Source: a virus. Taken from it: 39,559 nt of DNA. Location of the stretch: positions 1 to 39,559 of IMG/VR virus record IMGVR_UViG_3300009194_000024; one strand, 5' to 3'. The notes under the pieces are model-generated. The model did not search any database. It was not told where the DNA came from and was given only the letters and a program-made list of their open reading frames with translations. Shown here piece by piece: positions 1 through 39,559 of the stretch (position 1 is the first letter of the stretch; the number at the start of each line of letters is the position of its first letter). The position numbers were made by a program, and so were the translations under genes.

Positions 1-1392
1 GAGCAGCTGCAAGCTGCCCGTGCTGAGGCTCGCGCCAAAGCCATGAAAAACGAAGAAGACCGCACCACTGGCATCATGGCCTTGGCTACCCGCCACGGTA
101 TGCGTGAGCTGGGCCAGAAGGCCGTTGACGATGGCACCCCCTTGGAGCTGTTCCGTGGCCTGGCCCTGGACGAGCTGCACAAGAAGGGCAGCAATGCCCC
201 CCTGGAGAACCCAGCCAACCAGATCGGCCTGAGCCAGCGCGAAGCGAAGAACTTCTCGGTGACCAAGTTCATGCGCAGCTTGATCGAGAAGAACCCCGAA
301 GTCGCGCCATTCGAAACCGAGTGCGCCAAGGCTGTGCGTGATGCGCTGGAAAAGAACGGCTACCGTGGCCACGGTAAGGGCAACTACCTGCCCTACGAAG
401 TCATGACACAACCGCTGCCTGGCGTGCGTGTGCAAGACGGCCAGCTCATGGTGGGCGACCGCATCATCAGCGGCCAGCGTGACCTGTCTACCGCAACCGT
501 GGGTGCTGGTGGCGCCATGGTGGCCACCGAGCTGATGGCTGCGGACTTCATCACCCTGCTGCGCAACGCCTCGCTGGTGCGCCGCATGGGTGCCCGCGTG
601 CTGGGCGGCTTGGTCGGTAACGTGGCTATCCCACGCCAAACCGGCACGATCACGCCCGGCTGGGTGGCGCAAGCTGGTGCTGGCTCTGAGGGCGACGCCA
701 CCTTCGCACAGTTGACCCTGTCGCCCAAGACGGCGCACGCCATCCAGGACGTCACCCGCGACCTGCTCATCCAGGGCACACCAGCGGTTGAAGGCTTGAT
801 TCGTGCTGACCTGATCGAAGCCATGGCCACGCAGCTTGACTTCATCGCGCTGAACGGCACGGGGTCGAGCAACCAACCCACAGGCCTGTTCAACACGGCA
901 GGCATCGGCTCGGTGGTGGGTGGCACCAACGGCCTGGCGCCGACCTGGGATCACATGGTCGAGCTGGAGTCGCAAGTCGCCAATGCCAACGCAGCCTTCG
1001 GCTCGATGGGCTACCTGACCAACACCCGCATGCGCGGTCGCCTCAAGCGCACACAGAAGTTCTCTGGCACCAACGGTCAAGAGATCTGGATGGATGCGCT
1101 GCCTGGTGACGACCCTTCGCTGTTTGGCCGCATCAACGGCTACCGCGCTGGCGTCAGTAACAACGTGCGCAGCGACCTGACCAAGGGTTCGTCCAGCGGT
1201 GTGTGCTCTGGCATTGGCTACGGTAACTGGGCTGACCTGCTGATCGGCGAGTGGGGCGTGGCCGAGCTGCTGCCTGACGAGCTGACCCAAGCGGCCAACC
1301 GGATCGTGCGCATGCACATCTGGCAAACCATCGATATCGGTGTGCGCCGCGCCCAGTCGTTCAGCGCGATGCTGGATGCACTGACTGTCTGA
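1..1392 (+). CDS. major capsid protein (5'-truncated, probably the capsid half of a protease-capsid fusion)
   Basis: HK97-fold major capsid protein, the main subunit of the phage head. The reading frame is already open at base 1, and the first ATG (43) has no obvious ribosome-binding site, so the gene begins outside the window. The N-terminal ~110 residues are charged and helical, like a delta/scaffold domain. The rest is the capsid body, with the features of the phage_capsid family (a GTGSSNQPTGLFN segment, a DLLIGEWGVAELLPDE stretch and a C-terminal MHIWQTIDIGVRRAQSFS strand). A prohead protease in the same direction runs off the right edge, which fits one fusion gene split by the window ends. 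A strong terminator follows, as is usual for a highly expressed capsid gene. Confidence 0.9.
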   Translation, partial: EQLQAARAEARAKAMKNEEDRTTGIMALATRHGMRELGQKAVDDGTPLELFRGLALDELHKKGSNAPLENPANQIGLSQREAKNFSVTKFMRSLIEKNPEVAPFETECAKAVRDALEKNGYRGHGKGNYLPYEVMTQPLPGVRVQDGQLMVGDRIISGQRDLSTATVGAGGAMVATELMAADFITLLRNASLVRRMGARVLGGLVGNVAIPRQTGTITPGWVAQAGAGSEGDATFAQLTLSPKTAHAIQDVTRDLLIQGTPAVEGLIRADLIEAMATQLDFIALNGTGSSNQPTGLFNTAGIGSVVGGTNGLAPTWDHMVELESQVANANAAFGSMGYLTNTRMRGRLKRTQKFSGTNGQEIWMDALPGDDPSLFGRINGYRAGVSNNVRSDLTKGSSSGVCSGIGYGNWADLLIGEWGVAELLPDELTQAANRIVRMHIWQTIDIGVRRAQSFSAMLDALTV

Positions 1393-1428
1393 TTCCAGTT
1401 GTTTCGCAGTTGCCTTTCTCGGCGACTT

Positions 1429-1456
1429 GGCCCCGGCCTCGGCTGGGGCCTTTTTT
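1429..1456 (+). terminator. intrinsic terminator after capsid gene
   Basis: GGCCCC at 1429-1434 pairs with GGGGCC at 1445-1450, with extra pairing inside the loop, followed by a run of six T. It lies between the capsid stop and the next ribosome-binding site and would limit capsid-level expression of downstream genes. Confidence 0.8.
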
Positions 1457-1481
1457 ATTCAACGTTCTATGTGAGGTTCAC

Positions 1482-1847
1482 ATGAAAAAGATCCTGATCC
1501 TGAGTGCTTGCTTGATCCCCAAGGGTGAAGGCGAGAATGACACCCTCTTCCCCGGCACCGTGACGTCAGTTGACGATGCATTGGCGGGACAGCTTATCGC
1601 TGCTGGTCGCGCCAAATACGCCGACGAGAAGGCCAAGGAGGTCGATACCACCAAGCAGCACATGGCAGAAATCGAAGCACGTGCTGCCACGGCTGCCGTT
1701 GCTGTACCTGGTGGCGGCATCACCCCCGATGTGCTGGCTGCGGCGCTTGCCAAGGCTTTCCCCGGCATGGCCACTGCCCCGACCACTCCTGAAGCTGCGC
1801 CTCCCGGTGACCAAGTGGTCAACGGGGGCAAGGGTGGCGGAGTATGA
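1482..1847 (+). CDS. small structural head protein, function unknown
   Basis: 121 residues, starting at an ATG preceded by GTGAGG. The N-terminal ~50 residues form a compact domain (ILILSACLIPKGEGENDTLFPG...VDDALAGQLIAAGRAKY). An Ala/Pro/Gly-rich tail follows and ends in GGKGGGV. The position just after the capsid gene, before the head-tail joining genes, suggests a head decoration, head fibre or connector accessory protein. I do not recognise a named family with confidence. The next gene overlaps its end by ATGA, so the two are translationally coupled. Confidence 0.75.
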   Translation: MKKILILSACLIPKGEGENDTLFPGTVTSVDDALAGQLIAAGRAKYADEKAKEVDTTKQHMAEIEARAATAAVAVPGGGITPDVLAAALAKAFPGMATAPTTPEAAPPGDQVVNGGKGGGV

Positions 1848-2062
1848 AGCGCTACCGCATCCGCGATGGCCACACCTTCCGTGTCAGTGACAAGAAGGTG
1901 CTGACCGGCGGCGACACCATCGAGCTGGAAGACGACGTGGCCGCGACCTTTGCTGAAAAGGTGGAGCTGGTCACGGAAGAAGAAAGCGCCAGCGCTGAAG
2001 CCGGTGTGGGTCAGGCCACATCGGCAGCTGATGTCCAGACGTCTGGAAAGTCACGCAAGTGA
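1844..2062 (+). CDS. small head-region protein, function unknown
   Basis: 72 residues; its start overlaps the preceding stop (ATGA) and its end overlaps the following GTG start. The first 45 residues look like a small beta-rich domain (RYRIRDGHTFRVSDKKVLTGGDTIELEDDVAATF), followed by an acidic, Ser/Ala-rich tail. The N-terminus resembles the short repeat domains found in phage head accessory proteins, and the previous gene may carry a similar fold. Function is inferred only from its place between capsid and connector genes. Confidence 0.7.
   Translation: MKRYRIRDGHTFRVSDKKVLTGGDTIELEDDVAATFAEKVELVTEEESASAEAGVGQATSAADVQTSGKSRK
2036..2045. repeat. over-represented palindrome CAGACGTCTG (one of five copies)
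   Basis: Exact copies also at 19898-19907, 22147-22156, 34036-34045 and 37550-37559; one mismatch at 32135. The one-base variant CAGATGTCTG occurs at 5771, 14522, 24507 and 26849. Several have longer symmetric flanks (e.g. GTGCAGACGTCTGCAC at 22144). About 0.05 copies of the exact 10-mer would be expected at this length and composition. Confidence 0.7.
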
Positions 2063-2346
2063 CCTATCAGGCTGAAGACCTCGGCCTCATGCTGGAAGAC
2101 TTCGGCGAGCCATGTGTGGCAGGTGCGACGACCTTCAAGGGCATGCTCAACGAGCCCGACGAGATCATGAACCTGACGCAGGCTGACGTGATGAGCCGCC
2201 AGTACCAACTGGCCTACATCACGACCGCAGCCACCCTCAAGCGGGGCGACTCAGTCACCGTGAGCGGCAGACCGTTCACCGTGAGAGAGGCGCCCCGCCA
2301 GGTGGGTGATGGCGGGTTCAGCACCGTGCTGCTGAGCAAGGCTTGA
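2059..2346 (+). CDS. head-tail joining protein candidate (lambda FII-like position)
   Basis: 95 residues from a GTG start that overlaps the previous stop (GTGA). The pattern TTAATLKRGDSVTVSGRPFTVREAPRQVGDGGFSTVLLSKA is typical of the small beta-barrel head-completion proteins at the head-tail interface (gpFII/Neck families): a loop-strand with RGD.V.V.G..F.VR followed by a final strand. It sits before the tail-terminator-like gene and the major tail protein, in the order expected for lambda-type siphoviruses. The assignment rests on pattern and synteny. Confidence 0.7.
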   Translation: MTYQAEDLGLMLEDFGEPCVAGATTFKGMLNEPDEIMNLTQADVMSRQYQLAYITTAATLKRGDSVTVSGRPFTVREAPRQVGDGGFSTVLLSKA

Positions 2347-2348
2347 CC

Positions 2349-2792
2349 ATGCCCAGCAAGGCCGAACAGATCCTGGCTCGAATCACGGCGGTACTGCTGG
2401 CAGGTGCAACACCTGCTGGCACCAACGTGTTCAGAGACCGAGAAGACGCACTCAGCACCGACGAGCCACGCTGCTACCTGATCGAGCCGCTGGACGAAGA
2501 CACAAAACCCCTGGGCGGCGGTGCCCAGGTGTTTGCTGGACGCGACGACGACACCCTGCGCTTTGCCATCACCTCGTGCATACGCGGTGCCAACTGGCAG
2601 ACACAGGCCGATGAGCAACGGGTAACCGCCCACCAGTTGCTTGCCAAAGACCCTCAACTGCGCCTGCTCATCAACGCCCTGCGGCGTGAGCGGTGCGAAT
2701 GGAAGGCAGCCAATGCCGACCAGCCTTTCGGGTACGCGGCGCAGATCTACAGCGCTCGCTACACCACTTCAACCCTTGCCCTTGATGCCTGA
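2349..2792 (+). CDS. tail terminator / minor tail protein candidate (gpU-like position)
   Basis: 147 residues from the ATG at 2349, two bases after the previous stop. The N-terminal helix (SKAEQILARITAVLLAGATPAGTNVFRDREDALSTDEPRCYLIEPLDED) followed by strands (DDTLRFAITSCIRG) is the usual layout of phage tail-terminator-like proteins, which cap the tail tube at the head-proximal end. It directly precedes the major tail protein. Specific membership of the lambda gpU family cannot be shown without a profile search. Confidence 0.7.
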   Translation: MPSKAEQILARITAVLLAGATPAGTNVFRDREDALSTDEPRCYLIEPLDEDTKPLGGGAQVFAGRDDDTLRFAITSCIRGANWQTQADEQRVTAHQLLAKDPQLRLLINALRRERCEWKAANADQPFGYAAQIYSARYTTSTLALDA

Positions 2793-2797
2793 CACCT

Positions 2798-2821
2798 GAA
2801 GGCCAGGGCTTTCCTTTTTTT
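2798..2821 (+). terminator. weak intrinsic terminator before major tail gene
   Basis: GAAGGCC (2798-2804) can pair with GGCTTTC (2807-2813), with the tip opened, and a run of seven T follows. It sits immediately before the ribosome-binding site of the major tail gene, so full-length late transcripts must read through it. Confidence 0.5.
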
Positions 2822-2833
2822 GGAGAACCTCCC

Positions 2834-3589
2834 ATGTTTGCACTCGGTGGAATCATCTGGGGCACGCCCACGCAAGACAACGCGGGCAACGCCATCGCCA
2901 ACCCTTCGCCCATCATCTGCGGCACCATGCAAGACGCTGAGCTTGAGTTCAAGTGGGAACTCAAGAAGCTGCGCGGTGAGAAGCAATTTGCCGTGGCCGT
3001 CAACCGCGCAGGCGCTGACGTGACCGGCAAGGTCAAGCACGCTGACATCCGCGCTGGCTTTTACGAGACCATCGTATTCGGCCAAGCTGGTGTGGCTGGC
3101 TTGACATCAGCGGTGTATGACACCGCTGGTGCGACCATCCCGGCCACGCCCTTCACCGTGACACCAACGATTCCAGGCACAGGCACCTTTGCGGCTGATT
3201 TGGGTGTCATCGATGTCACCACAGGCCGAGCTTTGACGCGCGTGGCATCGGCACCAACTGCCGGTCAGTATTCGGTTGCAGCTGGTGTCTACACCTTCGC
3301 AGCTGCCGATACAGGCAAGTTGGTCTACATCAACTTCCGCTACACAGCCACCAGCACCACGGCTCGCCGCATCAACGTGACCAACGGGCTCATGGGCTAC
3401 ACGCCCAAGTTCCGCTTGGACATGTACCTGCCTTACGAGGGCAAGAGCGCCATCTTCACGCTCAACACCTGTATCGCGGACGGTGCCAAGTTCGGCGTCA
3501 AGAACGACGACTTCACGGTGCCTGAGTTTGGCTTCACCGTGCAGGCCGATGCCCAAGGCAACATCGGCACGCTGGCCTTCACCGAGTAA
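2834..3589 (+). CDS. major tail tube protein
   Basis: 251 residues; starts at an ATG 9 bases after GGAG. The sequence fits a major tail tube protein: the N-terminal segment MFALGGIIWGTPTQDNAGNAI, the ELEFKWELKKLRGEKQFAVAVNRAG stretch, a variable Thr/Ala-rich middle (about residues 95-175), then FRLDMYLPYEGKSAIFTLNTCIADGAKFGVKNDDFTVPEFGFTVQAD. The protein polymerises into the tail tube. Its position between the tail terminator candidate and the gpG-like chaperone is the standard siphovirus order. Its stop overlaps the start of the next gene (TAATG). Confidence 0.85.
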   Translation: MFALGGIIWGTPTQDNAGNAIANPSPIICGTMQDAELEFKWELKKLRGEKQFAVAVNRAGADVTGKVKHADIRAGFYETIVFGQAGVAGLTSAVYDTAGATIPATPFTVTPTIPGTGTFAADLGVIDVTTGRALTRVASAPTAGQYSVAAGVYTFAAADTGKLVYINFRYTATSTTARRINVTNGLMGYTPKFRLDMYLPYEGKSAIFTLNTCIADGAKFGVKNDDFTVPEFGFTVQADAQGNIGTLAFTE

Positions 3590-3882
3590 TGCGACCCATG
3601 ACCACCACACCTCGTTATAAAGGCGTGTCCCTCGACCTGGGGGGCACGGTGTTCACGGTCGCGGCCATGTCCTTGGGGATCATCGAATCCTTCCAGGACC
3701 GTATCCAGGCGGTTGAAGCCGGGCAGGAAATTAACCCCCTGCCCGTGGTCGTTGACCTGCTGCACGCCTGCCTCAAGCGCAACCACTCGGATATCCCTCG
3801 TTCACTGGTTGCTGACCACGTTGACCTGGACAACTGGGAAGAGTGCATGGCCATGGTGCTGGTTTCCTGCCAGCGCTTGTAG
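3589..3882 (+). CDS. tail assembly chaperone, gpG-like (ends early at a stop inside a hairpin)
   Basis: 97 residues as read. gpG-like proteins escort the tape measure during tail assembly, and a longer gpGT form is made by a -1 ribosomal frameshift. The conserved part (YKGVSLDLGGTVFTVAAMSLGIIESFQDRIQAVEAG...NWEECMAMVL) is followed by VSCQRL and TAG at 3880-3882. That TAG lies in the loop of a perfect inverted repeat. Deleting the 28 bases 3876-3903 fuses the frame to a Thr/Pro-rich tail (REATEGNAGATTNPG..., stop near 4021) and puts G-GGA-AAC at 3916-3922 in the correct slippery phase. The visible end therefore looks like the result of an inverted duplication, or of an unusual decoding event. 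The start could also be the ATG at 3598. Confidence 0.75.
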   Translation: MRPMTTTPRYKGVSLDLGGTVFTVAAMSLGIIESFQDRIQAVEAGQEINPLPVVVDLLHACLKRNHSDIPRSLVADHVDLDNWEECMAMVLVSCQRL

Positions 3883-3903
3883 CCGCTGGCAGGAAACCAG
3901 CAC
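3856..3903. repeat. perfect 20-bp inverted repeat around the gpG stop codon
   Basis: Bases 3856-3875 are the exact reverse complement of 3884-3903, with an 8-base loop (cttgtagc) holding the TAG stop. No T run follows on the plus strand, so it is not a standard terminator. Loop plus one arm equals 28 nt, exactly the length whose removal restores the chaperone frame. Confidence 0.95.
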
Positions 3904-3915
3904 GGAGGCAACCGA

Positions 3916-3922
3916 GGGAAAC
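3916..3922 (+). promoter_or_regulatory. probable -1 ribosomal frameshift site GGGAAAC (gpG/gpGT)
   Basis: The heptamer G GGA AAC follows the X XXY YYZ rule and closely resembles the lambda G/T slippery site (GGGAAAG). A -1 slip leads straight into the T-like frame, which has no start codon of its own here. The upstream phase fits only if the 28-nt inverted duplication is skipped or absent. Confidence 0.6.
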
Positions 3923-4257
3923 GCGGGGGCGACGACGAACCCTGGGACTGGCCAGCCGTCTACGCCCACCTCGTCACCAGTTGCCCCGGCTGGACCTTCG
4001 ACTACTGCCGAGACGAGCTGACCCTGATCGAGCTGGAGGCGCTCACGCGCTACTGGAAGAAACGCCCTCCAGTGCATGTGAGCGTAGCGGCATACCTGGG
4101 CATCGGTGCTGGCAAGGCCAGCGACGGCAGCACCACACGCATCACCAGCGCAGACCAAGTGTTTGAGCTGATGGGCGAGCCAACCCACAAGTTCATCCCA
4201 CCTTGCCGAATGCTCACAGAGCCATCGGCCACGCCACCTGAGCAACCCCATGAGTGA
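3916..4257 (+). CDS. gpT-like extension of the tail chaperone (no start of its own)
   Basis: The frame after the slippery site encodes about 113 residues: DDEPWDWPAVYAHLVTSCPG, then CRDELTLIELEALTRYWKKRPPVHVSVAAYLGIG..., ending PPEQPHE before the tape measure start. This has the layout of the T domain of gpGT, which binds the tape measure. No ATG, GTG or TTG occurs in frame until an ATG at 4072, in the middle of the coherent sequence, so it must be reached by frameshift or readthrough. It is in the same frame as the truncated gpG after TAG 3880, so either UAG readthrough or the ancestral -1 shift (without the 28-nt insert) would join the two. The end overlaps the tape measure start by 8 bases. 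Confidence 0.65.
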   Translation, partial: GKRGGDDEPWDWPAVYAHLVTSCPGWTFDYCRDELTLIELEALTRYWKKRPPVHVSVAAYLGIGAGKASDGSTTRITSADQVFELMGEPTHKFIPPCRMLTEPSATPPEQPHE

Positions 4258-6616
4258 AAACATCGAGTTCACGGCCACGCTGAAAGACTCGCCCTTTGTG
4301 GCGGGCATGGCCCGCATCCGTGCCGCCATGGGTGGCGGGCGCACAGCGTTCACCGAGTTCGGGGCCACGGCCAAAACCGAAACGGTCAGCGTGTCTCAGC
4401 AGATCAGCAAGTTCTCTGACTCGCTGCGCCAGGAAATGGCGGGCATTGGTGGGCACTTCTCTGGCTTGTTTGAAAGCCTGAGCATGACGCGCGGTGGCTT
4501 CATCGCGCTGGGTGTGGCGCTTGCTGGTGTTGGTTTCAAGAAGGCCGCAGACCATACGGCACAGATCACTGAGAGCGCCATGGAGCTGGCCCGCGTGCTG
4601 GGCACCACCACCAACGTGGCGCAGGCCCACATCATTGCGTTGGAAGATATCGGTGCAACCCAGGAAGAGTTCCAGGCTGGTGCCAAGGGCATGAGCAAGC
4701 AACTCAAGGAGAACGAAGCTGACATGCAAGCCATGGGCTTGCAGACACGCGACTCTGCTGGGAATCTTCGACCATTGAACGAGTTGATGCTTGAGGGTAT
4801 TCATATCGTCAATGGTTATGCATCTGGCGCTGATCAGGCACTTGCGGCGCAAGAGTTGTTCGGTCGTGGTGTTGACACATCCAGTAAGCTGCTACTGCTC
4901 AACACCCAGGCAATAAGTGCAGCCACTGAGACCGCGCGTGATCTTGGCTTGGAGGTAGGAAGCAACGCAGTCGAAGCCTGGAAGGCCTATGACGATGCTA
5001 CCGATCGGGCGGGCTTTGGCCTGAAGGGCCTTGGAAATACCATCGGCACTGCAGTGATGCCCATGGTTACCACGCTGATTGAGGCATTCAATGGTGCCAT
5101 GCCAGTGGCTATCAAGGTGGTAGGAGTAGCACTCAGCGGCCTGACAACGGCTTTTCTGGCCGTTCGCAATGGCGTCATGGTCGTTTGGGAAACCATTGAC
5201 AGCTTTGTGTTCAGCGTGACTGAGCCACTGCGGGCCTTGGCCTCTGCCATTTACAAGCTGGTAACAGGCGACTTCAAGGGCGCCGCTGACGAGATGAGCA
5301 ACTGGCCATCGAACATTGCCAAGCGGTGGTCCAGCGCACTCGACACCATGACGGCAGAGTCCAAGCGCACCAAGGACCAGATGGTGGCCCTATGGTCTAG
5401 TGATGGTGTCTCTGGCACCCCTCAAGGCCCTGCAGCTGGCGGCAAGACCATGCCGCAAAAAGCAAACAAGGACAAGAAGGGGGCAGCCGAAAAGGCCGAA
5501 AGCATCATGCCCTTGCTCGAAGCCGAGCTGGCAGAGCGCCGGGTGGCTTACGCGAAGGAAAACGACCTGCGCGAGATGAGCAAGGCCGACGAGCTGAAGT
5601 ACTGGGAAGAAGTCTCTGCCCGCCATGAGCTGGCCGAGAGCGACCGCATATCCCTGCGCCGCAGGACCACGCAGCTCGAAATGCAGCTGCTGCGCGAGAT
5701 GGCAATGCAAGGCCGCCAGCTCGATGAGCAAGAGCGCCTGAGCAAGCAGGCCGACGCGCTGCACGCTGTTCAGATGTCTGAACAGCAGGCCCAGTCCGAG
5801 TTCGACAACGGGCTGATGAGCCGCCAGCAACTGCTGGAGCTGGACCGCCAGTTCGAAGAGCAGCGCAACGAGATCCGGCGCCAGTACCTCCTGGCTCGCA
5901 TGCAGGAGGTTGACCCCGAGCGCGACCCGGTGGAGTATGCCAAGCGCCTGGAGCAGATCGAAGAGCTGGAGCGCCAGCACCGCCTGCGCCTGAGCCAGAT
6001 CCAGATCGAAACCACCAAGGCCAGCCCCATGGCCACGGTCTGGAAACAGACGCAGCAATCCATGGAACAGGCCCTCACGGGCATGCTGAGCGGGCAGACC
6101 AAGTTCAGATCTGCGGTGGCGCAGGTGTGGGCTGGCATTCGCCAGTCCATCGCGGGCGAGCTGGCCAAGATCATCACGGCCAAGGTCGCCGGGTTCATCC
6201 GTGAGCGCGGCATTGCCATGGCGGGCATGGGCATGGATGCAGCCAAGGCTGGTACCGGCGCAGCGGCATCTCAAGCCAGTATCCCCATCGTCGGCCCTGC
6301 CCTGGCCTTGGCAGCCATGGCTAGCGTGTTCGCTGCCGTGTCTGGCATGTCCAGCAAGGTGCCTTCCGCGCGCGGTGGCTGGTCCATCCCTTCAGGGGTG
6401 AACCCTCTGACGCAGTTGCACGAAGAGGAAATGGTGCTGCCTCGCGACATTGCCAACCCCATGCGTGATGCCTTGCAGAACGGCGGCATGGGGGGCTCTG
6501 GCCTGCCGCCCATTCACATCACTGCGATGGACTCTCGCGATGTGGTCCGCGCCCTGAAGAAAGACGGCGCTTTGCACCGAGCCCTGAAAGAGCTTGAGCG
6601 CACCAACACCCGCTGA
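4250..6616 (+). CDS. tape measure protein
   Basis: 788 residues, by position and composition the tail length-determining (tape measure) protein. The N-terminus (IEFTATLKDSPFVAGMARIRAAMGG) and the helical body with GSNAVEAWKAYDDATDRAGFGLKGLGNTIGTAVMPMVTTLIEAFNGAMP resemble phage tape measure proteins. Hydrophobic stretches lie at about 85-105, 270-315 and 680-705. A long charged coiled coil spans roughly 420-590 (AELAERRVAYAKENDLREM...RLEQIEELERQHRLRL). The C-terminus (GGWSIPSGVNPLTQLHEEEMVLPRDIANPMRDAL) matches the conserved end segment of these proteins. At the usual ~0.15 nm per residue it predicts a tail near 118 nm. Bases about 4740-5270 look less GC-rich than the flanks, perhaps a recombined segment. 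Confidence 0.9.
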   Translation: MSENIEFTATLKDSPFVAGMARIRAAMGGGRTAFTEFGATAKTETVSVSQQISKFSDSLRQEMAGIGGHFSGLFESLSMTRGGFIALGVALAGVGFKKAADHTAQITESAMELARVLGTTTNVAQAHIIALEDIGATQEEFQAGAKGMSKQLKENEADMQAMGLQTRDSAGNLRPLNELMLEGIHIVNGYASGADQALAAQELFGRGVDTSSKLLLLNTQAISAATETARDLGLEVGSNAVEAWKAYDDATDRAGFGLKGLGNTIGTAVMPMVTTLIEAFNGAMPVAIKVVGVALSGLTTAFLAVRNGVMVVWETIDSFVFSVTEPLRALASAIYKLVTGDFKGAADEMSNWPSNIAKRWSSALDTMTAESKRTKDQMVALWSSDGVSGTPQGPAAGGKTMPQKANKDKKGAAEKAESIMPLLEAELAERRVAYAKENDLREMSKADELKYWEEVSARHELAESDRISLRRRTTQLEMQLLREMAMQGRQLDEQERLSKQADALHAVQMSEQQAQSEFDNGLMSRQQLLELDRQFEEQRNEIRRQYLLARMQEVDPERDPVEYAKRLEQIEELERQHRLRLSQIQIETTKASPMATVWKQTQQSMEQALTGMLSGQTKFRSAVAQVWAGIRQSIAGELAKIITAKVAGFIRERGIAMAGMGMDAAKAGTGAAASQASIPIVGPALALAAMASVFAAVSGMSSKVPSARGGWSIPSGVNPLTQLHEEEMVLPRDIANPMRDALQNGGMGGSGLPPIHITAMDSRDVVRALKKDGALHRALKELERTNTR

Positions 6617-6640
6617 CGCACATACACCCAGGTAACAGAC

Positions 6641-7336
6641 ATGAGTAACCTTGTTTTCCCAACCCTTCCGGGGGTGGACATGCAGGTCGGTCGCTCCCCC
6701 GTGTGGAACACGGCTGTGCATCGGTCGGTGTCTGGCCGTTCGGTGGGGTTGGCGGCTTCGCTGTATCCAAGCTGGCGCCTGAAGCTCAAGTTTGAGTTCT
6801 TGCGCTCGGGTGCCGAGGCTGAGCTGCATCAGCTGGTGGGCTTCTTCAACAAGCACCACGGGCGTGCCGACACCTGGTTGTTCAGGGACCCTGAAGACAA
6901 CACGGCCACGTTGCAGCAGTTTGGCCTGACCGATGGCGTGACAGACAGCTACTACCTGGCGCGTGACTGGGGTGGCTTTGTGGAGCCGGTGACTGACATC
7001 GAGCAGATCAGCGTCATCCAGATCGGCAATACCACCCTGACCATTGCGCCCGTGCTTTTGGATGATGGGCCTGTGCTGGTGGGTGGTGAAGAGATCATGT
7101 TCGTGTCGGTGGATGGAGGTGGTGGCACGCCGCTGGACATCGATTTCAGCTACGCAGGCAACGGCCTGATCGTGTTTGATGAGGCTCCCCCAGCTGGCCT
7201 GGCGCTGCGTTGGTCGGGCACGTACTACAAGCGCTGCCGGTTCGACAACGACATGCTCGATGTCGAGCGCTTCTTGTGGCAGCTCTGGCGGGCCCAGTCG
7301 GTGTCGTTCACGACTGAGAAGGGGCGCAGCACATGA
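6641..7336 (+). CDS. DUF2460-type minor tail protein (distal tail)
   Basis: 231 residues. The sequence from FPTLPGVDMQVGRSPVWNTAVHRSVSGRSV through GFFNKHHGRADTWLFRDPEDN and FDNDMLDVERFLWQLWRAQSVSF fits the DUF2460 family of phage tail proteins found next to the tape measure in non-enteric lambda-like phages. It occupies the position of lambda gpM/distal tail protein and is coupled to the next gene by a 4-base overlap. The role is structural, joining the tail tube to the tip complex. Confidence 0.85.
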   Translation: MSNLVFPTLPGVDMQVGRSPVWNTAVHRSVSGRSVGLAASLYPSWRLKLKFEFLRSGAEAELHQLVGFFNKHHGRADTWLFRDPEDNTATLQQFGLTDGVTDSYYLARDWGGFVEPVTDIEQISVIQIGNTTLTIAPVLLDDGPVLVGGEEIMFVSVDGGGGTPLDIDFSYAGNGLIVFDEAPPAGLALRWSGTYYKRCRFDNDMLDVERFLWQLWRAQSVSFTTEKGRST

Positions 7337-8205
7337 TTCCCGTCACATCAGAAGTGCAGGCCGTGCTTGACTCAGGCGCGGCCTGGTATGCAGACCTCTA
7401 CACTTTCACTCTGAGCAATGGCACAGTGTTGCGCTACACCAGCTTGGACCAGGACGTGCCCTGGGGTGATCACAAATGGGTGTCATGCCAGTCTGACGCT
7501 GGCCCGCTGATCGAGCGAGGCAGCATCACCTACAGCGTGGGCCTGTCTGTTGACGCCCTGGACTTGACCATCTACACGCATCCGTCCATGAAGGTCTCAG
7601 GCCTCACCTGGCCAACAGCCATGCGCCTGGGTCTATTTGACGCCGCAGACGTGTCGCTGGTGCGTGCGGTGGGCAGGCTGGGCGAGCACACCCCCGTTGG
7701 TGTGGTGCCTCGGTTCACTGGGCGAGTAGGCCCGTGTGAGCCTGGCCGCAGCAAGTCCAGCATGCAGGTAGAAAGCCTGCTGGCGTACCTGCGGGCACCA
7801 GTGCCCCGCAATGTGTACCAGCCGTCTTGCAGCAACACGGTGTACGACAGCGCTTGCCAGCTTGATCGGGCCAGCCGTGAGCAGGTGGTGTCAGTGGTGA
7901 GCGTCAGCCCTGATGGCCTGACCGTCGGCATCAGTGGTGCCACGCTAGAGGCAGACCACTACCTGGCCGGGTTTGCCCGGTTCAGCACATCAAGTGGCGG
8001 CAACGTCAACCAGCAGGTGACTGTGGCCGGCAACACCACCACCAGCCTGACCCTGCTCTACCCCTTCCCTGCCGATCTGTTGCCTGGCCAGTTGCTGGCA
8101 CTGGCGCCAGGCTGTGGCAAGGCCTTGTCCAACTGTCGGGCGTTTGACAACGAAGACCACTTCCGTGGCCACCCGCACGTACCTGTACCGGAGACCATGC
8201 TGTGA
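7333..8205 (+). CDS. BR0599/DUF2163-type tail tip protein (gpL-like position)
   Basis: 290 residues. An N-terminal half with WYADLYTFTLSNGTVLRYTSLDQDVPWGDHKW and PLIERGSITYSVGLSVDALDLTIY is characteristic of DUF2163. A C-terminal half with conserved Cys residues (PSCSNTVYDSACQLDR, LAPGCGKALSNCRAFDNEDHFRGHPHVPVPE) is characteristic of the phage BR0599 family. The Cys cluster suggests a metal site such as the iron-sulphur cluster known for lambda gpL; that link is inference. The gene starts 4 bases before the end of the previous gene and its end overlaps the peptidase gene. Confidence 0.85.
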   Translation: MIPVTSEVQAVLDSGAAWYADLYTFTLSNGTVLRYTSLDQDVPWGDHKWVSCQSDAGPLIERGSITYSVGLSVDALDLTIYTHPSMKVSGLTWPTAMRLGLFDAADVSLVRAVGRLGEHTPVGVVPRFTGRVGPCEPGRSKSSMQVESLLAYLRAPVPRNVYQPSCSNTVYDSACQLDRASREQVVSVVSVSPDGLTVGISGATLEADHYLAGFARFSTSSGGNVNQQVTVAGNTTTSLTLLYPFPADLLPGQLLALAPGCGKALSNCRAFDNEDHFRGHPHVPVPETML

Positions 8206-8633
8206 CGCGTGACGACATCCTGGCCCGTGCCCTGCTCTGGGAGGGCACGCCATACCACCACAGGGCTCGCGTGCTGGGTGTGGGGTGTGACTGCCTCATG
8301 CTCGCGGTCGACACCTACCAGGCGGTGGGTTTGTTGCCTGCCGATTTGGTGGTGCCTGACTACCCGCGCGACATCATGTTTCACACCGACGACAGCCGGT
8401 ATCTGGACAACGTGCTGGAGCACTGCGAAGAGGTGGAGCAGCCGCAGCCCGGCGACCTGGTCATGTGGCAGTACGGGCGCACCTGGAGCCATGCCGGCAT
8501 TGTGCTGGCCTGGCCAAAAATCATTCACGCATACGCGCCACTGGGGCGCGTGACCATCATGCGCGTGCAAGACGACTCTCGCTTGGCGAGGCGCAAGGCA
8601 CGCTTCTTTTCACCCAAGGGCTTAAAACCATGA
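8202..8633 (+). CDS. NlpC/P60-family cysteine peptidase, tail tip (gpK-like)
   Basis: 143 residues from a GTG start (GTGA overlap). NlpC/P60 hydrolases cut peptide cross-links of peptidoglycan; in lambda-like phages gpK is part of tail tip assembly and may help local wall penetration. The catalytic Cys lies in GCDC (Cys31), the first His in SHAGIV (about residue 96) and a further conserved His in IIHAY. PGDLVMWQY is the usual strand before the His. Between DUF2163 and the J-like protein, this is the canonical gene order. Confidence 0.9.
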   Translation: MTRDDILARALLWEGTPYHHRARVLGVGCDCLMLAVDTYQAVGLLPADLVVPDYPRDIMFHTDDSRYLDNVLEHCEEVEQPQPGDLVMWQYGRTWSHAGIVLAWPKIIHAYAPLGRVTIMRVQDDSRLARRKARFFSPKGLKP

Positions 8634-11600
8634 GCGGACTGTTTGGCGGCGGGGGTGGCTCGTTTGTGAACGAGACGCCACGCATTTCGTCACTGCGCAT
8701 CCAGACCAGCGCTTACGGTGGGTGCATTCCTGTGGTGCTGGGCAAGCAACGTGTCACGGGCAACCTGCTCAACTACTGTGACCTGCAGGCCATCAGGCAT
8801 GAGCAATCACAGTCAGCGGGCGGCAAAAGCGGTGGCGAAGTCACGAGCACCAGCATTTGGTACACGTACCGCTACTCCATCCAGATCGGCATTTGTGAAG
8901 GCCCTGCCCAGGTGGGTGAGATCTGGATGCTGGTGGGCGACACCAAGCTCAAGCTGAGCGACAACAACCAATATGGCTGGGCCATCTACACGGGCGAGAC
9001 ACCCAACGACTACAGCTCTGTGCTGGCCTCGCGCCACCCAGAAATGCACGTGCGTTACGCTGGCCTGTGCAACCTCACATCGGTCGACATGGGCGAGTTC
9101 GAGGGCGACAACCCGCCCGCCTTCTCGTTCGAGGTCGAAGGCTTTTGCTTTGACGCGGGCATTGGTGGTGCAGACCCAGCCGATGCCATCAACGCCATCA
9201 TCACAGACACCCGCTGGGGCGCTTCTGCGCCTGAGTCGGTATTCCCTGTGGCGACGTCTTACGGTGACTATGCAGTGGCCATGGGCTGGGCTATTGGCCT
9301 GGAGCTGGCCGAGCAACGCCCCGCAGCTGACTGGGTGCAAGCGGTGCTTGACCAGACCAACGCTGCCCCCGTGTGGGCCGCTGACCACTTGCAGATCGTT
9401 CCCTTTGGCGACACCGCCATCAGCGCCAATGGCCGCACCTGGGAGCCGTCAGTGGCCCCGGTGTACGACCTGACCGACGACGACTTCATTGGTGATGCAG
9501 AAGGGCCTGTCCGCGTGACCCGCAAGGCCGACAGCGACACCTTCAACATCCAGCCGGTGGAGTTCCGCAACTCGGCCAACGAGTACAACATCGAGGTCAT
9601 CGAGGGCAGCGACCCTGCCAGCGTGGCCATGTTTGGCCCGAAGAAAAACAAAACCACCATCAAGGCCCACGGCCTGCGGTCTGCTGAGGCTGCAGGCCGC
9701 CTGGCAGATGTGTATGTGCGCCGGGTCATCCGCACACGCAACGGCTACAAGTTCACCCTGCCGTGGACCTTCTGCCGCCTCCTGCCCATGGACATCGTCA
9801 CGCTCACCGAGCCCGATGGCATGACGCTGCACCCCGTGCGCCTGACCAGCGTGACTGAAAGCACCAGCCTGGAGATCGAGTGCGAGGCCGAGGACTTCCC
9901 CGCTGGGGCGGGCCACGCCGCGCTGCTGCCCAGGCAGCCTGCCAGCGGCTACATCAAAGACTTCAACACCGCGCCTGGTGCAACTGCCTCGCCCGTGATC
10001 TTTGAGCCGCCCGTGGTGTTGTCTGGCCAGCCCGAAGTGTGGCTGGGCGCCTGTGGTGGCGCCAGTTGGGGTGGCGCCAATGTGTGGATCAGCCTTGACG
10101 GCATCACCTACAAGAACCTGGGCTACACCCCTGGCCGTGCTCGCATGGGTGTGCTCACCGCTGAGCTGCCCTTGGTGTCTGACCCAGACCCCGTCAGCAC
10201 CCTGGCCGTTGACCTGACACAGTCATCCAGCACGCTCACCAGCGTGACAGCGATAGAGCGTGACACATTCGCCACCCTGTCATGGGTGGGCGGCGAGCTG
10301 GTGGCCTACCAGTCAGCCGATCTGACCGGGCCCAACGCCTACGACCTGACAGGCCTGCGCCGGGGCATCTACGCCACGCCGGTGGCAGCCCATGCCATTG
10401 GCACCAAGTACATGCGTCTGGACACCGAGTCAGTTTTCAGGATGCCCTACGGCGATATCGTCGTGGCCCCTGATGGTGCCGCACATGTGCAGATCGATGG
10501 CGACGACGCCATGACCGCCATCAAATTTGACGACGACGTGGTCACCATCGACTCTGCCCGCGCCCTCATTGGCCGCACGCTCTACATCAAGCTGCAGAGC
10601 TTCAACCTCTTCGGGGGTGGTGTTGAGCCCCTGGAAGACGTGACCCCCACCCTGTACACCATGCAGGGCGCCCCCATGGGCAAGGTCATGTCGTTGGCAT
10701 TGAGCAAGCCGTGGGATGGCAAGGACTGCCACATCAAGTGGGACGCCATGGTCAACGCTGCCAGCTACACCCTCGAAGTGTGGGCGGGCAGCACCAAGCG
10801 CCGCACCGTGCCAGGCATTGGCAGCACCAGCTATGCCTACACGTGGGAGCAAAACAAGGCAGACGGGGGCCCTTACCGTTCGCTTGAGTTCCGCCTGGTG
10901 GCCATATCTCCCAACGGTGCAAGCACAGCGCCCGCCATCTTGACCGTGGCCAACGCCCAGATGCCAGCCCCCACGGGCCTGTCGGTCACAGGCAATGGCC
11001 CCGTACTGGCCGTGATGACCAACAAGCCCACCACGCCAGACTACGCAGGCACACGCATCTGGATCAGCGACACCACAGGCTTTGATCCGCTGACCACAGC
11101 CCCTGTGCAAGACGGTACCGACTGGTTCTTGGAAAGCGTGTCGCAGGCCCCCGGCCAGTACTACGTGCGCGTAGCCCACTACGATGCCTTCGGTGTTGAC
11201 TCGCTAAACATCAGCAGCGAAGTGGCCGTTACCTACGTTGGCGCCATCGGCGGCATCCCGCAAGTGGCCGATGCGTCCACGCTGACCACCCTGGCCAGCC
11301 CGGCGCACTGGGCGGTGTATGACTTGACCACCAAAAAGATCTGGCGCTGGAACGCCACGTCCGAGGCTTACACCAAAGCCGCTGACGGTGGCGACCTGGT
11401 GGCCGCATCGGTGGCTGCCGACAAGTTGGCCGTGGCGCAACTGTCAGCCATCACCGCTGACATAGGCGACGTGACCGCTGGCACCGTTCATTCGCCCGAC
11501 AACGCTGTCGAGCTGGACTTGCTCAACAAGCGCCTGCGGGTGCGCGATGCCATGGGTGTCGAGCGCTTCCGTGCGGGCTTGCTGCCAGATGGCAGCTACG

Positions 11601-12163
11601 GCGCCATGGCCCGCAGTGCTGATGGGAGCAAGACGGCGGTGTTAACGCCAGATGTGGGCACGATAATTTCGCAGGGCCTTGAGATCATGCCGACCACGCT
11701 GACGGCTGATGGTAATTACGAGTTGGAGGTGCTACTCGATCAGGAGTATGACTTCGATGACTTGTTTGTGATAGTTGATGCCGCCGGTATCACGCCACCA
11801 CGCGTGTTGACAAATTGGCATTCGCTGACGGTTTCAGGTTTCACGGTGACTGCCTTTAACACCTACATGCACCCAAGCGCCACCTACAAGGAGGAGGATG
11901 GTTTTGCAGCCAATGGCAGGCCCAAGTACAAGACACACACCGTCAGCAATATCACGCGTGACTACAACAGTGTGTCCGCCTCGCAAGTCATTGCAAGTTG
12001 GTACAAGGGCAGCGCCACCAGTGGCGACCGGATCTACCTGTCGGCATACACCGCCCTCAATGTCTACGACCGAAACACCGAAACGATCAAGAACCTGATC
12101 GAGTTGAGTTGGCCACTGAAGGTCAAGTGGACTGTGTTCTGTAAAAACTTTATGCCTGCTTGA
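8630..12163 (+). CDS. tail tip / host specificity protein, gpJ-like
   Basis: 1177 residues. I chose the ATG at 8630 (MSGLFGGGGGSFVNETPRISSLRIQTSAYGGCIPVVLGKQRV...), preceded by AAGGG and overlapping the peptidase stop by ATGA. The conserved N-terminal part forms the tail hub (NLLNYCDL, YRYSIQIGICEGPAQVGEIWMLVGDT). The middle (about 330-470) is the phage-tail_3-type domain with TFNIQPVEFRNSANEYNIEV. Fibronectin-III-like repeats seem to follow at roughly 720-920. The last ~170 residues, from about 11640, differ in composition and codon use from the rest, as expected for the receptor-facing, host-range end exchanged between phages. A terminator follows. Confidence 0.9.
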   Translation: MSGLFGGGGGSFVNETPRISSLRIQTSAYGGCIPVVLGKQRVTGNLLNYCDLQAIRHEQSQSAGGKSGGEVTSTSIWYTYRYSIQIGICEGPAQVGEIWMLVGDTKLKLSDNNQYGWAIYTGETPNDYSSVLASRHPEMHVRYAGLCNLTSVDMGEFEGDNPPAFSFEVEGFCFDAGIGGADPADAINAIITDTRWGASAPESVFPVATSYGDYAVAMGWAIGLELAEQRPAADWVQAVLDQTNAAPVWAADHLQIVPFGDTAISANGRTWEPSVAPVYDLTDDDFIGDAEGPVRVTRKADSDTFNIQPVEFRNSANEYNIEVIEGSDPASVAMFGPKKNKTTIKAHGLRSAEAAGRLADVYVRRVIRTRNGYKFTLPWTFCRLLPMDIVTLTEPDGMTLHPVRLTSVTESTSLEIECEAEDFPAGAGHAALLPRQPASGYIKDFNTAPGATASPVIFEPPVVLSGQPEVWLGACGGASWGGANVWISLDGITYKNLGYTPGRARMGVLTAELPLVSDPDPVSTLAVDLTQSSSTLTSVTAIERDTFATLSWVGGELVAYQSADLTGPNAYDLTGLRRGIYATPVAAHAIGTKYMRLDTESVFRMPYGDIVVAPDGAAHVQIDGDDAMTAIKFDDDVVTIDSARALIGRTLYIKLQSFNLFGGGVEPLEDVTPTLYTMQGAPMGKVMSLALSKPWDGKDCHIKWDAMVNAASYTLEVWAGSTKRRTVPGIGSTSYAYTWEQNKADGGPYRSLEFRLVAISPNGASTAPAILTVANAQMPAPTGLSVTGNGPVLAVMTNKPTTPDYAGTRIWISDTTGFDPLTTAPVQDGTDWFLESVSQAPGQYYVRVAHYDAFGVDSLNISSEVAVTYVGAIGGIPQVADASTLTTLASPAHWAVYDLTTKKIWRWNATSEAYTKAADGGDLVAASVAADKLAVAQLSAITADIGDVTAGTVHSPDNAVELDLLNKRLRVRDAMGVERFRAGLLPDGSYGAMARSADGSKTAVLTPDVGTIISQGLEIMPTTLTADGNYELEVLLDQEYDFDDLFVIVDAAGITPPRVLTNWHSLTVSGFTVTAFNTYMHPSATYKEEDGFAANGRPKYKTHTVSNITRDYNSVSASQVIASWYKGSATSGDRIYLSAYTALNVYDRNTETIKNLIELSWPLKVKWTVFCKNFMPA

Positions 12164-12195
12164 CAGTCCAAAAAACTGCTTGCAGATAGTCAATC

Positions 12196-12220
12196 GCCCG
12201 CACTTCGCGGGCTTTTTCTT
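12196..12220 (+). terminator. intrinsic terminator after gpJ-like gene
   Basis: GCCCGC (12196-12201), loop ACTTC, GCGGGC (12207-12212), then five T. It is followed directly by the ribosome-binding site of the next tail gene. Confidence 0.8.
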
Positions 12221-12233
12221 TTGGAGAAATGAA

Positions 12234-12659
12234 ATGCCAGTAACGATCAATGGATCAGCGCCAACGACCGAACAGAAAGAGCAGATGCGTGAAGGTTTCA
12301 GTCTAGTTGGTTATGGAGGTGATGGCCTTGTCCCTGCTGGCCCCGGAAGGGAGGCTGTTAGGGAGGCGGCTAGTGCCCCAGTGGTTACGGTATCAACTTC
12401 CCGTGCGCTGACCGCATCCGACCACGGCAAGGTCTTGCGCTGCTCGGCTGCCGTCACTCTTGAGTACCCAGAGGGCTTGGGGGACAAGTTTTCTTGCATC
12501 GGCGAGTCGCCAGCCTCTGGCGACGTCACCATCGACCCTACGGGCTCATGCACGGTCAATAACGGTACTACCAGCCTGACAAGATCACGTGCCAACAACC
12601 CTGCTGGTTTTGTGATCCGTGCTCTCTCAGCCAACGTGGCTGGCGTATCGGGGCGCTGA
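12234..12659 (+). CDS. distal tail / fibre-associated protein, unknown
   Basis: 141 residues from the ATG at 12234, preceded by TTGGAG. The N-terminal part (MPVTINGSAPTTEQKEQMREGF) looks like a short attachment peptide seen in phage tail-fibre neighbours. The C-terminal ~80 residues (SRALTASDHGKVLRCSAAVTLEYPEGLGDKFSCIGESPASGDVTIDPTGSCTVNNGTTS) form a small beta-sandwich-like repeat common in tail fibre and spike proteins. It lies two bases before the SGNH gene and probably builds the same distal tail structure. It looks less GC-rich than the structural genes before it. No named family is claimed. Confidence 0.7.
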   Translation: MPVTINGSAPTTEQKEQMREGFSLVGYGGDGLVPAGPGREAVREAASAPVVTVSTSRALTASDHGKVLRCSAAVTLEYPEGLGDKFSCIGESPASGDVTIDPTGSCTVNNGTTSLTRSRANNPAGFVIRALSANVAGVSGR

Positions 12660-12661
12660 TC

Positions 12662-14242
12662 ATGAGTACATATTTCCATCAAATGATGGGGGTGCTGTCT
12701 AGTGGCAAGGCATGGGACTACACCAACTCCAGCAACTACTACTTCGCCACAAACCGCTTTGTCACGCCCTTTAATAGCCCTGCTGCTGTGGGTGCGAATG
12801 TGTGTCAGTGCCCTAGTGTGTATATGGGCGTGGCTGATTTCCCGTCGCATTCATTTCGGTTCGCCTTAGCTTCGCACTACTCTGTTAACAGTGGCGCCTA
12901 CCCGACAGAGTTTGCAGCAACGCACACCATCACGGTGGAGGGCGTATCTGTAGGGTATGGCCCGACAAATGACCCGACGCTGGCTACTTGGGTAGCTGGG
13001 ACAATCGGCGGTTCTGCTGGAGTGGTGCTTGACCCGACGACAAACAGTGTAGGTGTCTTGACCGATGACATCATCAGCGCAGGCTCGCCTATTCCTGCGG
13101 GCTACCATCGATGGTTTAGAGTAGCCTACGCACTGCCATCAGGCGCGTCTCTTGCCGCAAATCTCAGCTTCTTTGGAACGACGCTTGAGGGCGTGGCACT
13201 CGGGTCGACAAGCCAAGCAGCAAAGCTGACCAACGGTGCTGCGATCACATCTACCGGCTCTACACCGACAAGTGCCTGGGGACCTTGCTATGCAGTGTGC
13301 AAGGGCCACGCTGGCAAGCCTGTGTTTTTGGTGTGGGGTAACTCGATTGGCGCAGGTCAGAACGAAACCTCTTACGCCAACTTCGGTGCGTCCACCCCTG
13401 GTTTCTTGATGCGTGGACTGGATGACACCAGCGGCCCAGGACGGTTCTTTGGTGCGAACTTCTGTGTCCCAGGCAGCCGACCAAGTGACTACACGACCAA
13501 CGGTCGCACAGCGGTTGCCAAGAAGTTCGATATCTTGGAGTTGTGCCCCAACGTTCCATTCACGCACATATTGAGTGAGCATGGCACCAATGCCAACGGG
13601 ACGGGCTGGGCTGGCTCTACAACGGGAGCGACACTCATTGCGTCCATGAAAAACTACTGCGACATGATTTCCGCAGAGTTTGGTGGCGTGCCCGTGGCGC
13701 AGACGACAATCCTACAAAAGATCGGCGCAACGACAGATGGCTACACGACAGTTAGCGGTCAAACCCCATCGAACGGCTTTAAAGCAGTTGGCAGCGATAC
13801 GGACGCAAATGAACGCTGGATGCGGTTCAATGCAAAGTTGGTCCTGGATCGCTGCGACGGCAAGTTTCACTCGTTCATCAACACGGCTGCCATCTTCGGT
13901 GACGCGACACAGGCCGACCGGATGGCTGACGTGCCATGGCAGACGACGCTGGCCGCACAGTACACATCTGGCGACACGATCTCTGTGGTGGACGCGCCGC
14001 CAAGTGTTCACTACGGCCTGACCGTAGGCGCTGACAGCCAACGCTCCCGCACGATCCGCTCGATCACAGGAACCGGGCCTTACAGCGTGCGGTTTACTGT
14101 GGCACCGACAACGCCTGGCTCCCCATTGGCTATCGGCACGGTCGTCAAAGCGGTGTCATCGACAGATGGCCTACACCCAGCTGGCAATAGGCACATCGAC
14201 ATGGCTGCGGCAGTGATCGCATGGAAGGCGTCTGCGTTCTGA
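12662..14242 (+). CDS. tail-associated SGNH/GDSL-type hydrolase
   Basis: 526 residues. The C-terminal half carries the set of SGNH-hydrolase blocks: VFLVWGNSIGAG with the nucleophile Ser in GNS (about 228), a Gly in SDY/GSR context, HGTN for block III (about 307-310), and DGLHP with the catalytic Asp/His pair (about 502 and 505). The N-terminal ~200 residues look like a beta-rich tail-binding part. Such enzymes on phage tails remove acyl groups from capsule or O-antigen sugars, so a deacetylase or esterase acting on host surface glycan is the likely role; the substrate is not predictable from sequence. No signal peptide is seen, as expected for a virion protein. Base composition is lower in GC than the head genes, suggesting recent exchange. 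Confidence 0.75.
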   Translation: MSTYFHQMMGVLSSGKAWDYTNSSNYYFATNRFVTPFNSPAAVGANVCQCPSVYMGVADFPSHSFRFALASHYSVNSGAYPTEFAATHTITVEGVSVGYGPTNDPTLATWVAGTIGGSAGVVLDPTTNSVGVLTDDIISAGSPIPAGYHRWFRVAYALPSGASLAANLSFFGTTLEGVALGSTSQAAKLTNGAAITSTGSTPTSAWGPCYAVCKGHAGKPVFLVWGNSIGAGQNETSYANFGASTPGFLMRGLDDTSGPGRFFGANFCVPGSRPSDYTTNGRTAVAKKFDILELCPNVPFTHILSEHGTNANGTGWAGSTTGATLIASMKNYCDMISAEFGGVPVAQTTILQKIGATTDGYTTVSGQTPSNGFKAVGSDTDANERWMRFNAKLVLDRCDGKFHSFINTAAIFGDATQADRMADVPWQTTLAAQYTSGDTISVVDAPPSVHYGLTVGADSQRSRTIRSITGTGPYSVRFTVAPTTPGSPLAIGTVVKAVSSTDGLHPAGNRHIDMAAAVIAWKASAF

Positions 14243-14292
14243 GTGCCAGTTACACGCCAACCTGCAAATCCTCAGATATGCATTGGATCTAT

Positions 14293-14892
14293 ATGCTTCG
14301 ATCAAAGCGCACAGTAGTCTTTCTGCTGTTGGCTGCAACCCTATCAGCCTGCACCACCCAGCCTCGCCCTTTCTCACGGGCGACCAGGCCACCACCCCTG
14401 CCGCCTGCCTGGTCGCCCGACCCATCGGGCACCCCTGTTGACAAGCCAACGGCTGATGACATCCACGCATCAGCCGTTTTTGTTTTCAGGTACCGCGCCG
14501 ATGGCCAGCGGCAAAGCAGTGCAGATGTCTGGACAACGCCCGAGCAGATCGAGCGCCAGATCAAGCACCTGGGCTACTTCGTGGGCGACTGCGAAGACTT
14601 CGCCACCTGGTGCGTCCACCTGGCCCGCCGGCGCGGCCTGCCTGCCCGCCTGGTGGTGTGCTTGACCGAGGCCCTTGAGCCGCATTGCGTGGCCGACGTG
14701 GGCGGCTGGGTGCTGTGCAACCGCCAGCCTGCAGCCGTGGCCCCGCAAGCCCTGCCATACACCTGGATCAAGGCCAGCGGCTACCACCCCGGCGACCCAT
14801 GGACCCGCATCACCTTGGCCCCGCCAGATCCGGCGAACGGGTCAACGACCAAGCCTCCCACCAAGCCCGCTACCAGCGGGCTTTTTTATTGA
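14293..14892 (+). CDS. lipoprotein with transglutaminase-like cysteine peptidase domain
   Basis: 199 residues from the ATG at 14293; an ATG at 14278 in the same frame is possible. Residues 1-20 form a lipoprotein signal peptide (KRTVVFLLLAATLSAC, lipidated Cys20), then a Pro-rich linker. The C-terminal domain has FVGDCEDFATW with putative nucleophile Cys100, a His in LEPHC and a following VADVGGW strand, the pattern of bacterial transglutaminase-like cysteine peptidases. It would sit in the outer membrane or periplasm of the infected cell, so it may remodel the envelope around lysis or change the surface. Three strong hairpins lie inside the gene (14378-14418, 14448-14478 with T run, 14863-14883 with T run). 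The exact substrate is unknown. Confidence 0.7.
   Translation: MLRSKRTVVFLLLAATLSACTTQPRPFSRATRPPPLPPAWSPDPSGTPVDKPTADDIHASAVFVFRYRADGQRQSSADVWTTPEQIERQIKHLGYFVGDCEDFATWCVHLARRRGLPARLVVCLTEALEPHCVADVGGWVLCNRQPAAVAPQALPYTWIKASGYHPGDPWTRITLAPPDPANGSTTKPPTKPATSGLFY
14448..14486 (+). terminator. terminator-like hairpin inside the lipoprotein gene
   Basis: Eleven perfect base pairs (14448-14458 with 14468-14478), a 9-base loop, then TTTTGTTTT-like sequence. It lies about 155 bases inside an apparently intact reading frame, so either late transcription is antiterminated or expression of this gene is attenuated. Confidence 0.7.
14863..14888 (+). terminator. intrinsic terminator overlapping the lipoprotein gene end
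   Basis: AAGCCCGCT (14863-14871), loop ACC, AGCGGGCTT (14875-14883), followed by T. The T run encodes the last codons (GLFY) of the lipoprotein gene. Confidence 0.85.
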
Positions 14893-14916
14893 CTGAAGCA
14901 ACGACACGCAAACACC

Positions 14917-15174
14917 ATGGGCGACCACACACCACCTCAAAGCGAGCGACGCAGATCAACCCTCACCGAGGCTGATGCAGCCATCTTGCGTGAGGCCTTT
15001 CGGCAAGCCATACAAGACGCTGCCCCGGACATTGCCGAGGCCACCACCAACGTGATTCAGGAGCAGCTCGAACGCGCCATCGGTCGCGGGGTGATGGGCT
15101 GGATCAAGCGTGTGCTGCTGGCCCTGGTGCTGGGCGCTGCGGGTTATGCGTGGTTCAAGTCTGGGGGGCGTTGA
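14917..15174 (+). CDS. small membrane protein in lysis cassette
   Basis: 85 residues. A charged, probably helical N-terminal part (LTEADAAILREAFRQAIQDAAPDIAEATTNVIQEQLERAIGRGVMGWIKR) is followed by one transmembrane segment near the C-terminus (VLLALVLGAAGYAWF). The position right before the endolysin suggests a holin, holin regulator or spanin-related role. The topology (single C-terminal helix) is unlike a classical inner-membrane spanin, so I leave the role open. It ends one base before the endolysin start. Confidence 0.7.
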   Translation: MGDHTPPQSERRRSTLTEADAAILREAFRQAIQDAAPDIAEATTNVIQEQLERAIGRGVMGWIKRVLLALVLGAAGYAWFKSGGR

Positions 15175-15175
15175 C

Positions 15176-15817
15176 ATGGATCACCTCATCACCACCAAGG
15201 TGCTGCGTGCAGTGTGGGCGCCTGCCCCCGCTGCCGAGCGAATCATCGAGCCCCTGCGTGCTGCCTGTGCGCTGTACAGCATCGACACGCCCGCCCGCGT
15301 GGCCGCATTCATCGGCCAATGTGCGCATGAGTCCGCAGGCTTCACGCGGCTTGAAGAGGGCCTGCGCTACACCACGACCAAGCGCATCATGCAGATGTTC
15401 TCTCGCGTGCGTACACCCGAGCAAGCCGCTGCCCTGATCAACAACCCCGAGGCCCTGGCCAACACCGTGTACGCCAGCCGCCTGGGCAACGGTCCGCCTG
15501 CCTCTGGCGACGGGTGGCGGTACCGGGGGCGGGGCATCATCCAGCTCACTGGCCGCGCTGCATACGCCCGCGCAGAGCAAGACATCGGCATGCCCTACCT
15601 GGCGCACCCCGACACCGTCTCCCTGCCCTCTGACGCCTGCCTCACAGCCGCCTGGTACTGGTTCAGCAACGGCCTCAACACCAAGGCCGACGCCGGCGAC
15701 CACCGCGCCATCACCCGAACCATCAACGGCCCAGCCATGGCTGGCCACCAAGAGCGTGTGCATCTGACCAGCCTGGCTGCCGGGGCCATAGAAGAGATCC
15801 AGAAAGGAGATGTGTGA
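15176..15817 (+). CDS. endolysin, glycoside hydrolase family 19
   Basis: 213 residues from the ATG at 15176. GH19 (chitinase-type) lysozymes cut the glycan strand of peptidoglycan. FIGQCAHESAGF contains the first catalytic Glu (Glu52) and LEEGLRY the second acid (about 60-61). GDGWRYRGRGIIQLTGRAAYARAEQDIG is the family's substrate-cleft signature and AAWYWFSNGLN a further conserved stretch. There is no signal peptide, so export to the wall depends on a holin, encoded two genes downstream. The stop overlaps the next start. Confidence 0.9.
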   Translation: MDHLITTKVLRAVWAPAPAAERIIEPLRAACALYSIDTPARVAAFIGQCAHESAGFTRLEEGLRYTTTKRIMQMFSRVRTPEQAAALINNPEALANTVYASRLGNGPPASGDGWRYRGRGIIQLTGRAAYARAEQDIGMPYLAHPDTVSLPSDACLTAAWYWFSNGLNTKADAGDHRAITRTINGPAMAGHQERVHLTSLAAGAIEEIQKGDV

Positions 15818-16122
15818 TGGGTTCGAAAATCCTAAAGCGCGATGAGCTGCTCACCTTCCGCTGCCCTGGTTGCAACAGCGACCACAGCGTGCAGCACGGC
15901 TCTGACTTTGGCCCTAACTGGACCTGGAATGGCAGCTTCGATAGCCCAACCTTCACGCCTTCGGTGCTCGTCACATACGACGGCACTGACGCTGGCCAGG
16001 ATGGGGCGCCTCCCGCTGTGTGCCACACCTTCGTGGTCGATGGTCGCATCCAGTTCTTGAATGACTGCACGCACCACCTGGCTGGCCAAACCGTAGACCT
16101 TCCCGACTACTTCAAGGAGTGA
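15817..16122 (+). CDS. DUF6527-like small protein in lysis cassette
   Basis: 101 residues from the ATG at 15817, with AAGGAG just upstream. FRCPGCNSDHSVQHG holds a CxxC pair; WTWNGSFDSPTFTPSVLV and CHTFVVDGRIQFLNDCTHHLAGQTVDLPDY are the typical conserved segments of this small phage protein, often found between endolysin and holin genes. The Cys and His residues suggest a zinc-binding fold. Its biochemical role is not established; it is sometimes mislabelled ammonia monooxygenase. Confidence 0.75.
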   Translation: MGSKILKRDELLTFRCPGCNSDHSVQHGSDFGPNWTWNGSFDSPTFTPSVLVTYDGTDAGQDGAPPAVCHTFVVDGRIQFLNDCTHHLAGQTVDLPDYFKE

Positions 16123-16124
16123 TC

Positions 16125-16715
16125 ATGTCCCTCGACTGGAAAAAACTCGTCAAAGCCGTGGCCCCCACCTTGGGCACGGCACTCGGTGGCCCGCTCGCCG
16201 GCGCTGCCATCAAGGTGTTGGGCGACCAGATCCTGGGCAACCAGGACGCCAAAGAAGACGACGTGGCTGCAGCCGTCATGCAGGGACTGCCGCCGGAAGC
16301 CATCGTGGCGCTCAAGCAAGCCGACCAGGCCTTTGCTGTGCGCATGCGTGAGCTGGAGATCGATGTCAACCGTCTCAACGCAGACACCGAAAAGGCCTAC
16401 CTGGCTGACGTGGTGGATGCACGTGATGCCCATCACGGCGACCTGGGTGTGTTCCGGCTTGGGCTGGCCATCATCTTGACGTTCGGTGTGGTGATGGCTG
16501 CTGTGCTGTGGGGCAGCTTCGAGCTGATGACTGGCGGCATCAAGGTTAAGGATGTGGCGGTCGTGGCCACCGCCACCGGCCTGATCGGCACAGTCGTTGG
16601 CTACGTGGCAGCCAATGCCCAGCAAGTGGTGAGCTACTTCTTCGGCAGCTCACGCGGCTCAAAAGACAAAACCGACGCACTCGCACAAGCAGTGAGGGGG
16701 GTCGGTCAGAAATAA
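16125..16715 (+). CDS. holin, 3TM-holin-like
   Basis: 196 residues from the ATG at 16125 (AAGGAG, 5-base spacing). N-terminal amphipathic/hydrophobic segment TLGTALGGPLAGAAIKVLGDQILG, a charged helical middle (ALKQADQAFAVRMRELEIDVNRLNADTEKAYLADVVDARDAHH), then two strong membrane helices (LGLAIILTFGVVMAAVLWG and VVATATGLIGTVVGYVAANAQQVV). This is the architecture of the 3TM_holin family found with GH19 endolysins. It would open the inner membrane to release the endolysin at lysis time. Confidence 0.75.
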   Translation: MSLDWKKLVKAVAPTLGTALGGPLAGAAIKVLGDQILGNQDAKEDDVAAAVMQGLPPEAIVALKQADQAFAVRMRELEIDVNRLNADTEKAYLADVVDARDAHHGDLGVFRLGLAIILTFGVVMAAVLWGSFELMTGGIKVKDVAVVATATGLIGTVVGYVAANAQQVVSYFFGSSRGSKDKTDALAQAVRGVGQK

Positions 16716-16723
16716 AAAAACAG

Positions 16724-16763
16724 GGCGACCACGGGTGATGCGCTAACACCAACCGTGGCCACC
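16724..16763 (+). promoter_or_regulatory. structured leader upstream of the methylase gene
   Basis: CCACGG (16729-16734) pairs with CCGTGG (16753-16758) and GGTG (16734-16737) can pair with CACC (16747-16750), with further outer G-C pairs. No T run follows. It lies about 85 bases before the methylase start, in a 132-base gap that holds no convincing gene. It may be a regulatory RNA element. Confidence 0.4.
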
Positions 16764-16847
16764 AGAACACAGAACGCGCCTGTGAACCAGCCAAGGCCCT
16801 GCTACCTCCGGAGGCGGGGCAAGTGTAACAACTGCCTGGAGATCACA

Positions 16848-17635
16848 ATGGCAAACCCCATCATTCCCTGGGTCGGCGGCAAAAGACGCCTGGCCGACCA
16901 GCTCATCGAGCGATTCCCTCCACACAAGTGCTATGTCGAGCTTTTTGCAGGCGGCGCGGCCTTGTATTTCCTACGTCCACCTGCAGAAGTTGAAGTCATC
17001 AACGACATCAACGGCGAGCTGGTGAACCTGTATCGGGTGGTGCAACGCCACCTTGAAGAGTTTGTGCGCCAGTTCAAGTGGGCGCTGTCCAGCCGAGAGG
17101 TGTTCAAGTGGCTGCAAGACACCCCGCCTGACACCATGACCGACATCCAGCGTGCGGCCAGGTTCTTCTACCTGCAGCACCAGTGCTTCGGTGGCAAAGT
17201 CCAGGGCCAGACGTGGGGCACCGCCACCACGGCGCCGGCGGTGAACCTGCTGCGCATTGAAGAGCAGCTCAGCGCGGCACACCTGCGCTTGTCGGGCACC
17301 TACATTGAGCGGCGCCACTGGCTCAAGTGCATGGAGGTCTACGACCGCCCGCACACGTTCTTCTATCTGGACCCGCCCTACTGGGAGACCGAGGGCTACG
17401 GCGTGGAGTTTCCCTTCAGCGAATACGAAGCCATGGCCACGGCCATGCGCAAGCTGCAGGGTAGGCCATGCTGTCGATCAACGACCACCCGGCCATCCGG
17501 GAGTGCTTCCAGGGCTTTCACATGGAAAGCCTCGACATCACCTACACCGTGGGTGGTGGCGCCAAGGGAGCCGACCGGCGCGAGCTGGTGATCTGGTCGT
17601 GGGACCAGGAGGCTGAGCCTGCTGGATTGTTTTGA
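16848..17635 (+). pseudogene. dam: DNA adenine methylase (D12 class), frameshifted near its end
   Basis: Transfers a methyl group from S-adenosylmethionine to N6 of adenine, typically in GATC. From the ATG at 16848 (GGAG upstream): PWVGGKRRLADQLI and VELFAGGAALYF form the SAM-binding region, and YLDPPYWETEGYG the DPPY catalytic motif (residues 175-178). After KLQG at about 17461 the frame is lost: the expected GGTAAGGCCATG reads GGTAGGCCATG, one A short. The correct C-terminus continues from ATG 17468 (MLSINDHPAIRECFQGF...SLDITYTVGGG...RRELVIWSW) to a stop at 17635. With the base restored the protein is about 262 residues, a normal length. As read, a wrong-frame tail ends at 17591. Sequencing error or real inactivation cannot be told apart here. 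Confidence 0.8.
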
Positions 17636-17645
17636 TGATGAAAAG

Positions 17646-17682
17646 AAGCCCTCCATCCCATTGCGGGGTGGAGGGCTTTTTG
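17646..17682. terminator. strong terminator after methylase gene
   Basis: AAGCCCTCCATCCC (17646-17659) pairs with GGGGTGGAGGGCTT (17665-17678) with one G-T pair and loop ATTGC, followed by TTTTTG. The A-rich start makes it usable from both directions. It closes the rightward late operon before attP. Confidence 0.85.
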
Positions 17683-17691
17683 CGTTTCTTG

Positions 17692-17719
17692 TGGGGGATT
17701 TTTGGGGGACTGGCCCCCA
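17692..17719. repeat. attP left arm repeat (probable integrase arm site)
   Basis: Two GGGGGAY units around a T-rich spacer, then ACTGGCC. It matches 17909-17936 at 26 of 28 positions in direct orientation, and the two copies flank the tRNA core. Confidence 0.65.
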
Positions 17720-17804
17720 ATGACCTGTACACGACAGAGCGTAAGCAGTTGGAATGGACGGCTTCAACGCTAATCAAATCAATAACTTAAAAGCGACCAC
17801 AGAA

Positions 17805-17849
17805 CTACGAACCAAGGGGTCGTGGGTTCGAATCCTGCCAGCCGCACCA
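17805..17849 (+). other. attP: attP core: 3' half of tRNA-Arg(ACG)
   Basis: The sequence reads anticodon loop CTACGAA (anticodon ACG), 3' anticodon stem CCAAG, variable loop GGGTC, T arm GTGGG-TTCGAAT-CCTGC, acceptor CAGCCGC and ACCA. No 5' half is present, so this is not a tRNA gene but the attachment core that rebuilds the host gene on integration. The adjacent tyrosine integrase ends 41 bases away. Identity follows from the anticodon loop and T arm; the exact crossover point is not visible. Confidence 0.85.
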
Positions 17850-17869
17850 GAAAAACAAAGTGAAATCAA

Positions 17870-17902
17870 CGGTCTAGCGACTCCACTCGCTAGGCCGTTT
17901 TT
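17870..17902 (+). terminator. terminator downstream of attP core
   Basis: Eleven base pairs (17870-17880 with 17887-17897, one G-T), loop CTCCAC, then TTTTT. In an integrated prophage it would lie just after the rebuilt tRNA CCA end and could terminate the tRNA transcript. It overlaps the integrase stop codon on the other strand. Confidence 0.8.
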
Positions 17903-19071
17903 CTTTGCTGGGGGACTTTTGGGGGACTGGCCTCCAGTAGCGCCACCTGTTGCTCCAACTTCAACGTGGCCAGCGACCGATTCCACTGGCCCGAGTCCTT
18001 CTTGATCTTCTCCAACGCACTGTGCAGCTCCACGACCTGGGCCACGCTGTAGTGCTGGGTCATCGACTTGGTGCTGTGCCACAGGATGTCCGAGATGGTT
18101 GCCTCAGACACGCCAGCTTCACGCAGCCTCATCCCCACCGTGTGGCGCAAGTCATGCACGTGCAGGTCACCCAGGCCTGCAGCCTGGCGGGCATTGCACC
18201 AGGCGGTGTTGTTCATGGCCTCGATAGGCCGGTAGGCCATCTTGGGCGCCTGGTCGGTGTTTTTGACACGTTCCCGGCGATAAACAAACACAAACTCAGG
18301 GTGCTGGCCACGCACCGACTCCACGACCGATTGCGCCACGCTGTTGCAGATCACCACCTTCGACCGCTTGCGGCCCTTCACGTGCTGCCTGGGCACCTCG
18401 AAGACCGAGATGCCCAGCTCGGGCACCTTGATCTCCCACTCCCACTTCAGGTTGCACACCACGTCGTCACGCACGCCCGTGTTCAAGACGAACAGGGCCA
18501 TGCGCGCCAGGTGGTCTGGCAGCTTGGGTAGAAGCGTGTGTTGCTGTGACCAGGTGATGGGCCTGGGCTCGCGCTGGTGGCCAACGAGGGGGAGCAGTGT
18601 GATCTTCGGTGCCTGGTCCAGCCAAGTGCGCCCATTCTCGTCCCGCCAGCTCGTGGCCGCGAGGTTGAGGATGCGACGAACCACGGCCAAGGCCAGGTTG
18701 ATCGTCTTGTGTGCCCTCCCATCCTGCAGCCGGGCGTTGACGAATGGCGCCAAAGTGCCATCGTGTACTTGCGCCAGCTCCAGGTGATGGATGAAAGGCA
18801 TCACTGACTGCAGCATGTAGATCTCGGTCTTGATGGATGCCTTGTCGGCATGCAGTTGCACGTAGTGGGCTGCAGCCTGGTCGAACGTGCGGCTCTCTTG
18901 CACACCGTGCAGCACCGTAGCTCGATGAGCCGCGAGCTGCTCGATCAGCCAGCGCTGCGCCTCTTCAAAACTGACGAAGCCGCGCTGGCGAAATCGAGTG
19001 CCGAACTGCCACTTGTCGACTTGCCATTGCCCATTCTTGTCGGGGTAGACCCCGCTTGTTTTGTGGCCCAT
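17890..19071 (-). CDS. int: tyrosine recombinase / phage integrase
   Basis: 393 residues. Catalyses site-specific recombination between attP and the host tRNA-Arg locus. The N-terminal arm-binding domain has GVYPDKNGQWQVDKWQFGTRFRQRGF; a core-binding domain spans about 60-160. Catalytic residues: Arg201 (NTGVRDDVV), His306/Arg309 (HDLRHTVGMRL), His332 (LWHSTKSM) and Tyr341 (QHYSVA). The ATG at 19071 has AAAGGAG seven bases before it. It is the last gene of the leftward operon and its stop lies 41 bases from the attP core, the usual arrangement. The start overlaps the 3' end of the excisionase-like gene by about 127 bases. Confidence 0.95.
   Translation of the reverse strand: MGHKTSGVYPDKNGQWQVDKWQFGTRFRQRGFVSFEEAQRWLIEQLAAHRATVLHGVQESRTFDQAAAHYVQLHADKASIKTEIYMLQSVMPFIHHLELAQVHDGTLAPFVNARLQDGRAHKTINLALAVVRRILNLAATSWRDENGRTWLDQAPKITLLPLVGHQREPRPITWSQQHTLLPKLPDHLARMALFVLNTGVRDDVVCNLKWEWEIKVPELGISVFEVPRQHVKGRKRSKVVICNSVAQSVVESVRGQHPEFVFVYRRERVKNTDQAPKMAYRPIEAMNNTAWCNARQAAGLGDLHVHDLRHTVGMRLREAGVSEATISDILWHSTKSMTQHYSVAQVVELHSALEKIKKDSGQWNRSLATLKLEQQVALLEASPPKVPQQRKTA
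17909..17936. repeat. attP right arm repeat (probable integrase arm site)
   Basis: Second copy of the GGGGGAC-TTTT-GGGGGACTGGCC repeat, inside the 3' end of the integrase gene. Same direction as the copy at 17692-17719. Confidence 0.65.
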
Positions 19072-19349
19072 TGTTTCGCTCCTTTCTCGACGATGGGCCG
19101 TCCATTCCTGGCGGGCATTGTGCCCCCCTGGGTGGCGGCTGTCGAGTCGTTGGCTGCTGGTGCGCTGGCCGCTTCGGCTGCCTCGCGCTTGAATTGGTCA
19201 AACAGACGGTCCAGGTCGTCACGGTCGAAGATCAGCGACGTGCCTTGAGGAATGCCCACCAGGTGCGGGCGCCACTTCTCATCGAACGTGCGGCGCTTGA
19301 CGCCCACGTAGCCCATGGCTTCTTGATAAGAGAGACCGCGCTTGTTCAT
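18945..19349 (-). CDS. excisionase-like DNA-binding protein
   Basis: 134 residues from the ATG at 19349. The N-terminal ~55 residues (LSYQEAMGYVGVKRRTFDEKWRPHLVGIPQGTSLIFDRDDLDRLFDQF) have the winged-helix, MerR-like pattern of excisionases and DNA-binding adaptors, ending in the typical FDRDDLDRL helix. A low-complexity Ala/Ser/Thr tail follows. Directly upstream of integrase, with which it overlaps, so a recombination directionality factor is the best guess. The tail region overlapping int may be less constrained. Confidence 0.7.
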   Translation of the reverse strand: MNKRGLSYQEAMGYVGVKRRTFDEKWRPHLVGIPQGTSLIFDRDDLDRLFDQFKREAAEAASAPAANDSTAATQGGTMPARNGRPIVEKGAKQWATKQAGSTPTRMGNGKSTSGSSALDFASAASSVLKRRSAG

Positions 19350-19368
19350 TTGTCGTGTTTTTCGACCA

Positions 19369-19728
19369 TCAAAACGGTAGGTCTTTATGGCCGGTAGCAA
19401 AGCGTTGTTGCAAGCGAATCTTTAGCACCTGACGCCTCCATGCGCGGCGCTGTGCTTGCGTGTTTCGTATGGCCTTGCTCACCCACCTGATGCGGCTCGC
19501 CCAAATTGCTGACAACCACCGACCTTGGACTTTTTCCCGAGGCCCCTCTTCGTGGCATGTCATGTGCCTTGGCCCCAGTCTCGGGCCAATGGTCACGCGT
19601 TTGTCGAATGTGCATGGCATGGCTTTCTTGCTTGGGTAGCGTCTCACCCTCACTCTCGTCAAAGGCTGCGCCAGATCATCGTCGTCCTGGGTTTCGCTGG
19701 CCAGAGGCATTTCAAAGATGGCTGACAT
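19369..19728 (-). CDS. hypothetical basic protein between RT and excisionase
   Basis: 119 residues from the ATG at 19728, preceded by CAGGAG at 5 bases, overlapping the RT gene end by 17 bases. It begins with an acidic stretch (SETQDDDDLAQP), then becomes strongly basic and rich in Arg and Trp (RVRVRRYPSKKAMP..., GRWLSAIWASRIRWVSKAIRNTQAQRRAWRRQVLKIRLQQRF). I do not recognise a family. The basic, helical second half suggests nucleic-acid binding. Being coupled to the RT gene it could serve the DGR, or it could simply be an early phage gene. Confidence 0.6.
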   Translation of the reverse strand: MSAIFEMPLASETQDDDDLAQPLTRVRVRRYPSKKAMPCTFDKRVTIGPRLGPRHMTCHEEGPREKVQGRWLSAIWASRIRWVSKAIRNTQAQRRAWRRQVLKIRLQQRFATGHKDLPF

Positions 19729-21100
19729 GGTCACTCCTGATTCGGTAACACTTGCTCAAGTCAGCCTTGACACAATGCCCGCGCAGGCGCAGCACGTTGG
19801 CAATGCGGGCTTGCTCGGCATGGCCCTTTGATGCCTGGCGCACAAGGCCCAGGTAACTGTTACCGACCTCGAACAGATCGTCGGCAGGTGTCTCATGCAG
19901 ACGTCTGTACGCATTGCGCAGTGTTCTTGGCCGGGTTGTTCTGCACCAGGGCTTGATAACTTGCCCGACGAAGTCGATGCCGCGGTCGACGGGCTGCAAG
20001 ATGGTTTTGCTGGGGTTGAGCCCCAAGCTCAAGCGCTCTGGCAAGAAGTCAGTCACGTCGCGCAGCACATGGTTCAGCCACTGGCTGCTTTCATGCACCA
20101 GCACGAAGTCATCGACATACCGAACGTAGTGCGGCGCCTTCAGTGTGTGCTTGACACGCTTGTCGAGCACGTCCAGCAGCACGTTGGCAAAGAACTGCGA
20201 CGACAGGTTGCCAATGGGCAGCCCGTGGTCATCGGGCGCATTGAAGAGGCTCTTGTGTGGCGGCACCAGGCGCAACAGTTGCGCGTTGCCCCTCACCTCC
20301 ACGTCGCCCCGTGGGTCGTGCATCAGCACCGTGTGGGCCAGCCTGAGCCACCAGGGCTCGGTGATGCGCCTGGCCAGCAATTCGAACACCACATGCTTGT
20401 TGATTGAAACGAAGAAGTTGGCCAGGTCGCACTTCAGGTAGTGCGCTGGCTTGCTCCAGTTGTGTGTCACGCTTCGCACCTGGTGCTCTAGGCGCTTGGC
20501 TGCGTACAGCGTGCCCCTGCCGGGGATGCACGCACAGCTATCAGCCGTGAATGCGTTGTGAAATCGCTCCATCACCTGGTTGTAGAGCAGGCGATGGACG
20601 ATGCGGTCGCGTATGTCTGCGGCCCACACCTCACGTGGTTTGGGTCGGGTGATCACGAAGCAGATGGATCTGCCTGGTTGATACTCTCCGCTGATCAATT
20701 CATCGTGTAGGTCGCACAGGTTGCGCTCGGCCTTGGCCTCAAACACGGATGCGCTTTTGCTGCTGCGCTTTGATCTGAGGCAGTCTATGTAGGCTGCCAC
20801 CAGCTTATCGAACAGGTCAGGATCTGCGGACAACTCGGGCGCGCAGCTCAGAACTCTTGTTGTTGTTGTTCTGGTTGCCGTTGTTGAAGTTCTGATACCA
20901 CGCGTTGTTGGACGAGTACTGCGATTGTTCGCGCTATCTACGTCACCATGGCGAGGGCTTCCGCCGATCACTGTGGCGACTGCACCAGACCAGCCAGGTG
21001 CTTGCCCTGCGGTATCTGCGGTGTGCATGGCGGTGCCCTTGTGAGGCAGCGGCGCGACCAGATTCAATATGGGCACGGGCATGAGAGCCTTGACTGTCAT
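19712..21100 (-). CDS. DGR reverse transcriptase
   Basis: 462 residues from the ATG at 21100. Copies template-repeat RNA into adenine-mutagenised cDNA for transfer into the variable repeats. RT motifs: YLKCDLANFFVSINK (first catalytic Asp, about 225), GLPIGNLSSQ (about 293-302, the DGR-type version of motif 4, where retroviruses have QGSP), and YVRYVDDFVL with the YVDD active site (about 328-331), then GLNPSKTILQPVDRGIDFVGQ. The ATG overlaps the avd stop (ATGA) and has AGGAGG eight bases before it, so it is the best-supported start. This adds ~100 residues that run through the template repeat in a frame different from the target genes. An unmarked start after the repeat (e.g. GTG 20800) would give a 362-residue protein nearer the usual size. 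Confidence 0.9.
   Translation of the reverse strand: MTVKALMPVPILNLVAPLPHKGTAMHTADTAGQAPGWSGAVATVIGGSPRHGDVDSANNRSTRPTTRGIRTSTTATRTTTTRVLSCAPELSADPDLFDKLVAAYIDCLRSKRSSKSASVFEAKAERNLCDLHDELISGEYQPGRSICFVITRPKPREVWAADIRDRIVHRLLYNQVMERFHNAFTADSCACIPGRGTLYAAKRLEHQVRSVTHNWSKPAHYLKCDLANFFVSINKHVVFELLARRITEPWWLRLAHTVLMHDPRGDVEVRGNAQLLRLVPPHKSLFNAPDDHGLPIGNLSSQFFANVLLDVLDKRVKHTLKAPHYVRYVDDFVLVHESSQWLNHVLRDVTDFLPERLSLGLNPSKTILQPVDRGIDFVGQVIKPWCRTTRPRTLRNAYRRLHETPADDLFEVGNSYLGLVRQASKGHAEQARIANVLRLRGHCVKADLSKCYRIRSDHVSHL
20825..20923 (-). repeat. DGR template repeat (TR)
   Basis: 99 bp aligned without gaps to both variable repeats. Read on the minus strand in the target frame it encodes SQYSSNNAWYQNFNNGNQ, then four Asn and KSSELRARVVR. 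Ten AAC codons make up the variable positions, the codon best suited to adenine mutagenesis because no substitution at its first two bases gives a stop. The first 31 bases on the plus strand (GC-rich, invariant) are the initiation-of-mutagenic-homing-like end. The match with VR1 extends to 20822. Confidence 0.95.
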
Positions 21101-21462
21101 GCTACAGGCCTCCTGTCGGCTGATTTTTTGAGCCATCCACCGCCTTGCTTGCCAATGCTGTCGAGCAACTGGATCGATGCAGACCACACCTTCGGCGAGA
21201 TGTGCCTGCTGTCATGCGAAGCCCTGAAAAGCACCGTGAGTGTTCTTTGGTGCTTGAGCAGTGCATTGATGTTGCTCACTCGCTCGTTGCCCTTGGTGGC
21301 GTTGGCCAGGGCCATGAGGTCGAGCATTTCAACGCAGTGATGACTGATCTTGTCGCCCATGTGACGCTTGACGCCGCGCGGCATTTGCTCTTGCGCCTTG
21401 ATGGCCAACGAAAGCAACTGCACGCCTGTGCGGTGTATTGGTAGATCGGAGTGGATGGCCAT
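21097..21462 (-). CDS. avd: DGR accessory variability determinant (Avd-like)
   Basis: 121 residues from the ATG at 21462. Avd forms a positively charged four-helix-bundle pentamer that binds the RT and template RNA and is needed for retrohoming in well-studied DGRs. The opening SDLPIHRTGVQLLSLAIKAQEQMPRGVKRHMGDKISHHCVEMLDLMALANATKG has the family pattern (PI-x-K/R-x-x-x-LL, PR-x-x-KR-x-x-G-x-K/R-I, CVE-x-L). Four helices are predictable and the protein is basic. It sits between the VR1 gene and the template repeat, the same place as in the Bordetella phage BPP-1 cassette. No clear ribosome-binding site; translation may be coupled to the target gene upstream. Confidence 0.85.
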   Translation of the reverse strand: MAIHSDLPIHRTGVQLLSLAIKAQEQMPRGVKRHMGDKISHHCVEMLDLMALANATKGNERVSNINALLKHQRTLTVLFRASHDSRHISPKVWSASIQLLDSIGKQGGGWLKKSADRRPVA

Positions 21463-21480
21463 GATCAAAGGATCAAAGGA

Positions 21481-21936
21481 TTAAGCGGGCAATCTGCGGA
21501 CAACTCGGGCGCGCAGCTCAGAACTCTTGTTGACGCGGTTCTGGTAGCCGTAGTAGAAGTCCTGATACCACGCGTTGAGGGACGAGTACTGCGTGTTGGA
21601 CCAGTAGGCTTCACCCTTGAACAGGTGCTTGGCGTACTTGAACAAGATGGCTTGCTCCACTCGGTCTGGCAAATCGCCGCCCTGCTCTTTTGCCCAGCGC
21701 ATCTGGGTGTCCCAGTCGGCCTCGTCGTTGTCGCCGTCGAGTACGGTCAGGTGGTACTTGGTCTTGCCGTCATCGGCAACGAGTGTCGCAATCCACGTCT
21801 CGCCGGGCAGCAGCTCGGGGGCTGTCAGCTCGACTGGGAAGATGTTAGGCAGTGTTGGCTTGGATTCGTAGGCGGCGATCAGGTCATTGACCTGCTGTTG
21901 CGCGGCCTTGATTTGCTCAAGAGTCACTTGTTGCAT
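21481..21936 (-). CDS. DGR target protein 1 (DUF1566/C-type-lectin-like)
   Basis: 151 residues from the ATG at 21936 (GGAG seven bases before). The C-terminal ~45 residues come from variable repeat 1: AYWSNTQYSSLNAWYQDFYYGYQNRVNKSSELRARVVRRLPA. The YWSSTQ...A...F...GYQ...RARVVR pattern is the conserved core of DUF1566-like, formylglycine/C-type-lectin-type folds used as DGR targets. The N-terminal part is a helix (LEQIKAAQQQVNDLIAAYESKP) and a compact beta domain (ETWIATLVADDGKTKYHLTVLDGD). It has no signal peptide or membrane segment. Variable residues are surface-exposed in this fold and would make a ligand-binding face. The natural ligand is unknown. Confidence 0.85.
   Translation of the reverse strand: MQQVTLEQIKAAQQQVNDLIAAYESKPTLPNIFPVELTAPELLPGETWIATLVADDGKTKYHLTVLDGDNDEADWDTQMRWAKEQGGDLPDRVEQAILFKYAKHLFKGEAYWSNTQYSSLNAWYQDFYYGYQNRVNKSSELRARVVRRLPA
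21495..21593 (-). repeat. DGR variable repeat 1 (VR1)
   Basis: Aligns without gaps to the template repeat with 10 substitutions, all at template adenines on the coding strand: two in the first AAC codon, one each in four further AAC codons, two each in two of the last AAC codons. Non-adenine positions are all identical. Confidence 0.95.
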
Positions 21937-21967
21937 GTGCTTGCTCCGTGATTAAAGGATTGAAGGA

Positions 21968-22573
21968 TCAATCGATCAGTTGAATCGTGCGGACAACTCG
22001 GGCGCGCAGCTCAGAACTCTTGTCGTCGTCGCTCTGGTAGCCGTGGCTGAAGTACTGAAACCACGCGTTGAGGGACGAGTACTGCGTGCTGGACCAGTAC
22101 AGCGCCTCCTCAAAGGCCTGCGGCCCACCCTCCTGGAAGTCTTGTGCAGACGTCTGCACCACCGGGTTGTGGGCATACGGGTAGCCTGGTGGCTCGCTGC
22201 TGGGGTTGTCACCATCGCGGAAGTACCCACCAGTCTGGTAGGTTGTAGGTTTGAGGTGGCGGTATGCCAGCTCAAGCACATCGCGCGCGGGGATAGCCCA
22301 GTCGCTGAACCCGGCAATGCGCAAGCCAGTGGCCCATTGGGCAAGCGGGCTGCCATCCTCTGCCATGGCCACGGTGTTGGCCAGGCTGTCGTTGTAGCTG
22401 GTGGCGCTGATGATGTCGGTGAACTTGGGGTGCCATACCATCTCGGTTTCGCCCGCGTCTTTCGGTGCCCAGATGGCGGCGCAGAGGATCTGGTTAACTC
22501 GCACCAGGCCACCGAAGTGGCCACCTTCGGCCTCGATGAATGCGCCGAGCGCTGGGAGGTTGTCTTTCTTCAT
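21968..22573 (-). CDS. DGR target protein 2 (DUF1566/C-type-lectin-like)
   Basis: 201 residues from the ATG at 22573 (AAAGGAG upstream). The C-terminus holds variable repeat 2: LYWSSTQYSSLNAWFQYFSHGYQSDDDKSSELRARVVRTIQ. The preceding ~150 residues (GGHFGGLVRVNQILCAAIWAPKDAGE, WATGLRIAGFSDWAIPARDVLELAYRHLKP) form a full DUF1566-type domain, with FSDWAIPARDVLEL matching the family's W-x-L/I-P-x-R-x-E-L motif. No signal peptide. It is the first DGR gene in the operon, and both target genes end with the same kind of repeat and share a 22-bp 3' flank, so they probably arose by duplication around the repeat. Confidence 0.85.
   Translation of the reverse strand: MKKDNLPALGAFIEAEGGHFGGLVRVNQILCAAIWAPKDAGETEMVWHPKFTDIISATSYNDSLANTVAMAEDGSPLAQWATGLRIAGFSDWAIPARDVLELAYRHLKPTTYQTGGYFRDGDNPSSEPPGYPYAHNPVVQTSAQDFQEGGPQAFEEALYWSSTQYSSLNAWFQYFSHGYQSDDDKSSELRARVVRTIQLID
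21988..22086 (-). repeat. DGR variable repeat 2 (VR2)
   Basis: Aligns without gaps to the template repeat with 11 substitutions, all at template adenines: nine AAC codons are affected across the variable block except where unchanged, plus one TAT to TTT. No change falls at a non-adenine position. Confidence 0.95.
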
Positions 22574-22594
22574 GGGGTGCTCCTTTCTGAGCTT

Positions 22595-23119
22595 TCAGGC
22601 AGATGCCCGTTTGTGTTCACGTGACAGCTTCTTGACGTTGTCGACAACGTCCTGGCACGTGCTGTTGGTTGGGAGGTTGAGGTGGGAGGTGATTTCCTGC
22701 ATGGCGCGTAGAAGGGCTATCTTTTGCGCGTCGCCATAAGCGTTGGTGCGTCGCTCACCGACATGCATGATGATTTCTCTGGGTGGACGAAGGACGACCT
22801 CACCTGGCAGCGGCACTTGCGGAAACCTGTCGACAGGTCGGGGGTTGTGCCCTGTTGGCGCTCGCCCCGTCATGCGTGGCCTGGTGGCCAGCAACCACAG
22901 GTAGGCGTCTCGGGCGTCCGTGTCGCTGCCGAAGTACAGCGTCACGGTGCCTTTGCCCTCGTAGCTGGCGGTCCATGCCACGTGCGGGTGCTCCATGGGG
23001 TTGTTGTCAGGCACTGGCACGCTTAGGCGCTTGATGAAAGCGGCCAGCAAGGCCATGTAGCCAATCAACAGCAGCGCGGCTAGGGCCATCAGGTTGGGTA
23101 CGGTCATCAGGTCAGCCAT
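22595..23119 (-). CDS. hypothetical membrane-anchored protein
   Basis: 174 residues; the ATG at 23119 has GGAGG seven bases before. Residues ~8-30 (PNLMALAALLLIGYMALLAAFI) form one transmembrane helix, followed by a soluble part with HVAWTASYEGKGTVTLYFGSDTDARDAYLWLLATRP and a C-terminal helical region (QKIALLRAMQEITSHLNLPTN). No family recognised. It lies just upstream of the DGR target genes in the same operon, so it could present or anchor a partner at the inner membrane, but nothing in the sequence proves a link. Confidence 0.65.
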   Translation of the reverse strand: MADLMTVPNLMALAALLLIGYMALLAAFIKRLSVPVPDNNPMEHPHVAWTASYEGKGTVTLYFGSDTDARDAYLWLLATRPRMTGRAPTGHNPRPVDRFPQVPLPGEVVLRPPREIIMHVGERRTNAYGDAQKIALLRAMQEITSHLNLPTNSTCQDVVDNVKKLSREHKRASA

Positions 23120-23561
23120 GGCACACCTCCATTTCGTCTGTTGCTGCCACCATCTGCACGTGTGAAAGCGCGTTTATCTGCTTCTCTGACCACTCAGCGG
23201 CCTCGATGGCGGTGACCTGGTCAACACGCTTGGCCAACTCGTCCATCACTGCCGCGCCATCTGCAGCCAGTGCGTAGTCCAGTGGCGTGGGCCACTCCAC
23301 GCGGCCAGTTGCGCGCCAGTGGGCCACCACGCGGTCGAACAGCTTGCTCTGCACCAGCATCTCGACCATGCCCATCTGGAGGGCGTTGGCCACGTATGAC
23401 CAGGTGAAGATGCCACCACCGATTTGCCACAGGGTTTCCACGTCGCCCTGGCCAGAGTGCAGGGCATCTACGTTCTGCCAGTGGGCAAGGCCCAGGTCGC
23501 GCACTTGGTCGGGCTTGAGCTTTGGCCGCAGCCAGCGCGGCACTTTGTGGCGCGCCTTCAT
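23112..23561 (-). CDS. hypothetical early protein
   Basis: 149 residues; starts in ATGA overlap with the ParB-like gene and ends overlapping the next gene by 8 bases. Begins KARHKVPRWLRPKLKPDQVRDLGLAHWQNVDALHSGQGD and continues in helical segments (TLWQIGGGIFTWSYVANALQMGMVEMLVQSKLFDRVVAHW, YALAADGAAVMDELAKRVDQVTAIEAAEW). Family not recognised; similar helical proteins are common next to ParB-like genes in beta-proteobacterial prophages. Tight coupling suggests a shared expression programme rather than a known joint function. Confidence 0.65.
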   Translation of the reverse strand: MKARHKVPRWLRPKLKPDQVRDLGLAHWQNVDALHSGQGDVETLWQIGGGIFTWSYVANALQMGMVEMLVQSKLFDRVVAHWRATGRVEWPTPLDYALAADGAAVMDELAKRVDQVTAIEAAEWSEKQINALSHVQMVAATDEMEVCHG

Positions 23562-25336
23562 TCGTTGCCCTCCCCGTCGTCATCGCCCAGGTCGTCTTCG
23601 TCGCGGCTGGCACCAGAGGTGCCATCGTTGACCACTTCTTGAGCACAAGGCAGCGAAAGCACGTCGACGCCGTAGCGCTTGGCCAGGGCGAGGCGCTCGT
23701 CCAACTCAGCTTGCTCTTCGGCAGGGGTAGTTGGAAGTCCGCTCAGTGCCAGGCAGACGATGAACGTTGATACTTGGTCGGGGCCAAGTTCCTTCAACCG
23801 GCTCATCACTTGCTCGTCCTGGTCGTCGACATCGATGAGGTCCTTCCAGCCCATCACCTCCAGCGTGTCATGGTCAAGTTCGAAGCTGTATTCGGTCACC
23901 ATGTGATCTGCGATGAGCAGCAAGTCTTCTCGTGTTCGCTCAGTGCCAGCCACACGGGACATGATTGCTTTAGTCACGGGCCAAAACTTGGTCCTAACCA
24001 CCTCTTGCTCGGGCGTCAACGATTCAATCCACGCCCTTTGCTCGGCCTGCCTCGCTTGCCATGCGTCATGAGCCTTCCGGTTCGCCTCCTCCCGCGCTTG
24101 CGCAGCAGGGTTAGGGGGGGATTGCTCTTTTTTGCCTTCGTCCAGGCGATCACACAGCTCTGCGTAGGCGTCTTCAATGGTGCCGATATCGTCCGAGGTG
24201 TATGCATCCACTGCCACGCCGGTTTTGGGGTGCAGCAGGATCGTCGGCTGCACCACCAGTTGCCCGTCATCCTTGAGCGCTTGCACTGCTTGACCCCATG
24301 TGAATGTCTGACCGACTGTGTAGCCATCAGGATGCCGGTGCCACATTGGGTCTGTGGCCGCTGTGTATCCGTGAGGTGCTCGAAGGTGGGTGGGCCACTT
24401 CTTGTCGTCCAGGTCATCCTTCACTGCCTGACCTGACTTCTTGGCCTCCTCCACTACCTGCAAGCCGTGGATGCGAGTCTTCATGTCGAAGCACTTGCTA
24501 TTGGTGCAGATGTCTGGATCAAGCAGGCCGCGCAGCGCCTCGTCGTTCTGGCTCAAGCTGGGGCAACTGGTGCATGCGGGCTTGTCTCCGTAGGTGTCCA
24601 AGTGGATGGTGAACGTGGCCCGCTCAATGGGTACCATCATGTCCTTGATGGCCGCTTTCGCATCGCGCACTGACAGCCAGCCGTGGCCGTCATGTTCCCG
24701 CACCTCGTCTAGTGCGTCGGCTTGCATCGGGGCTGGCAGCGTGGCAATGAGGATGGCGATGTCGGCACCGAGCCCTTCGTTGGCCACAGCATCTTGCACC
24801 TGCCGGTTCAGCTTCAACAGGCGCAGCCGGTTGTAGACCCAGCTTCGGCTTTTGCCCAGCTGCTGGGGCAGGTCTTCGGCCCGCACGCCTGGCTCATTCA
24901 GTAGCGATTGCAGGCCGTGAGCTTCGTCAATCGCGTTGGTGTTCTCGCGCTGGATGTTCTCAGCGAACTGGGCACGCTTGACCTGGGCGTCGTCCATCTC
25001 GACCAAGATGGCCGGTATGCGCTCAAGGCCCGCCAGTTGCGCGGCAGCCAGGCGCCGGTGGCCGAACACCAGCTCGTAGCGAATGAAGGCATCGGCCTGG
25101 CCATACTCAGGGCCAGGGCGCACGCGCACGGGCTGCAGCATGCCGTCCTTCTTCAAGCTCTCGGCCAGGTCGAGCAGGTTGGTCTCGGCGATATCGCCGC
25201 TGCGGTAGTTGAACGGGCTGGGCGCAATGGCCTCGACGGGGATGTAGGTGATCTGTTCAGGCATGGTGGGCTGGTGATGGGTGGGCTCAGTGGTGGCCAC
25301 GGCTGCGGCCTGGGTGGGTTTGTTGCGCTTGCTCAC
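23558..25336 (-). CDS. ParB/RepB-like DNA-binding protein
   Basis: 592 residues from a GTG start overlapping the previous stop. Residues ~28-135 form a ParB N-terminal (ParB/Srx) domain: YIPVEAIAPSPFNYR, the GHRRLAAAQLAG box (92-95) and ENIQREN (127-133), the CTP-binding and clamp-closing motifs of true ParB proteins. A helix-turn-helix follows (DLPQQLGKSRSWVYNRLRLLKL, about 155-176). Four Cys (255, 258, 277, 282; CxxC...CxxxxC) suggest a zinc site. The long acidic C-terminal part is uncharacterised. There is no ParA next to it, so it is probably a phage regulator or genome-organising protein, not a plasmid partition system. A parS-like target is not known. Confidence 0.85.
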   Translation of the reverse strand: MSKRNKPTQAAAVATTEPTHHQPTMPEQITYIPVEAIAPSPFNYRSGDIAETNLLDLAESLKKDGMLQPVRVRPGPEYGQADAFIRYELVFGHRRLAAAQLAGLERIPAILVEMDDAQVKRAQFAENIQRENTNAIDEAHGLQSLLNEPGVRAEDLPQQLGKSRSWVYNRLRLLKLNRQVQDAVANEGLGADIAILIATLPAPMQADALDEVREHDGHGWLSVRDAKAAIKDMMVPIERATFTIHLDTYGDKPACTSCPSLSQNDEALRGLLDPDICTNSKCFDMKTRIHGLQVVEEAKKSGQAVKDDLDDKKWPTHLRAPHGYTAATDPMWHRHPDGYTVGQTFTWGQAVQALKDDGQLVVQPTILLHPKTGVAVDAYTSDDIGTIEDAYAELCDRLDEGKKEQSPPNPAAQAREEANRKAHDAWQARQAEQRAWIESLTPEQEVVRTKFWPVTKAIMSRVAGTERTREDLLLIADHMVTEYSFELDHDTLEVMGWKDLIDVDDQDEQVMSRLKELGPDQVSTFIVCLALSGLPTTPAEEQAELDERLALAKRYGVDVLSLPCAQEVVNDGTSGASRDEDDLGDDDGEGNE

Positions 25337-25698
25337 GTGGTGGCCTCTTGCGCCTGGATGGCCTCGATGTCGTCCAGCGCATAGCGCCGCACGGCCTCCA
25401 TGAAGATGGACCGGGTGGGGTAGCTGAAGCGCAGGCCGTACAGCACCACGCCGGTGTTGTCTCGCTCGGGTGCCTCCTTGAAGTGCCGAGCGAAGTCAGG
25501 CACCACCTGCAGGCAGTCAAACACCCGGATGTAGTCGCCATCGCGCACGGCACGAAGCCAGGGGGTGGTGAGGCCCGAGGCCGTGTCTACGCGGTGGACA
25601 TCGATATCGCTCTCGTCGCAGAAATGCACGGTGGCGTGCTCAGCCAACACGAAGTGTTGGTCGCTGCGGGCAATGATGGTCTTGTCAATGAGTGCCAT
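25333..25698 (-). CDS. hypothetical early protein
   Basis: 121 residues. I chose the ATG at 25698, with GAGG five bases upstream; the reading frame is open further upstream but that part only mirrors the neighbouring gene. Sequence MALIDKTIIARSDQHFVLAEHATVHFCDESDIDVHRV...DGDYIRVFDCLQVVPDFARHFKEAPERDNTGVVLYGLRF looks like a soluble alpha/beta protein. No family recognised. It overlaps both neighbours in the leftward operon. Confidence 0.65.
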   Translation of the reverse strand: MALIDKTIIARSDQHFVLAEHATVHFCDESDIDVHRVDTASGLTTPWLRAVRDGDYIRVFDCLQVVPDFARHFKEAPERDNTGVVLYGLRFSYPTRSIFMEAVRRYALDDIEAIQAQEATT

Positions 25699-26020
25699 GG
25701 TCACCTCGGTGTGTGGCGGTTTCAATGAGCACGTCGCGCACGCCCATGAGGCGCAGGCACGCAATGCCGTGGTCAGACTGGTGGAGAAGGCCGGTGCCGC
25801 AGGCTTCCACCTGAGCACCCCGGTGAATGGCTCGGGCCTTGCTGCTGGCCGCAATGTGCGCAGCGGGCTCGGTGCCCACCTGCTGCACCACGCGCACTGG
25901 CATGCCGCAAGCAAGCTGCACGATCACTTCCAGCATGCCGGTGTGGGGCTGGTTTGGGGTGACCGAGAACACGGCAGGCTGCATGGCCACGCCGCGCACG
26001 GTGATGGGGTCGTGTGCCAT
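25685..26020 (-). CDS. hypothetical early protein
   Basis: 111 residues; GGAGG lies upstream of the ATG at 26020. Beta-rich opening (MAHDPITVRGVAMQPAVFSVTPNQPHTGMLEVIVQLACGMPVRVVQQVGTEPAAHIAASSKARAIHRGAQVEACGTGLL) resembles a small OB-like or single-stranded-DNA-binding-type barrel, which is frequent in such phage operons, but this is only an impression. Last 14 bases overlap the next gene. Confidence 0.6.
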   Translation of the reverse strand: MAHDPITVRGVAMQPAVFSVTPNQPHTGMLEVIVQLACGMPVRVVQQVGTEPAAHIAASSKARAIHRGAQVEACGTGLLHQSDHGIACLRLMGVRDVLIETATHRGDHGTH

Positions 26021-26023
26021 GGC

Positions 26024-26200
26024 CTAGCCCTCCACGATGGATTGCACATGCACCTGGGCGGTGGCGCCGGTGTCCAGTAAGCGCACGCGCACCCGCTCAA
26101 ACCCGGTCTGCTGCCACACGATGTGGGCTTGGCGGAGCTTGACCTCGCCGTAGCCCACGGCAAAGCGCACCAGCACGATGGTTGGGGTGCCGCTGCTCAT
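26024..26200 (-). CDS. small hypothetical protein
   Basis: 58 residues from the ATG at 26200, which overlaps the preceding stop as ATGA. Sequence MSSGTPTIVLVRFAVGYGEVKLRQAHIVWQQTGFERVRVRLLDTGATAQVHVQSIVEG is beta-rich and compact. No family recognised. Its length, tight packing and codon use support a real gene. Confidence 0.6.
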   Translation of the reverse strand: MSSGTPTIVLVRFAVGYGEVKLRQAHIVWQQTGFERVRVRLLDTGATAQVHVQSIVEG

Positions 26201-26520
26201 TGCTGCCACCCCTCTGTTTCAGCCAGCATGGCCTTGTAGCCCACGCCCCAGGTCCGCTTGACTTCGGGCAAGCCGTACACCATGCGCACGCGCTCCACCA
26301 GCTCGGCTGGCACGCTGGTTCGCAGCATGGGCGTGAACATGGGGGGCGTCTTGAGATGCTTCTTGAGGAAGTCGCTGTAGGGCTTGCGGGGACAGCCACC
26401 GCCCAAGCAGTCGTGTCCCTCGCTCATGGCCGCGTAGCGCTTGCCTTGAAGGGTGCGCAGCTTGCGTGAGATCAGCACCAGCTCCAGGTGCTCCACGTCG
26501 ATGTGCTTCTCGGTGCTCAT
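26197..26520 (-). CDS. hypothetical early protein
   Basis: 107 residues; starts in ATGA overlap with the gene before it. N-terminus HIDVEHLELVLISRKLRTLQGKRYAAMSEGHDCLGGGCPRKPYSDFLKKHL contains a CLGGGC pair, then RTSVPAELVERVRMVYGLPEVKRTWGVGYKAMLAETEGWQQ. No family recognised; the two Cys and nearby His could bind metal. Part of the leftward early operon. Confidence 0.6.
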   Translation of the reverse strand: MSTEKHIDVEHLELVLISRKLRTLQGKRYAAMSEGHDCLGGGCPRKPYSDFLKKHLKTPPMFTPMLRTSVPAELVERVRMVYGLPEVKRTWGVGYKAMLAETEGWQQ

Positions 26521-26876
26521 GCCAACCCCTTCTCTGCCGCCCTTGCGGCAGCGCTGGCGTTGAGCAGGGCACGGCCCAGCTGCTCGGCTTCGTCAGCCGT
26601 CAGGGTGTGCAAAAAGCTGAAGGGGTCGGTGTTGAAGTGCAGCCACGTGATGTGGCGCTCTTGGTCGAACTGGTAGACATGGGCCTCACACGCCCGGATG
26701 GACATGGGCGCCTGGTCCAGCAGCATGCCGGGCTTGCGAGGTGTGAGGCCGTCGCTGCGGCTGACAAAGTGCGTCTGCCCCGAGGCGCCACTCATGGGCT
26801 CGTTGCTGACGGTGATGGCCCGGCTGACCAGGGTCAGGGCTGGGCGTTCAGATGTCTGGACTGTGTTTGTGGGCAC
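26517..26876 (-). CDS. first gene of the leftward early operon, hypothetical
   Basis: 119 residues from a GTG start at 26876 with GGAG eight bases before. Contains a soluble middle (SIRACEAHVYQFDQERHITWLHFNTDPFSFLHTLTADEAEQLGRALLNASAAARAAEKG). No family recognised. It is the first gene behind the leftward promoter at about 26937, so it should be made early after infection or induction. In many temperate phages this place holds host-takeover or recombination functions, but nothing specific can be read here. Confidence 0.6.
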   Translation of the reverse strand: MPTNTVQTSERPALTLVSRAITVSNEPMSGASGQTHFVSRSDGLTPRKPGMLLDQAPMSIRACEAHVYQFDQERHITWLHFNTDPFSFLHTLTADEAEQLGRALLNASAAARAAEKGLA

Positions 26877-26908
26877 TTTTCCGCTCCGTCAAGGTGATGA
26901 CGGAACGG

Positions 26909-26937
26909 AGTATCACAAAGTGTGTTTATCTTGTCAA
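26909..26937 (-). promoter_or_regulatory. leftward early promoter with operators (PL-like)
   Basis: On the minus strand: TTGACA (-35, 26937-26932), 17-base spacer, GATACT (-10, 26914-26909). The -35 overlaps CACAAAACGTGT (complement of 26938-26949 region), the same 12-mer as in the cI-cro operator. A second site, CACA-AAG-TGTG (26914-26924), lies in the spacer. A repressor bound there would silence the whole operon down to int. Confidence 0.7.
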
Positions 26938-26968
26938 CACGTTTTGTGATTTTCTTTCGTGGCGCGTG

Positions 26969-27370
26969 TTATGGCTTTATCGCGCCTATCTCTCGATTAA
27001 ACCGAAGTGCTGTGTCCATTGCGTTTGGTATGCATCCGAACATGTTGTCGCACCAAACGTCAACAAGGAGTCGATACTTGCCCTTGCCTTGCGGTTCTTT
27101 CATGACCCTCACGGCCAGGTCTGTTGTGCCACCTGTTGCGTTGTAAGTCTCAATCAGCACATTTGACTGCGTTTGGATCTTGAACCCGGCGTTTCTGACC
27201 ACCCAAAGCTGTGCAGATTCCCATTTGGCATTGCAGTCATCAACTCCCTCGCATGTTGGAATTGTTCGCTGTAGCTCAGCGGTGCGCTGATTGTCTTGCG
27301 GTGCCGTTGCACACCCGGATACCAGTACGGTTGCGCTGAACGCAGTAGCGATTAGGCCGCGAATTTGCAT
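26969..27370 (-). CDS. lipoprotein co-transcribed with the repressor (candidate lysogenic-conversion gene)
   Basis: 133 residues; AAGGGA precedes the ATG at 27370. Residues 1-20 form a lipoprotein signal (FSATVLVSGC, lipidated Cys20); Ala at +2 predicts outer-membrane sorting. The mature part has Cys residues (PTCEGVDDCNAKW, DVWCDNMFGC) likely to form disulphides in the periplasm. It begins 17 bases after the repressor stop, on the same strand and upstream of the early promoter, so it should be expressed in the lysogen. This is the classic place for a moron such as a superinfection-exclusion lipoprotein. The family is not recognised. Lower GC than the neighbours. Confidence 0.75.
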   Translation of the reverse strand: MQIRGLIATAFSATVLVSGCATAPQDNQRTAELQRTIPTCEGVDDCNAKWESAQLWVVRNAGFKIQTQSNVLIETYNATGGTTDLAVRVMKEPQGKGKYRLLVDVWCDNMFGCIPNAMDTALRFNREIGAIKP

Positions 27371-27387
27371 GATTTCCCTTCAGTTAA

Positions 27388-27843
27388 TTAGGCTTGTTTG
27401 ATTAGCTGCGCGGGAATAAGTACACCCGCGCTGTCGGTCTGGTTTATTGGGTGTCTAACAGCTACGGCCTCTAGCATCTCGATGACGTGCAAAAGACCTG
27501 TTTCATTGATTTTCTCCAACAATTGATGCGCTCTGTCCCTTGTTGATACGGCGTGATATTTGCCTGGCTGTTCGTTCAATGTGAGCGATTTTGACCTGCC
27601 GCTTTGATTGAAGCCATCGATAGTGGAGAGGTCATCGGTATCTGGACCTTGAATGAACCATTCGACAGAAATGTCTAGCGCTTCGGCAATTTTGGGCAGC
27701 ATGAACCCGCCCCTACCTGTGGCCCTGTTTTCAAGGTTGCTGATCCCGGACTGCGTTTTATAGCCAACCCTGAGTGCAAGCTCCTCTCCCGAGAGTCCTC
27801 TGAACTCTCTGGCTTGTCTGATCCGGTCGCCAATGGTTTTCAT
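27388..27843 (-). CDS. CI-like repressor (XRE helix-turn-helix)
   Basis: 151 residues from the ATG at 27843. N-terminal XRE domain: IGDRIRQAREFRGLSGEELALRVGYKTQSGISNLENRATGRGGFMLPKIAEALDISVEWFIQG, with the helix-turn-helix around EELALRVGYKTQSGISNLE. The C-terminal ~75 residues have no S24/LexA-type Ser-Lys protease motifs, so RecA-stimulated self-cleavage is not expected. A TACAAT -10-like box lies only four bases before the ATG, with a poor -35, so the mRNA may have almost no leader. It faces the cro-like gene across a shared operator. Confidence 0.85.
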   Translation of the reverse strand: MKTIGDRIRQAREFRGLSGEELALRVGYKTQSGISNLENRATGRGGFMLPKIAEALDISVEWFIQGPDTDDLSTIDGFNQSGRSKSLTLNEQPGKYHAVSTRDRAHQLLEKINETGLLHVIEMLEAVAVRHPINQTDSAGVLIPAQLIKQA

Positions 27844-27858
27844 GTGGATTGTATTAAA

Positions 27859-27906
27859 CACAAAACGTGTCAACACGTGGTGTTGAAGTTAAACACGTCG
27901 TGTGTT
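27859..27906. promoter_or_regulatory. operator region between repressor and cro-like gene
   Basis: Three operator-like inverted repeats: CACAAAACGTGT (27859-27870), AACAC-N3-GTGTT (27872-27884) and AACAC-N5-GTGTT (27892-27906). The first is repeated, inverted, at the leftward promoter near 26938-26949. Confidence 0.7.
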
Positions 27907-27911
27907 ATGCT
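27883..27911 (+). promoter_or_regulatory. rightward early promoter (PR-like), leaderless start likely
   Basis: TTGAAG (27883-27888), 17-base spacer holding an operator, TATGCT (27906-27911). The ATG of the cro-like gene is at 27918, seven bases after the -10, i.e. at the expected transcription start. Confidence 0.65.
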
Positions 27912-27917
27912 TTTTGC

Positions 27918-28181
27918 ATGACACAAACACCACACCCCTTGGACCGCGCGTGCCTCTCGGTAGGTGGGCGGAAGGAACTGGCTGAGCGCCTCAATGTGAC
28001 TCCCGCCGCCATTGGCAACTGGAAGGCCAGGGGCGTGCCTGTTGAGTACTGCCCAGCCATTGAGCGAGAGACGCGTGCAGAAGTAACTCGGCGCGATCTC
28101 CGACCCGATGACTTCCACCTGATCTGGCCCGAGCTGGCCACTCCTCCACAAGACACACAGGAGGTGCGCAATGCAGCCTGA
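27918..28181 (+). CDS. YdaS/Cro-like regulator
   Basis: 87 residues from the ATG at 27918. ACLSVGGRKELAERLNVTPAAIGNWKARGVPVEYCPAIERETRAEVTRRDLRPDDFHLIWPEL matches the YdaS/Cro family of small XRE proteins: a helix-turn-helix (KELAERLNVTPAAIGNWK) followed by the signature IE-x-x-T-x-x-x-V-T-R-x-x-LRPD. It would bind the shared operators and favour the lytic programme. The mRNA appears to begin at the ATG (leaderless), since the -10 box ends seven bases upstream. Confidence 0.85.
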   Translation: MTQTPHPLDRACLSVGGRKELAERLNVTPAAIGNWKARGVPVEYCPAIERETRAEVTRRDLRPDDFHLIWPELATPPQDTQEVRNAA

Positions 28182-28590
28182 CCGACCCCTCAAGACAACT
28201 GGCGACAAGGCGGGGCTTGAAGCCCGCTGGTTGTATGAATTTTCCGAGCTTGATGCGGTGGCTAAAGCAGATGCCCAAAAGCTCAAAGGCATAGCAGACA
28301 ACAACCCCTTCTCGAACCCCGAATTCATCAAGGGGTTGAAAGAGTCAAGGCTCAAAGCCAAGGCCGCTGAGTTTCGTCGAGTTCTAGAACTAGCTGGATT
28401 TCGTGTCCCTGCTCTTGAAAAAGATGCACGCGGTGTAGCACCTCGAAAGCGGCCAAGACTCCACTTGGCATTCGCAGATTCGGGAAGCTCAGGTGGTCGC
28501 CCACGTTGGGTATGGCTCCTGGCTTTGCTTGGATGGTCACTGTTTCTGGCGTCTCTATTCCTACACGTCTCAGCAAATCTGTGTCCGTGA
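28171..28590 (+). CDS. hypothetical protein with a VirE-like segment
   Basis: 139 residues; ATG at 28171 has AGGAGG seven bases before, inside the end of the cro-like gene. Residues 11-36 (GDKAGLEARWLYEFSELDAVAKADAQ) resemble residues ~603-630 of the phage's own primase-helicase (GDKDSYQQLQGRWLYEFAELDAMAKSE). The following region is helical (NPEFIKGLKESRLKAKAAEFRRVLELAGFRVPALEKD). The last ~60 residues lie antisense to another plausible gene and end in a hydrophobic helix (WVWLLALLGWSLFLASLFL), which may be a shadow. The N-terminal half seems real; the true 3' end is uncertain. Confidence 0.45.
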   Translation: MQPDRPLKTTGDKAGLEARWLYEFSELDAVAKADAQKLKGIADNNPFSNPEFIKGLKESRLKAKAAEFRRVLELAGFRVPALEKDARGVAPRKRPRLHLAFADSGSSGGRPRWVWLLALLGWSLFLASLFLHVSANLCP

Positions 28591-28618
28591 AGGTCACTCT
28601 CATTTGAATGGTTTCCAT
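28352..28618 (-). CDS. small hypothetical beta-barrel-like protein (antisense)
   Basis: 88 residues from the ATG at 28618 with AAGGGG five bases upstream. METIQMRVTFTDTDLLRRVGIETPETVTIQAKPGAIPNVGDHLSFPNLRMPSGVLAAFEVLHRVHLFQEQGHEIQLVLELDE reads as a compact beta-rich protein, more protein-like than the opposite strand in this stretch. It lies on the minus strand inside the rightward early operon and overlaps the 3' half of the gene at 28171. Function unknown. Confidence 0.55.
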   Translation of the reverse strand: METIQMRVTFTDTDLLRRVGIETPETVTIQAKPGAIPNVGDHLSFPNLRMPSGVLAAFEVLHRVHLFQEQGHEIQLVLELDETQRPWL

Positions 28619-28712
28619 GGGTGCCCCTTTCGTGGGTAGTGGGTTTGTGGAAAAGCAATGCTGCCACGGAACCGGGCACCCACCCATTTAAGTCGAGTTC
28701 TGTGAGTTGTTC

Positions 28713-28736
28713 AGGCATGTGTTCCATGCCTTTATT
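28713..28736 (+). terminator. terminator-like hairpin in early rightward operon
   Basis: AGGCATG (28713-28719), loop TGTTC, CATGCCT (28725-28731), then TTATT. Nearby ATTACC and GGTAAT form a second inverted repeat 14 bases apart. The 156-base gap 28619-28774 otherwise holds nothing I can support. Confidence 0.45.
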
Positions 28737-28774
28737 ACCGGCGAAGTTCAACTGGTAATTCAAGAGGTAACCCG

Positions 28775-29140
28775 ATGAAATTTATTGATCAAGCCACGCT
28801 GCCTTTGCCTCTGCTGGGTGGGGTCGTGCAGGCGCAGCGCCTGGTGGTGCCGCCCGAGGTGGTCATGAGCATTCGCAGCTACCGCCACGCCTGCCGTCTG
28901 GCCTGGAAGCTGCGACAGGTGCGCAACCTCACGCGCCGCACGCTGGCCGAGTGTTCAGGCCTCTACACCTCCCACGTGTCCGACTACTTCAGCGTGCATG
29001 ACAACCGGCGAGAGCTTCCAGCCAAGCACATTGCCCAGGTGGAGGCCATCTTGGGTAACACGGTCATCAGCCAGTGGCTGGCTCAGCAATCGAAGCTCAC
29101 GGTGCTGGAAGAAATGCAAGCCGCACGGAGGGCCGCGTAA
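28775..29140 (+). CDS. helix-turn-helix early protein
   Basis: 121 residues; GAGG lies upstream of the ATG at 28775. After a short N-terminal arm, residues ~35-75 (SYRHACRLAWKLRQVRNLTRRTLAECSGLYTSHVSDYFS) have the form of a helix-turn-helix with recognition helix TSHVSDYF, followed by helices to the end (LPAKHIAQVEAILGNTVISQWLAQQSKLTVLEEMQAARRA). Probably an early DNA-binding regulator or replication helper. Its stop overlaps the next start (TAATG). Confidence 0.7.
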   Translation: MKFIDQATLPLPLLGGVVQAQRLVVPPEVVMSIRSYRHACRLAWKLRQVRNLTRRTLAECSGLYTSHVSDYFSVHDNRRELPAKHIAQVEAILGNTVISQWLAQQSKLTVLEEMQAARRAA

Positions 29141-29439
29141 TGGCAGCGCCCCGTGGCGAGATTCGAGAGGCGCTGTGCAAGGCGTACAGCTCGGTGCCTG
29201 AAGAGCTGGGCGCTACCTGGCGTGATGTGGCCGCAGCCTCGCAGGTCGGCTTTCAGGCTGCAAAGCGGGCTGTTGAGAACATGGTCAAGTGGGGGGAGTT
29301 GGAGGTAGTTCGTGATGTGCGCGTGCCCGGCTGCCGTCGCCCCATGAAGGCCTACAGACTCAAGCAACGGTCAACTAACGGTTTCAGCGCAGACAGCACA
29401 GCGGCCATTGGCGACATCATGAAGAGGTGGCGCACCTGA
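29140..29439 (+). CDS. winged-helix DNA-binding protein
   Basis: 99 residues from the ATG at 29140 in TAATG overlap. IREALCKAYSSVPEELGATWRDVAAASQVGFQAAKRAVENMVKWGELEVVRDVRVPGCRRPMKAYRL is a winged-helix pattern: helices, recognition helix FQAAKRAVENMV, and the wing GELEVVRDVRVPG. Located just before the primase-helicase and coupled to it (TGATG), so a replication-initiation or loading role is likely but not proven. Confidence 0.7.
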   Translation: MAAPRGEIREALCKAYSSVPEELGATWRDVAAASQVGFQAAKRAVENMVKWGELEVVRDVRVPGCRRPMKAYRLKQRSTNGFSADSTAAIGDIMKRWRT

Positions 29440-31967
29440 TGAGCCGCACCCCGATTGATTTCACGCGCCTGGCATCGGCGCTGCTTGACAACGCCCAGCG
29501 CTGGCTTGAGCAGTGGTTGCCCGGTGGCAGGCGGCAAGGCCCTGAGTACCTTTGTGGCGACTTGAGCGGAGGCAAGGGCGAGTCCTTGTCGATCAACATC
29601 AAGTCGGGCATGTGGGCTGACTTTGCCAACGACGACAAGGGTGGAGACCTGATCAGCCTGTATGCGGCCATCAATGGCCTCAACAACGCGCAGGCTGCCA
29701 TTGTGCTCATGGGCATGCTCGGCTGGGACACCTCGGCCTACCAGCGCAACCCCGAAGCCGTCCAGGCGTCTGCACCGCGCAGCCCATCATCATCCGACAG
29801 CAGGCCGGAGCCACCGCCCGAAGAGCCACAAGCCCGCAAGGGCAAATCCAGCGGCAAGCCAGAGGCTAAGTGGCGCACCATCGTGCCGGTACCGCCCAAT
29901 GCGCCTGAGCCCACGTTCAAGCACCACTACCGGGGCATTCCAAGCCAGCGTTGGGCCTACACACGCGATGGGCAGTTGCTTGGCCACGTGTGTCGATTCA
30001 TTAAGAGTGACGGGGACAAGGAGACCTTGCCCTACACATGGTGTCAGGACGATGCCGACGACCGTGGCCTGCAGAAATGGACATGGCGGCAGTGGGATGA
30101 GCCTCGCCCGCTTTTTCTGGCGGCTGGCTTGCTGGCTGAAGACCCGCGCCTGGTCCCTGTGGTGCTGGTCGAGGGCGAAAAGTGTGCCGAGGCAGGCCAC
30201 AAGCTGCTGGGCCATGAATTTGACTTTGTAAGCTGGCCAGGCGGCAGCAATGCATGGGGTAAGGCCGACTGGACGTGGCTGCGTGGCCGTGTGGTCTTCA
30301 TGTGGCCGGACTGTGACAGTAAGCACTTCAAGCTGACAGCTGAAGAGCGCAAGCAAGGCGTGGACCCCAAAAGCAAGCCATTGCTGCCCGAGGCCAAACA
30401 GCCGGGCATTGCGGCCATGCTGGCCATTGGCACCATCCTGGCCGCTGACATGGGCTGCACGGTCAGCATGGTGCGCATCCCAGCGCCTGGCAACGTCACC
30501 GATGGCTGGGACATTGCCGATGCCATCGAGCAAGGCTGGGACGCTGAGACCGTGCGCAACTACATCCGCGCAGCCAGAGCCTTCACCCCACCTGACGAAG
30601 CTGCGGCAGCCAAGGCTCGATCTACCCCTTCATCCGCTGCCGCGGGCGACGATGCTGACGACAGCCGCGCCTGGCGCTTGAAACTGCTCACCTCCTCGAC
30701 GGGTGCAACCAAGGCAGTGCGTGAGAACGTTACCCTTGCCCTGGAGAACATCGAAGAAGTCAAGGGGCTGGTGGCTTACAACGAGTTCACCAACGACATC
30801 ATGAAGATGCGTGACGCACCCTGGGGCTCGCCCAAGGGTGTGTGGGATGAGGTGGACGAGCTGCTTATGGGTGAGTGGCTCACCCGTGAGCACTACTTGC
30901 CATCGATGCCACGCGGCACGCTGGAGGAGGCTGTGCGCATGGTGGCCTATCGCCAGCGCTACCACCCCGTGCGCGTGTACCTGAACACGCTCAAGTGGGA
31001 CAACACACCGCGCCTGCGTGAGTGGCTCATCAAGGTATGCCTGGAAGAAGACGAGCACCCGCAGGAGCTGCAACGCTACCTGGCTCGCGTGGGCACATGG
31101 TTTCTGCAGGGCATGGTGGCGCGTGTCATGGAGCCTGGCGTCAAGTTTGACTACATGCTCATCCTGGAAGGCAAGCAAGGCCTGCGCAAGTCCACCGTGT
31201 TCAAGGTGCTGGCCGGTGACTTCTTTGCCGACACAGGCTTGGTGATGGGCGACAAGGACAGCTACCAGCAACTGCAAGGGCGCTGGCTGTATGAGTTCGC
31301 CGAGCTGGATGCCATGGCCAAGTCTGAGGTCACGAAGGTCAAGGCGTTTATTGCCTCGGCCTCTGACTACTTCCGTGCCAGCTTTGACAAGCGGGCAAGA
31401 GACTACCCCCGGCAGGTGGTGTTCGGTGGCACGACCAACGAAGACACCTACCTCACCGACCCGACAGGCAACCGGCGCTTTTGGCCGGTGAAGGTCGAGC
31501 GTGTGTGCAACATCGAATGGCTTCAAGAGAACCGCGACCAGCTGCTGGCCGAGGCCATGCAACGGTGGCGCGATGACGCACGCATGTACCCCACGCACGA
31601 AGAAGAGGCCCTGCTGTTTGAGCCTGAGCAGAACGCCCGCGCGGTGGAGAACGCCATCGAAGAGTCCATTGCTCGCTGGCTGGCCAGCCAGGATGGCTCG
31701 CTGGTGGACAAGATCACCTGCAGTGAGCTGCTGGGCAAGATCGGTATCGGTATCGAGAAGCTCGGCCCTGGCCGCCACCACGAGAAGCAGGCCGCAGCCG
31801 CGCTCAAGCGACTGGGCTGGAAGCGTGAACGCTCCACCCAGCTCATTGAGGGCCGCAGGCCTTGGTATTTCAAGCGCCCGATCAGAGAAGTGAAGGCACC
31901 CACATCAACGCCCCAAGCGCAAGGGCACACCACCAGTGAGGAAGACGACGAACACCTTCCCTTCTGA
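29439..31967 (+). CDS. replicative primase-helicase, TOPRIM plus VirE-type AAA domain
   Basis: 842 residues from the ATG at 29439 (TGATG overlap). The N-terminal ~110 residues (YLCGDLSGGKGESLSINIKSGMWADFANDDKGGDLISLYA) resemble the primase zinc-type domain with the metal ligands lost. Residues ~240-330 are TOPRIM-like (VPVVLVEGEKCAEAGHKLL, VVFMWPDCDSKH). The C-terminal half is a virulence-associated-E-type P-loop ATPase: VYLNTLKWDNTPRLREWL, Walker A-like EGKQGLRKST (about 578-586), RWLYEFAELDAMAK (615-628), FGGTTNEDTYLTDPTGNRRFWPV as sensor/arginine-finger region. It probably primes and unwinds phage DNA and so is the main replication protein. Largest early gene. Confidence 0.85.
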   Translation: MSRTPIDFTRLASALLDNAQRWLEQWLPGGRRQGPEYLCGDLSGGKGESLSINIKSGMWADFANDDKGGDLISLYAAINGLNNAQAAIVLMGMLGWDTSAYQRNPEAVQASAPRSPSSSDSRPEPPPEEPQARKGKSSGKPEAKWRTIVPVPPNAPEPTFKHHYRGIPSQRWAYTRDGQLLGHVCRFIKSDGDKETLPYTWCQDDADDRGLQKWTWRQWDEPRPLFLAAGLLAEDPRLVPVVLVEGEKCAEAGHKLLGHEFDFVSWPGGSNAWGKADWTWLRGRVVFMWPDCDSKHFKLTAEERKQGVDPKSKPLLPEAKQPGIAAMLAIGTILAADMGCTVSMVRIPAPGNVTDGWDIADAIEQGWDAETVRNYIRAARAFTPPDEAAAAKARSTPSSAAAGDDADDSRAWRLKLLTSSTGATKAVRENVTLALENIEEVKGLVAYNEFTNDIMKMRDAPWGSPKGVWDEVDELLMGEWLTREHYLPSMPRGTLEEAVRMVAYRQRYHPVRVYLNTLKWDNTPRLREWLIKVCLEEDEHPQELQRYLARVGTWFLQGMVARVMEPGVKFDYMLILEGKQGLRKSTVFKVLAGDFFADTGLVMGDKDSYQQLQGRWLYEFAELDAMAKSEVTKVKAFIASASDYFRASFDKRARDYPRQVVFGGTTNEDTYLTDPTGNRRFWPVKVERVCNIEWLQENRDQLLAEAMQRWRDDARMYPTHEEEALLFEPEQNARAVENAIEESIARWLASQDGSLVDKITCSELLGKIGIGIEKLGPGRHHEKQAAAALKRLGWKRERSTQLIEGRRPWYFKRPIREVKAPTSTPQAQGHTTSEEDDEHLPF

Positions 31968-32240
31968 GCAGCGAAGGCAGCGCAGCCGAAAAGCTCAGGA
32001 AGGCCAGTCTTTGAACCCATGACATAGCGAACCTGTCCCACATGTCCCGGATGACTCGGTGCTTTCAGTGATTGCTGGGGGCGCCTTTGGAGGTCAGTAA
32101 TGACCACCTTGGCGGAGCTTTGCCCGGAGTTGTCCAGACGTCTTGATGAAAGCAGGCGGGCGTACCCGCCCACGCGCGCACCCTCGCGCCCAACCCCTAC
32201 CCGTTTACCCAACTCACTGATATCTGAAAGACACCGAGAC

Positions 32241-32561
32241 ATGAGTGAAAAAAAGCAACCTGTATCGATGCGGCAAACAATGCCAAAGGTGGCTGACATG
32301 GTGGATCAGCACAGAGCCAAATTCGGGGCGGCATGGGTGAATGCCTGTATTGCTGACGGCATCGCTGGTAAGCCGAACCGCTTCTACGCCTTTGAGAACG
32401 GGCACATCGTTGGCACGCCTTTCGATGGTGATGCCGAGCTGGACCGGATTGCACGCACAACGGCCATGCTCAGTAAATCGGCCTACATGGTGATGGGTGA
32501 CACCACCGATCCACCAGTCCTCCCCACTTACAACCATGAGGCAACCCATGTCGCAGTTTGA
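32241..32561 (+). CDS. small conserved early protein
   Basis: 106 residues from the ATG at 32241 (MSEKKQPVSMRQTMPKVADMVDQHRAKFGAAWVNACIADGIAGKPNRFYAFENGHIVGTPFDGDAELDR). The coherent part starts here, with FYAFENGHIVGTPF as a beta hairpin. The frame is open upstream to an ATG at 32100 that has GGAGG six bases before it, which would add 47 less convincing residues; either start is possible. Family not recognised with certainty. The 270 bases 31968-32240 before it otherwise hold no gene I can support. Confidence 0.65.
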   Translation: MSEKKQPVSMRQTMPKVADMVDQHRAKFGAAWVNACIADGIAGKPNRFYAFENGHIVGTPFDGDAELDRIARTTAMLSKSAYMVMGDTTDPPVLPTYNHEATHVAV

Positions 32562-32946
32562 ACACCTCAAGCGGCGCCTCGACAACTGGGCTCGCTGGCT
32601 GGAAGACCGAAACAACGGTGCAACCGGCTACCCGAGAAAAGCCGCCTTCTTGCCGACACAGAGCAGTGGCGCCAGCACCGACATGATCCCTGTCGACGAC
32701 CTGGACGCGTGCAAGATCAATGAAGCCATCACCGCGCTGCGGACCATTAACTTCGGTTACTGGCTGGCCATCATCTGCACCTACATTGGTGACCCGGACA
32801 AGCCGTCGCACAAGCGGCGACGAATGACTCAGGCGCAGATTGCGCTCAAGGTGGGCTGCACTGACCGCACGATCAGGAACAGGCAGGCCGAGGCCCTTGG
32901 CTTGCTGGAGGCCCAGCTCGACCGGCGAGAAAGTGCTAAAAAATGA
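32548..32946 (+). CDS. late-gene regulator candidate (antiterminator Q / sigma-like HTH)
   Basis: 132 residues from the ATG at 32548, with GAGG six bases upstream and a 14-base overlap with the previous gene. Residues ~50-115 (CKINEAITALRTINFGYWLAIICTYIGDPDKPSHKRRRMTQAQIALKVGCTDRTIRNRQAEALGLLEAQL) resemble region-4-type helix-turn-helix proteins of the phage antitermination/late-regulator group (RMTQAQIALKVGCTDRTIRNR as HTH). It is the last early gene and is followed by a terminator that separates it from the late genes, exactly where a Q-type activator is expected. Confidence 0.65.
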   Translation: MSQFEHLKRRLDNWARWLEDRNNGATGYPRKAAFLPTQSSGASTDMIPVDDLDACKINEAITALRTINFGYWLAIICTYIGDPDKPSHKRRRMTQAQIALKVGCTDRTIRNRQAEALGLLEAQLDRRESAKK

Positions 32947-33020
32947 GGGAGTTCTACTGTTTTCCGGTTGTTGCTACATTTCAGGCACACTGCGCAGCAA
33001 TTGCGACTAACCAAACACCA

Positions 33021-33043
33021 ACCCGCCCCGAGCGGGTTTTTTT
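33021..33043 (+). terminator. intrinsic terminator at early/late boundary
   Basis: ACCCGC (33021-33026), loop CCCGA, GCGGGT (33032-33037), then T to 33043. The ATG of the next gene follows immediately, so its usual ribosome-binding position is inside this hairpin. Confidence 0.85.
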
Positions 33044-33709
33044 ATGGACGTCTTCTTCACCAGCAACATTGACCTTGCGATTCAAGGTCTTGATGTGAAG
33101 GCAAAGCAAGTGCGCTATGCCGCTGCGGTGGCGTTGACCTGGTCGGTGGGTGATGCGCACAAGGCCATGCCCTCGCGTCTTGAGTCGGTGCTTGATCGCC
33201 CGACTGCCTGGACGAAGAACGGCCTGTTCGTCAAACGGGCAGAGCCCAGCAACCTGACCGCTCGGCTTGCCTGGAAGCCATCGCAGGCTGAGTACATGAA
33301 GTACCAGATCGAGGGCGGCACACGAACGCCAAAGCGTTTGGCCTTGAAGTTGCCCGCTGCTGTCCAGCTCGACGGGTCAGGCAACATACCGCGCGCGCTG
33401 CTTCGTCAGTTGATTGCCAGAGCCAAGTCCAACAAGCGGGCCACTGGCAGCATGGCAAGGCGGTACGGTGTGAGCAGCAAGCTGGATCTGTTCTACGGTG
33501 ATCCTGCTGACGGCAGGCCCGCTGGCTTGTACAAGCGTGTGGTCAATGGCACGAGGCAGTCGCTGGTGCCTATCGTGCTGTTCCCCAAGCGGGCTGCTGT
33601 GTATCAGCGTCGCTTTGACTTTTATGGTGAGGCACGGCGTGTGGTCCGGGCTTCATGGCAGCGGAACTTCAGCAAGGCATGGGCACAGGCTAAGGCAACG
33701 GCTCGCTAA
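33044..33709 (+). CDS. virion-assembly protein candidate (minor tail/neck-like)
   Basis: 221 residues from the ATG at 33044. DAHKAMPSRLESVLDRPTAWTKNGLFVKRAEPSNLTARLAWKPS...YMKYQIEGGTRTPKRLALKLPAAV resembles phage minor tail Z-like/neck proteins, which carry the same LDRPT-x-x-T-x-N-x-L/x pattern and a QIEGG-x-R-x-x-K segment. Its position before terS instead of between head and tail genes is unusual. The start lies directly behind a terminator T run, so it may depend on antitermination. Function moderately uncertain. Confidence 0.6.
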   Translation: MDVFFTSNIDLAIQGLDVKAKQVRYAAAVALTWSVGDAHKAMPSRLESVLDRPTAWTKNGLFVKRAEPSNLTARLAWKPSQAEYMKYQIEGGTRTPKRLALKLPAAVQLDGSGNIPRALLRQLIARAKSNKRATGSMARRYGVSSKLDLFYGDPADGRPAGLYKRVVNGTRQSLVPIVLFPKRAAVYQRRFDFYGEARRVVRASWQRNFSKAWAQAKATAR

Positions 33710-33714
33710 TCATC

Positions 33715-33817
33715 GGGTCCCTCCTGTGGGTACTCAACGCGGGTCATTCGCGACCACGTTTTATATGTTCTTACAGACTTCTGCTTTGGGTAGTCACCCC
33801 AGGTAGTCAATAGGTAC
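33715..33817. other. cos: candidate cos / terminase-binding region
   Basis: GGGTNN repeats at 33715, 33728 and 33741 are spaced exactly 13 bases; a second group (GGGTAGTCA at 33788, AGGTAGTCA at 33801, AGGTAC at 33812) has spacings of 13 and 11. Between them are a GC-rich core (CGCGGGTCATTCGCGACC) and an AT-rich stretch. It lies just before terS, the usual place of cosN/cosB in lambda-like phages. Confidence 0.5.
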
Positions 33818-33822
33818 GCTCT

Positions 33823-34410
33823 ATGGCTTTAATGGGTTATCGGGAATATGCCCGGCATCGGGGCTGCACGCTCGGCGCTGTGCAGAAGGCCATCGAGGCC
33901 GGTCGCATCACTGTGGTTGTGGACGACCGTGGCGCCAAAAAGATCGACTCAGAGCAAGCCGACAAGGCCTGGGATCAAAACACCGACCTAGCCAAGCAAT
34001 CGCTGCTGCACGCGCCTGACAGCGCTGCCGCTGGCCAGACGTCTGAACAGTCTGGCGAGCCAGACGAAGACGCGCCGCTGCCTGGCGACTCTGACCGATA
34101 CAAGACCGCTCGGGCTGAGCGCGAAGAGATCCGGCGAGACAGTGAGCGCCTGGAGCTGCAGCTCAAGCAAGGCTCGCTCATCGATGTCGACGAAGCGGGG
34201 CGCATTGCTTACACCAAGTTCAGAGCGCTGCGAGACAGCCTACTCAATGTGCCTGCCCGCGTGAAGGACCAGTGCGCGGCCATGAAAGACCCGATGGAAG
34301 TCGAGCTGCTGCTCGACCGTGAACTCTCAAGCGTGCTGGCGTCATTCGACCTGGCATCCGTTACCCGTGAGCGCGATGACGAAGACGACGACGATGCAAC
34401 CGATCAATGA
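33823..34410 (+). CDS. terS: terminase small subunit (Nu1-like)
   Basis: 195 residues. Recognises the packaging site on phage DNA and brings in the large subunit. N-terminal winged-helix part MGYREYARHRGCTLGAVQKAIEAGRITVVVDDRGAKKIDSEQADKAW is typical of Nu1-type small subunits. An acidic linker follows, then a coiled coil (YKTARAEREEIRRDSERLELQLKQGSLIDVDEAGRIAYTKFRALRDSLLNVPARVKDQCAAM) for oligomerisation and large-subunit contact. Its end overlaps terL by ATGA. A GC-rich repeat region that may be cos lies just upstream. Confidence 0.9.
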   Translation: MALMGYREYARHRGCTLGAVQKAIEAGRITVVVDDRGAKKIDSEQADKAWDQNTDLAKQSLLHAPDSAAAGQTSEQSGEPDEDAPLPGDSDRYKTARAEREEIRRDSERLELQLKQGSLIDVDEAGRIAYTKFRALRDSLLNVPARVKDQCAAMKDPMEVELLLDRELSSVLASFDLASVTRERDDEDDDDATDQ

Positions 34411-36617
34411 AGACCCCTGCTCAAAGATTCGAGAGCGCCATTCAACGGGCGCTGCGACCAGACTCGCAAGTCTGGATCGATGAGTGGGCAGAGGACAACC
34501 GTGTTCTGCCGCCTGACTCACCCGAGCCGGGCGATTGGCGCAATGATCGTGCGCCTTACCTGATCGACATCATGCGGACGATGTCGCCCTCCTCGCCTTG
34601 GCGAGAAGGGTGGGTGATGAAAGGTGTGCAAGTCGGCGGCTCATCTGCAGGTGAGAACTTTCTCGGCGGGTCAATCTGTAGTGCGGCTGGCAACATCCTG
34701 GTGGTGTTTCCCACGCTGGACGATGCGAAGCAGTGGGAGCTGAACAGGTTCACGCCGATGCGTGACTCCACGCGGGCGCTGCGCCTGCGTATCCGCGATG
34801 CGCGTGTGCGTGGGGCAGACAACACCAAGCTGCGCAAGAAGTACCCAGGCGGCACGATGCGGCTGGTCGGTGCCAACCGCATGGGCGGTGCCAAGTCGAC
34901 CACGTATCGCTACATCAAGTTCGAGGAGCCCGACGACTACCCCCGAGCCCTGGCGGGCCAGGGTAACCTGATCCAGAACTTCCGCAACCGTGCGGGGAAC
35001 TTTGGTCGCAAGGCCAAGATCTGGGGCGACGGCACGCCCACGGTCGATGGCCAGTCAGCCGTGCAAGACGGCTACAACAAGGGCGACAAGCGCGAGTGGC
35101 GCCTGTGGTGCCCTGGCGGTTGTGGCGAGGCGCAGCCGCTGTCGTGGAGTGGCTTTGTGTTGCCCGAGGGCGACCCAGCCGATGTGCGCTACCAGTGCCG
35201 GGGCTGCAACAAGCCATTCAGCGAAGAGGAGTGGAAGACCCACAACTACAAGCCACGCCCCAAGGGCTGCACCGAAGAGCAGGCCCGAGACCTGGGCCTG
35301 GCCCACTGGGTGGCCACCGCAGTAGGTGAGCCATACGTGGCGAGCTGGAAGCTGCCTTCGTTTGTGGCGCCCCTTGGCTGGCGCCCTTGGCCGGTTCTGG
35401 TGGTTGAGTGGCGCGAGGCGCAAAAGGACGAAGAGAAGCTCAAGTCCTTTATCAACAACCAGATGGCCGAGTGCTGGAAGGACGACGTCAGGAGTGAGGT
35501 GGGAGCCGATGCGCTGCAAAAGCGTGCCGAGAACTACCCGCTCATGTACTGCCCGAAGGGCGCGCTGATTGTGGTGGCTGGCGTTGACACGCAAGACAAC
35601 CGGCTGGCCATTGTGATCCGGGCCTTTGGTCGTGACGAAGAATCGTGGGGCCTGTGGCACGGCGAGATCTACGGCGACCCCTCATTGCCTGACGTGTGGA
35701 ACAAGCTGCGAGAGCTGCTGACCGCACCCATCAGACACGAATCGGGGCAGGTGCTCTACGTCGACGCGGCAGCCATTGACGCTGGCGGTCACCACTCGGA
35801 AGACGTGTACGCCTTCTGCCGTGATGCCAAGCTGCGAGGCAAGCACTGGTTTGCCATCCGTGGTGCCAAGGCTTATGACGCGCCCAAGCTGGGCAGGCCG
35901 AAGACCATTGAGTTCACCTGGCGCGGCAAGGCGGTGCCTGGTGGTGTGGTGCTGCGTTTCTTGGGCACGCAAGCCATCAAGAACCTGATCGATGGTCGGC
36001 TGCGCCTTGAGAAGACTGGCGGGGGGTATTACCACTTCCCGCTCGGCTTTCAGCGTGACTACTTCGAGCAGCTGCGGTCTGAAAGCCGCGTGCGCAAGAA
36101 GGACAAGCAAGGAAACAAGGCGCTGTGGTGGGAAAAGGGCTCAAAGCGCAACGAGGCATGGGACTGCGAGGTGTACCTGTACGCTGCGCTGCTCTATGTC
36201 ATGCACGGTCGCCACGCGGAAACGGTCTGGCGCAACCGTGAGCGCGTCTTCGAAACCGTTGTGCAGTTGGACCTGCTGACCAGCGTGCAAGCGCCGGTGG
36301 AGCCTGCGACACAAGCCCAGGCCGAAGCCGAACAGGCAGACCAGGGAAACGTCACCCAGGTGGTGGTCGATGGCGACACGGGCGAGATCATCAGCGGCGC
36401 ACCTGCCGCTGATGCACCGCAGGCGTCACAGCAAGTCTTCGAGGCGCTTGGCTGGCCGGTGACCACTGAGACAGCACCCGTGGAAGACCAGTCGCAGGGC
36501 GGTGCGCAGATGTACCCGCCACTGCCCGAGCCTCCGGTGATACCGCCCCGCAAACCAAAGCCACCCAAGCCGCCACGTCCAAAGCGTGGCGGCTTTGTAA
36601 ACGGGTGGCGCAAGTAA
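34407..36617 (+). CDS. terL: terminase large subunit (lambda gpA family)
   Basis: 736 residues. ATP-driven DNA-packaging motor and nuclease. GpA-family pattern: WADDNR-like DEWAEDNRVLPPDSPEPGDWRNDRAPYLIDIMRTMS at the N-terminus, the P-loop-like region GVQVGGSSAGENFLGG (about 72-88), FPTLDDAKQWELNRFTPM, and the nuclease domain beginning with VVAGVDTQDNRLA (Asp394), followed by WGLWHGEIYGDPSLPDVWNKL and a zinc-like CxG-C / CRGC pair (about 232-270). The last ~120 residues are low-complexity and end in a Pro/Lys-rich stretch. A gpA-type terminase implies cos packaging of cohesive-ended DNA. Confidence 0.95.
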   Translation: MKTPAQRFESAIQRALRPDSQVWIDEWAEDNRVLPPDSPEPGDWRNDRAPYLIDIMRTMSPSSPWREGWVMKGVQVGGSSAGENFLGGSICSAAGNILVVFPTLDDAKQWELNRFTPMRDSTRALRLRIRDARVRGADNTKLRKKYPGGTMRLVGANRMGGAKSTTYRYIKFEEPDDYPRALAGQGNLIQNFRNRAGNFGRKAKIWGDGTPTVDGQSAVQDGYNKGDKREWRLWCPGGCGEAQPLSWSGFVLPEGDPADVRYQCRGCNKPFSEEEWKTHNYKPRPKGCTEEQARDLGLAHWVATAVGEPYVASWKLPSFVAPLGWRPWPVLVVEWREAQKDEEKLKSFINNQMAECWKDDVRSEVGADALQKRAENYPLMYCPKGALIVVAGVDTQDNRLAIVIRAFGRDEESWGLWHGEIYGDPSLPDVWNKLRELLTAPIRHESGQVLYVDAAAIDAGGHHSEDVYAFCRDAKLRGKHWFAIRGAKAYDAPKLGRPKTIEFTWRGKAVPGGVVLRFLGTQAIKNLIDGRLRLEKTGGGYYHFPLGFQRDYFEQLRSESRVRKKDKQGNKALWWEKGSKRNEAWDCEVYLYAALLYVMHGRHAETVWRNRERVFETVVQLDLLTSVQAPVEPATQAQAEAEQADQGNVTQVVVDGDTGEIISGAPAADAPQASQQVFEALGWPVTTETAPVEDQSQGGAQMYPPLPEPPVIPPRKPKPPKPPRPKRGGFVNGWRK

Positions 36618-36629
36618 CTGGAGATCTTG

Positions 36630-37259
36630 ATGTTGACTGTTTACGCGGGCGACAGCTTCGAGCTGCGCCGGGATGTGCCTGGGCGCAGCGCTGCCGATGG
36701 GTGGGTGATGTCGCTGCGCATGGCACCTCGCTTGACTGGTGCTGGCTACGTGGCCTTGAGCTACACGGGCACTGCTGATGGGGCCACGCATGTGGTGGCT
36801 GTTGACTCAGCCACCACGGCGGCATGGAAGGCGGGCATCTACTCGGCCATGTTGTGGGTGGTCAACCAGCCTGCCATGTTCGATGGCGCGACCCTTGACC
36901 TGAGCTTTGCTGACCAGGCCTATCAGCAGTGGGGGCCAGACGCCCACACGGCTGAGCGCTTTGACATCGAAGTGTTGCCTGACCCTCGGCAAATGGAGCC
37001 GGGTATTGACTTCCGCAGCCTGGCACAGCGCACCCTGGACGAACTCAAGGCAGCCTATGCCTCGTATGTCGCCAACCGTGGGCATGTCAGCAGCTACAAG
37101 GTCAACGAGCGGGAGATGCAGTTCGGCTCTGCCGCTGACATCTTGAGCCACATCAGGTACTGGGAAGGGCAGGTAGCCAAGGAAAAACACGAGGCCCGGC
37201 TCAAGGCAGGCGGCAAGCCGCTGAACCGAATCAAGGTGCGCTTCACGCGCGGAAGGTAA
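36630..37259 (+). CDS. head-tail connector with gpW-like C-terminal domain
   Basis: 209 residues from the ATG at 36630, GGAG six bases upstream. Residues ~1-120 are a beta-sandwich-like domain (VYAGDSFELRRDVPGRSAADGWVMSLRMAPR...AGIYSAMLWVVNQPAMFDGATLDLSFADQ). Residues ~135-209 (SLAQRTLDELKAAYASYVANRGHVSSYKVNEREMQFGSAADILSHIRYWEGQVAKEKHEAR) match the gpW head-completion fold, a two-helix protein with a short hairpin. Lambda gpW is only ~68 residues, so this is a fusion. Located between terL and portal as in lambda. Confidence 0.75.
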   Translation: MLTVYAGDSFELRRDVPGRSAADGWVMSLRMAPRLTGAGYVALSYTGTADGATHVVAVDSATTAAWKAGIYSAMLWVVNQPAMFDGATLDLSFADQAYQQWGPDAHTAERFDIEVLPDPRQMEPGIDFRSLAQRTLDELKAAYASYVANRGHVSSYKVNEREMQFGSAADILSHIRYWEGQVAKEKHEARLKAGGKPLNRIKVRFTRGR

Positions 37260-37265
37260 CCCTAC

Positions 37266-39014
37266 ATGAAACAGATCACACCAACGCGGCAGGCGAGCGG
37301 GGGCGGCAGCCGCATCCTGAACGCCTTTGTCGCGCAGCGTGCGGCTGAGCGTGCATCGCGGTCACCTGCCGGGCTGTGGCATGCAGCGCCTGACCAGGTC
37401 AAGCTGTTGAAGGCTCCACCCACCGCAGGCCTGCGCCGCTTCATGGCCGCAAGCAATGACCGGCTTGTGTCCGACATGATGGACACGCTGGGCATCGTCT
37501 CGGGCAATGCCGAGGTGCGGCAGTCGCTGCGCTCGATGCGAGCCAAGTCCAGACGTCTGGCCAAAGACAACGAGTACGTGAAGTACTTCTTGCACCTGCT
37601 GCGCAACAACGTGCCAGGCCCCAAGGGCTTCACGTTGCAGATGAAGATCTACAAGCAGCGCGGCGGCAAGCTGGACAGCGATGCAAACGCGACCATCGAA
37701 GAGGCCTACGCGGAGCACAGCAAGCGCGGCAACTTCACACCGTGCGGTCGCGCAAGCCGTGGCACCTTCGAGCGCTCATGCATCTCGAACCTGGCCCGCG
37801 ATGGCGAGGTCATCATTGAGCGGCTGTTCGGGGCTTGCTTCGGGCGCTTCGGTATTGCTCACCAGCTGATCGACCCTGACCTGCTGGATGACTCGCTGAA
37901 CTTGGCTGTCGGCTCGGCCATGCCTGGCTACGGCAAGCTCGACACTGGCAACAGCATCCGCATGGGTGTCGAGGTTGACCAGTACATGAAGCCAGTGGCG
38001 TACTGGTTCCTGAGCTTGCATCCTGGCGACGATGTGGCGGGCTACGCTGTCATGCGACACCGTCGCGTGGATGCTGACCGCATCATTCACTGGTTCTTGA
38101 GCGATGACGCCCGGCCAGGTGTGACGCGTGGTGTGCCTCTGATCTACTCGGGCCTGCGCCGCATGGCCATGCTTGGTGGCTACGAAGAAGCCGCACTGGT
38201 CAACGCTCGGCAGGGCGCAAGCAAGATGGGCTTCTACAAGCCGCCTGCCCAAGAGATGGGGGCACCGCCTGATGGCAGTGAGGTGGCTGACGGTCAGGAA
38301 GACAACGGCACACCAAGTGGCGGAGACTTGTACCAAGAAGCTGAGCCTGGCGTGTTCGGTGTGCTGCCAGCTGGTTGGGACTTCCAGACCTACGACCCGG
38401 CCTACCCCAACGACGCAATGGGCGGCTTCATCAAAGCCATGCTTCGGGCGTTCAGCAGCAGCGTAGGTATCAGCTACCCGATCATCGGTAACGACTACGC
38501 GGACATCAACCTGTCCACCATTCGCTACTCGGCCTTGCAAGACCGCGACACGTTCGAGTCGCTGCAGGAGGCAATGATCGAGGCGATCAGCCTGCCCATC
38601 TTCGAGAGCTGGCTCAGCCTGTCGCTCGGCTTGGGGCAAGTCGGCCGCCTGCCGCCTGACGGCTATGACCGCTTCAACAAGCCCCGGTTCTTCCCGCGCA
38701 AGTGGCGCAGCCCTGACCCACAGAAGGACTTGGCCGCAGGTGCGCAAGCCGTGGCGCTTGGTGTCACCAGCCGCACGCGCTTGTGCGCTGAGAACGGTGA
38801 CGACTTCGAAGAGATCCTCGAAGAGTTGTCGCGTGAAGAGCAGATGGCCCGCGACAAGAAGGTGACCCTGAACACCAACGCGGCGATGGCCAGCAAGAAC
38901 CCACCCAAAACCCCGCCAGGGCCTCAGCCTGCCTCTGAAGACGGCGGCACTGCAACGGGCCTTAAGCCTGACGACGAAGGAGAAACTGATGCCACAAGCA
39001 CAGACACAGACTGA
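37266..39014 (+). CDS. portal protein (lambda gpB family)
   Basis: 582 residues. Twelve copies form the DNA-entry vertex of the head. Typical lambda-portal features: an N-terminal segment with SRRLAKDNEYVKYFLHLLRNNVPGPKGFTLQM, FTPCGRASRGTFERSCISNLARDGEVIIERLFG, HQLIDPDLLDDSLN, RHRRVDADRIIHWFLSDDARPGVTRGVPLIYSGLRRMAMLGGYEEAALVNARQGASKMGFY and the clip/wing end SSSVGISYPIIGNDYADINLSTIRYSALQDRDTFESLQEAMIEAI. A short acidic, Pro/Thr-rich tail ends the protein. It overlaps the protease start by 26 bases. Confidence 0.95.
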   Translation: MKQITPTRQASGGGSRILNAFVAQRAAERASRSPAGLWHAAPDQVKLLKAPPTAGLRRFMAASNDRLVSDMMDTLGIVSGNAEVRQSLRSMRAKSRRLAKDNEYVKYFLHLLRNNVPGPKGFTLQMKIYKQRGGKLDSDANATIEEAYAEHSKRGNFTPCGRASRGTFERSCISNLARDGEVIIERLFGACFGRFGIAHQLIDPDLLDDSLNLAVGSAMPGYGKLDTGNSIRMGVEVDQYMKPVAYWFLSLHPGDDVAGYAVMRHRRVDADRIIHWFLSDDARPGVTRGVPLIYSGLRRMAMLGGYEEAALVNARQGASKMGFYKPPAQEMGAPPDGSEVADGQEDNGTPSGGDLYQEAEPGVFGVLPAGWDFQTYDPAYPNDAMGGFIKAMLRAFSSSVGISYPIIGNDYADINLSTIRYSALQDRDTFESLQEAMIEAISLPIFESWLSLSLGLGQVGRLPPDGYDRFNKPRFFPRKWRSPDPQKDLAAGAQAVALGVTSRTRLCAENGDDFEEILEELSREEQMARDKKVTLNTNAAMASKNPPKTPPGPQPASEDGGTATGLKPDDEGETDATSTDTD

Positions 39015-39559
39015 AGCGCCATTGAAGCTCGGTCGCCAATGGCGAACGTATGGGCTCAATGTCAAGGAGATCGATCAAGAGGCACGCACGGTGCCTCTTT
39101 CTTTTTCCAGTGAAGACCCCTACGAGCGCTGGTGGGGCGTAGAAATTCTCGGGCATGCACCCACAGAAGTGGACATGTCGTGGGCTGGCAGTGGCCGTGC
39201 GCCGCTGCTGGCAGACCACGATACCCGGCAACAGATCGGCGTTGTCCTGAGCGCCGAGATCGGCACCGACCGGAAAGGTCGGGCAATCGTGAAGTTCGGT
39301 AAGAGCGCACGCGCCGAGCAGGAATTTCAGGACGTACTTGATGGGGTTCGAACGAACGTCAGTGTCGGTTACGAGATCCGCGAACTTGAGCTGGTGAAGC
39401 AAGAGGGCGATGTGAGCACGTACCGGGTCACGGACTGGATGCCCCTGGAAGTCAGCCTTGTCTCGATCCCTGCCGACATGACCGTCGGTGTCGGGCGCGA
39501 TGGCGAGGCTGCCGAAAAGCCGGTGCGCATCAAGCGAGCCGCTGACCCCTCCTCTCCCC
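38989..39559 (+). CDS. prohead protease (3'-truncated by window edge)
   Basis: 190 residues seen; the ATG at 38989 has AAGGAG upstream and lies inside the end of the portal gene. HK97-type (U35-like) prohead protease, which cleaves the scaffold during head maturation. RAPLLADHDTRQQIGVV holds the catalytic His (His77), VRTNVSVGYEI the catalytic Ser (Ser125), and WMPLEVSLVSIPADMTVGVGR is the conserved C-terminal strand. The last visible residues (RAADPSSP) begin a Pro/Ser-rich linker. The capsid frame open at the left edge suggests a single protease-capsid gene, but the two visible ends do not join in frame directly (571 bases, not a multiple of three). Confidence 0.9.
   Translation, partial: MPQAQTQTEAPLKLGRQWRTYGLNVKEIDQEARTVPLSFSSEDPYERWWGVEILGHAPTEVDMSWAGSGRAPLLADHDTRQQIGVVLSAEIGTDRKGRAIVKFGKSARAEQEFQDVLDGVRTNVSVGYEIRELELVKQEGDVSTYRVTDWMPLEVSLVSIPADMTVGVGRDGEAAEKPVRIKRAADPSSP

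Follow-up and report, generated by a model that had tools for sequence, protein, structure and literature searches.

A two-target diversity-generating retroelement of a temperate phage, with a structured RNA before the template that may pair with the template's far end

Introduction

How might a diversity-generating retroelement (DGR) start cDNA synthesis when its reverse transcriptase (RT) frame runs into the template itself, and which proteins does a temperate phage diversify in this way? In BPP-1, the sole DGR for which we found cDNA synthesis described in the literature, cDNA starts at the 3′ boundary of the template repeat (TR) and is initiated from a spacer that is folded and lies 3′ of TR (PMC12875486). 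Both questions are raised by a locus in IMG/VR virus record IMGVR_UViG_3300009194_000024, of which the whole stretch of 39,559 nucleotides, hereafter the window, was analyzed and compared with about 160 relatives. An earlier note, made from the letters alone, had read the locus as a complete DGR of a temperate phage, related to that of BPP-1 and with two target genes.

Results

Judged by its sequence, the window locus is a complete and to all appearances intact DGR, carried by a temperate Burkholderiales-type phage, and a further member of a known family. Its five parts (two targets, avd, TR, and RT) share the minus strand, and their order is as claimed (Table 1). RT, Avd, and the two targets have open frames, and the RT motifs are intact, with the YVDD and IGNLSSQ motifs named in the earlier note present in the ORF (GxxxSQ, versus the GxxxSP of group II enzymes). 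In the RT phylogeny, which had been set beforehand as the refuting test, the enzyme clusters with the RTs of seven other DGRs, and the split between these and group II intron RTs has 100/100 support. Among PDB sequences, it matches 8ub7 best (1.8e-29), an entry named "Reverse transcriptase" that we take to be the BPP-1 enzyme; the next is a group II maturase (1.5e-9). Avd is common in DGRs, not universal, and the claimed Avd-like gene is upheld by its phrog_3206 match, while scoring below the curated cut-offs of Pfam bAvd (1.2e-7, 32.6 bits versus 40) and NCBIfam NF033474 (5.9e-11, 42.6 bits versus 80).

Table 1. Features of the DGR locus and its flanks (window coordinates)
Feature	Coordinates	Strand	Remarks
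Tyrosine integrase	17890-19071		
DGR reverse transcriptase	19712-20824	-	conserved domain from ~20824; open frame to 21187; phrog_1423 3e-108; RVT_1 4.5e-15
Strand Y (CAGATCCTG)	20818-20826	-	straddles TR 3′ boundary; predicted to pair with X; covariation
Template repeat (TR)	20825-20923	-	99 nt; 10 AAC codons in target frame
RT-15 structured RNA (RF03018)	20922-21113	-	192 nt, directly 5′ of TR; presumed 5′ part of template RNA
Strand X (TTGAATCTG) of RT-15	21059-21067	-	unpaired in Rfam consensus; predicted to pair with Y; covariation
avd, accessory variability determinant (123 aa)	21097-21468	-	phrog_3206 "Avd protein of DGR" 1.6e-17
Post-VR1 motif ATCCTTTGATCCTT	21468-21481	-	adjoins inverted repeat TGATC-CTTT-GATCA; DNA fold not significant
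Target gene 1 (151 aa), C-type-lectin fold (model)	21481-21936	-	VR1 C-terminal; phrog_4245 6.7e-9
Variable repeat 1 (VR1)	21495-21593	-	99 nt; 10 mismatches versus TR, all at TR adenines, p 2.8e-6
Post-VR2 motif ATCCTTCAATCCTT	21955-21968	-	within hairpin GATTGA-TCCT-TCAATC
Target gene 2 (201 aa), Lcl_C/DUF1566-like C-type-lectin fold (model)	21968-22573	-	VR2 C-terminal; phrog_4245 2e-28
Variable repeat 2 (VR2)	21988-22086	-	99 nt; 11 mismatches versus TR, all at TR adenines, p 6.7e-7
CI-like HTH repressor	27388-27876		

Exactly three copies of the repeat are found in the window, and the third is indeed the AAC-codon template that had been claimed. Alignment of the copies, as the note had proposed, places every mismatch between TR and VR1 (10/10) or VR2 (11/11) at one of the 31 adenines in the 99-nt TR, with no mismatch at any other base over the 99 nt. 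The same bias extends to 163 relatives, with 4,188 TR/VR mismatches at TR adenines versus 68 at all other TR bases. The ten AAC codons alone would give about 6e11 variants per target.

DGR variable repeats lie in the ligand-binding fold of the target, usually a C-type lectin. Here, a VR lies at the C terminus of both target ORFs, and structural modeling predicts that both are C-type-lectin-fold proteins, which agrees with their designation as targets. The AlphaFold model of target 2 (pLDDT 96.8) aligns in VIA-align to the Legionella Lcl C-terminal domain 8q4e (Z 12.0) and to 4eps (Z 11.6), its Pfam Lcl_C match (9.7e-8, 32.7 bits) being slightly under the 34.9 cut-off. The model of target 1 (pLDDT 84) aligns to 8oks (Z 8.9), 8q4e (Z 8.8), and then many C-type lectins, and its Lcl_C match (1.9e-4) is also under the cut-off. 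At least two VRs are present in 132 of 147 distinct relatives. Burkholderia phage Magia (MT701587), Pseudomonas phage Haboob, and Shewanella phage vB_Sb_QDWS belong to the same clade, and Magia and its relatives share with the window about 59-64% RT identity, Avd, and the same operon position near the integrase; Magia has three VRs, and RT-15 RNA and the helix described below are unannotated there. The annotators of Magia flag lectin-fold DGR targets. Two-target DGRs have been reported previously, as has TR/RT overlap; the DiGReF survey describes multiple VRs from one TR and lists Pseudomonas fluorescens WH6 with two (PMC3521204).

The integrase and CI-like repressor genes support the temperate lifestyle that had been claimed. 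On the RT strand, the integrase lies downstream and CI upstream, and no head or tail genes were found near the DGR, which appears to sit in a repressor-integrase operon. The locus shares with the BPP-1 DGR (mtd-avd-TR-brt) the target-avd-TR-RT order on one strand, Avd, a DGR-type RT, adenine-specific TR/VR differences, and a C-type-lectin-fold target with a C-terminal VR. However, BPP-1 has one target, in a tail/lysis region, whereas the window has two in the repressor-integrase operon. The kinship to BPP-1 put forward earlier is thus borne out for the DGR class, but the BPP-1-like tail tropism that it implied is not, since the targets are encoded away from tail genes. Both targets might nevertheless be virion receptor-binding proteins like BPP-1 Mtd, encoded at a distance from the tail genes. 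Known DGR targets have the C-type-lectin fold that is predicted here, which is compatible with this, as is the statement that the targets of phage DGRs are, as a rule, receptor-binding proteins of the tail (PMC10743442). Yet the targets are small and stand-alone, and the DGRs of BPP-1, ACA1, and Lagaffe have tail, baseplate, or lysis genes as their neighbors, which leaves a virion role conceivable but somewhat doubtful. We favor the view that the targets would work in the lysogen or early in infection, and not as tail fibers.

The gap between avd and TR, which the earlier note had passed over, is filled by the RNA family RT-15. The match is full length (model positions 1-192) and scores 173.4 bits versus a gathering threshold of 82 (E 3e-42). 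Of the 15 relatives scanned, 14 have RT-15, and the other one (L029) is truncated upstream. In 448 genomes of Pseudomonas and Burkholderiaceae, RT-15 scores above the cut-off 33 times; in 32 of these cases the RT of this clade follows, and the remaining match lies in a decayed DGR that retains avd and a remnant of RT. In Rfam, the name and type of RF03018 give no tie to DGRs, and the model stops at the TR start. A literature search found no link between RT-15 and DGRs; the RT-N motifs were reportedly described in an earlier paper, which may hold one. BPP-1 is laid out differently, with no gap between avd and TR and a 144-nt spacer with RF03022 RNA 3′ of TR. A Rfam search that finds RF03022 in BPP-1 finds none in the window, where 24 nt separate TR from the start of the RT query domain (27-60 nt between TR end and RT domain in the clade). 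Bacteroides phage F2 has a similar-looking layout (128-nt 5′ gap, 33-nt 3′ gap), without an RT-15 match.

The bounds of the listed RT ORF (19712-21187) come from a mechanical call; homology to RTs begins near 20800-20824, directly where TR has its 3′ end, and the frame of the enzyme continues into TR. The stretch between TCCGCWGA and RT has 12 different lengths, and it is divisible by 3 in every locus compared (144/144); because the frame is conserved across these linker lengths, TR/RT overlap is supported in this clade, whereas the "group 3" cassettes of DiGReF are annotation-based (PMC3521204). In several Pseudomonas-type loci, an ATGATG within TR is the sole ATG/GTG/TTG found ahead of the RT domain, and in L021, L025, L063, and L071 the search for an RT start found no ATG/GTG/TTG from about -150 to +30. 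The beginning of the RT gene was also considered as the site of a concealed 3′ spacer; this was rejected, as synonymous variation does not fall locally there. The RT frame is also open through RT-15 in 108 of 143 distinct loci (8 and 0 for the other frames). Despite this, RT-15 as a coding N-terminal RT extension was rejected, as differences spread evenly over its codon positions (0.32/0.33/0.35, versus 0.26/0.21/0.54 in the RT gene). The single-strand minimum free energy fold of RT-15 plus TR gave a z of -0.03.

A conserved strand of RT-15, X, is predicted, with strong covariation support, to pair with the TR 3′ boundary (strand Y). The most variable X:Y pair is Watson-Crick in 132 of 139 cases (60 expected), with GC, UA, CG, and AU all used, and in slid registers Watson-Crick pairs fall to about half or less. 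Using a branch-coincidence test, which replaced an independent-pairs covariation test that was underpowered (3-9 pairs), we found 7 same-branch changes versus 0.38 expected, 6 of which are complementary. Covariation reached 0.268 versus 0.095 when shuffled (0/500). When X is compared with VR ends, only 43% match at the most variable pair; X pairs with TR ends, not VR ends. The window copy of the helix is weak (-3.8 kcal/mol, with mismatches at two positions). The Rfam model lacks the Y partner because it ends at the TR start, and the X:Y helix appears undescribed in the papers that we consulted.

The RNA guide of this two-target DGR thus appears to be laid out unlike that of BPP-1, with the folded part before the template and pairing to the template's far end. 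We judge the chances to be even that this represents a second DGR RNA architecture, in which 5′ RT-15 pairs with the template's 3′ boundary instead of a 3′ spacer, clamps both ends, serves as the internal primer or anchor from which adenine-mutagenized cDNA is made, and frees the template to overlap the RT start. Since Y overlaps the RT frame, RT-15 and the helix could instead regulate RT translation, to which the frame running through the TR 3′ end and the ATGATG start candidates inside TR lend some weight. However, the helix links the 5′ leader to the TR 3′ boundary, which in BPP-1 is the cDNA start site (PMC12875486), and neither a 3′ spacer nor synonymous constraint at the RT start is there as an alternative; we therefore consider translational control unlikely. 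Two loci in which RT starts after TR (L116 and L120) do not separate the two roles, because the X core ATCTGG is kept while CAGAT is replaced by CAAAT.

Each VR in the window is followed by ATCCTTYRATCCTT, which occurs nowhere else in it (chance 0.02). Among the relatives, the post-VR motif is found in 65 of 306 VRs versus 2 of 139 TRs, and hairpins follow 72 of 306 VRs versus 14 in shuffles; tested singly, the window hairpins after VR1 and VR2 are not better than shuffles. VR and TR ends diverge beyond a CAGA core (IMH/IMH* comparison).

Natural diversification of the repeats, whose absence had been set beforehand as the other refuting result, is seen in close relatives. The RT stretch, TR, and VR flanks of L039/L040 and L041 are identical, and one VR differs at 14 positions, 13 of them TR adenines; between L036 and L037, 14/14 VR differences are at TR adenines. 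Genome comparison thus shows natural VR variation at template adenines between otherwise identical sister phages. The only other copy of the window phage found (L004) is 100% identical across 6,284 nt, and the terminase-portal DNA of the window phage matched no close phage in the phage collection. The absence of VR variation between these two assemblies would fit a DGR by descent that is now an inactive relic, and a decayed relative with its RT deleted (L237) does exist. Such a relic is nonetheless most improbable here, considering the open RT, Avd, and target frames, the intact RT motifs, the zero non-adenine mismatches accumulated between TR and either VR, and the demonstrable diversification of sister phages. 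The window copy is probably active.

Discussion

The RT tree, adenine-only TR/VR mismatches, Avd, lectin-fold target models, and sister-phage variation together confirm the DGR identity proposed at the outset. That the RT is of another class (group II intron, retron, or defence RT) and the repeats coincidental duplications has a negligible probability and is refuted by the adenine-only mismatches in the window and relatives and by the RT tree, with GxxxSQ and Avd also against it, although the best NCBIfam match is a group II RT (far under cut-off) and PADLOC models of many RT classes match weakly.

As a whole, the findings are very probably best explained by an Avd-type DGR that a temperate phage carries in its repressor-to-integrase operon, with mutated TR cDNA rewriting VR1 and VR2. 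One transcript would carry RT-15 RNA, TR, and RT. RT and Avd would copy TR RNA into cDNA, misincorporating opposite adenines, and the mutated cDNA would replace VR1 or VR2, the C-terminal and putatively ligand-binding parts of two small lectin-fold proteins. The X:Y helix may close the template into a loop and offer the template's 3′ end as the place where cDNA begins, a role filled by the 3′ spacer in BPP-1.

In a large clade of proteobacterial phages, there is no room for a 3′ spacer, and a conserved RNA on the other side covaries with the template 3′ end. The X:Y helix makes cDNA priming testable in DGRs without a 3′ spacer. If RT-15 initiates cDNA, it would reveal essential features of DGR priming, allow a simple compensatory-mutation test, explain an Rfam family whose record notes nothing beyond its association with RTs, and provide targeted-mutagenesis tools with a further RNA layout. 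That a pair of diversified lectin-fold proteins consistently lies in a repressor-integrase operon also leads one to ask what, besides tail fibers, temperate phages diversify.

DGR anatomy and protein families

The DGR in this 39,559-base IMG/VR virus record comprises two target genes, avd, the template repeat (TR), and an RT gene, arranged on the minus strand in the order read in the earlier note. TR differs from the variable repeats (VR) VR1 and VR2 at 10 and 11 of 99 nt, respectively, and, as the alignment proposed there shows, exclusively at TR adenines (10/10, p = 2.8e-6; 11/11, p = 6.7e-7; random placement of mismatches). Translated in the target frame, TR reads QYSSNNAWYQNFNNGNQNNNNKSSELRARVVR, and the AAC richness attributed to it amounts to ten codons.

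Features of the DGR and its surroundings
Feature	Coordinates	Strand	Remark
Target 2	22573-21968	minus	first in DGR order
Target 1	21936-21481	minus	second in DGR order
avd	21468-21097	minus	third in DGR order
TR	20923-20825	minus	fourth in DGR order
RT	to 19712	minus	last in DGR order
VR1	21495-21593
VR2	21988-22086
RT-15 (RF03018)	20922-21113		full-length Rfam match, reaching TR start
X	21059-21067		unpaired strand of RT-15
Y	20818-20826		at TR 3' boundary
ORFs around DGR	19369-19734, 22595-23119, 23112-23561		no Pfam, PHROG, or NCBIfam match
Direct repeat, 28 nt	17692-17719, 17909-17936		93% identical (TGGGGGAYTTTTGGGGGACTGGCCYCCA), either side of integrase 3' end
Terminator-like hairpin	17643-17681		by integrase 3' end
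D12-class adenine DNA methyltransferase	16755-17591		PF02086, 2.6e-23; adjoins integrase, opposite strand
Capsid-region frames	1-1392, 38989-39559		open past both record ends

The RT matches RVT_1 and phrog_1423 (3e-108). Its best PDB sequence match is 8ub7 (1.8e-29), labeled simply "Reverse transcriptase," which we take to be the enzyme of BPP-1, the Bordetella phage with the textbook DGR; the next is a group II maturase (1.5e-9). The RT carries IGNLSSQ, whereas the group II RTs examined have a QGxxxSP-type motif. In a maximum-likelihood tree, it falls among DGR RTs (BPP-1 plus six more), apart from five group II RTs (100/100), which is the outcome anticipated for a DGR enzyme; long branches leave the inner branching order unsure. 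Avd matches phrog_3206 (1.6e-17) and lies below Pfam and NCBIfam cut-offs. The target 2 model (pLDDT 96.8) matches the C-terminal domain of Legionella Lcl (Z 12.0, rmsd 3.3, 123 aligned), and that of target 1 (pLDDT 84, variable part uncertain) matches C-type-lectin folds at Z 8.9 and below; both VRs map to the C-terminal part of the modeled fold. Adenine-only repeats and the RT and Avd families agree, bearing out the original identification: the element securely joins a known family as a new member.

Relatives, targets, and natural variation

Relatives are encoded in viral contigs (443 stretches) and in genomes (110), with named hosts that are for the most part Burkholderiales and Pseudomonas. 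The best 80 of each, together with three annotated phages, gave 163 loci for a repeat scan. Two VRs were found in 108 loci, three in 38, and more than three in 3; in these counts, the scan divides a few long VRs, and certain contigs are truncated. With near-copies removed, two or more VRs exceeding 60 nt are present in 132 of 147 loci, and two or more targets are therefore the rule in this clade. Additional targets lie several kb off in some members; L031, L107, L114, L117, L133, and L152 have at least three VRs each, some of which sit in extra lectin-like genes 2-7 kb upstream. Mismatches number 4,188 at TR adenines versus 68 at all remaining TR bases, an excess favored by the scan's greater tolerance of A mismatches, although no fixed number of these was required.

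A second assembly of the window phage (L004) is identical over 6,284 nt, and the evidence of variation comes from its relatives. Those compared are the same in TR, in a 1-kb stretch of RT, and in the sequences flanking the VRs. Between L039/L040 and L041, one VR differs at 14 positions, 13 of them at TR adenines, and the other at a single position, also an A; L036 and L037 show 14 VR differences, 14/14 at TR adenines. At the sequence level, this is the footprint expected of recent mutagenic retrohoming.

A conserved RNA upstream of TR pairs with its 3' end

The RNA family RT-15 directly precedes TR, and was found in 14 of 15 relatives scanned, the exception (L029) being cut off upstream. Among 199 Pseudomonas and 249 Burkholderiaceae genomes, a set partly overlapping that of the RT search, 32 of 33 above-cut-off matches are followed by the clade's RT. 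The remaining one is a decayed DGR (L237 2589-4187, reverse complement, genome G240) with avd, RT-15, and the first TR bases intact, and the RT gone save for a C-terminal remnant. A coding function for RT-15 was rejected; RT-15 itself is non-coding.

In the same Rfam search, RF03022 (Phage_DGR) lies between TR and brt in BPP-1, and RT-14 directly after TR in BalMu-1. The avd-TR/TR-RT gaps agree with RNA placement 3' of TR elsewhere and 5' in the window: 0/144 (BPP-1), 8-31/142-337 (five further phage DGRs), and about 173/24 (window). A distant DGR in Bacteroides phage F2 (L215 3211-3479), with TR gaps of 128 nt 5' and 33 nt 3' and no Rfam match, may have its own 5' RNA.

Strand X of RT-15, conserved and unpaired, has its complement in Y, a strand lying across the TR 3' end. 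Across 139 loci, pair -2 is Watson-Crick in 132 (GC 83, UA 25, CG 19, AU 5; column-based expectation 60), pairing also occurs at -4 and -3, -1 is A-U or A-C, and 0 to +4 are near-invariant. Of the 417 base combinations at -4 to -2, 310 are Watson-Crick in this register, versus no more than 162 once the register is slid. On the RT tree, the -2 partners changed 11 and 10 times, 7 on the same branch and 6 of these to complementary bases, whereas changes placed randomly by branch length coincide 0.38 times on average (maximum 4 in 5,000 trials). Formal covariation is 0.268 versus 0.095 in shuffles (a value reached by 0/500), with 86.4% paired cells versus 77.0. VR ends are complementary to X at -2 in just 43%, and the pairing is therefore to the template rather than to a shared repeat end. 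The helix was first spotted in the sequences later used for testing; in a small set of five new ones, the -2 pair is kept in four. The window helix is among the weaker ones (-3.8 kcal/mol). RT-N motifs were reportedly described in an earlier paper. As far as the accessible literature goes, which leaves out that original description, the RNA layout with covarying closure appears to be an undescribed variant.

In BPP-1, a 3' spacer folds, recruits bRT-Avd, and supplies the cDNA-priming adenine (PMC12875486), whereas the window DGR is without one, and no synonymous constraint was detected at the RT start. Here, RT-15 would recruit RT-Avd, and X:Y would set an RT-15 nucleotide beside the TR 3' end, where cDNA would start. 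Alternatively, X:Y may act in translation. As to target recognition, ATCCTTYRATCCTT follows both window VRs, and in part of the clade it follows VRs and hardly any TR (TTCAATCC in 65/306 VRs; TCAATCC in 2/139 TRs), making it a candidate recognition element.

The RT frame extends into TR

The stretch between the TR-end motif and the RT domain is divisible by 3 in 144/144 loci and comes in 12 lengths (27-60 nt). Targets hold TR length to codons too, but the TR-to-RT linker is free of that constraint, and hence the RT frame extends into TR. Several loci of the Pseudomonas type have an ATGATG within TR as their sole ATG/GTG/TTG past the in-frame TR stop, and certain others have no usual start codon nearby. 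In two Alcaligenaceae loci (L116, L120), the RT frame does not traverse TR: RT starts after it, with an ATG 30 nt upstream of the RT domain, and CAAAT replaces CAGAT at the TR end. Such TR/RT overlap is already known, being listed in the DiGReF survey (PMC3521204).

Genome position

Capsid-region frames run past both ends, and the genome in the record may therefore be permuted or cut. The 28-nt direct repeat possibly represents attachment or integrase-arm sites. Queried with window sequences, which divergent homologues could escape, the fetched flanks of relatives gave no match to the window head/tail proteins. The window DGR sits between a CI-like repressor and an integrase, on the same strand as both, and in relatives CI likewise lies upstream and integrase downstream on the RT strand. 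In BPP-1, ACA1, and Lagaffe, by contrast, tail, baseplate, or lysis genes flank the DGR. The position of the window DGR makes a role of the targets in lysogens or early infection plausible.

Follow-up and report, generated by a model that had tools for sequence, protein, structure and literature searches.

Reverse transcriptase translation probably runs across a structured RNA and the template repeat in an RT-15-group diversity-generating retroelement

Introduction

The template repeat (TR) of a diversity-generating retroelement (DGR) is usually described as non-coding. The nearest described cases are the Pseudoalteromonas phages ACA1/ACA2 and the Vibrio phages VHML/VP58.5, for which a single sentence in an earlier report presents the TR as an N-terminal extension of the reverse transcriptase (RT), without a selection test (PMC10612066). 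There the stop codon of avd overlaps the ATG of RT and the TR is translated as the RT N-terminus, an arrangement that the locus studied here resembles. Overlap of the TR with annotated RT open reading frames also makes up structural group 3 of DiGReF (PMC3521204), a class that rests on annotation without a test of translation, whereas the present case was tested by comparison. Bordetella phage BPP-1 shares with our locus the order avd-TR-RT, adenine-specific mutagenesis and a homologous RT (8ub7), and differs from it in having its RT start 144 nt downstream of the TR. The structured RNA of BPP-1 (RF03022; seen in locus L168) lies 3' of the TR, whereas the one in our locus, RT-15, lies 5' of it. 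This BPP-1 spacer RNA serves both to recruit bRT-Avd and to prime the synthesis of cDNA (PMC12875486).

Here we analysed a viral DNA of 39,559 nucleotides (IMG/VR record IMGVR_UViG_3300009194_000024, positions 1 to 39,559; hereafter the window), together with relatives of its RT.

Results

Judged by its genes and repeats, the minus-strand cassette of the window is a complete avd-type DGR (Table 1). RT and Avd are both of DGR type (phrog_1423 and phrog_3206), and structure 8ub7, the bRT of BPP-1, matches the RT with an E value of 1.1e-29. The TR/VR repeat is present in three copies in the window. Along 20923-20822 the TR and VR1 differ by 10 mismatches, all at TR adenines; every difference listed between the TR and VR2 over the same positions likewise falls at a TR adenine, and the two VRs also diverge from one another at A positions of the template.

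Table 1. Features of the DGR cassette in the window.
Feature	Position	Strand	Remarks
RT ORF	19712..21100	-	462 aa from avd-overlapping ATG; frame, Pfam RVT_1 3.8e-15, phrog_1423 2.5e-108
RT stop codon	19712-19714	-	
RT start codon (s1)	21098..21100	-	ATGA overlap with avd stop; inside RT-15 P1 stem
Shine-Dalgarno AGGAGG	21109..21114	-	8 nt upstream of ATG 21100
RT-15 structured RNA (Rfam RF03018)	20922..21113	-	5' of TR, abutting; 173.4 bits; covariation in class N loci
Template repeat (TR)	20822..20923	-	RT codons in a frame other than that of the target genes
avd	21097..21468	-	phrog_3206 1.6e-17; Pfam bAvd 1.2e-07, under Pfam's cut-off
avd stop TGA	21099-21097	-	overlaps RT start as ATGA
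Target gene 1	21481..21936	-	Lcl_C-like, match under Pfam's cut-off
VR1	21492..21593	-	repeat copy
Target gene 2	21968..22573	-	Lcl_C-like, match under Pfam's cut-off
VR2	21988..22086	-	repeat copy

An initial annotation of this DNA had proposed that the RT frame is open from the ATG at 21100 through the whole TR, and that this ATG overlaps the avd stop and follows a perfect AGGAGG. All of this was confirmed, the upstream limit of the open frame being a stop at 21214. In the RT frame the TR is translated as RSTRPTTRGIRTSTTATRTTTTR; the target genes use the neighbouring frame across it, in agreement with the earlier claim of two different frames, and the third frame contains a stop. The same annotation saw no good start after the TR. 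Indeed GTG 20800 is the sole in-frame ATG, GTG or TTG between the TR and the RT core of the window, and a start there would cut the first RT helix (model residues 96-110); a further in-frame codon, TTG 20833, is located within the TR. At the 3' end of the TR, GTCCGCAGA (20823-20831) is almost invariant across the group and is possibly part of the homing initiation site.

For the comparison we assembled 160 relatives from viral contigs and genomes and further phage records. TRs were located by adenine-specific mismatch in 160 of 164 loci, with nearly all mismatches at A, and the non-redundant set comprised 130 representatives. Loci with no in-frame ATG inside or after the TR were placed in class N (58 loci, window included) and those with an in-frame ATG inside the TR in class I (58 loci), a definition that is independent of the frame further upstream. 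A subset of 28 class I loci served as the unlocked set. Numbers of changes are minimum changes on the RT-domain tree.

What the initial annotation had not noticed is that 21113-20922 corresponds to a known structured RNA. Rfam RT-15 (RF03018) matches over its full model (1-192) with a score far above its gathering score of 82, and its 3' end is where the TR begins. The full model was matched in the window and in all 19 tested relatives of this RT group. Base pairing of RT-15 is conserved inside the open reading frame: within class N alone, 88.8% of cells form their pair, and both partners have changed in 34 of 56 pairs, a number reached by none of 500 shuffles. Two-sided changes affect 218 cells, compared with 74 after shuffling and no more than 94 after sliding. 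Single-sequence folding stability is not unusual (z 0.42) and was set aside as uninformative. On the other side of the template, where the TR end lies 20-57 nt from the RT core anchor, no RNA element was detected 3' of the TR and no Phage_DGR match was obtained within 19500-22700. An Sp-like RNA within the 5' portion of the RT coding sequence was also considered and rejected, synonymous divergence being without a dip in the 5' RT codons.

With a known RNA upstream of the TR, the open frame could have been a coincidence. In BPP-1-like controls the ATG of the RT follows the TR at a distance of 140-175 nt, yet 36 of 57 loci have an RT frame that is open across the TR; the offset of the target frame from the RT frame shows a 34/17/6 split. 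An open frame alone is therefore weak evidence, not beyond chance, and we dropped its length as an argument. The register of the frame is more telling. In 127 of 129 non-redundant relatives the TR 3' end stands in one and the same RT frame, its distance to a fixed RT codon being 34-67 nt and varying by multiples of 3, and the TR-to-RT spacing has undergone at least 39 changes on the tree with one frame change. From this pattern it follows that RT translation begins at or before the TR end in this group; the exceptions, L110 and L118, are out of frame and have gained an ATG downstream of the TR.

The register extends upstream of the TR. A conserved RT-15 motif lies in register with the RT, with the frame open between them, in 58/58 class N loci as against 30/58 in class I (Fisher 1e-10), a contrast that is partly clade-structured and for which independent-pairs sign tests on the tree had few informative pairs. 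The length from motif to RT has changed at least 28 times in class N with 0 frame changes, compared with 36 changes and 18 frame changes in class I (p 3e-6, with the same clade structure); for the RT-15 part alone the corresponding figures are 10 and 0 in class N and 26 and 18 in class I. If the frame were free, 28 length changes without a frame change would be expected at (1/3)^28, and the class N register is thus far beyond chance. Stops are absent from the RT frame in class N, whereas the other two frames usually have one. This conservation survey, which the initial annotation had suggested, strongly supports its idea that ribosomes run across the template into the RT. We consider it highly likely, from these comparisons, that in this avd-type, RT-15-group DGR the RT starts at the avd-overlapping ATG and that ribosomes pass RT-15 and the whole TR before reaching the RT domain.

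A start within or just past the TR (TTG 20833 or GTG 20800) would instead make the upstream openness a by-product of high G+C and a conserved RNA. Both codons are present in the window, relatives that have an ATG within the TR apparently use it as their start, and frames open across the TR are common in the BPP-1-like control cassettes with their later start. Such a late start would nevertheless leave unexplained both the class N register and its association with the ATG at s1 described below; in nine class N loci the stretch between TR start and RT core is free of ATG, GTG and TTG, and an RT initiated at GTG 20800 would lack part of helix 96-110. We therefore regard it as very unlikely.

Among the upstream codons, the ATG equivalent to 21100 (s1) is the one that tracks the locked frame, being present in 53/58 class N loci and in 1/28 of the unlocked set (3e-16), and the start proposed by the initial annotation is accordingly the best supported. 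The base preceding the avd TGA is A in 43 of the 58 class N loci and in one of the 28 unlocked loci, nearly all of which have C, T or G. The s1 codon is neither ATG nor GTG in 3/58 class N loci, and the AGGAGG is not conserved, being found among class N in the window and L004 only. Fusion of avd to RT by a -1 frameshift need not be invoked, since an in-frame stop precedes the s1 ATG by 6 nt in L020 and by 15 nt in L046.

Initially we preferred ATG 21028, inside RT-15, which has an SD-like AAGG 8 nt upstream, occurs in 47/58 class N loci and is retained in a few of the loci that lack the s1 ATG; the TR would still be read through from there. This ATG is, however, as common where it could not serve as the RT start (23/28 unlocked loci), with no association to class; it therefore looks like a feature of the RNA, and we dropped it. 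ATG 21082 is found in 44/58 class N and 2/28 unlocked loci, and is tied to s1 by base pairing: in the first stem of RT-15 the ATG at 21100 pairs with the CATG around 21082, CATG being a palindrome. Some class N loci carry a C to T change at the base before the s1 ATG and G to A at its stem partner, so that the pair and the s1 ATG are kept and the 21082 codon becomes ATA. This paired change favours 21100 as the start, and initiation at 21028 or 21082 in its place seems improbable to us.

In-frame stops in close relatives had been named in the initial annotation as evidence that would speak against read-through. None occurs in the window's own clade; in distant loci, such as those of Pseudomonas, they do occur. 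Twelve Pseudomonas-type loci (L115, L117, L129, L135, L143-L145, L147, L148, L150, L156 and L159) carry in their TR both a stop in the RT frame and, no more than 6 nt beyond it, the sequence ATGATG. As an ATG inside the TR follows the stop in 12/12 of these loci, the stops reflect a shifted start and not a contradiction, and translation of the RT in these loci apparently begins within the template itself.

Finally we considered the peptide itself. The ratio pN/pS is 0.74 over the first hairpin, 0.97 over the RT-15 core, 1.04 over the TR, 0.70 from the TR to the RT core and 0.29 in the RT, so that no amino-acid selection is seen over RT-15 and the TR. In the AlphaFold2 model residues 1-71 and 73-90 have a pLDDT below 50, the first helix spans 96-110 and the RT fold sets in at about residue 91-96. 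The leader is Arg/Thr-rich over the TR and is kept throughout class N, as might be expected if it were functional, for example in RNA binding as a basic tail. Against such a function stand the near-neutral pN/pS over RT-15 and the TR, the low pLDDT and the relatives that apparently start inside or after the TR without most of the leader. With both selection and a predicted fold absent we rejected a functional leader peptide, to which we give little credence. Going by these sequence comparisons the leader of about 93 residues is a by-product: openness and register of the frame would be what is selected, not the peptide.

Discussion

By comparative frame lock, the TR of the window appears to lie inside the translated RT N-terminus, as it does in the ACA phages. 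The VHML/ACA-type elements (L238, L242 and close relatives) form a separate DGR clade that reads the TR as RT N-terminus, and we confirmed their layout with the ATGA overlap in L238, L242, VP58.5 and close relatives. TR translation of this type is restricted to close relatives. It differs from the window in several respects. Its TR begins about 10 nt after the ATG, whereas RT-15 intervenes in the window; RT-15 is absent from these elements; and in the ACA/VP58.5 clade the TR is in the target-gene frame (offset 0), whereas in the window it is in the neighbouring frame and not in that of the target genes. TR translation in the VHML/ACA clade is probably of independent origin. The present case is thus set apart from the earlier report of a TR extension by its frame, its RNA element and its clade, and contributes evidence of selection; the priority of our reading is uncertain. 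The BPP-1-type arrangement, a structured spacer RNA between TR and RT with the RT start after it, was found neither in the window nor in its group.

Our results suggest that RT translation is probably coupled to that of avd, through the structured template RNA. The RT start codon has a predicted unpaired probability of 0.02-0.09, and with the codon buried in this way initiation should depend on a ribosome finishing avd. That RT initiation needs such a ribosome and the melting of the first RT-15 stem is a tentative proposal, to which we would give somewhat less than an even chance. During avd translation the ribosome would open the stem that holds the RT start, and the template would be read as mRNA. 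One and the same RNA would then serve in one of two ways, being translated as mRNA or acting, when folded, as an RT-15 and TR template bound by RT-Avd, and folding of RT-15 or binding of RT-Avd could shut off RT translation and free the RNA as template. The initial annotation had already suggested that read-through may couple RT translation to template availability, or limit RT expression.

Binding of RT-Avd could in this way repress its own synthesis. Group II intron proteins bind their own start region, and by analogy self-repression by RT-Avd is plausible. More speculatively, and with slightly greater doubt than over the stem, RT-15 DGRs might constitute a system in which one RNA has two exclusive states, mRNA and RT-Avd-bound template, with built-in autoregulation. 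The RNA control element would lie 5' of the template, on the opposite side from that of BPP-1, implying a different priming of cDNA synthesis.

Rfam catalogues RT-15 as gene/sRNA, whereas in class N it is apparently read by RT codons as well. If our interpretation is correct, an RNA family listed as noncoding doubles as coding sequence at many loci. Synthetic use of RT-15 cassettes would have to preserve both fold and frame, and simple mutants of frame and stem would allow a direct test of the balance between production of template and enzyme.

Relative to the RT core anchor, annotated RT starts in public phage records (L162-L165 and L167) lie anywhere between 219 nt upstream and 57 nt downstream, a scatter which indicates that gene callers disagree on the RT gene. 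The RT of phage QDWS is probably annotated in truncated form. In Bacillus phage BalMu-1 an RNA of another Rfam family, RT-14, lies just 3' of the TR (L240:2795-2938), in a BPP-1-like order.

Follow-up and report, generated by a model that had tools for sequence, protein, structure and literature searches.

A phage diversity-generating retroelement with the RT-15 RNA 5' of its template repeat and a putative long-range helix to the template 3' end

What process has rewritten the copies of a 99-bp repeat in this phage, and how would a template that directly abuts the reverse transcriptase (RT) gene be copied? The window, the entire 39,559-nt stretch of viral DNA that we analysed, carries three copies on the minus strand: a template repeat (TR, 20825..20923), which contains 31 adenines, and two variable repeats, VR1 (21495..21593) and VR2 (21988..22086), with 10 and 11 differences from TR, respectively. 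The preliminary description had placed all 21 differences at TR adenines, and a recount over the 99 ungapped bases bore this out: there is no non-adenine difference, and substitutions to all three other bases are present, as had been stated (A to T, 9; A to G, 8; A to C, 4). If the changed sites were random, the chance that all of them fall at A would be 2.9e-6 for VR1 and 6.7e-7 for VR2. The changes are confined to codon positions 1 and 2 (7 and 3 sites in VR1, 7 and 4 in VR2); TR read in the target frame is QYSSNNAWYQNFNNGNQNNNNKSSELRARVVR, and 17 of its 31 adenines are unaltered in VR1 and VR2 alike. The homology between VR1 and TR extends 3 bases past the repeat, to 21492, and TR itself lies outside the interval to which the original observation was assigned (21495-22086). 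A search with TR found no fourth copy in the virus record that contains the window.

Seven sites are altered in both VRs, with the same new base at four of them (20909, 20908, 20876 and 20864). Thus, the VRs do share the CTC codon pointed out previously, but this is not their sole shared change; by simple arithmetic, at least 4 identical new bases among 7 are expected by chance in about 17% of cases. The further claim that the two VRs were rewritten independently is compatible with these data, although, given the four shared identical substitutions, it falls short of proof.

Judged by its sequence, the cassette is a diversity-generating retroelement (DGR) of a temperate phage, with an RT, the accessory variability determinant Avd, a TR and two VR-bearing target genes. 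In the DGR of Bordetella phage BPP-1, RT-Avd makes cDNA from the TR RNA, inserting random bases opposite adenines, and this cDNA replaces the VR. In the direction of transcription, the order in the window is VR2 target, VR1 target, avd, the structured RNA RT-15, TR and RT, all on the minus strand. The RT reading frame (19712..21100), which adjoins the repeats and in which the RT domain occupies about 19712-20812 and the start codon is uncertain, encodes an RT of the group-II-intron-like superfamily: it matches Pfam RVT_1 (E 2e-15) and the PHROG reverse transcriptase family (E 5e-107), shares 29% identity with BPP-1 brt across 80% of the query, and also matches PDB 8ub7 (E 5e-30). The avd gene (21097..21468, minus strand) encodes a 123-aa protein that matches the PHROG family 'Avd protein of DGR' (E 2e-17) as well as, under the curated cut-offs in both cases, Pfam bAvd (E 1e-7) and NCBIfam DivGenRetAVD (E 6e-11).

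To compare the locus with those of related phages, as the preliminary description had suggested, we used an RT search (12 viral loci) and an Avd search (31 loci; L004 and L008 are in both), plus 2 genome loci; L005 and L025 represent one contig. After removal of duplicates, 41 loci contributed 82 ungapped TR/VR pairs, gapped pairs not being counted. The adenine bias is general: 977 of the 1019 differences fall at adenines, a proportion that is biased upward because pairs with less than 60% of their differences at A were excluded, yet A makes up 31% of the TR; in 51 of the 82 pairs, all differences are at A. The pooled changes in the 41 loci are A to G (530), A to T (320) and, the rarest, A to C (127), a spectrum in which the contributions of the RT, repair and selection are not separated. 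Among the loci that show the same bias are those of the named phages Magia, Cruim01, vB_Sb_QDWS and LPPA56. Two VRs were detected in 29 loci, three in 6 and one in 6, and short contigs may hide some. In seven loci (L015, L016, L021, L027, L039, L043 and L051), third or remote VR targets are located several kilobases upstream of the cassette.

These counts leave next to no probability for the explanation that the repeats differ through ordinary duplication and point mutation, or through assembly error. The record is metagenome-derived or otherwise unverified, and repeats are prone to misassembly (the VR of one relative, L038, is at the contig edge), but all 21 differences at A, and the recurrence of this bias in 41 loci, some of them from named phages, are against it, and the pooled spectrum already refutes it, barring bases changed by re-sequencing.

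A second alternative is decay, with the VRs rewritten long ago and the cassette now defunct in this phage. The only near-identical contig of the window, L004, is 100% identical over 6284 bp, VRs included, and many relatives have no clear RT start codon beside the RT domain, both of which favour this view; however, L004 may belong to the same virus population. Furthermore, the cassette ORFs are all open, the RT retains YVDD, and the 21 changes come without any non-A drift. Relatives with identical TRs differ in the VR: between L046 and L047, there are 33 mismatches over 6742 columns, 4 of them in the 94-bp VR1, and the TR is identical. In L006 and L009, which are 93.5% identical, each VR has 14-15 differences (gaps included) and the TR 1-2. 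In such near-identical relatives, then, the TR stays constant and the VR differs; L036/L037 and L013/L050 are uninformative because the members of each pair are fully identical. On balance, we regard decay as quite improbable. Of the preliminary interpretation, mutagenic retrohoming rather than drift is upheld by the RT, Avd, TR, two VRs and the bias in relatives, but the suggestion of recent activity in this phage went beyond the data. One pair that at first looked like a clean case of VR rewriting was discarded: L038 and L039 have 21 ungapped differences in 6480 bases, 20 of them in the VR and 19 at a TR A, but the L038 VR at the contig edge resembles the other VR of L039.

The VRs are located at the 3' ends of two genes whose products have a C-type-lectin fold in predicted models. 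The VR1 target gene (21481..21936, minus strand; 151 aa) and the VR2 target gene (21968..22573, minus strand; 201 aa) match the Lcl C-terminal domain of Pfam under the curated cut-off (E 1e-7 and 2e-4), and both match PHROG 4245. For both AlphaFold2 models (pLDDT 93 and 84, respectively), the best PDB match is the Legionella Lcl C-terminal domain 8q4e (Foldseek E 5e-5 for the VR1 target and 8e-4 for the VR2 target); for the VR1 target model, many C-type lectins rank after 8q4e. The diversified residues are in the C-terminal part of the targets (120-135 and 168-184), and the two proteins most likely bind some variable ligand. No signal peptide is suggested for either, since a 12-residue hydropathy scan found no strongly hydrophobic N-terminus (maxima 1.15 and 1.63).

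Both targets are encoded in a leftward, non-structural gene block near the integrase (17890-19071), with a ParB-like gene (23558-25336) also near the cassette, and not in the tail module; the major head protein (43-1392), tape measure (4250-6616), tail genes (8465-12163), terminase (34407-36617) and portal (37266-39014) are all on the plus strand. Phage DGR targets are mostly reported as tail proteins (PMC8144416); two small lectin-like targets encoded away from the tail module are unusual among phage DGRs. Elsewhere in the window, a 526-aa protein encoded after the tail genes (12662-14242, plus strand) has no PHROG match, and a DNA methyltransferase ORF (16755-17591, plus strand) has a family match spanning only residues 30-236 of 278, with an odd C-terminal tail that may be frameshifted.

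How the template RNA is organized is less obvious. The stretch from the avd stop codon to the first bases of TR is filled by RT-15 (Rfam RF03018; 20922..21113, minus strand; 173.4 bits against a gathering threshold of 82). RT-15 lies directly 5' of TR in the window and in all 29 relatives searched; in a comparison of 13 loci with Rfam, it is present in the 5 RT-15-type phages and absent from the other 8. A search for RT-15 that was blind to the RT found 11 distinct genomes above the cut-off: 9 of 399 in the order of G001, which had originally been found through its RT, 3 of 398 in the phylum (two of them the same genomes), and 1 of 369 and 2 of 390 in the class and the order of G757, respectively, with G757 in both. 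In all 10 of these genomes that were examined, Avd is encoded 5' and a DGR RT 3' of RT-15, and the eleventh has an RT; three sub-threshold RT-15 matches that were examined have neither Avd nor a DGR RT beside them. On the other side of the TR, there is little room: RT residue 17 lies 10-13 nt beyond the TR end in the window and 9-35 nt beyond it across the 10 RT-15-type loci measured, against 187 nt in BPP-1 and 142-327 nt in 7 classic phage DGRs including BPP-1. Two other phages have arrangements of their own. In Bacillus phage BalMu-1 (L074), Rfam RT-14 (4795-4938) looks like a BPP-1-type 3' spacer RNA because it is directly 3' of the DGR TR. In Bacteroides phage F2 (L071), the TR (4848-4955) ends 43 nt before RT residue 17, and the roughly 128 nt between avd and TR have no Rfam match; F2 is possibly a second lineage with a 5' RNA.

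In the window, no stop codon interrupts the RT frame through TR and RT-15 as far upstream as an ATG (21098-21100) that shares bases with the avd stop (ATGA). An open RT frame likewise crosses the TR in all 45 loci with an RT (duplicates included). Of 51 loci, 39 keep the frame open as far as the avd stop, and the ATGA overlap is in frame in 32; in 15 of 50 loci, there is no ATG, GTG or TTG between the TR motif and the RT core (in this count, one locus gave a doubtful value of zero codons, and one further locus was unresolved). The RT frame thus likely enters the TR, as read from the ORFs. Translation through RT-15 as a long N-terminal extension was considered and is unsupported: RT-15 shows no significant periodicity by codon position (30 loci, p 0.12), and stops or frameshifts occur within the RT-15 stretch of the frame in some loci. 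The TR may be translated into the RT, but the periodicity in RT-15 lends no support to coding. The overlap of TR and RT ORF is not itself new because it was recognized as a structural class in 2012 (PMC3521204).

A mutual-information scan of RT-15, TR and the first RT codons in 51 loci (one prophage counted twice) revealed a link that spans the TR. Most of the top-scoring pairs are RT-15 helix pairs, and the pair ranking second of all is 244 columns apart (G-C in 36 loci, U-A in 8 and C-G in 4). It belongs to a 9-bp helix with the 5' strand UUGAAUCUG, which is unpaired in the Rfam model, and the 3' end CAGAUNCNN; in the window, the 5' strand (a1) is at 21059..21067 and the 3' strand (a2), at the 3' boundary of TR, is CAGAUCCUG at 20818..20826, both on the minus strand. 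In the 50-locus alignment, 87.2% of 444 cells are paired, with double compensatory changes in 7 of the 9 pairs (32 such cells), as illustrated by L019 (UUGAUUCUG with CAGCAUCGA), L062 (CAACACCUG with CAGGUGCUG) and L007 (GUGAAUCGG with CCGAUCCCG). The helix beats all shuffles on five measures (none of 500 reach it), and the significance of this and the other shuffle tests is overstated because the loci are related. Sliding the partner by 1-3 columns lowers the pairing to 15-45%. Its 7-bp core is 89.4% paired, with double changes in 5 of 7 pairs; among 52,326 ungapped 7-bp helices, 3, this one included, reach its paired fraction, and among the 18,339 that span more than 190 columns, only overlapping registers of the same helix combine 70% pairing with at least 5 double-change pairs. 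An earlier reading, from few loci, of the AAUCUG:CAGAU pairing as non-covarying was overturned by the full alignment.

Further loci were gathered with a pattern that leaves a1 free except for its last base; a2 was placed through the GTCCG motif only, and 5 loci without this motif and 6 without an RT were dropped, so that 104 of the 115 loci examined were scored, 80 of them non-redundant. In these 80 loci, a mean of 7.84 of 9 positions pair, compared to 7.12 with partners swapped (0 of 5000 shuffles reach it), and the third helix position alternates among G-C (27), C-G (23), U-A (19) and U-G (4). The fit is imperfect: the window itself forms 7 of the 9 pairs (one a G-U), and half of the loci (25 of 50) lack pair 63-352. 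The complement of a1 is not unique to TR because the 3' flanks of the VRs also pair with it in part (mean 6.45 of 9, against 7.73 for TR); TR pairs better than the VR flank in 50 of 78 comparisons, equally in 16 and worse in 12. When the window RNA was folded as a single sequence, both the Rfam structure and the long helix were missed (z -0.10), and the long helix is absent from the RNAalifold prediction. Taken together, synteny and covariation support the 5' placement of RT-15 and a predicted pairing of RT-15 with the TR 3' end across the whole TR. The TR would then be a loop pinned at both ends, because the closing helix of RT-15 (21052..21056 paired with 20930-20934, the 3' strand 20930..20934 lying a few bases before TR, minus strand) holds its 5' side and the new helix its 3' side. 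Between the two helices is a G, 21058 (minus strand), that is invariant in 50 of 50 loci.

The same data can be set against a more conventional arrangement, namely, an ordinary BPP-1-like DGR whose 3' spacer is overprinted on the first RT codons, with RT-15 serving as a separate avd/RT leader. Room for such a spacer is kept by the synonymous-codon conservation of the RT gene outside TR, which peaks immediately 3' of TR (near 20700-20800; z 8.7 and 8.9, in a gene where many other scanned segments are at about 4 and some reach 7-7.5). In addition, the avd stop codon and an in-frame ATG are both overlapped by RT-15 in 32 of 51 loci, which would fit a translation leader. However, RNAalifold predicts no consensus fold for the 5' part of the RT gene, 3' of TR, and on this ground a structured spacer inside the RT gene was rejected as a candidate; the TR end is merely 9-35 nt from the RT core in the loci measured, and the RT-15 element terminates at the edge of TR, whose 3' end it is predicted to pair with. 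We consider this arrangement improbable, if less so than decay.

We are fairly confident, then, that this is a DGR directed at two Lcl/C-type-lectin proteins, whose C-terminal ligand-binding surface it rewrites, with a template RNA that carries RT-15 on its 5' side and the tie-back helix. In the scheme that we favour, RT-Avd would dock on RT-15 and copy the TR-containing RNA with random bases opposite adenines; the new helix would bring the 3' end of TR into the active site of the RT, so that cDNA would begin there, possibly primed, as in retrons, by the 2'-OH of the invariant G 21058, or by a nicked RNA end. Synthesis would stop at the RT-15 closing helix, and the cDNA would then replace VR1 or VR2. 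Priming at a nicked RNA end or at a site in the RT-coding region is possible. A broader reading, to which we give somewhat less than even chances, is that DGR templates come in two topologies and that, in the one seen here, the 5' docking RNA is tied back and cDNA starts retron-style at the G, with the TR perhaps encoding the RT N-terminus; both ends of the mutagenised segment would then be set by the fold, because the docking RNA ties back and the cDNA starts beside the helix.

Neither the adenine signature nor targets of the Lcl type are new for a DGR. For RT-15 5' of TR and the tie-back helix, we found no account in the open-licence PubMed Central literature, and one may exist in print. If the proposal is true, the RNA known to Rfam simply as RT-15 would make up one half of a DGR template RNA whose fold is defined, and compensatory mutations would offer a direct test of how cDNA synthesis begins and ends in a DGR that lacks a 3' spacer. 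For tools of targeted mutagenesis, holding the template in a loop between two helices would moreover be a compact layout.

Compared with known systems, the window shares with the BPP-1 DGR (mtd-avd-TR-brt) the RT, Avd, a TR upstream of the RT, a VR at the 3' end of the target gene and adenine-specific differences. In BPP-1 (L067), avd is followed by TR (3681-3814), a structured 144-nt spacer that matches Rfam Phage_DGR, and brt, and the one target is in the tail module, whereas here TR abuts the RT, RT-15 is 5' of TR, and two small targets are outside the tail module. The BPP-1 spacer recruits bRT-Avd and primes cDNA (PMC12875486). The 3' flanks of the window VRs contain stems of 5 bp (VR1) and 6 bp (VR2) with 4-nt loops, 16 and 14 nt downstream, respectively; these inverted repeats are a weak echo of the BPP-1 target hairpin, and the best stems downstream of 81 VRs are only weakly longer than in shuffles (mean 4.40 versus 3.49). 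The window matches the Rfam RT-15 model end to end; that model ends at the TR start and leaves UUGAAUCUG unpaired, and the partner at the TR 3' end is added here. The order avd-TR-RT with TR abutting the RT is common to the window and Burkholderia phage Magia, Pseudomonas phages Cruim01, LPPA56 and Haboob, and Shewanella phage vB_Sb_QDWS; RT-15 is also found in this group where tested, with RTs only 56-64% identical to that of the window, and the Magia record already annotates 'possible DGR target' and 'Avd-like' genes.

The likeness to retrons is offered strictly as a works-like comparison. In retrons, the 5' and 3' segments pair to form a stem, and a conserved guanosine next to it is where cDNA starts (PMC6868368). 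The complementary 5' and 3' segments that enclose the template are common to both, and G 21058 is a candidate primer because its geometry matches that of the retron guanosine; in retrons the conserved G primes cDNA, whereas in the window such a role is only inferred. The window RT falls short of the curated cut-off for retron RTs (retron_St85, 48 bits versus 235), and its template, unlike those of retrons, would be copied to mutate a target gene. A template looped in this way would suggest that DGRs and retrons hold their templates by a similar trick.
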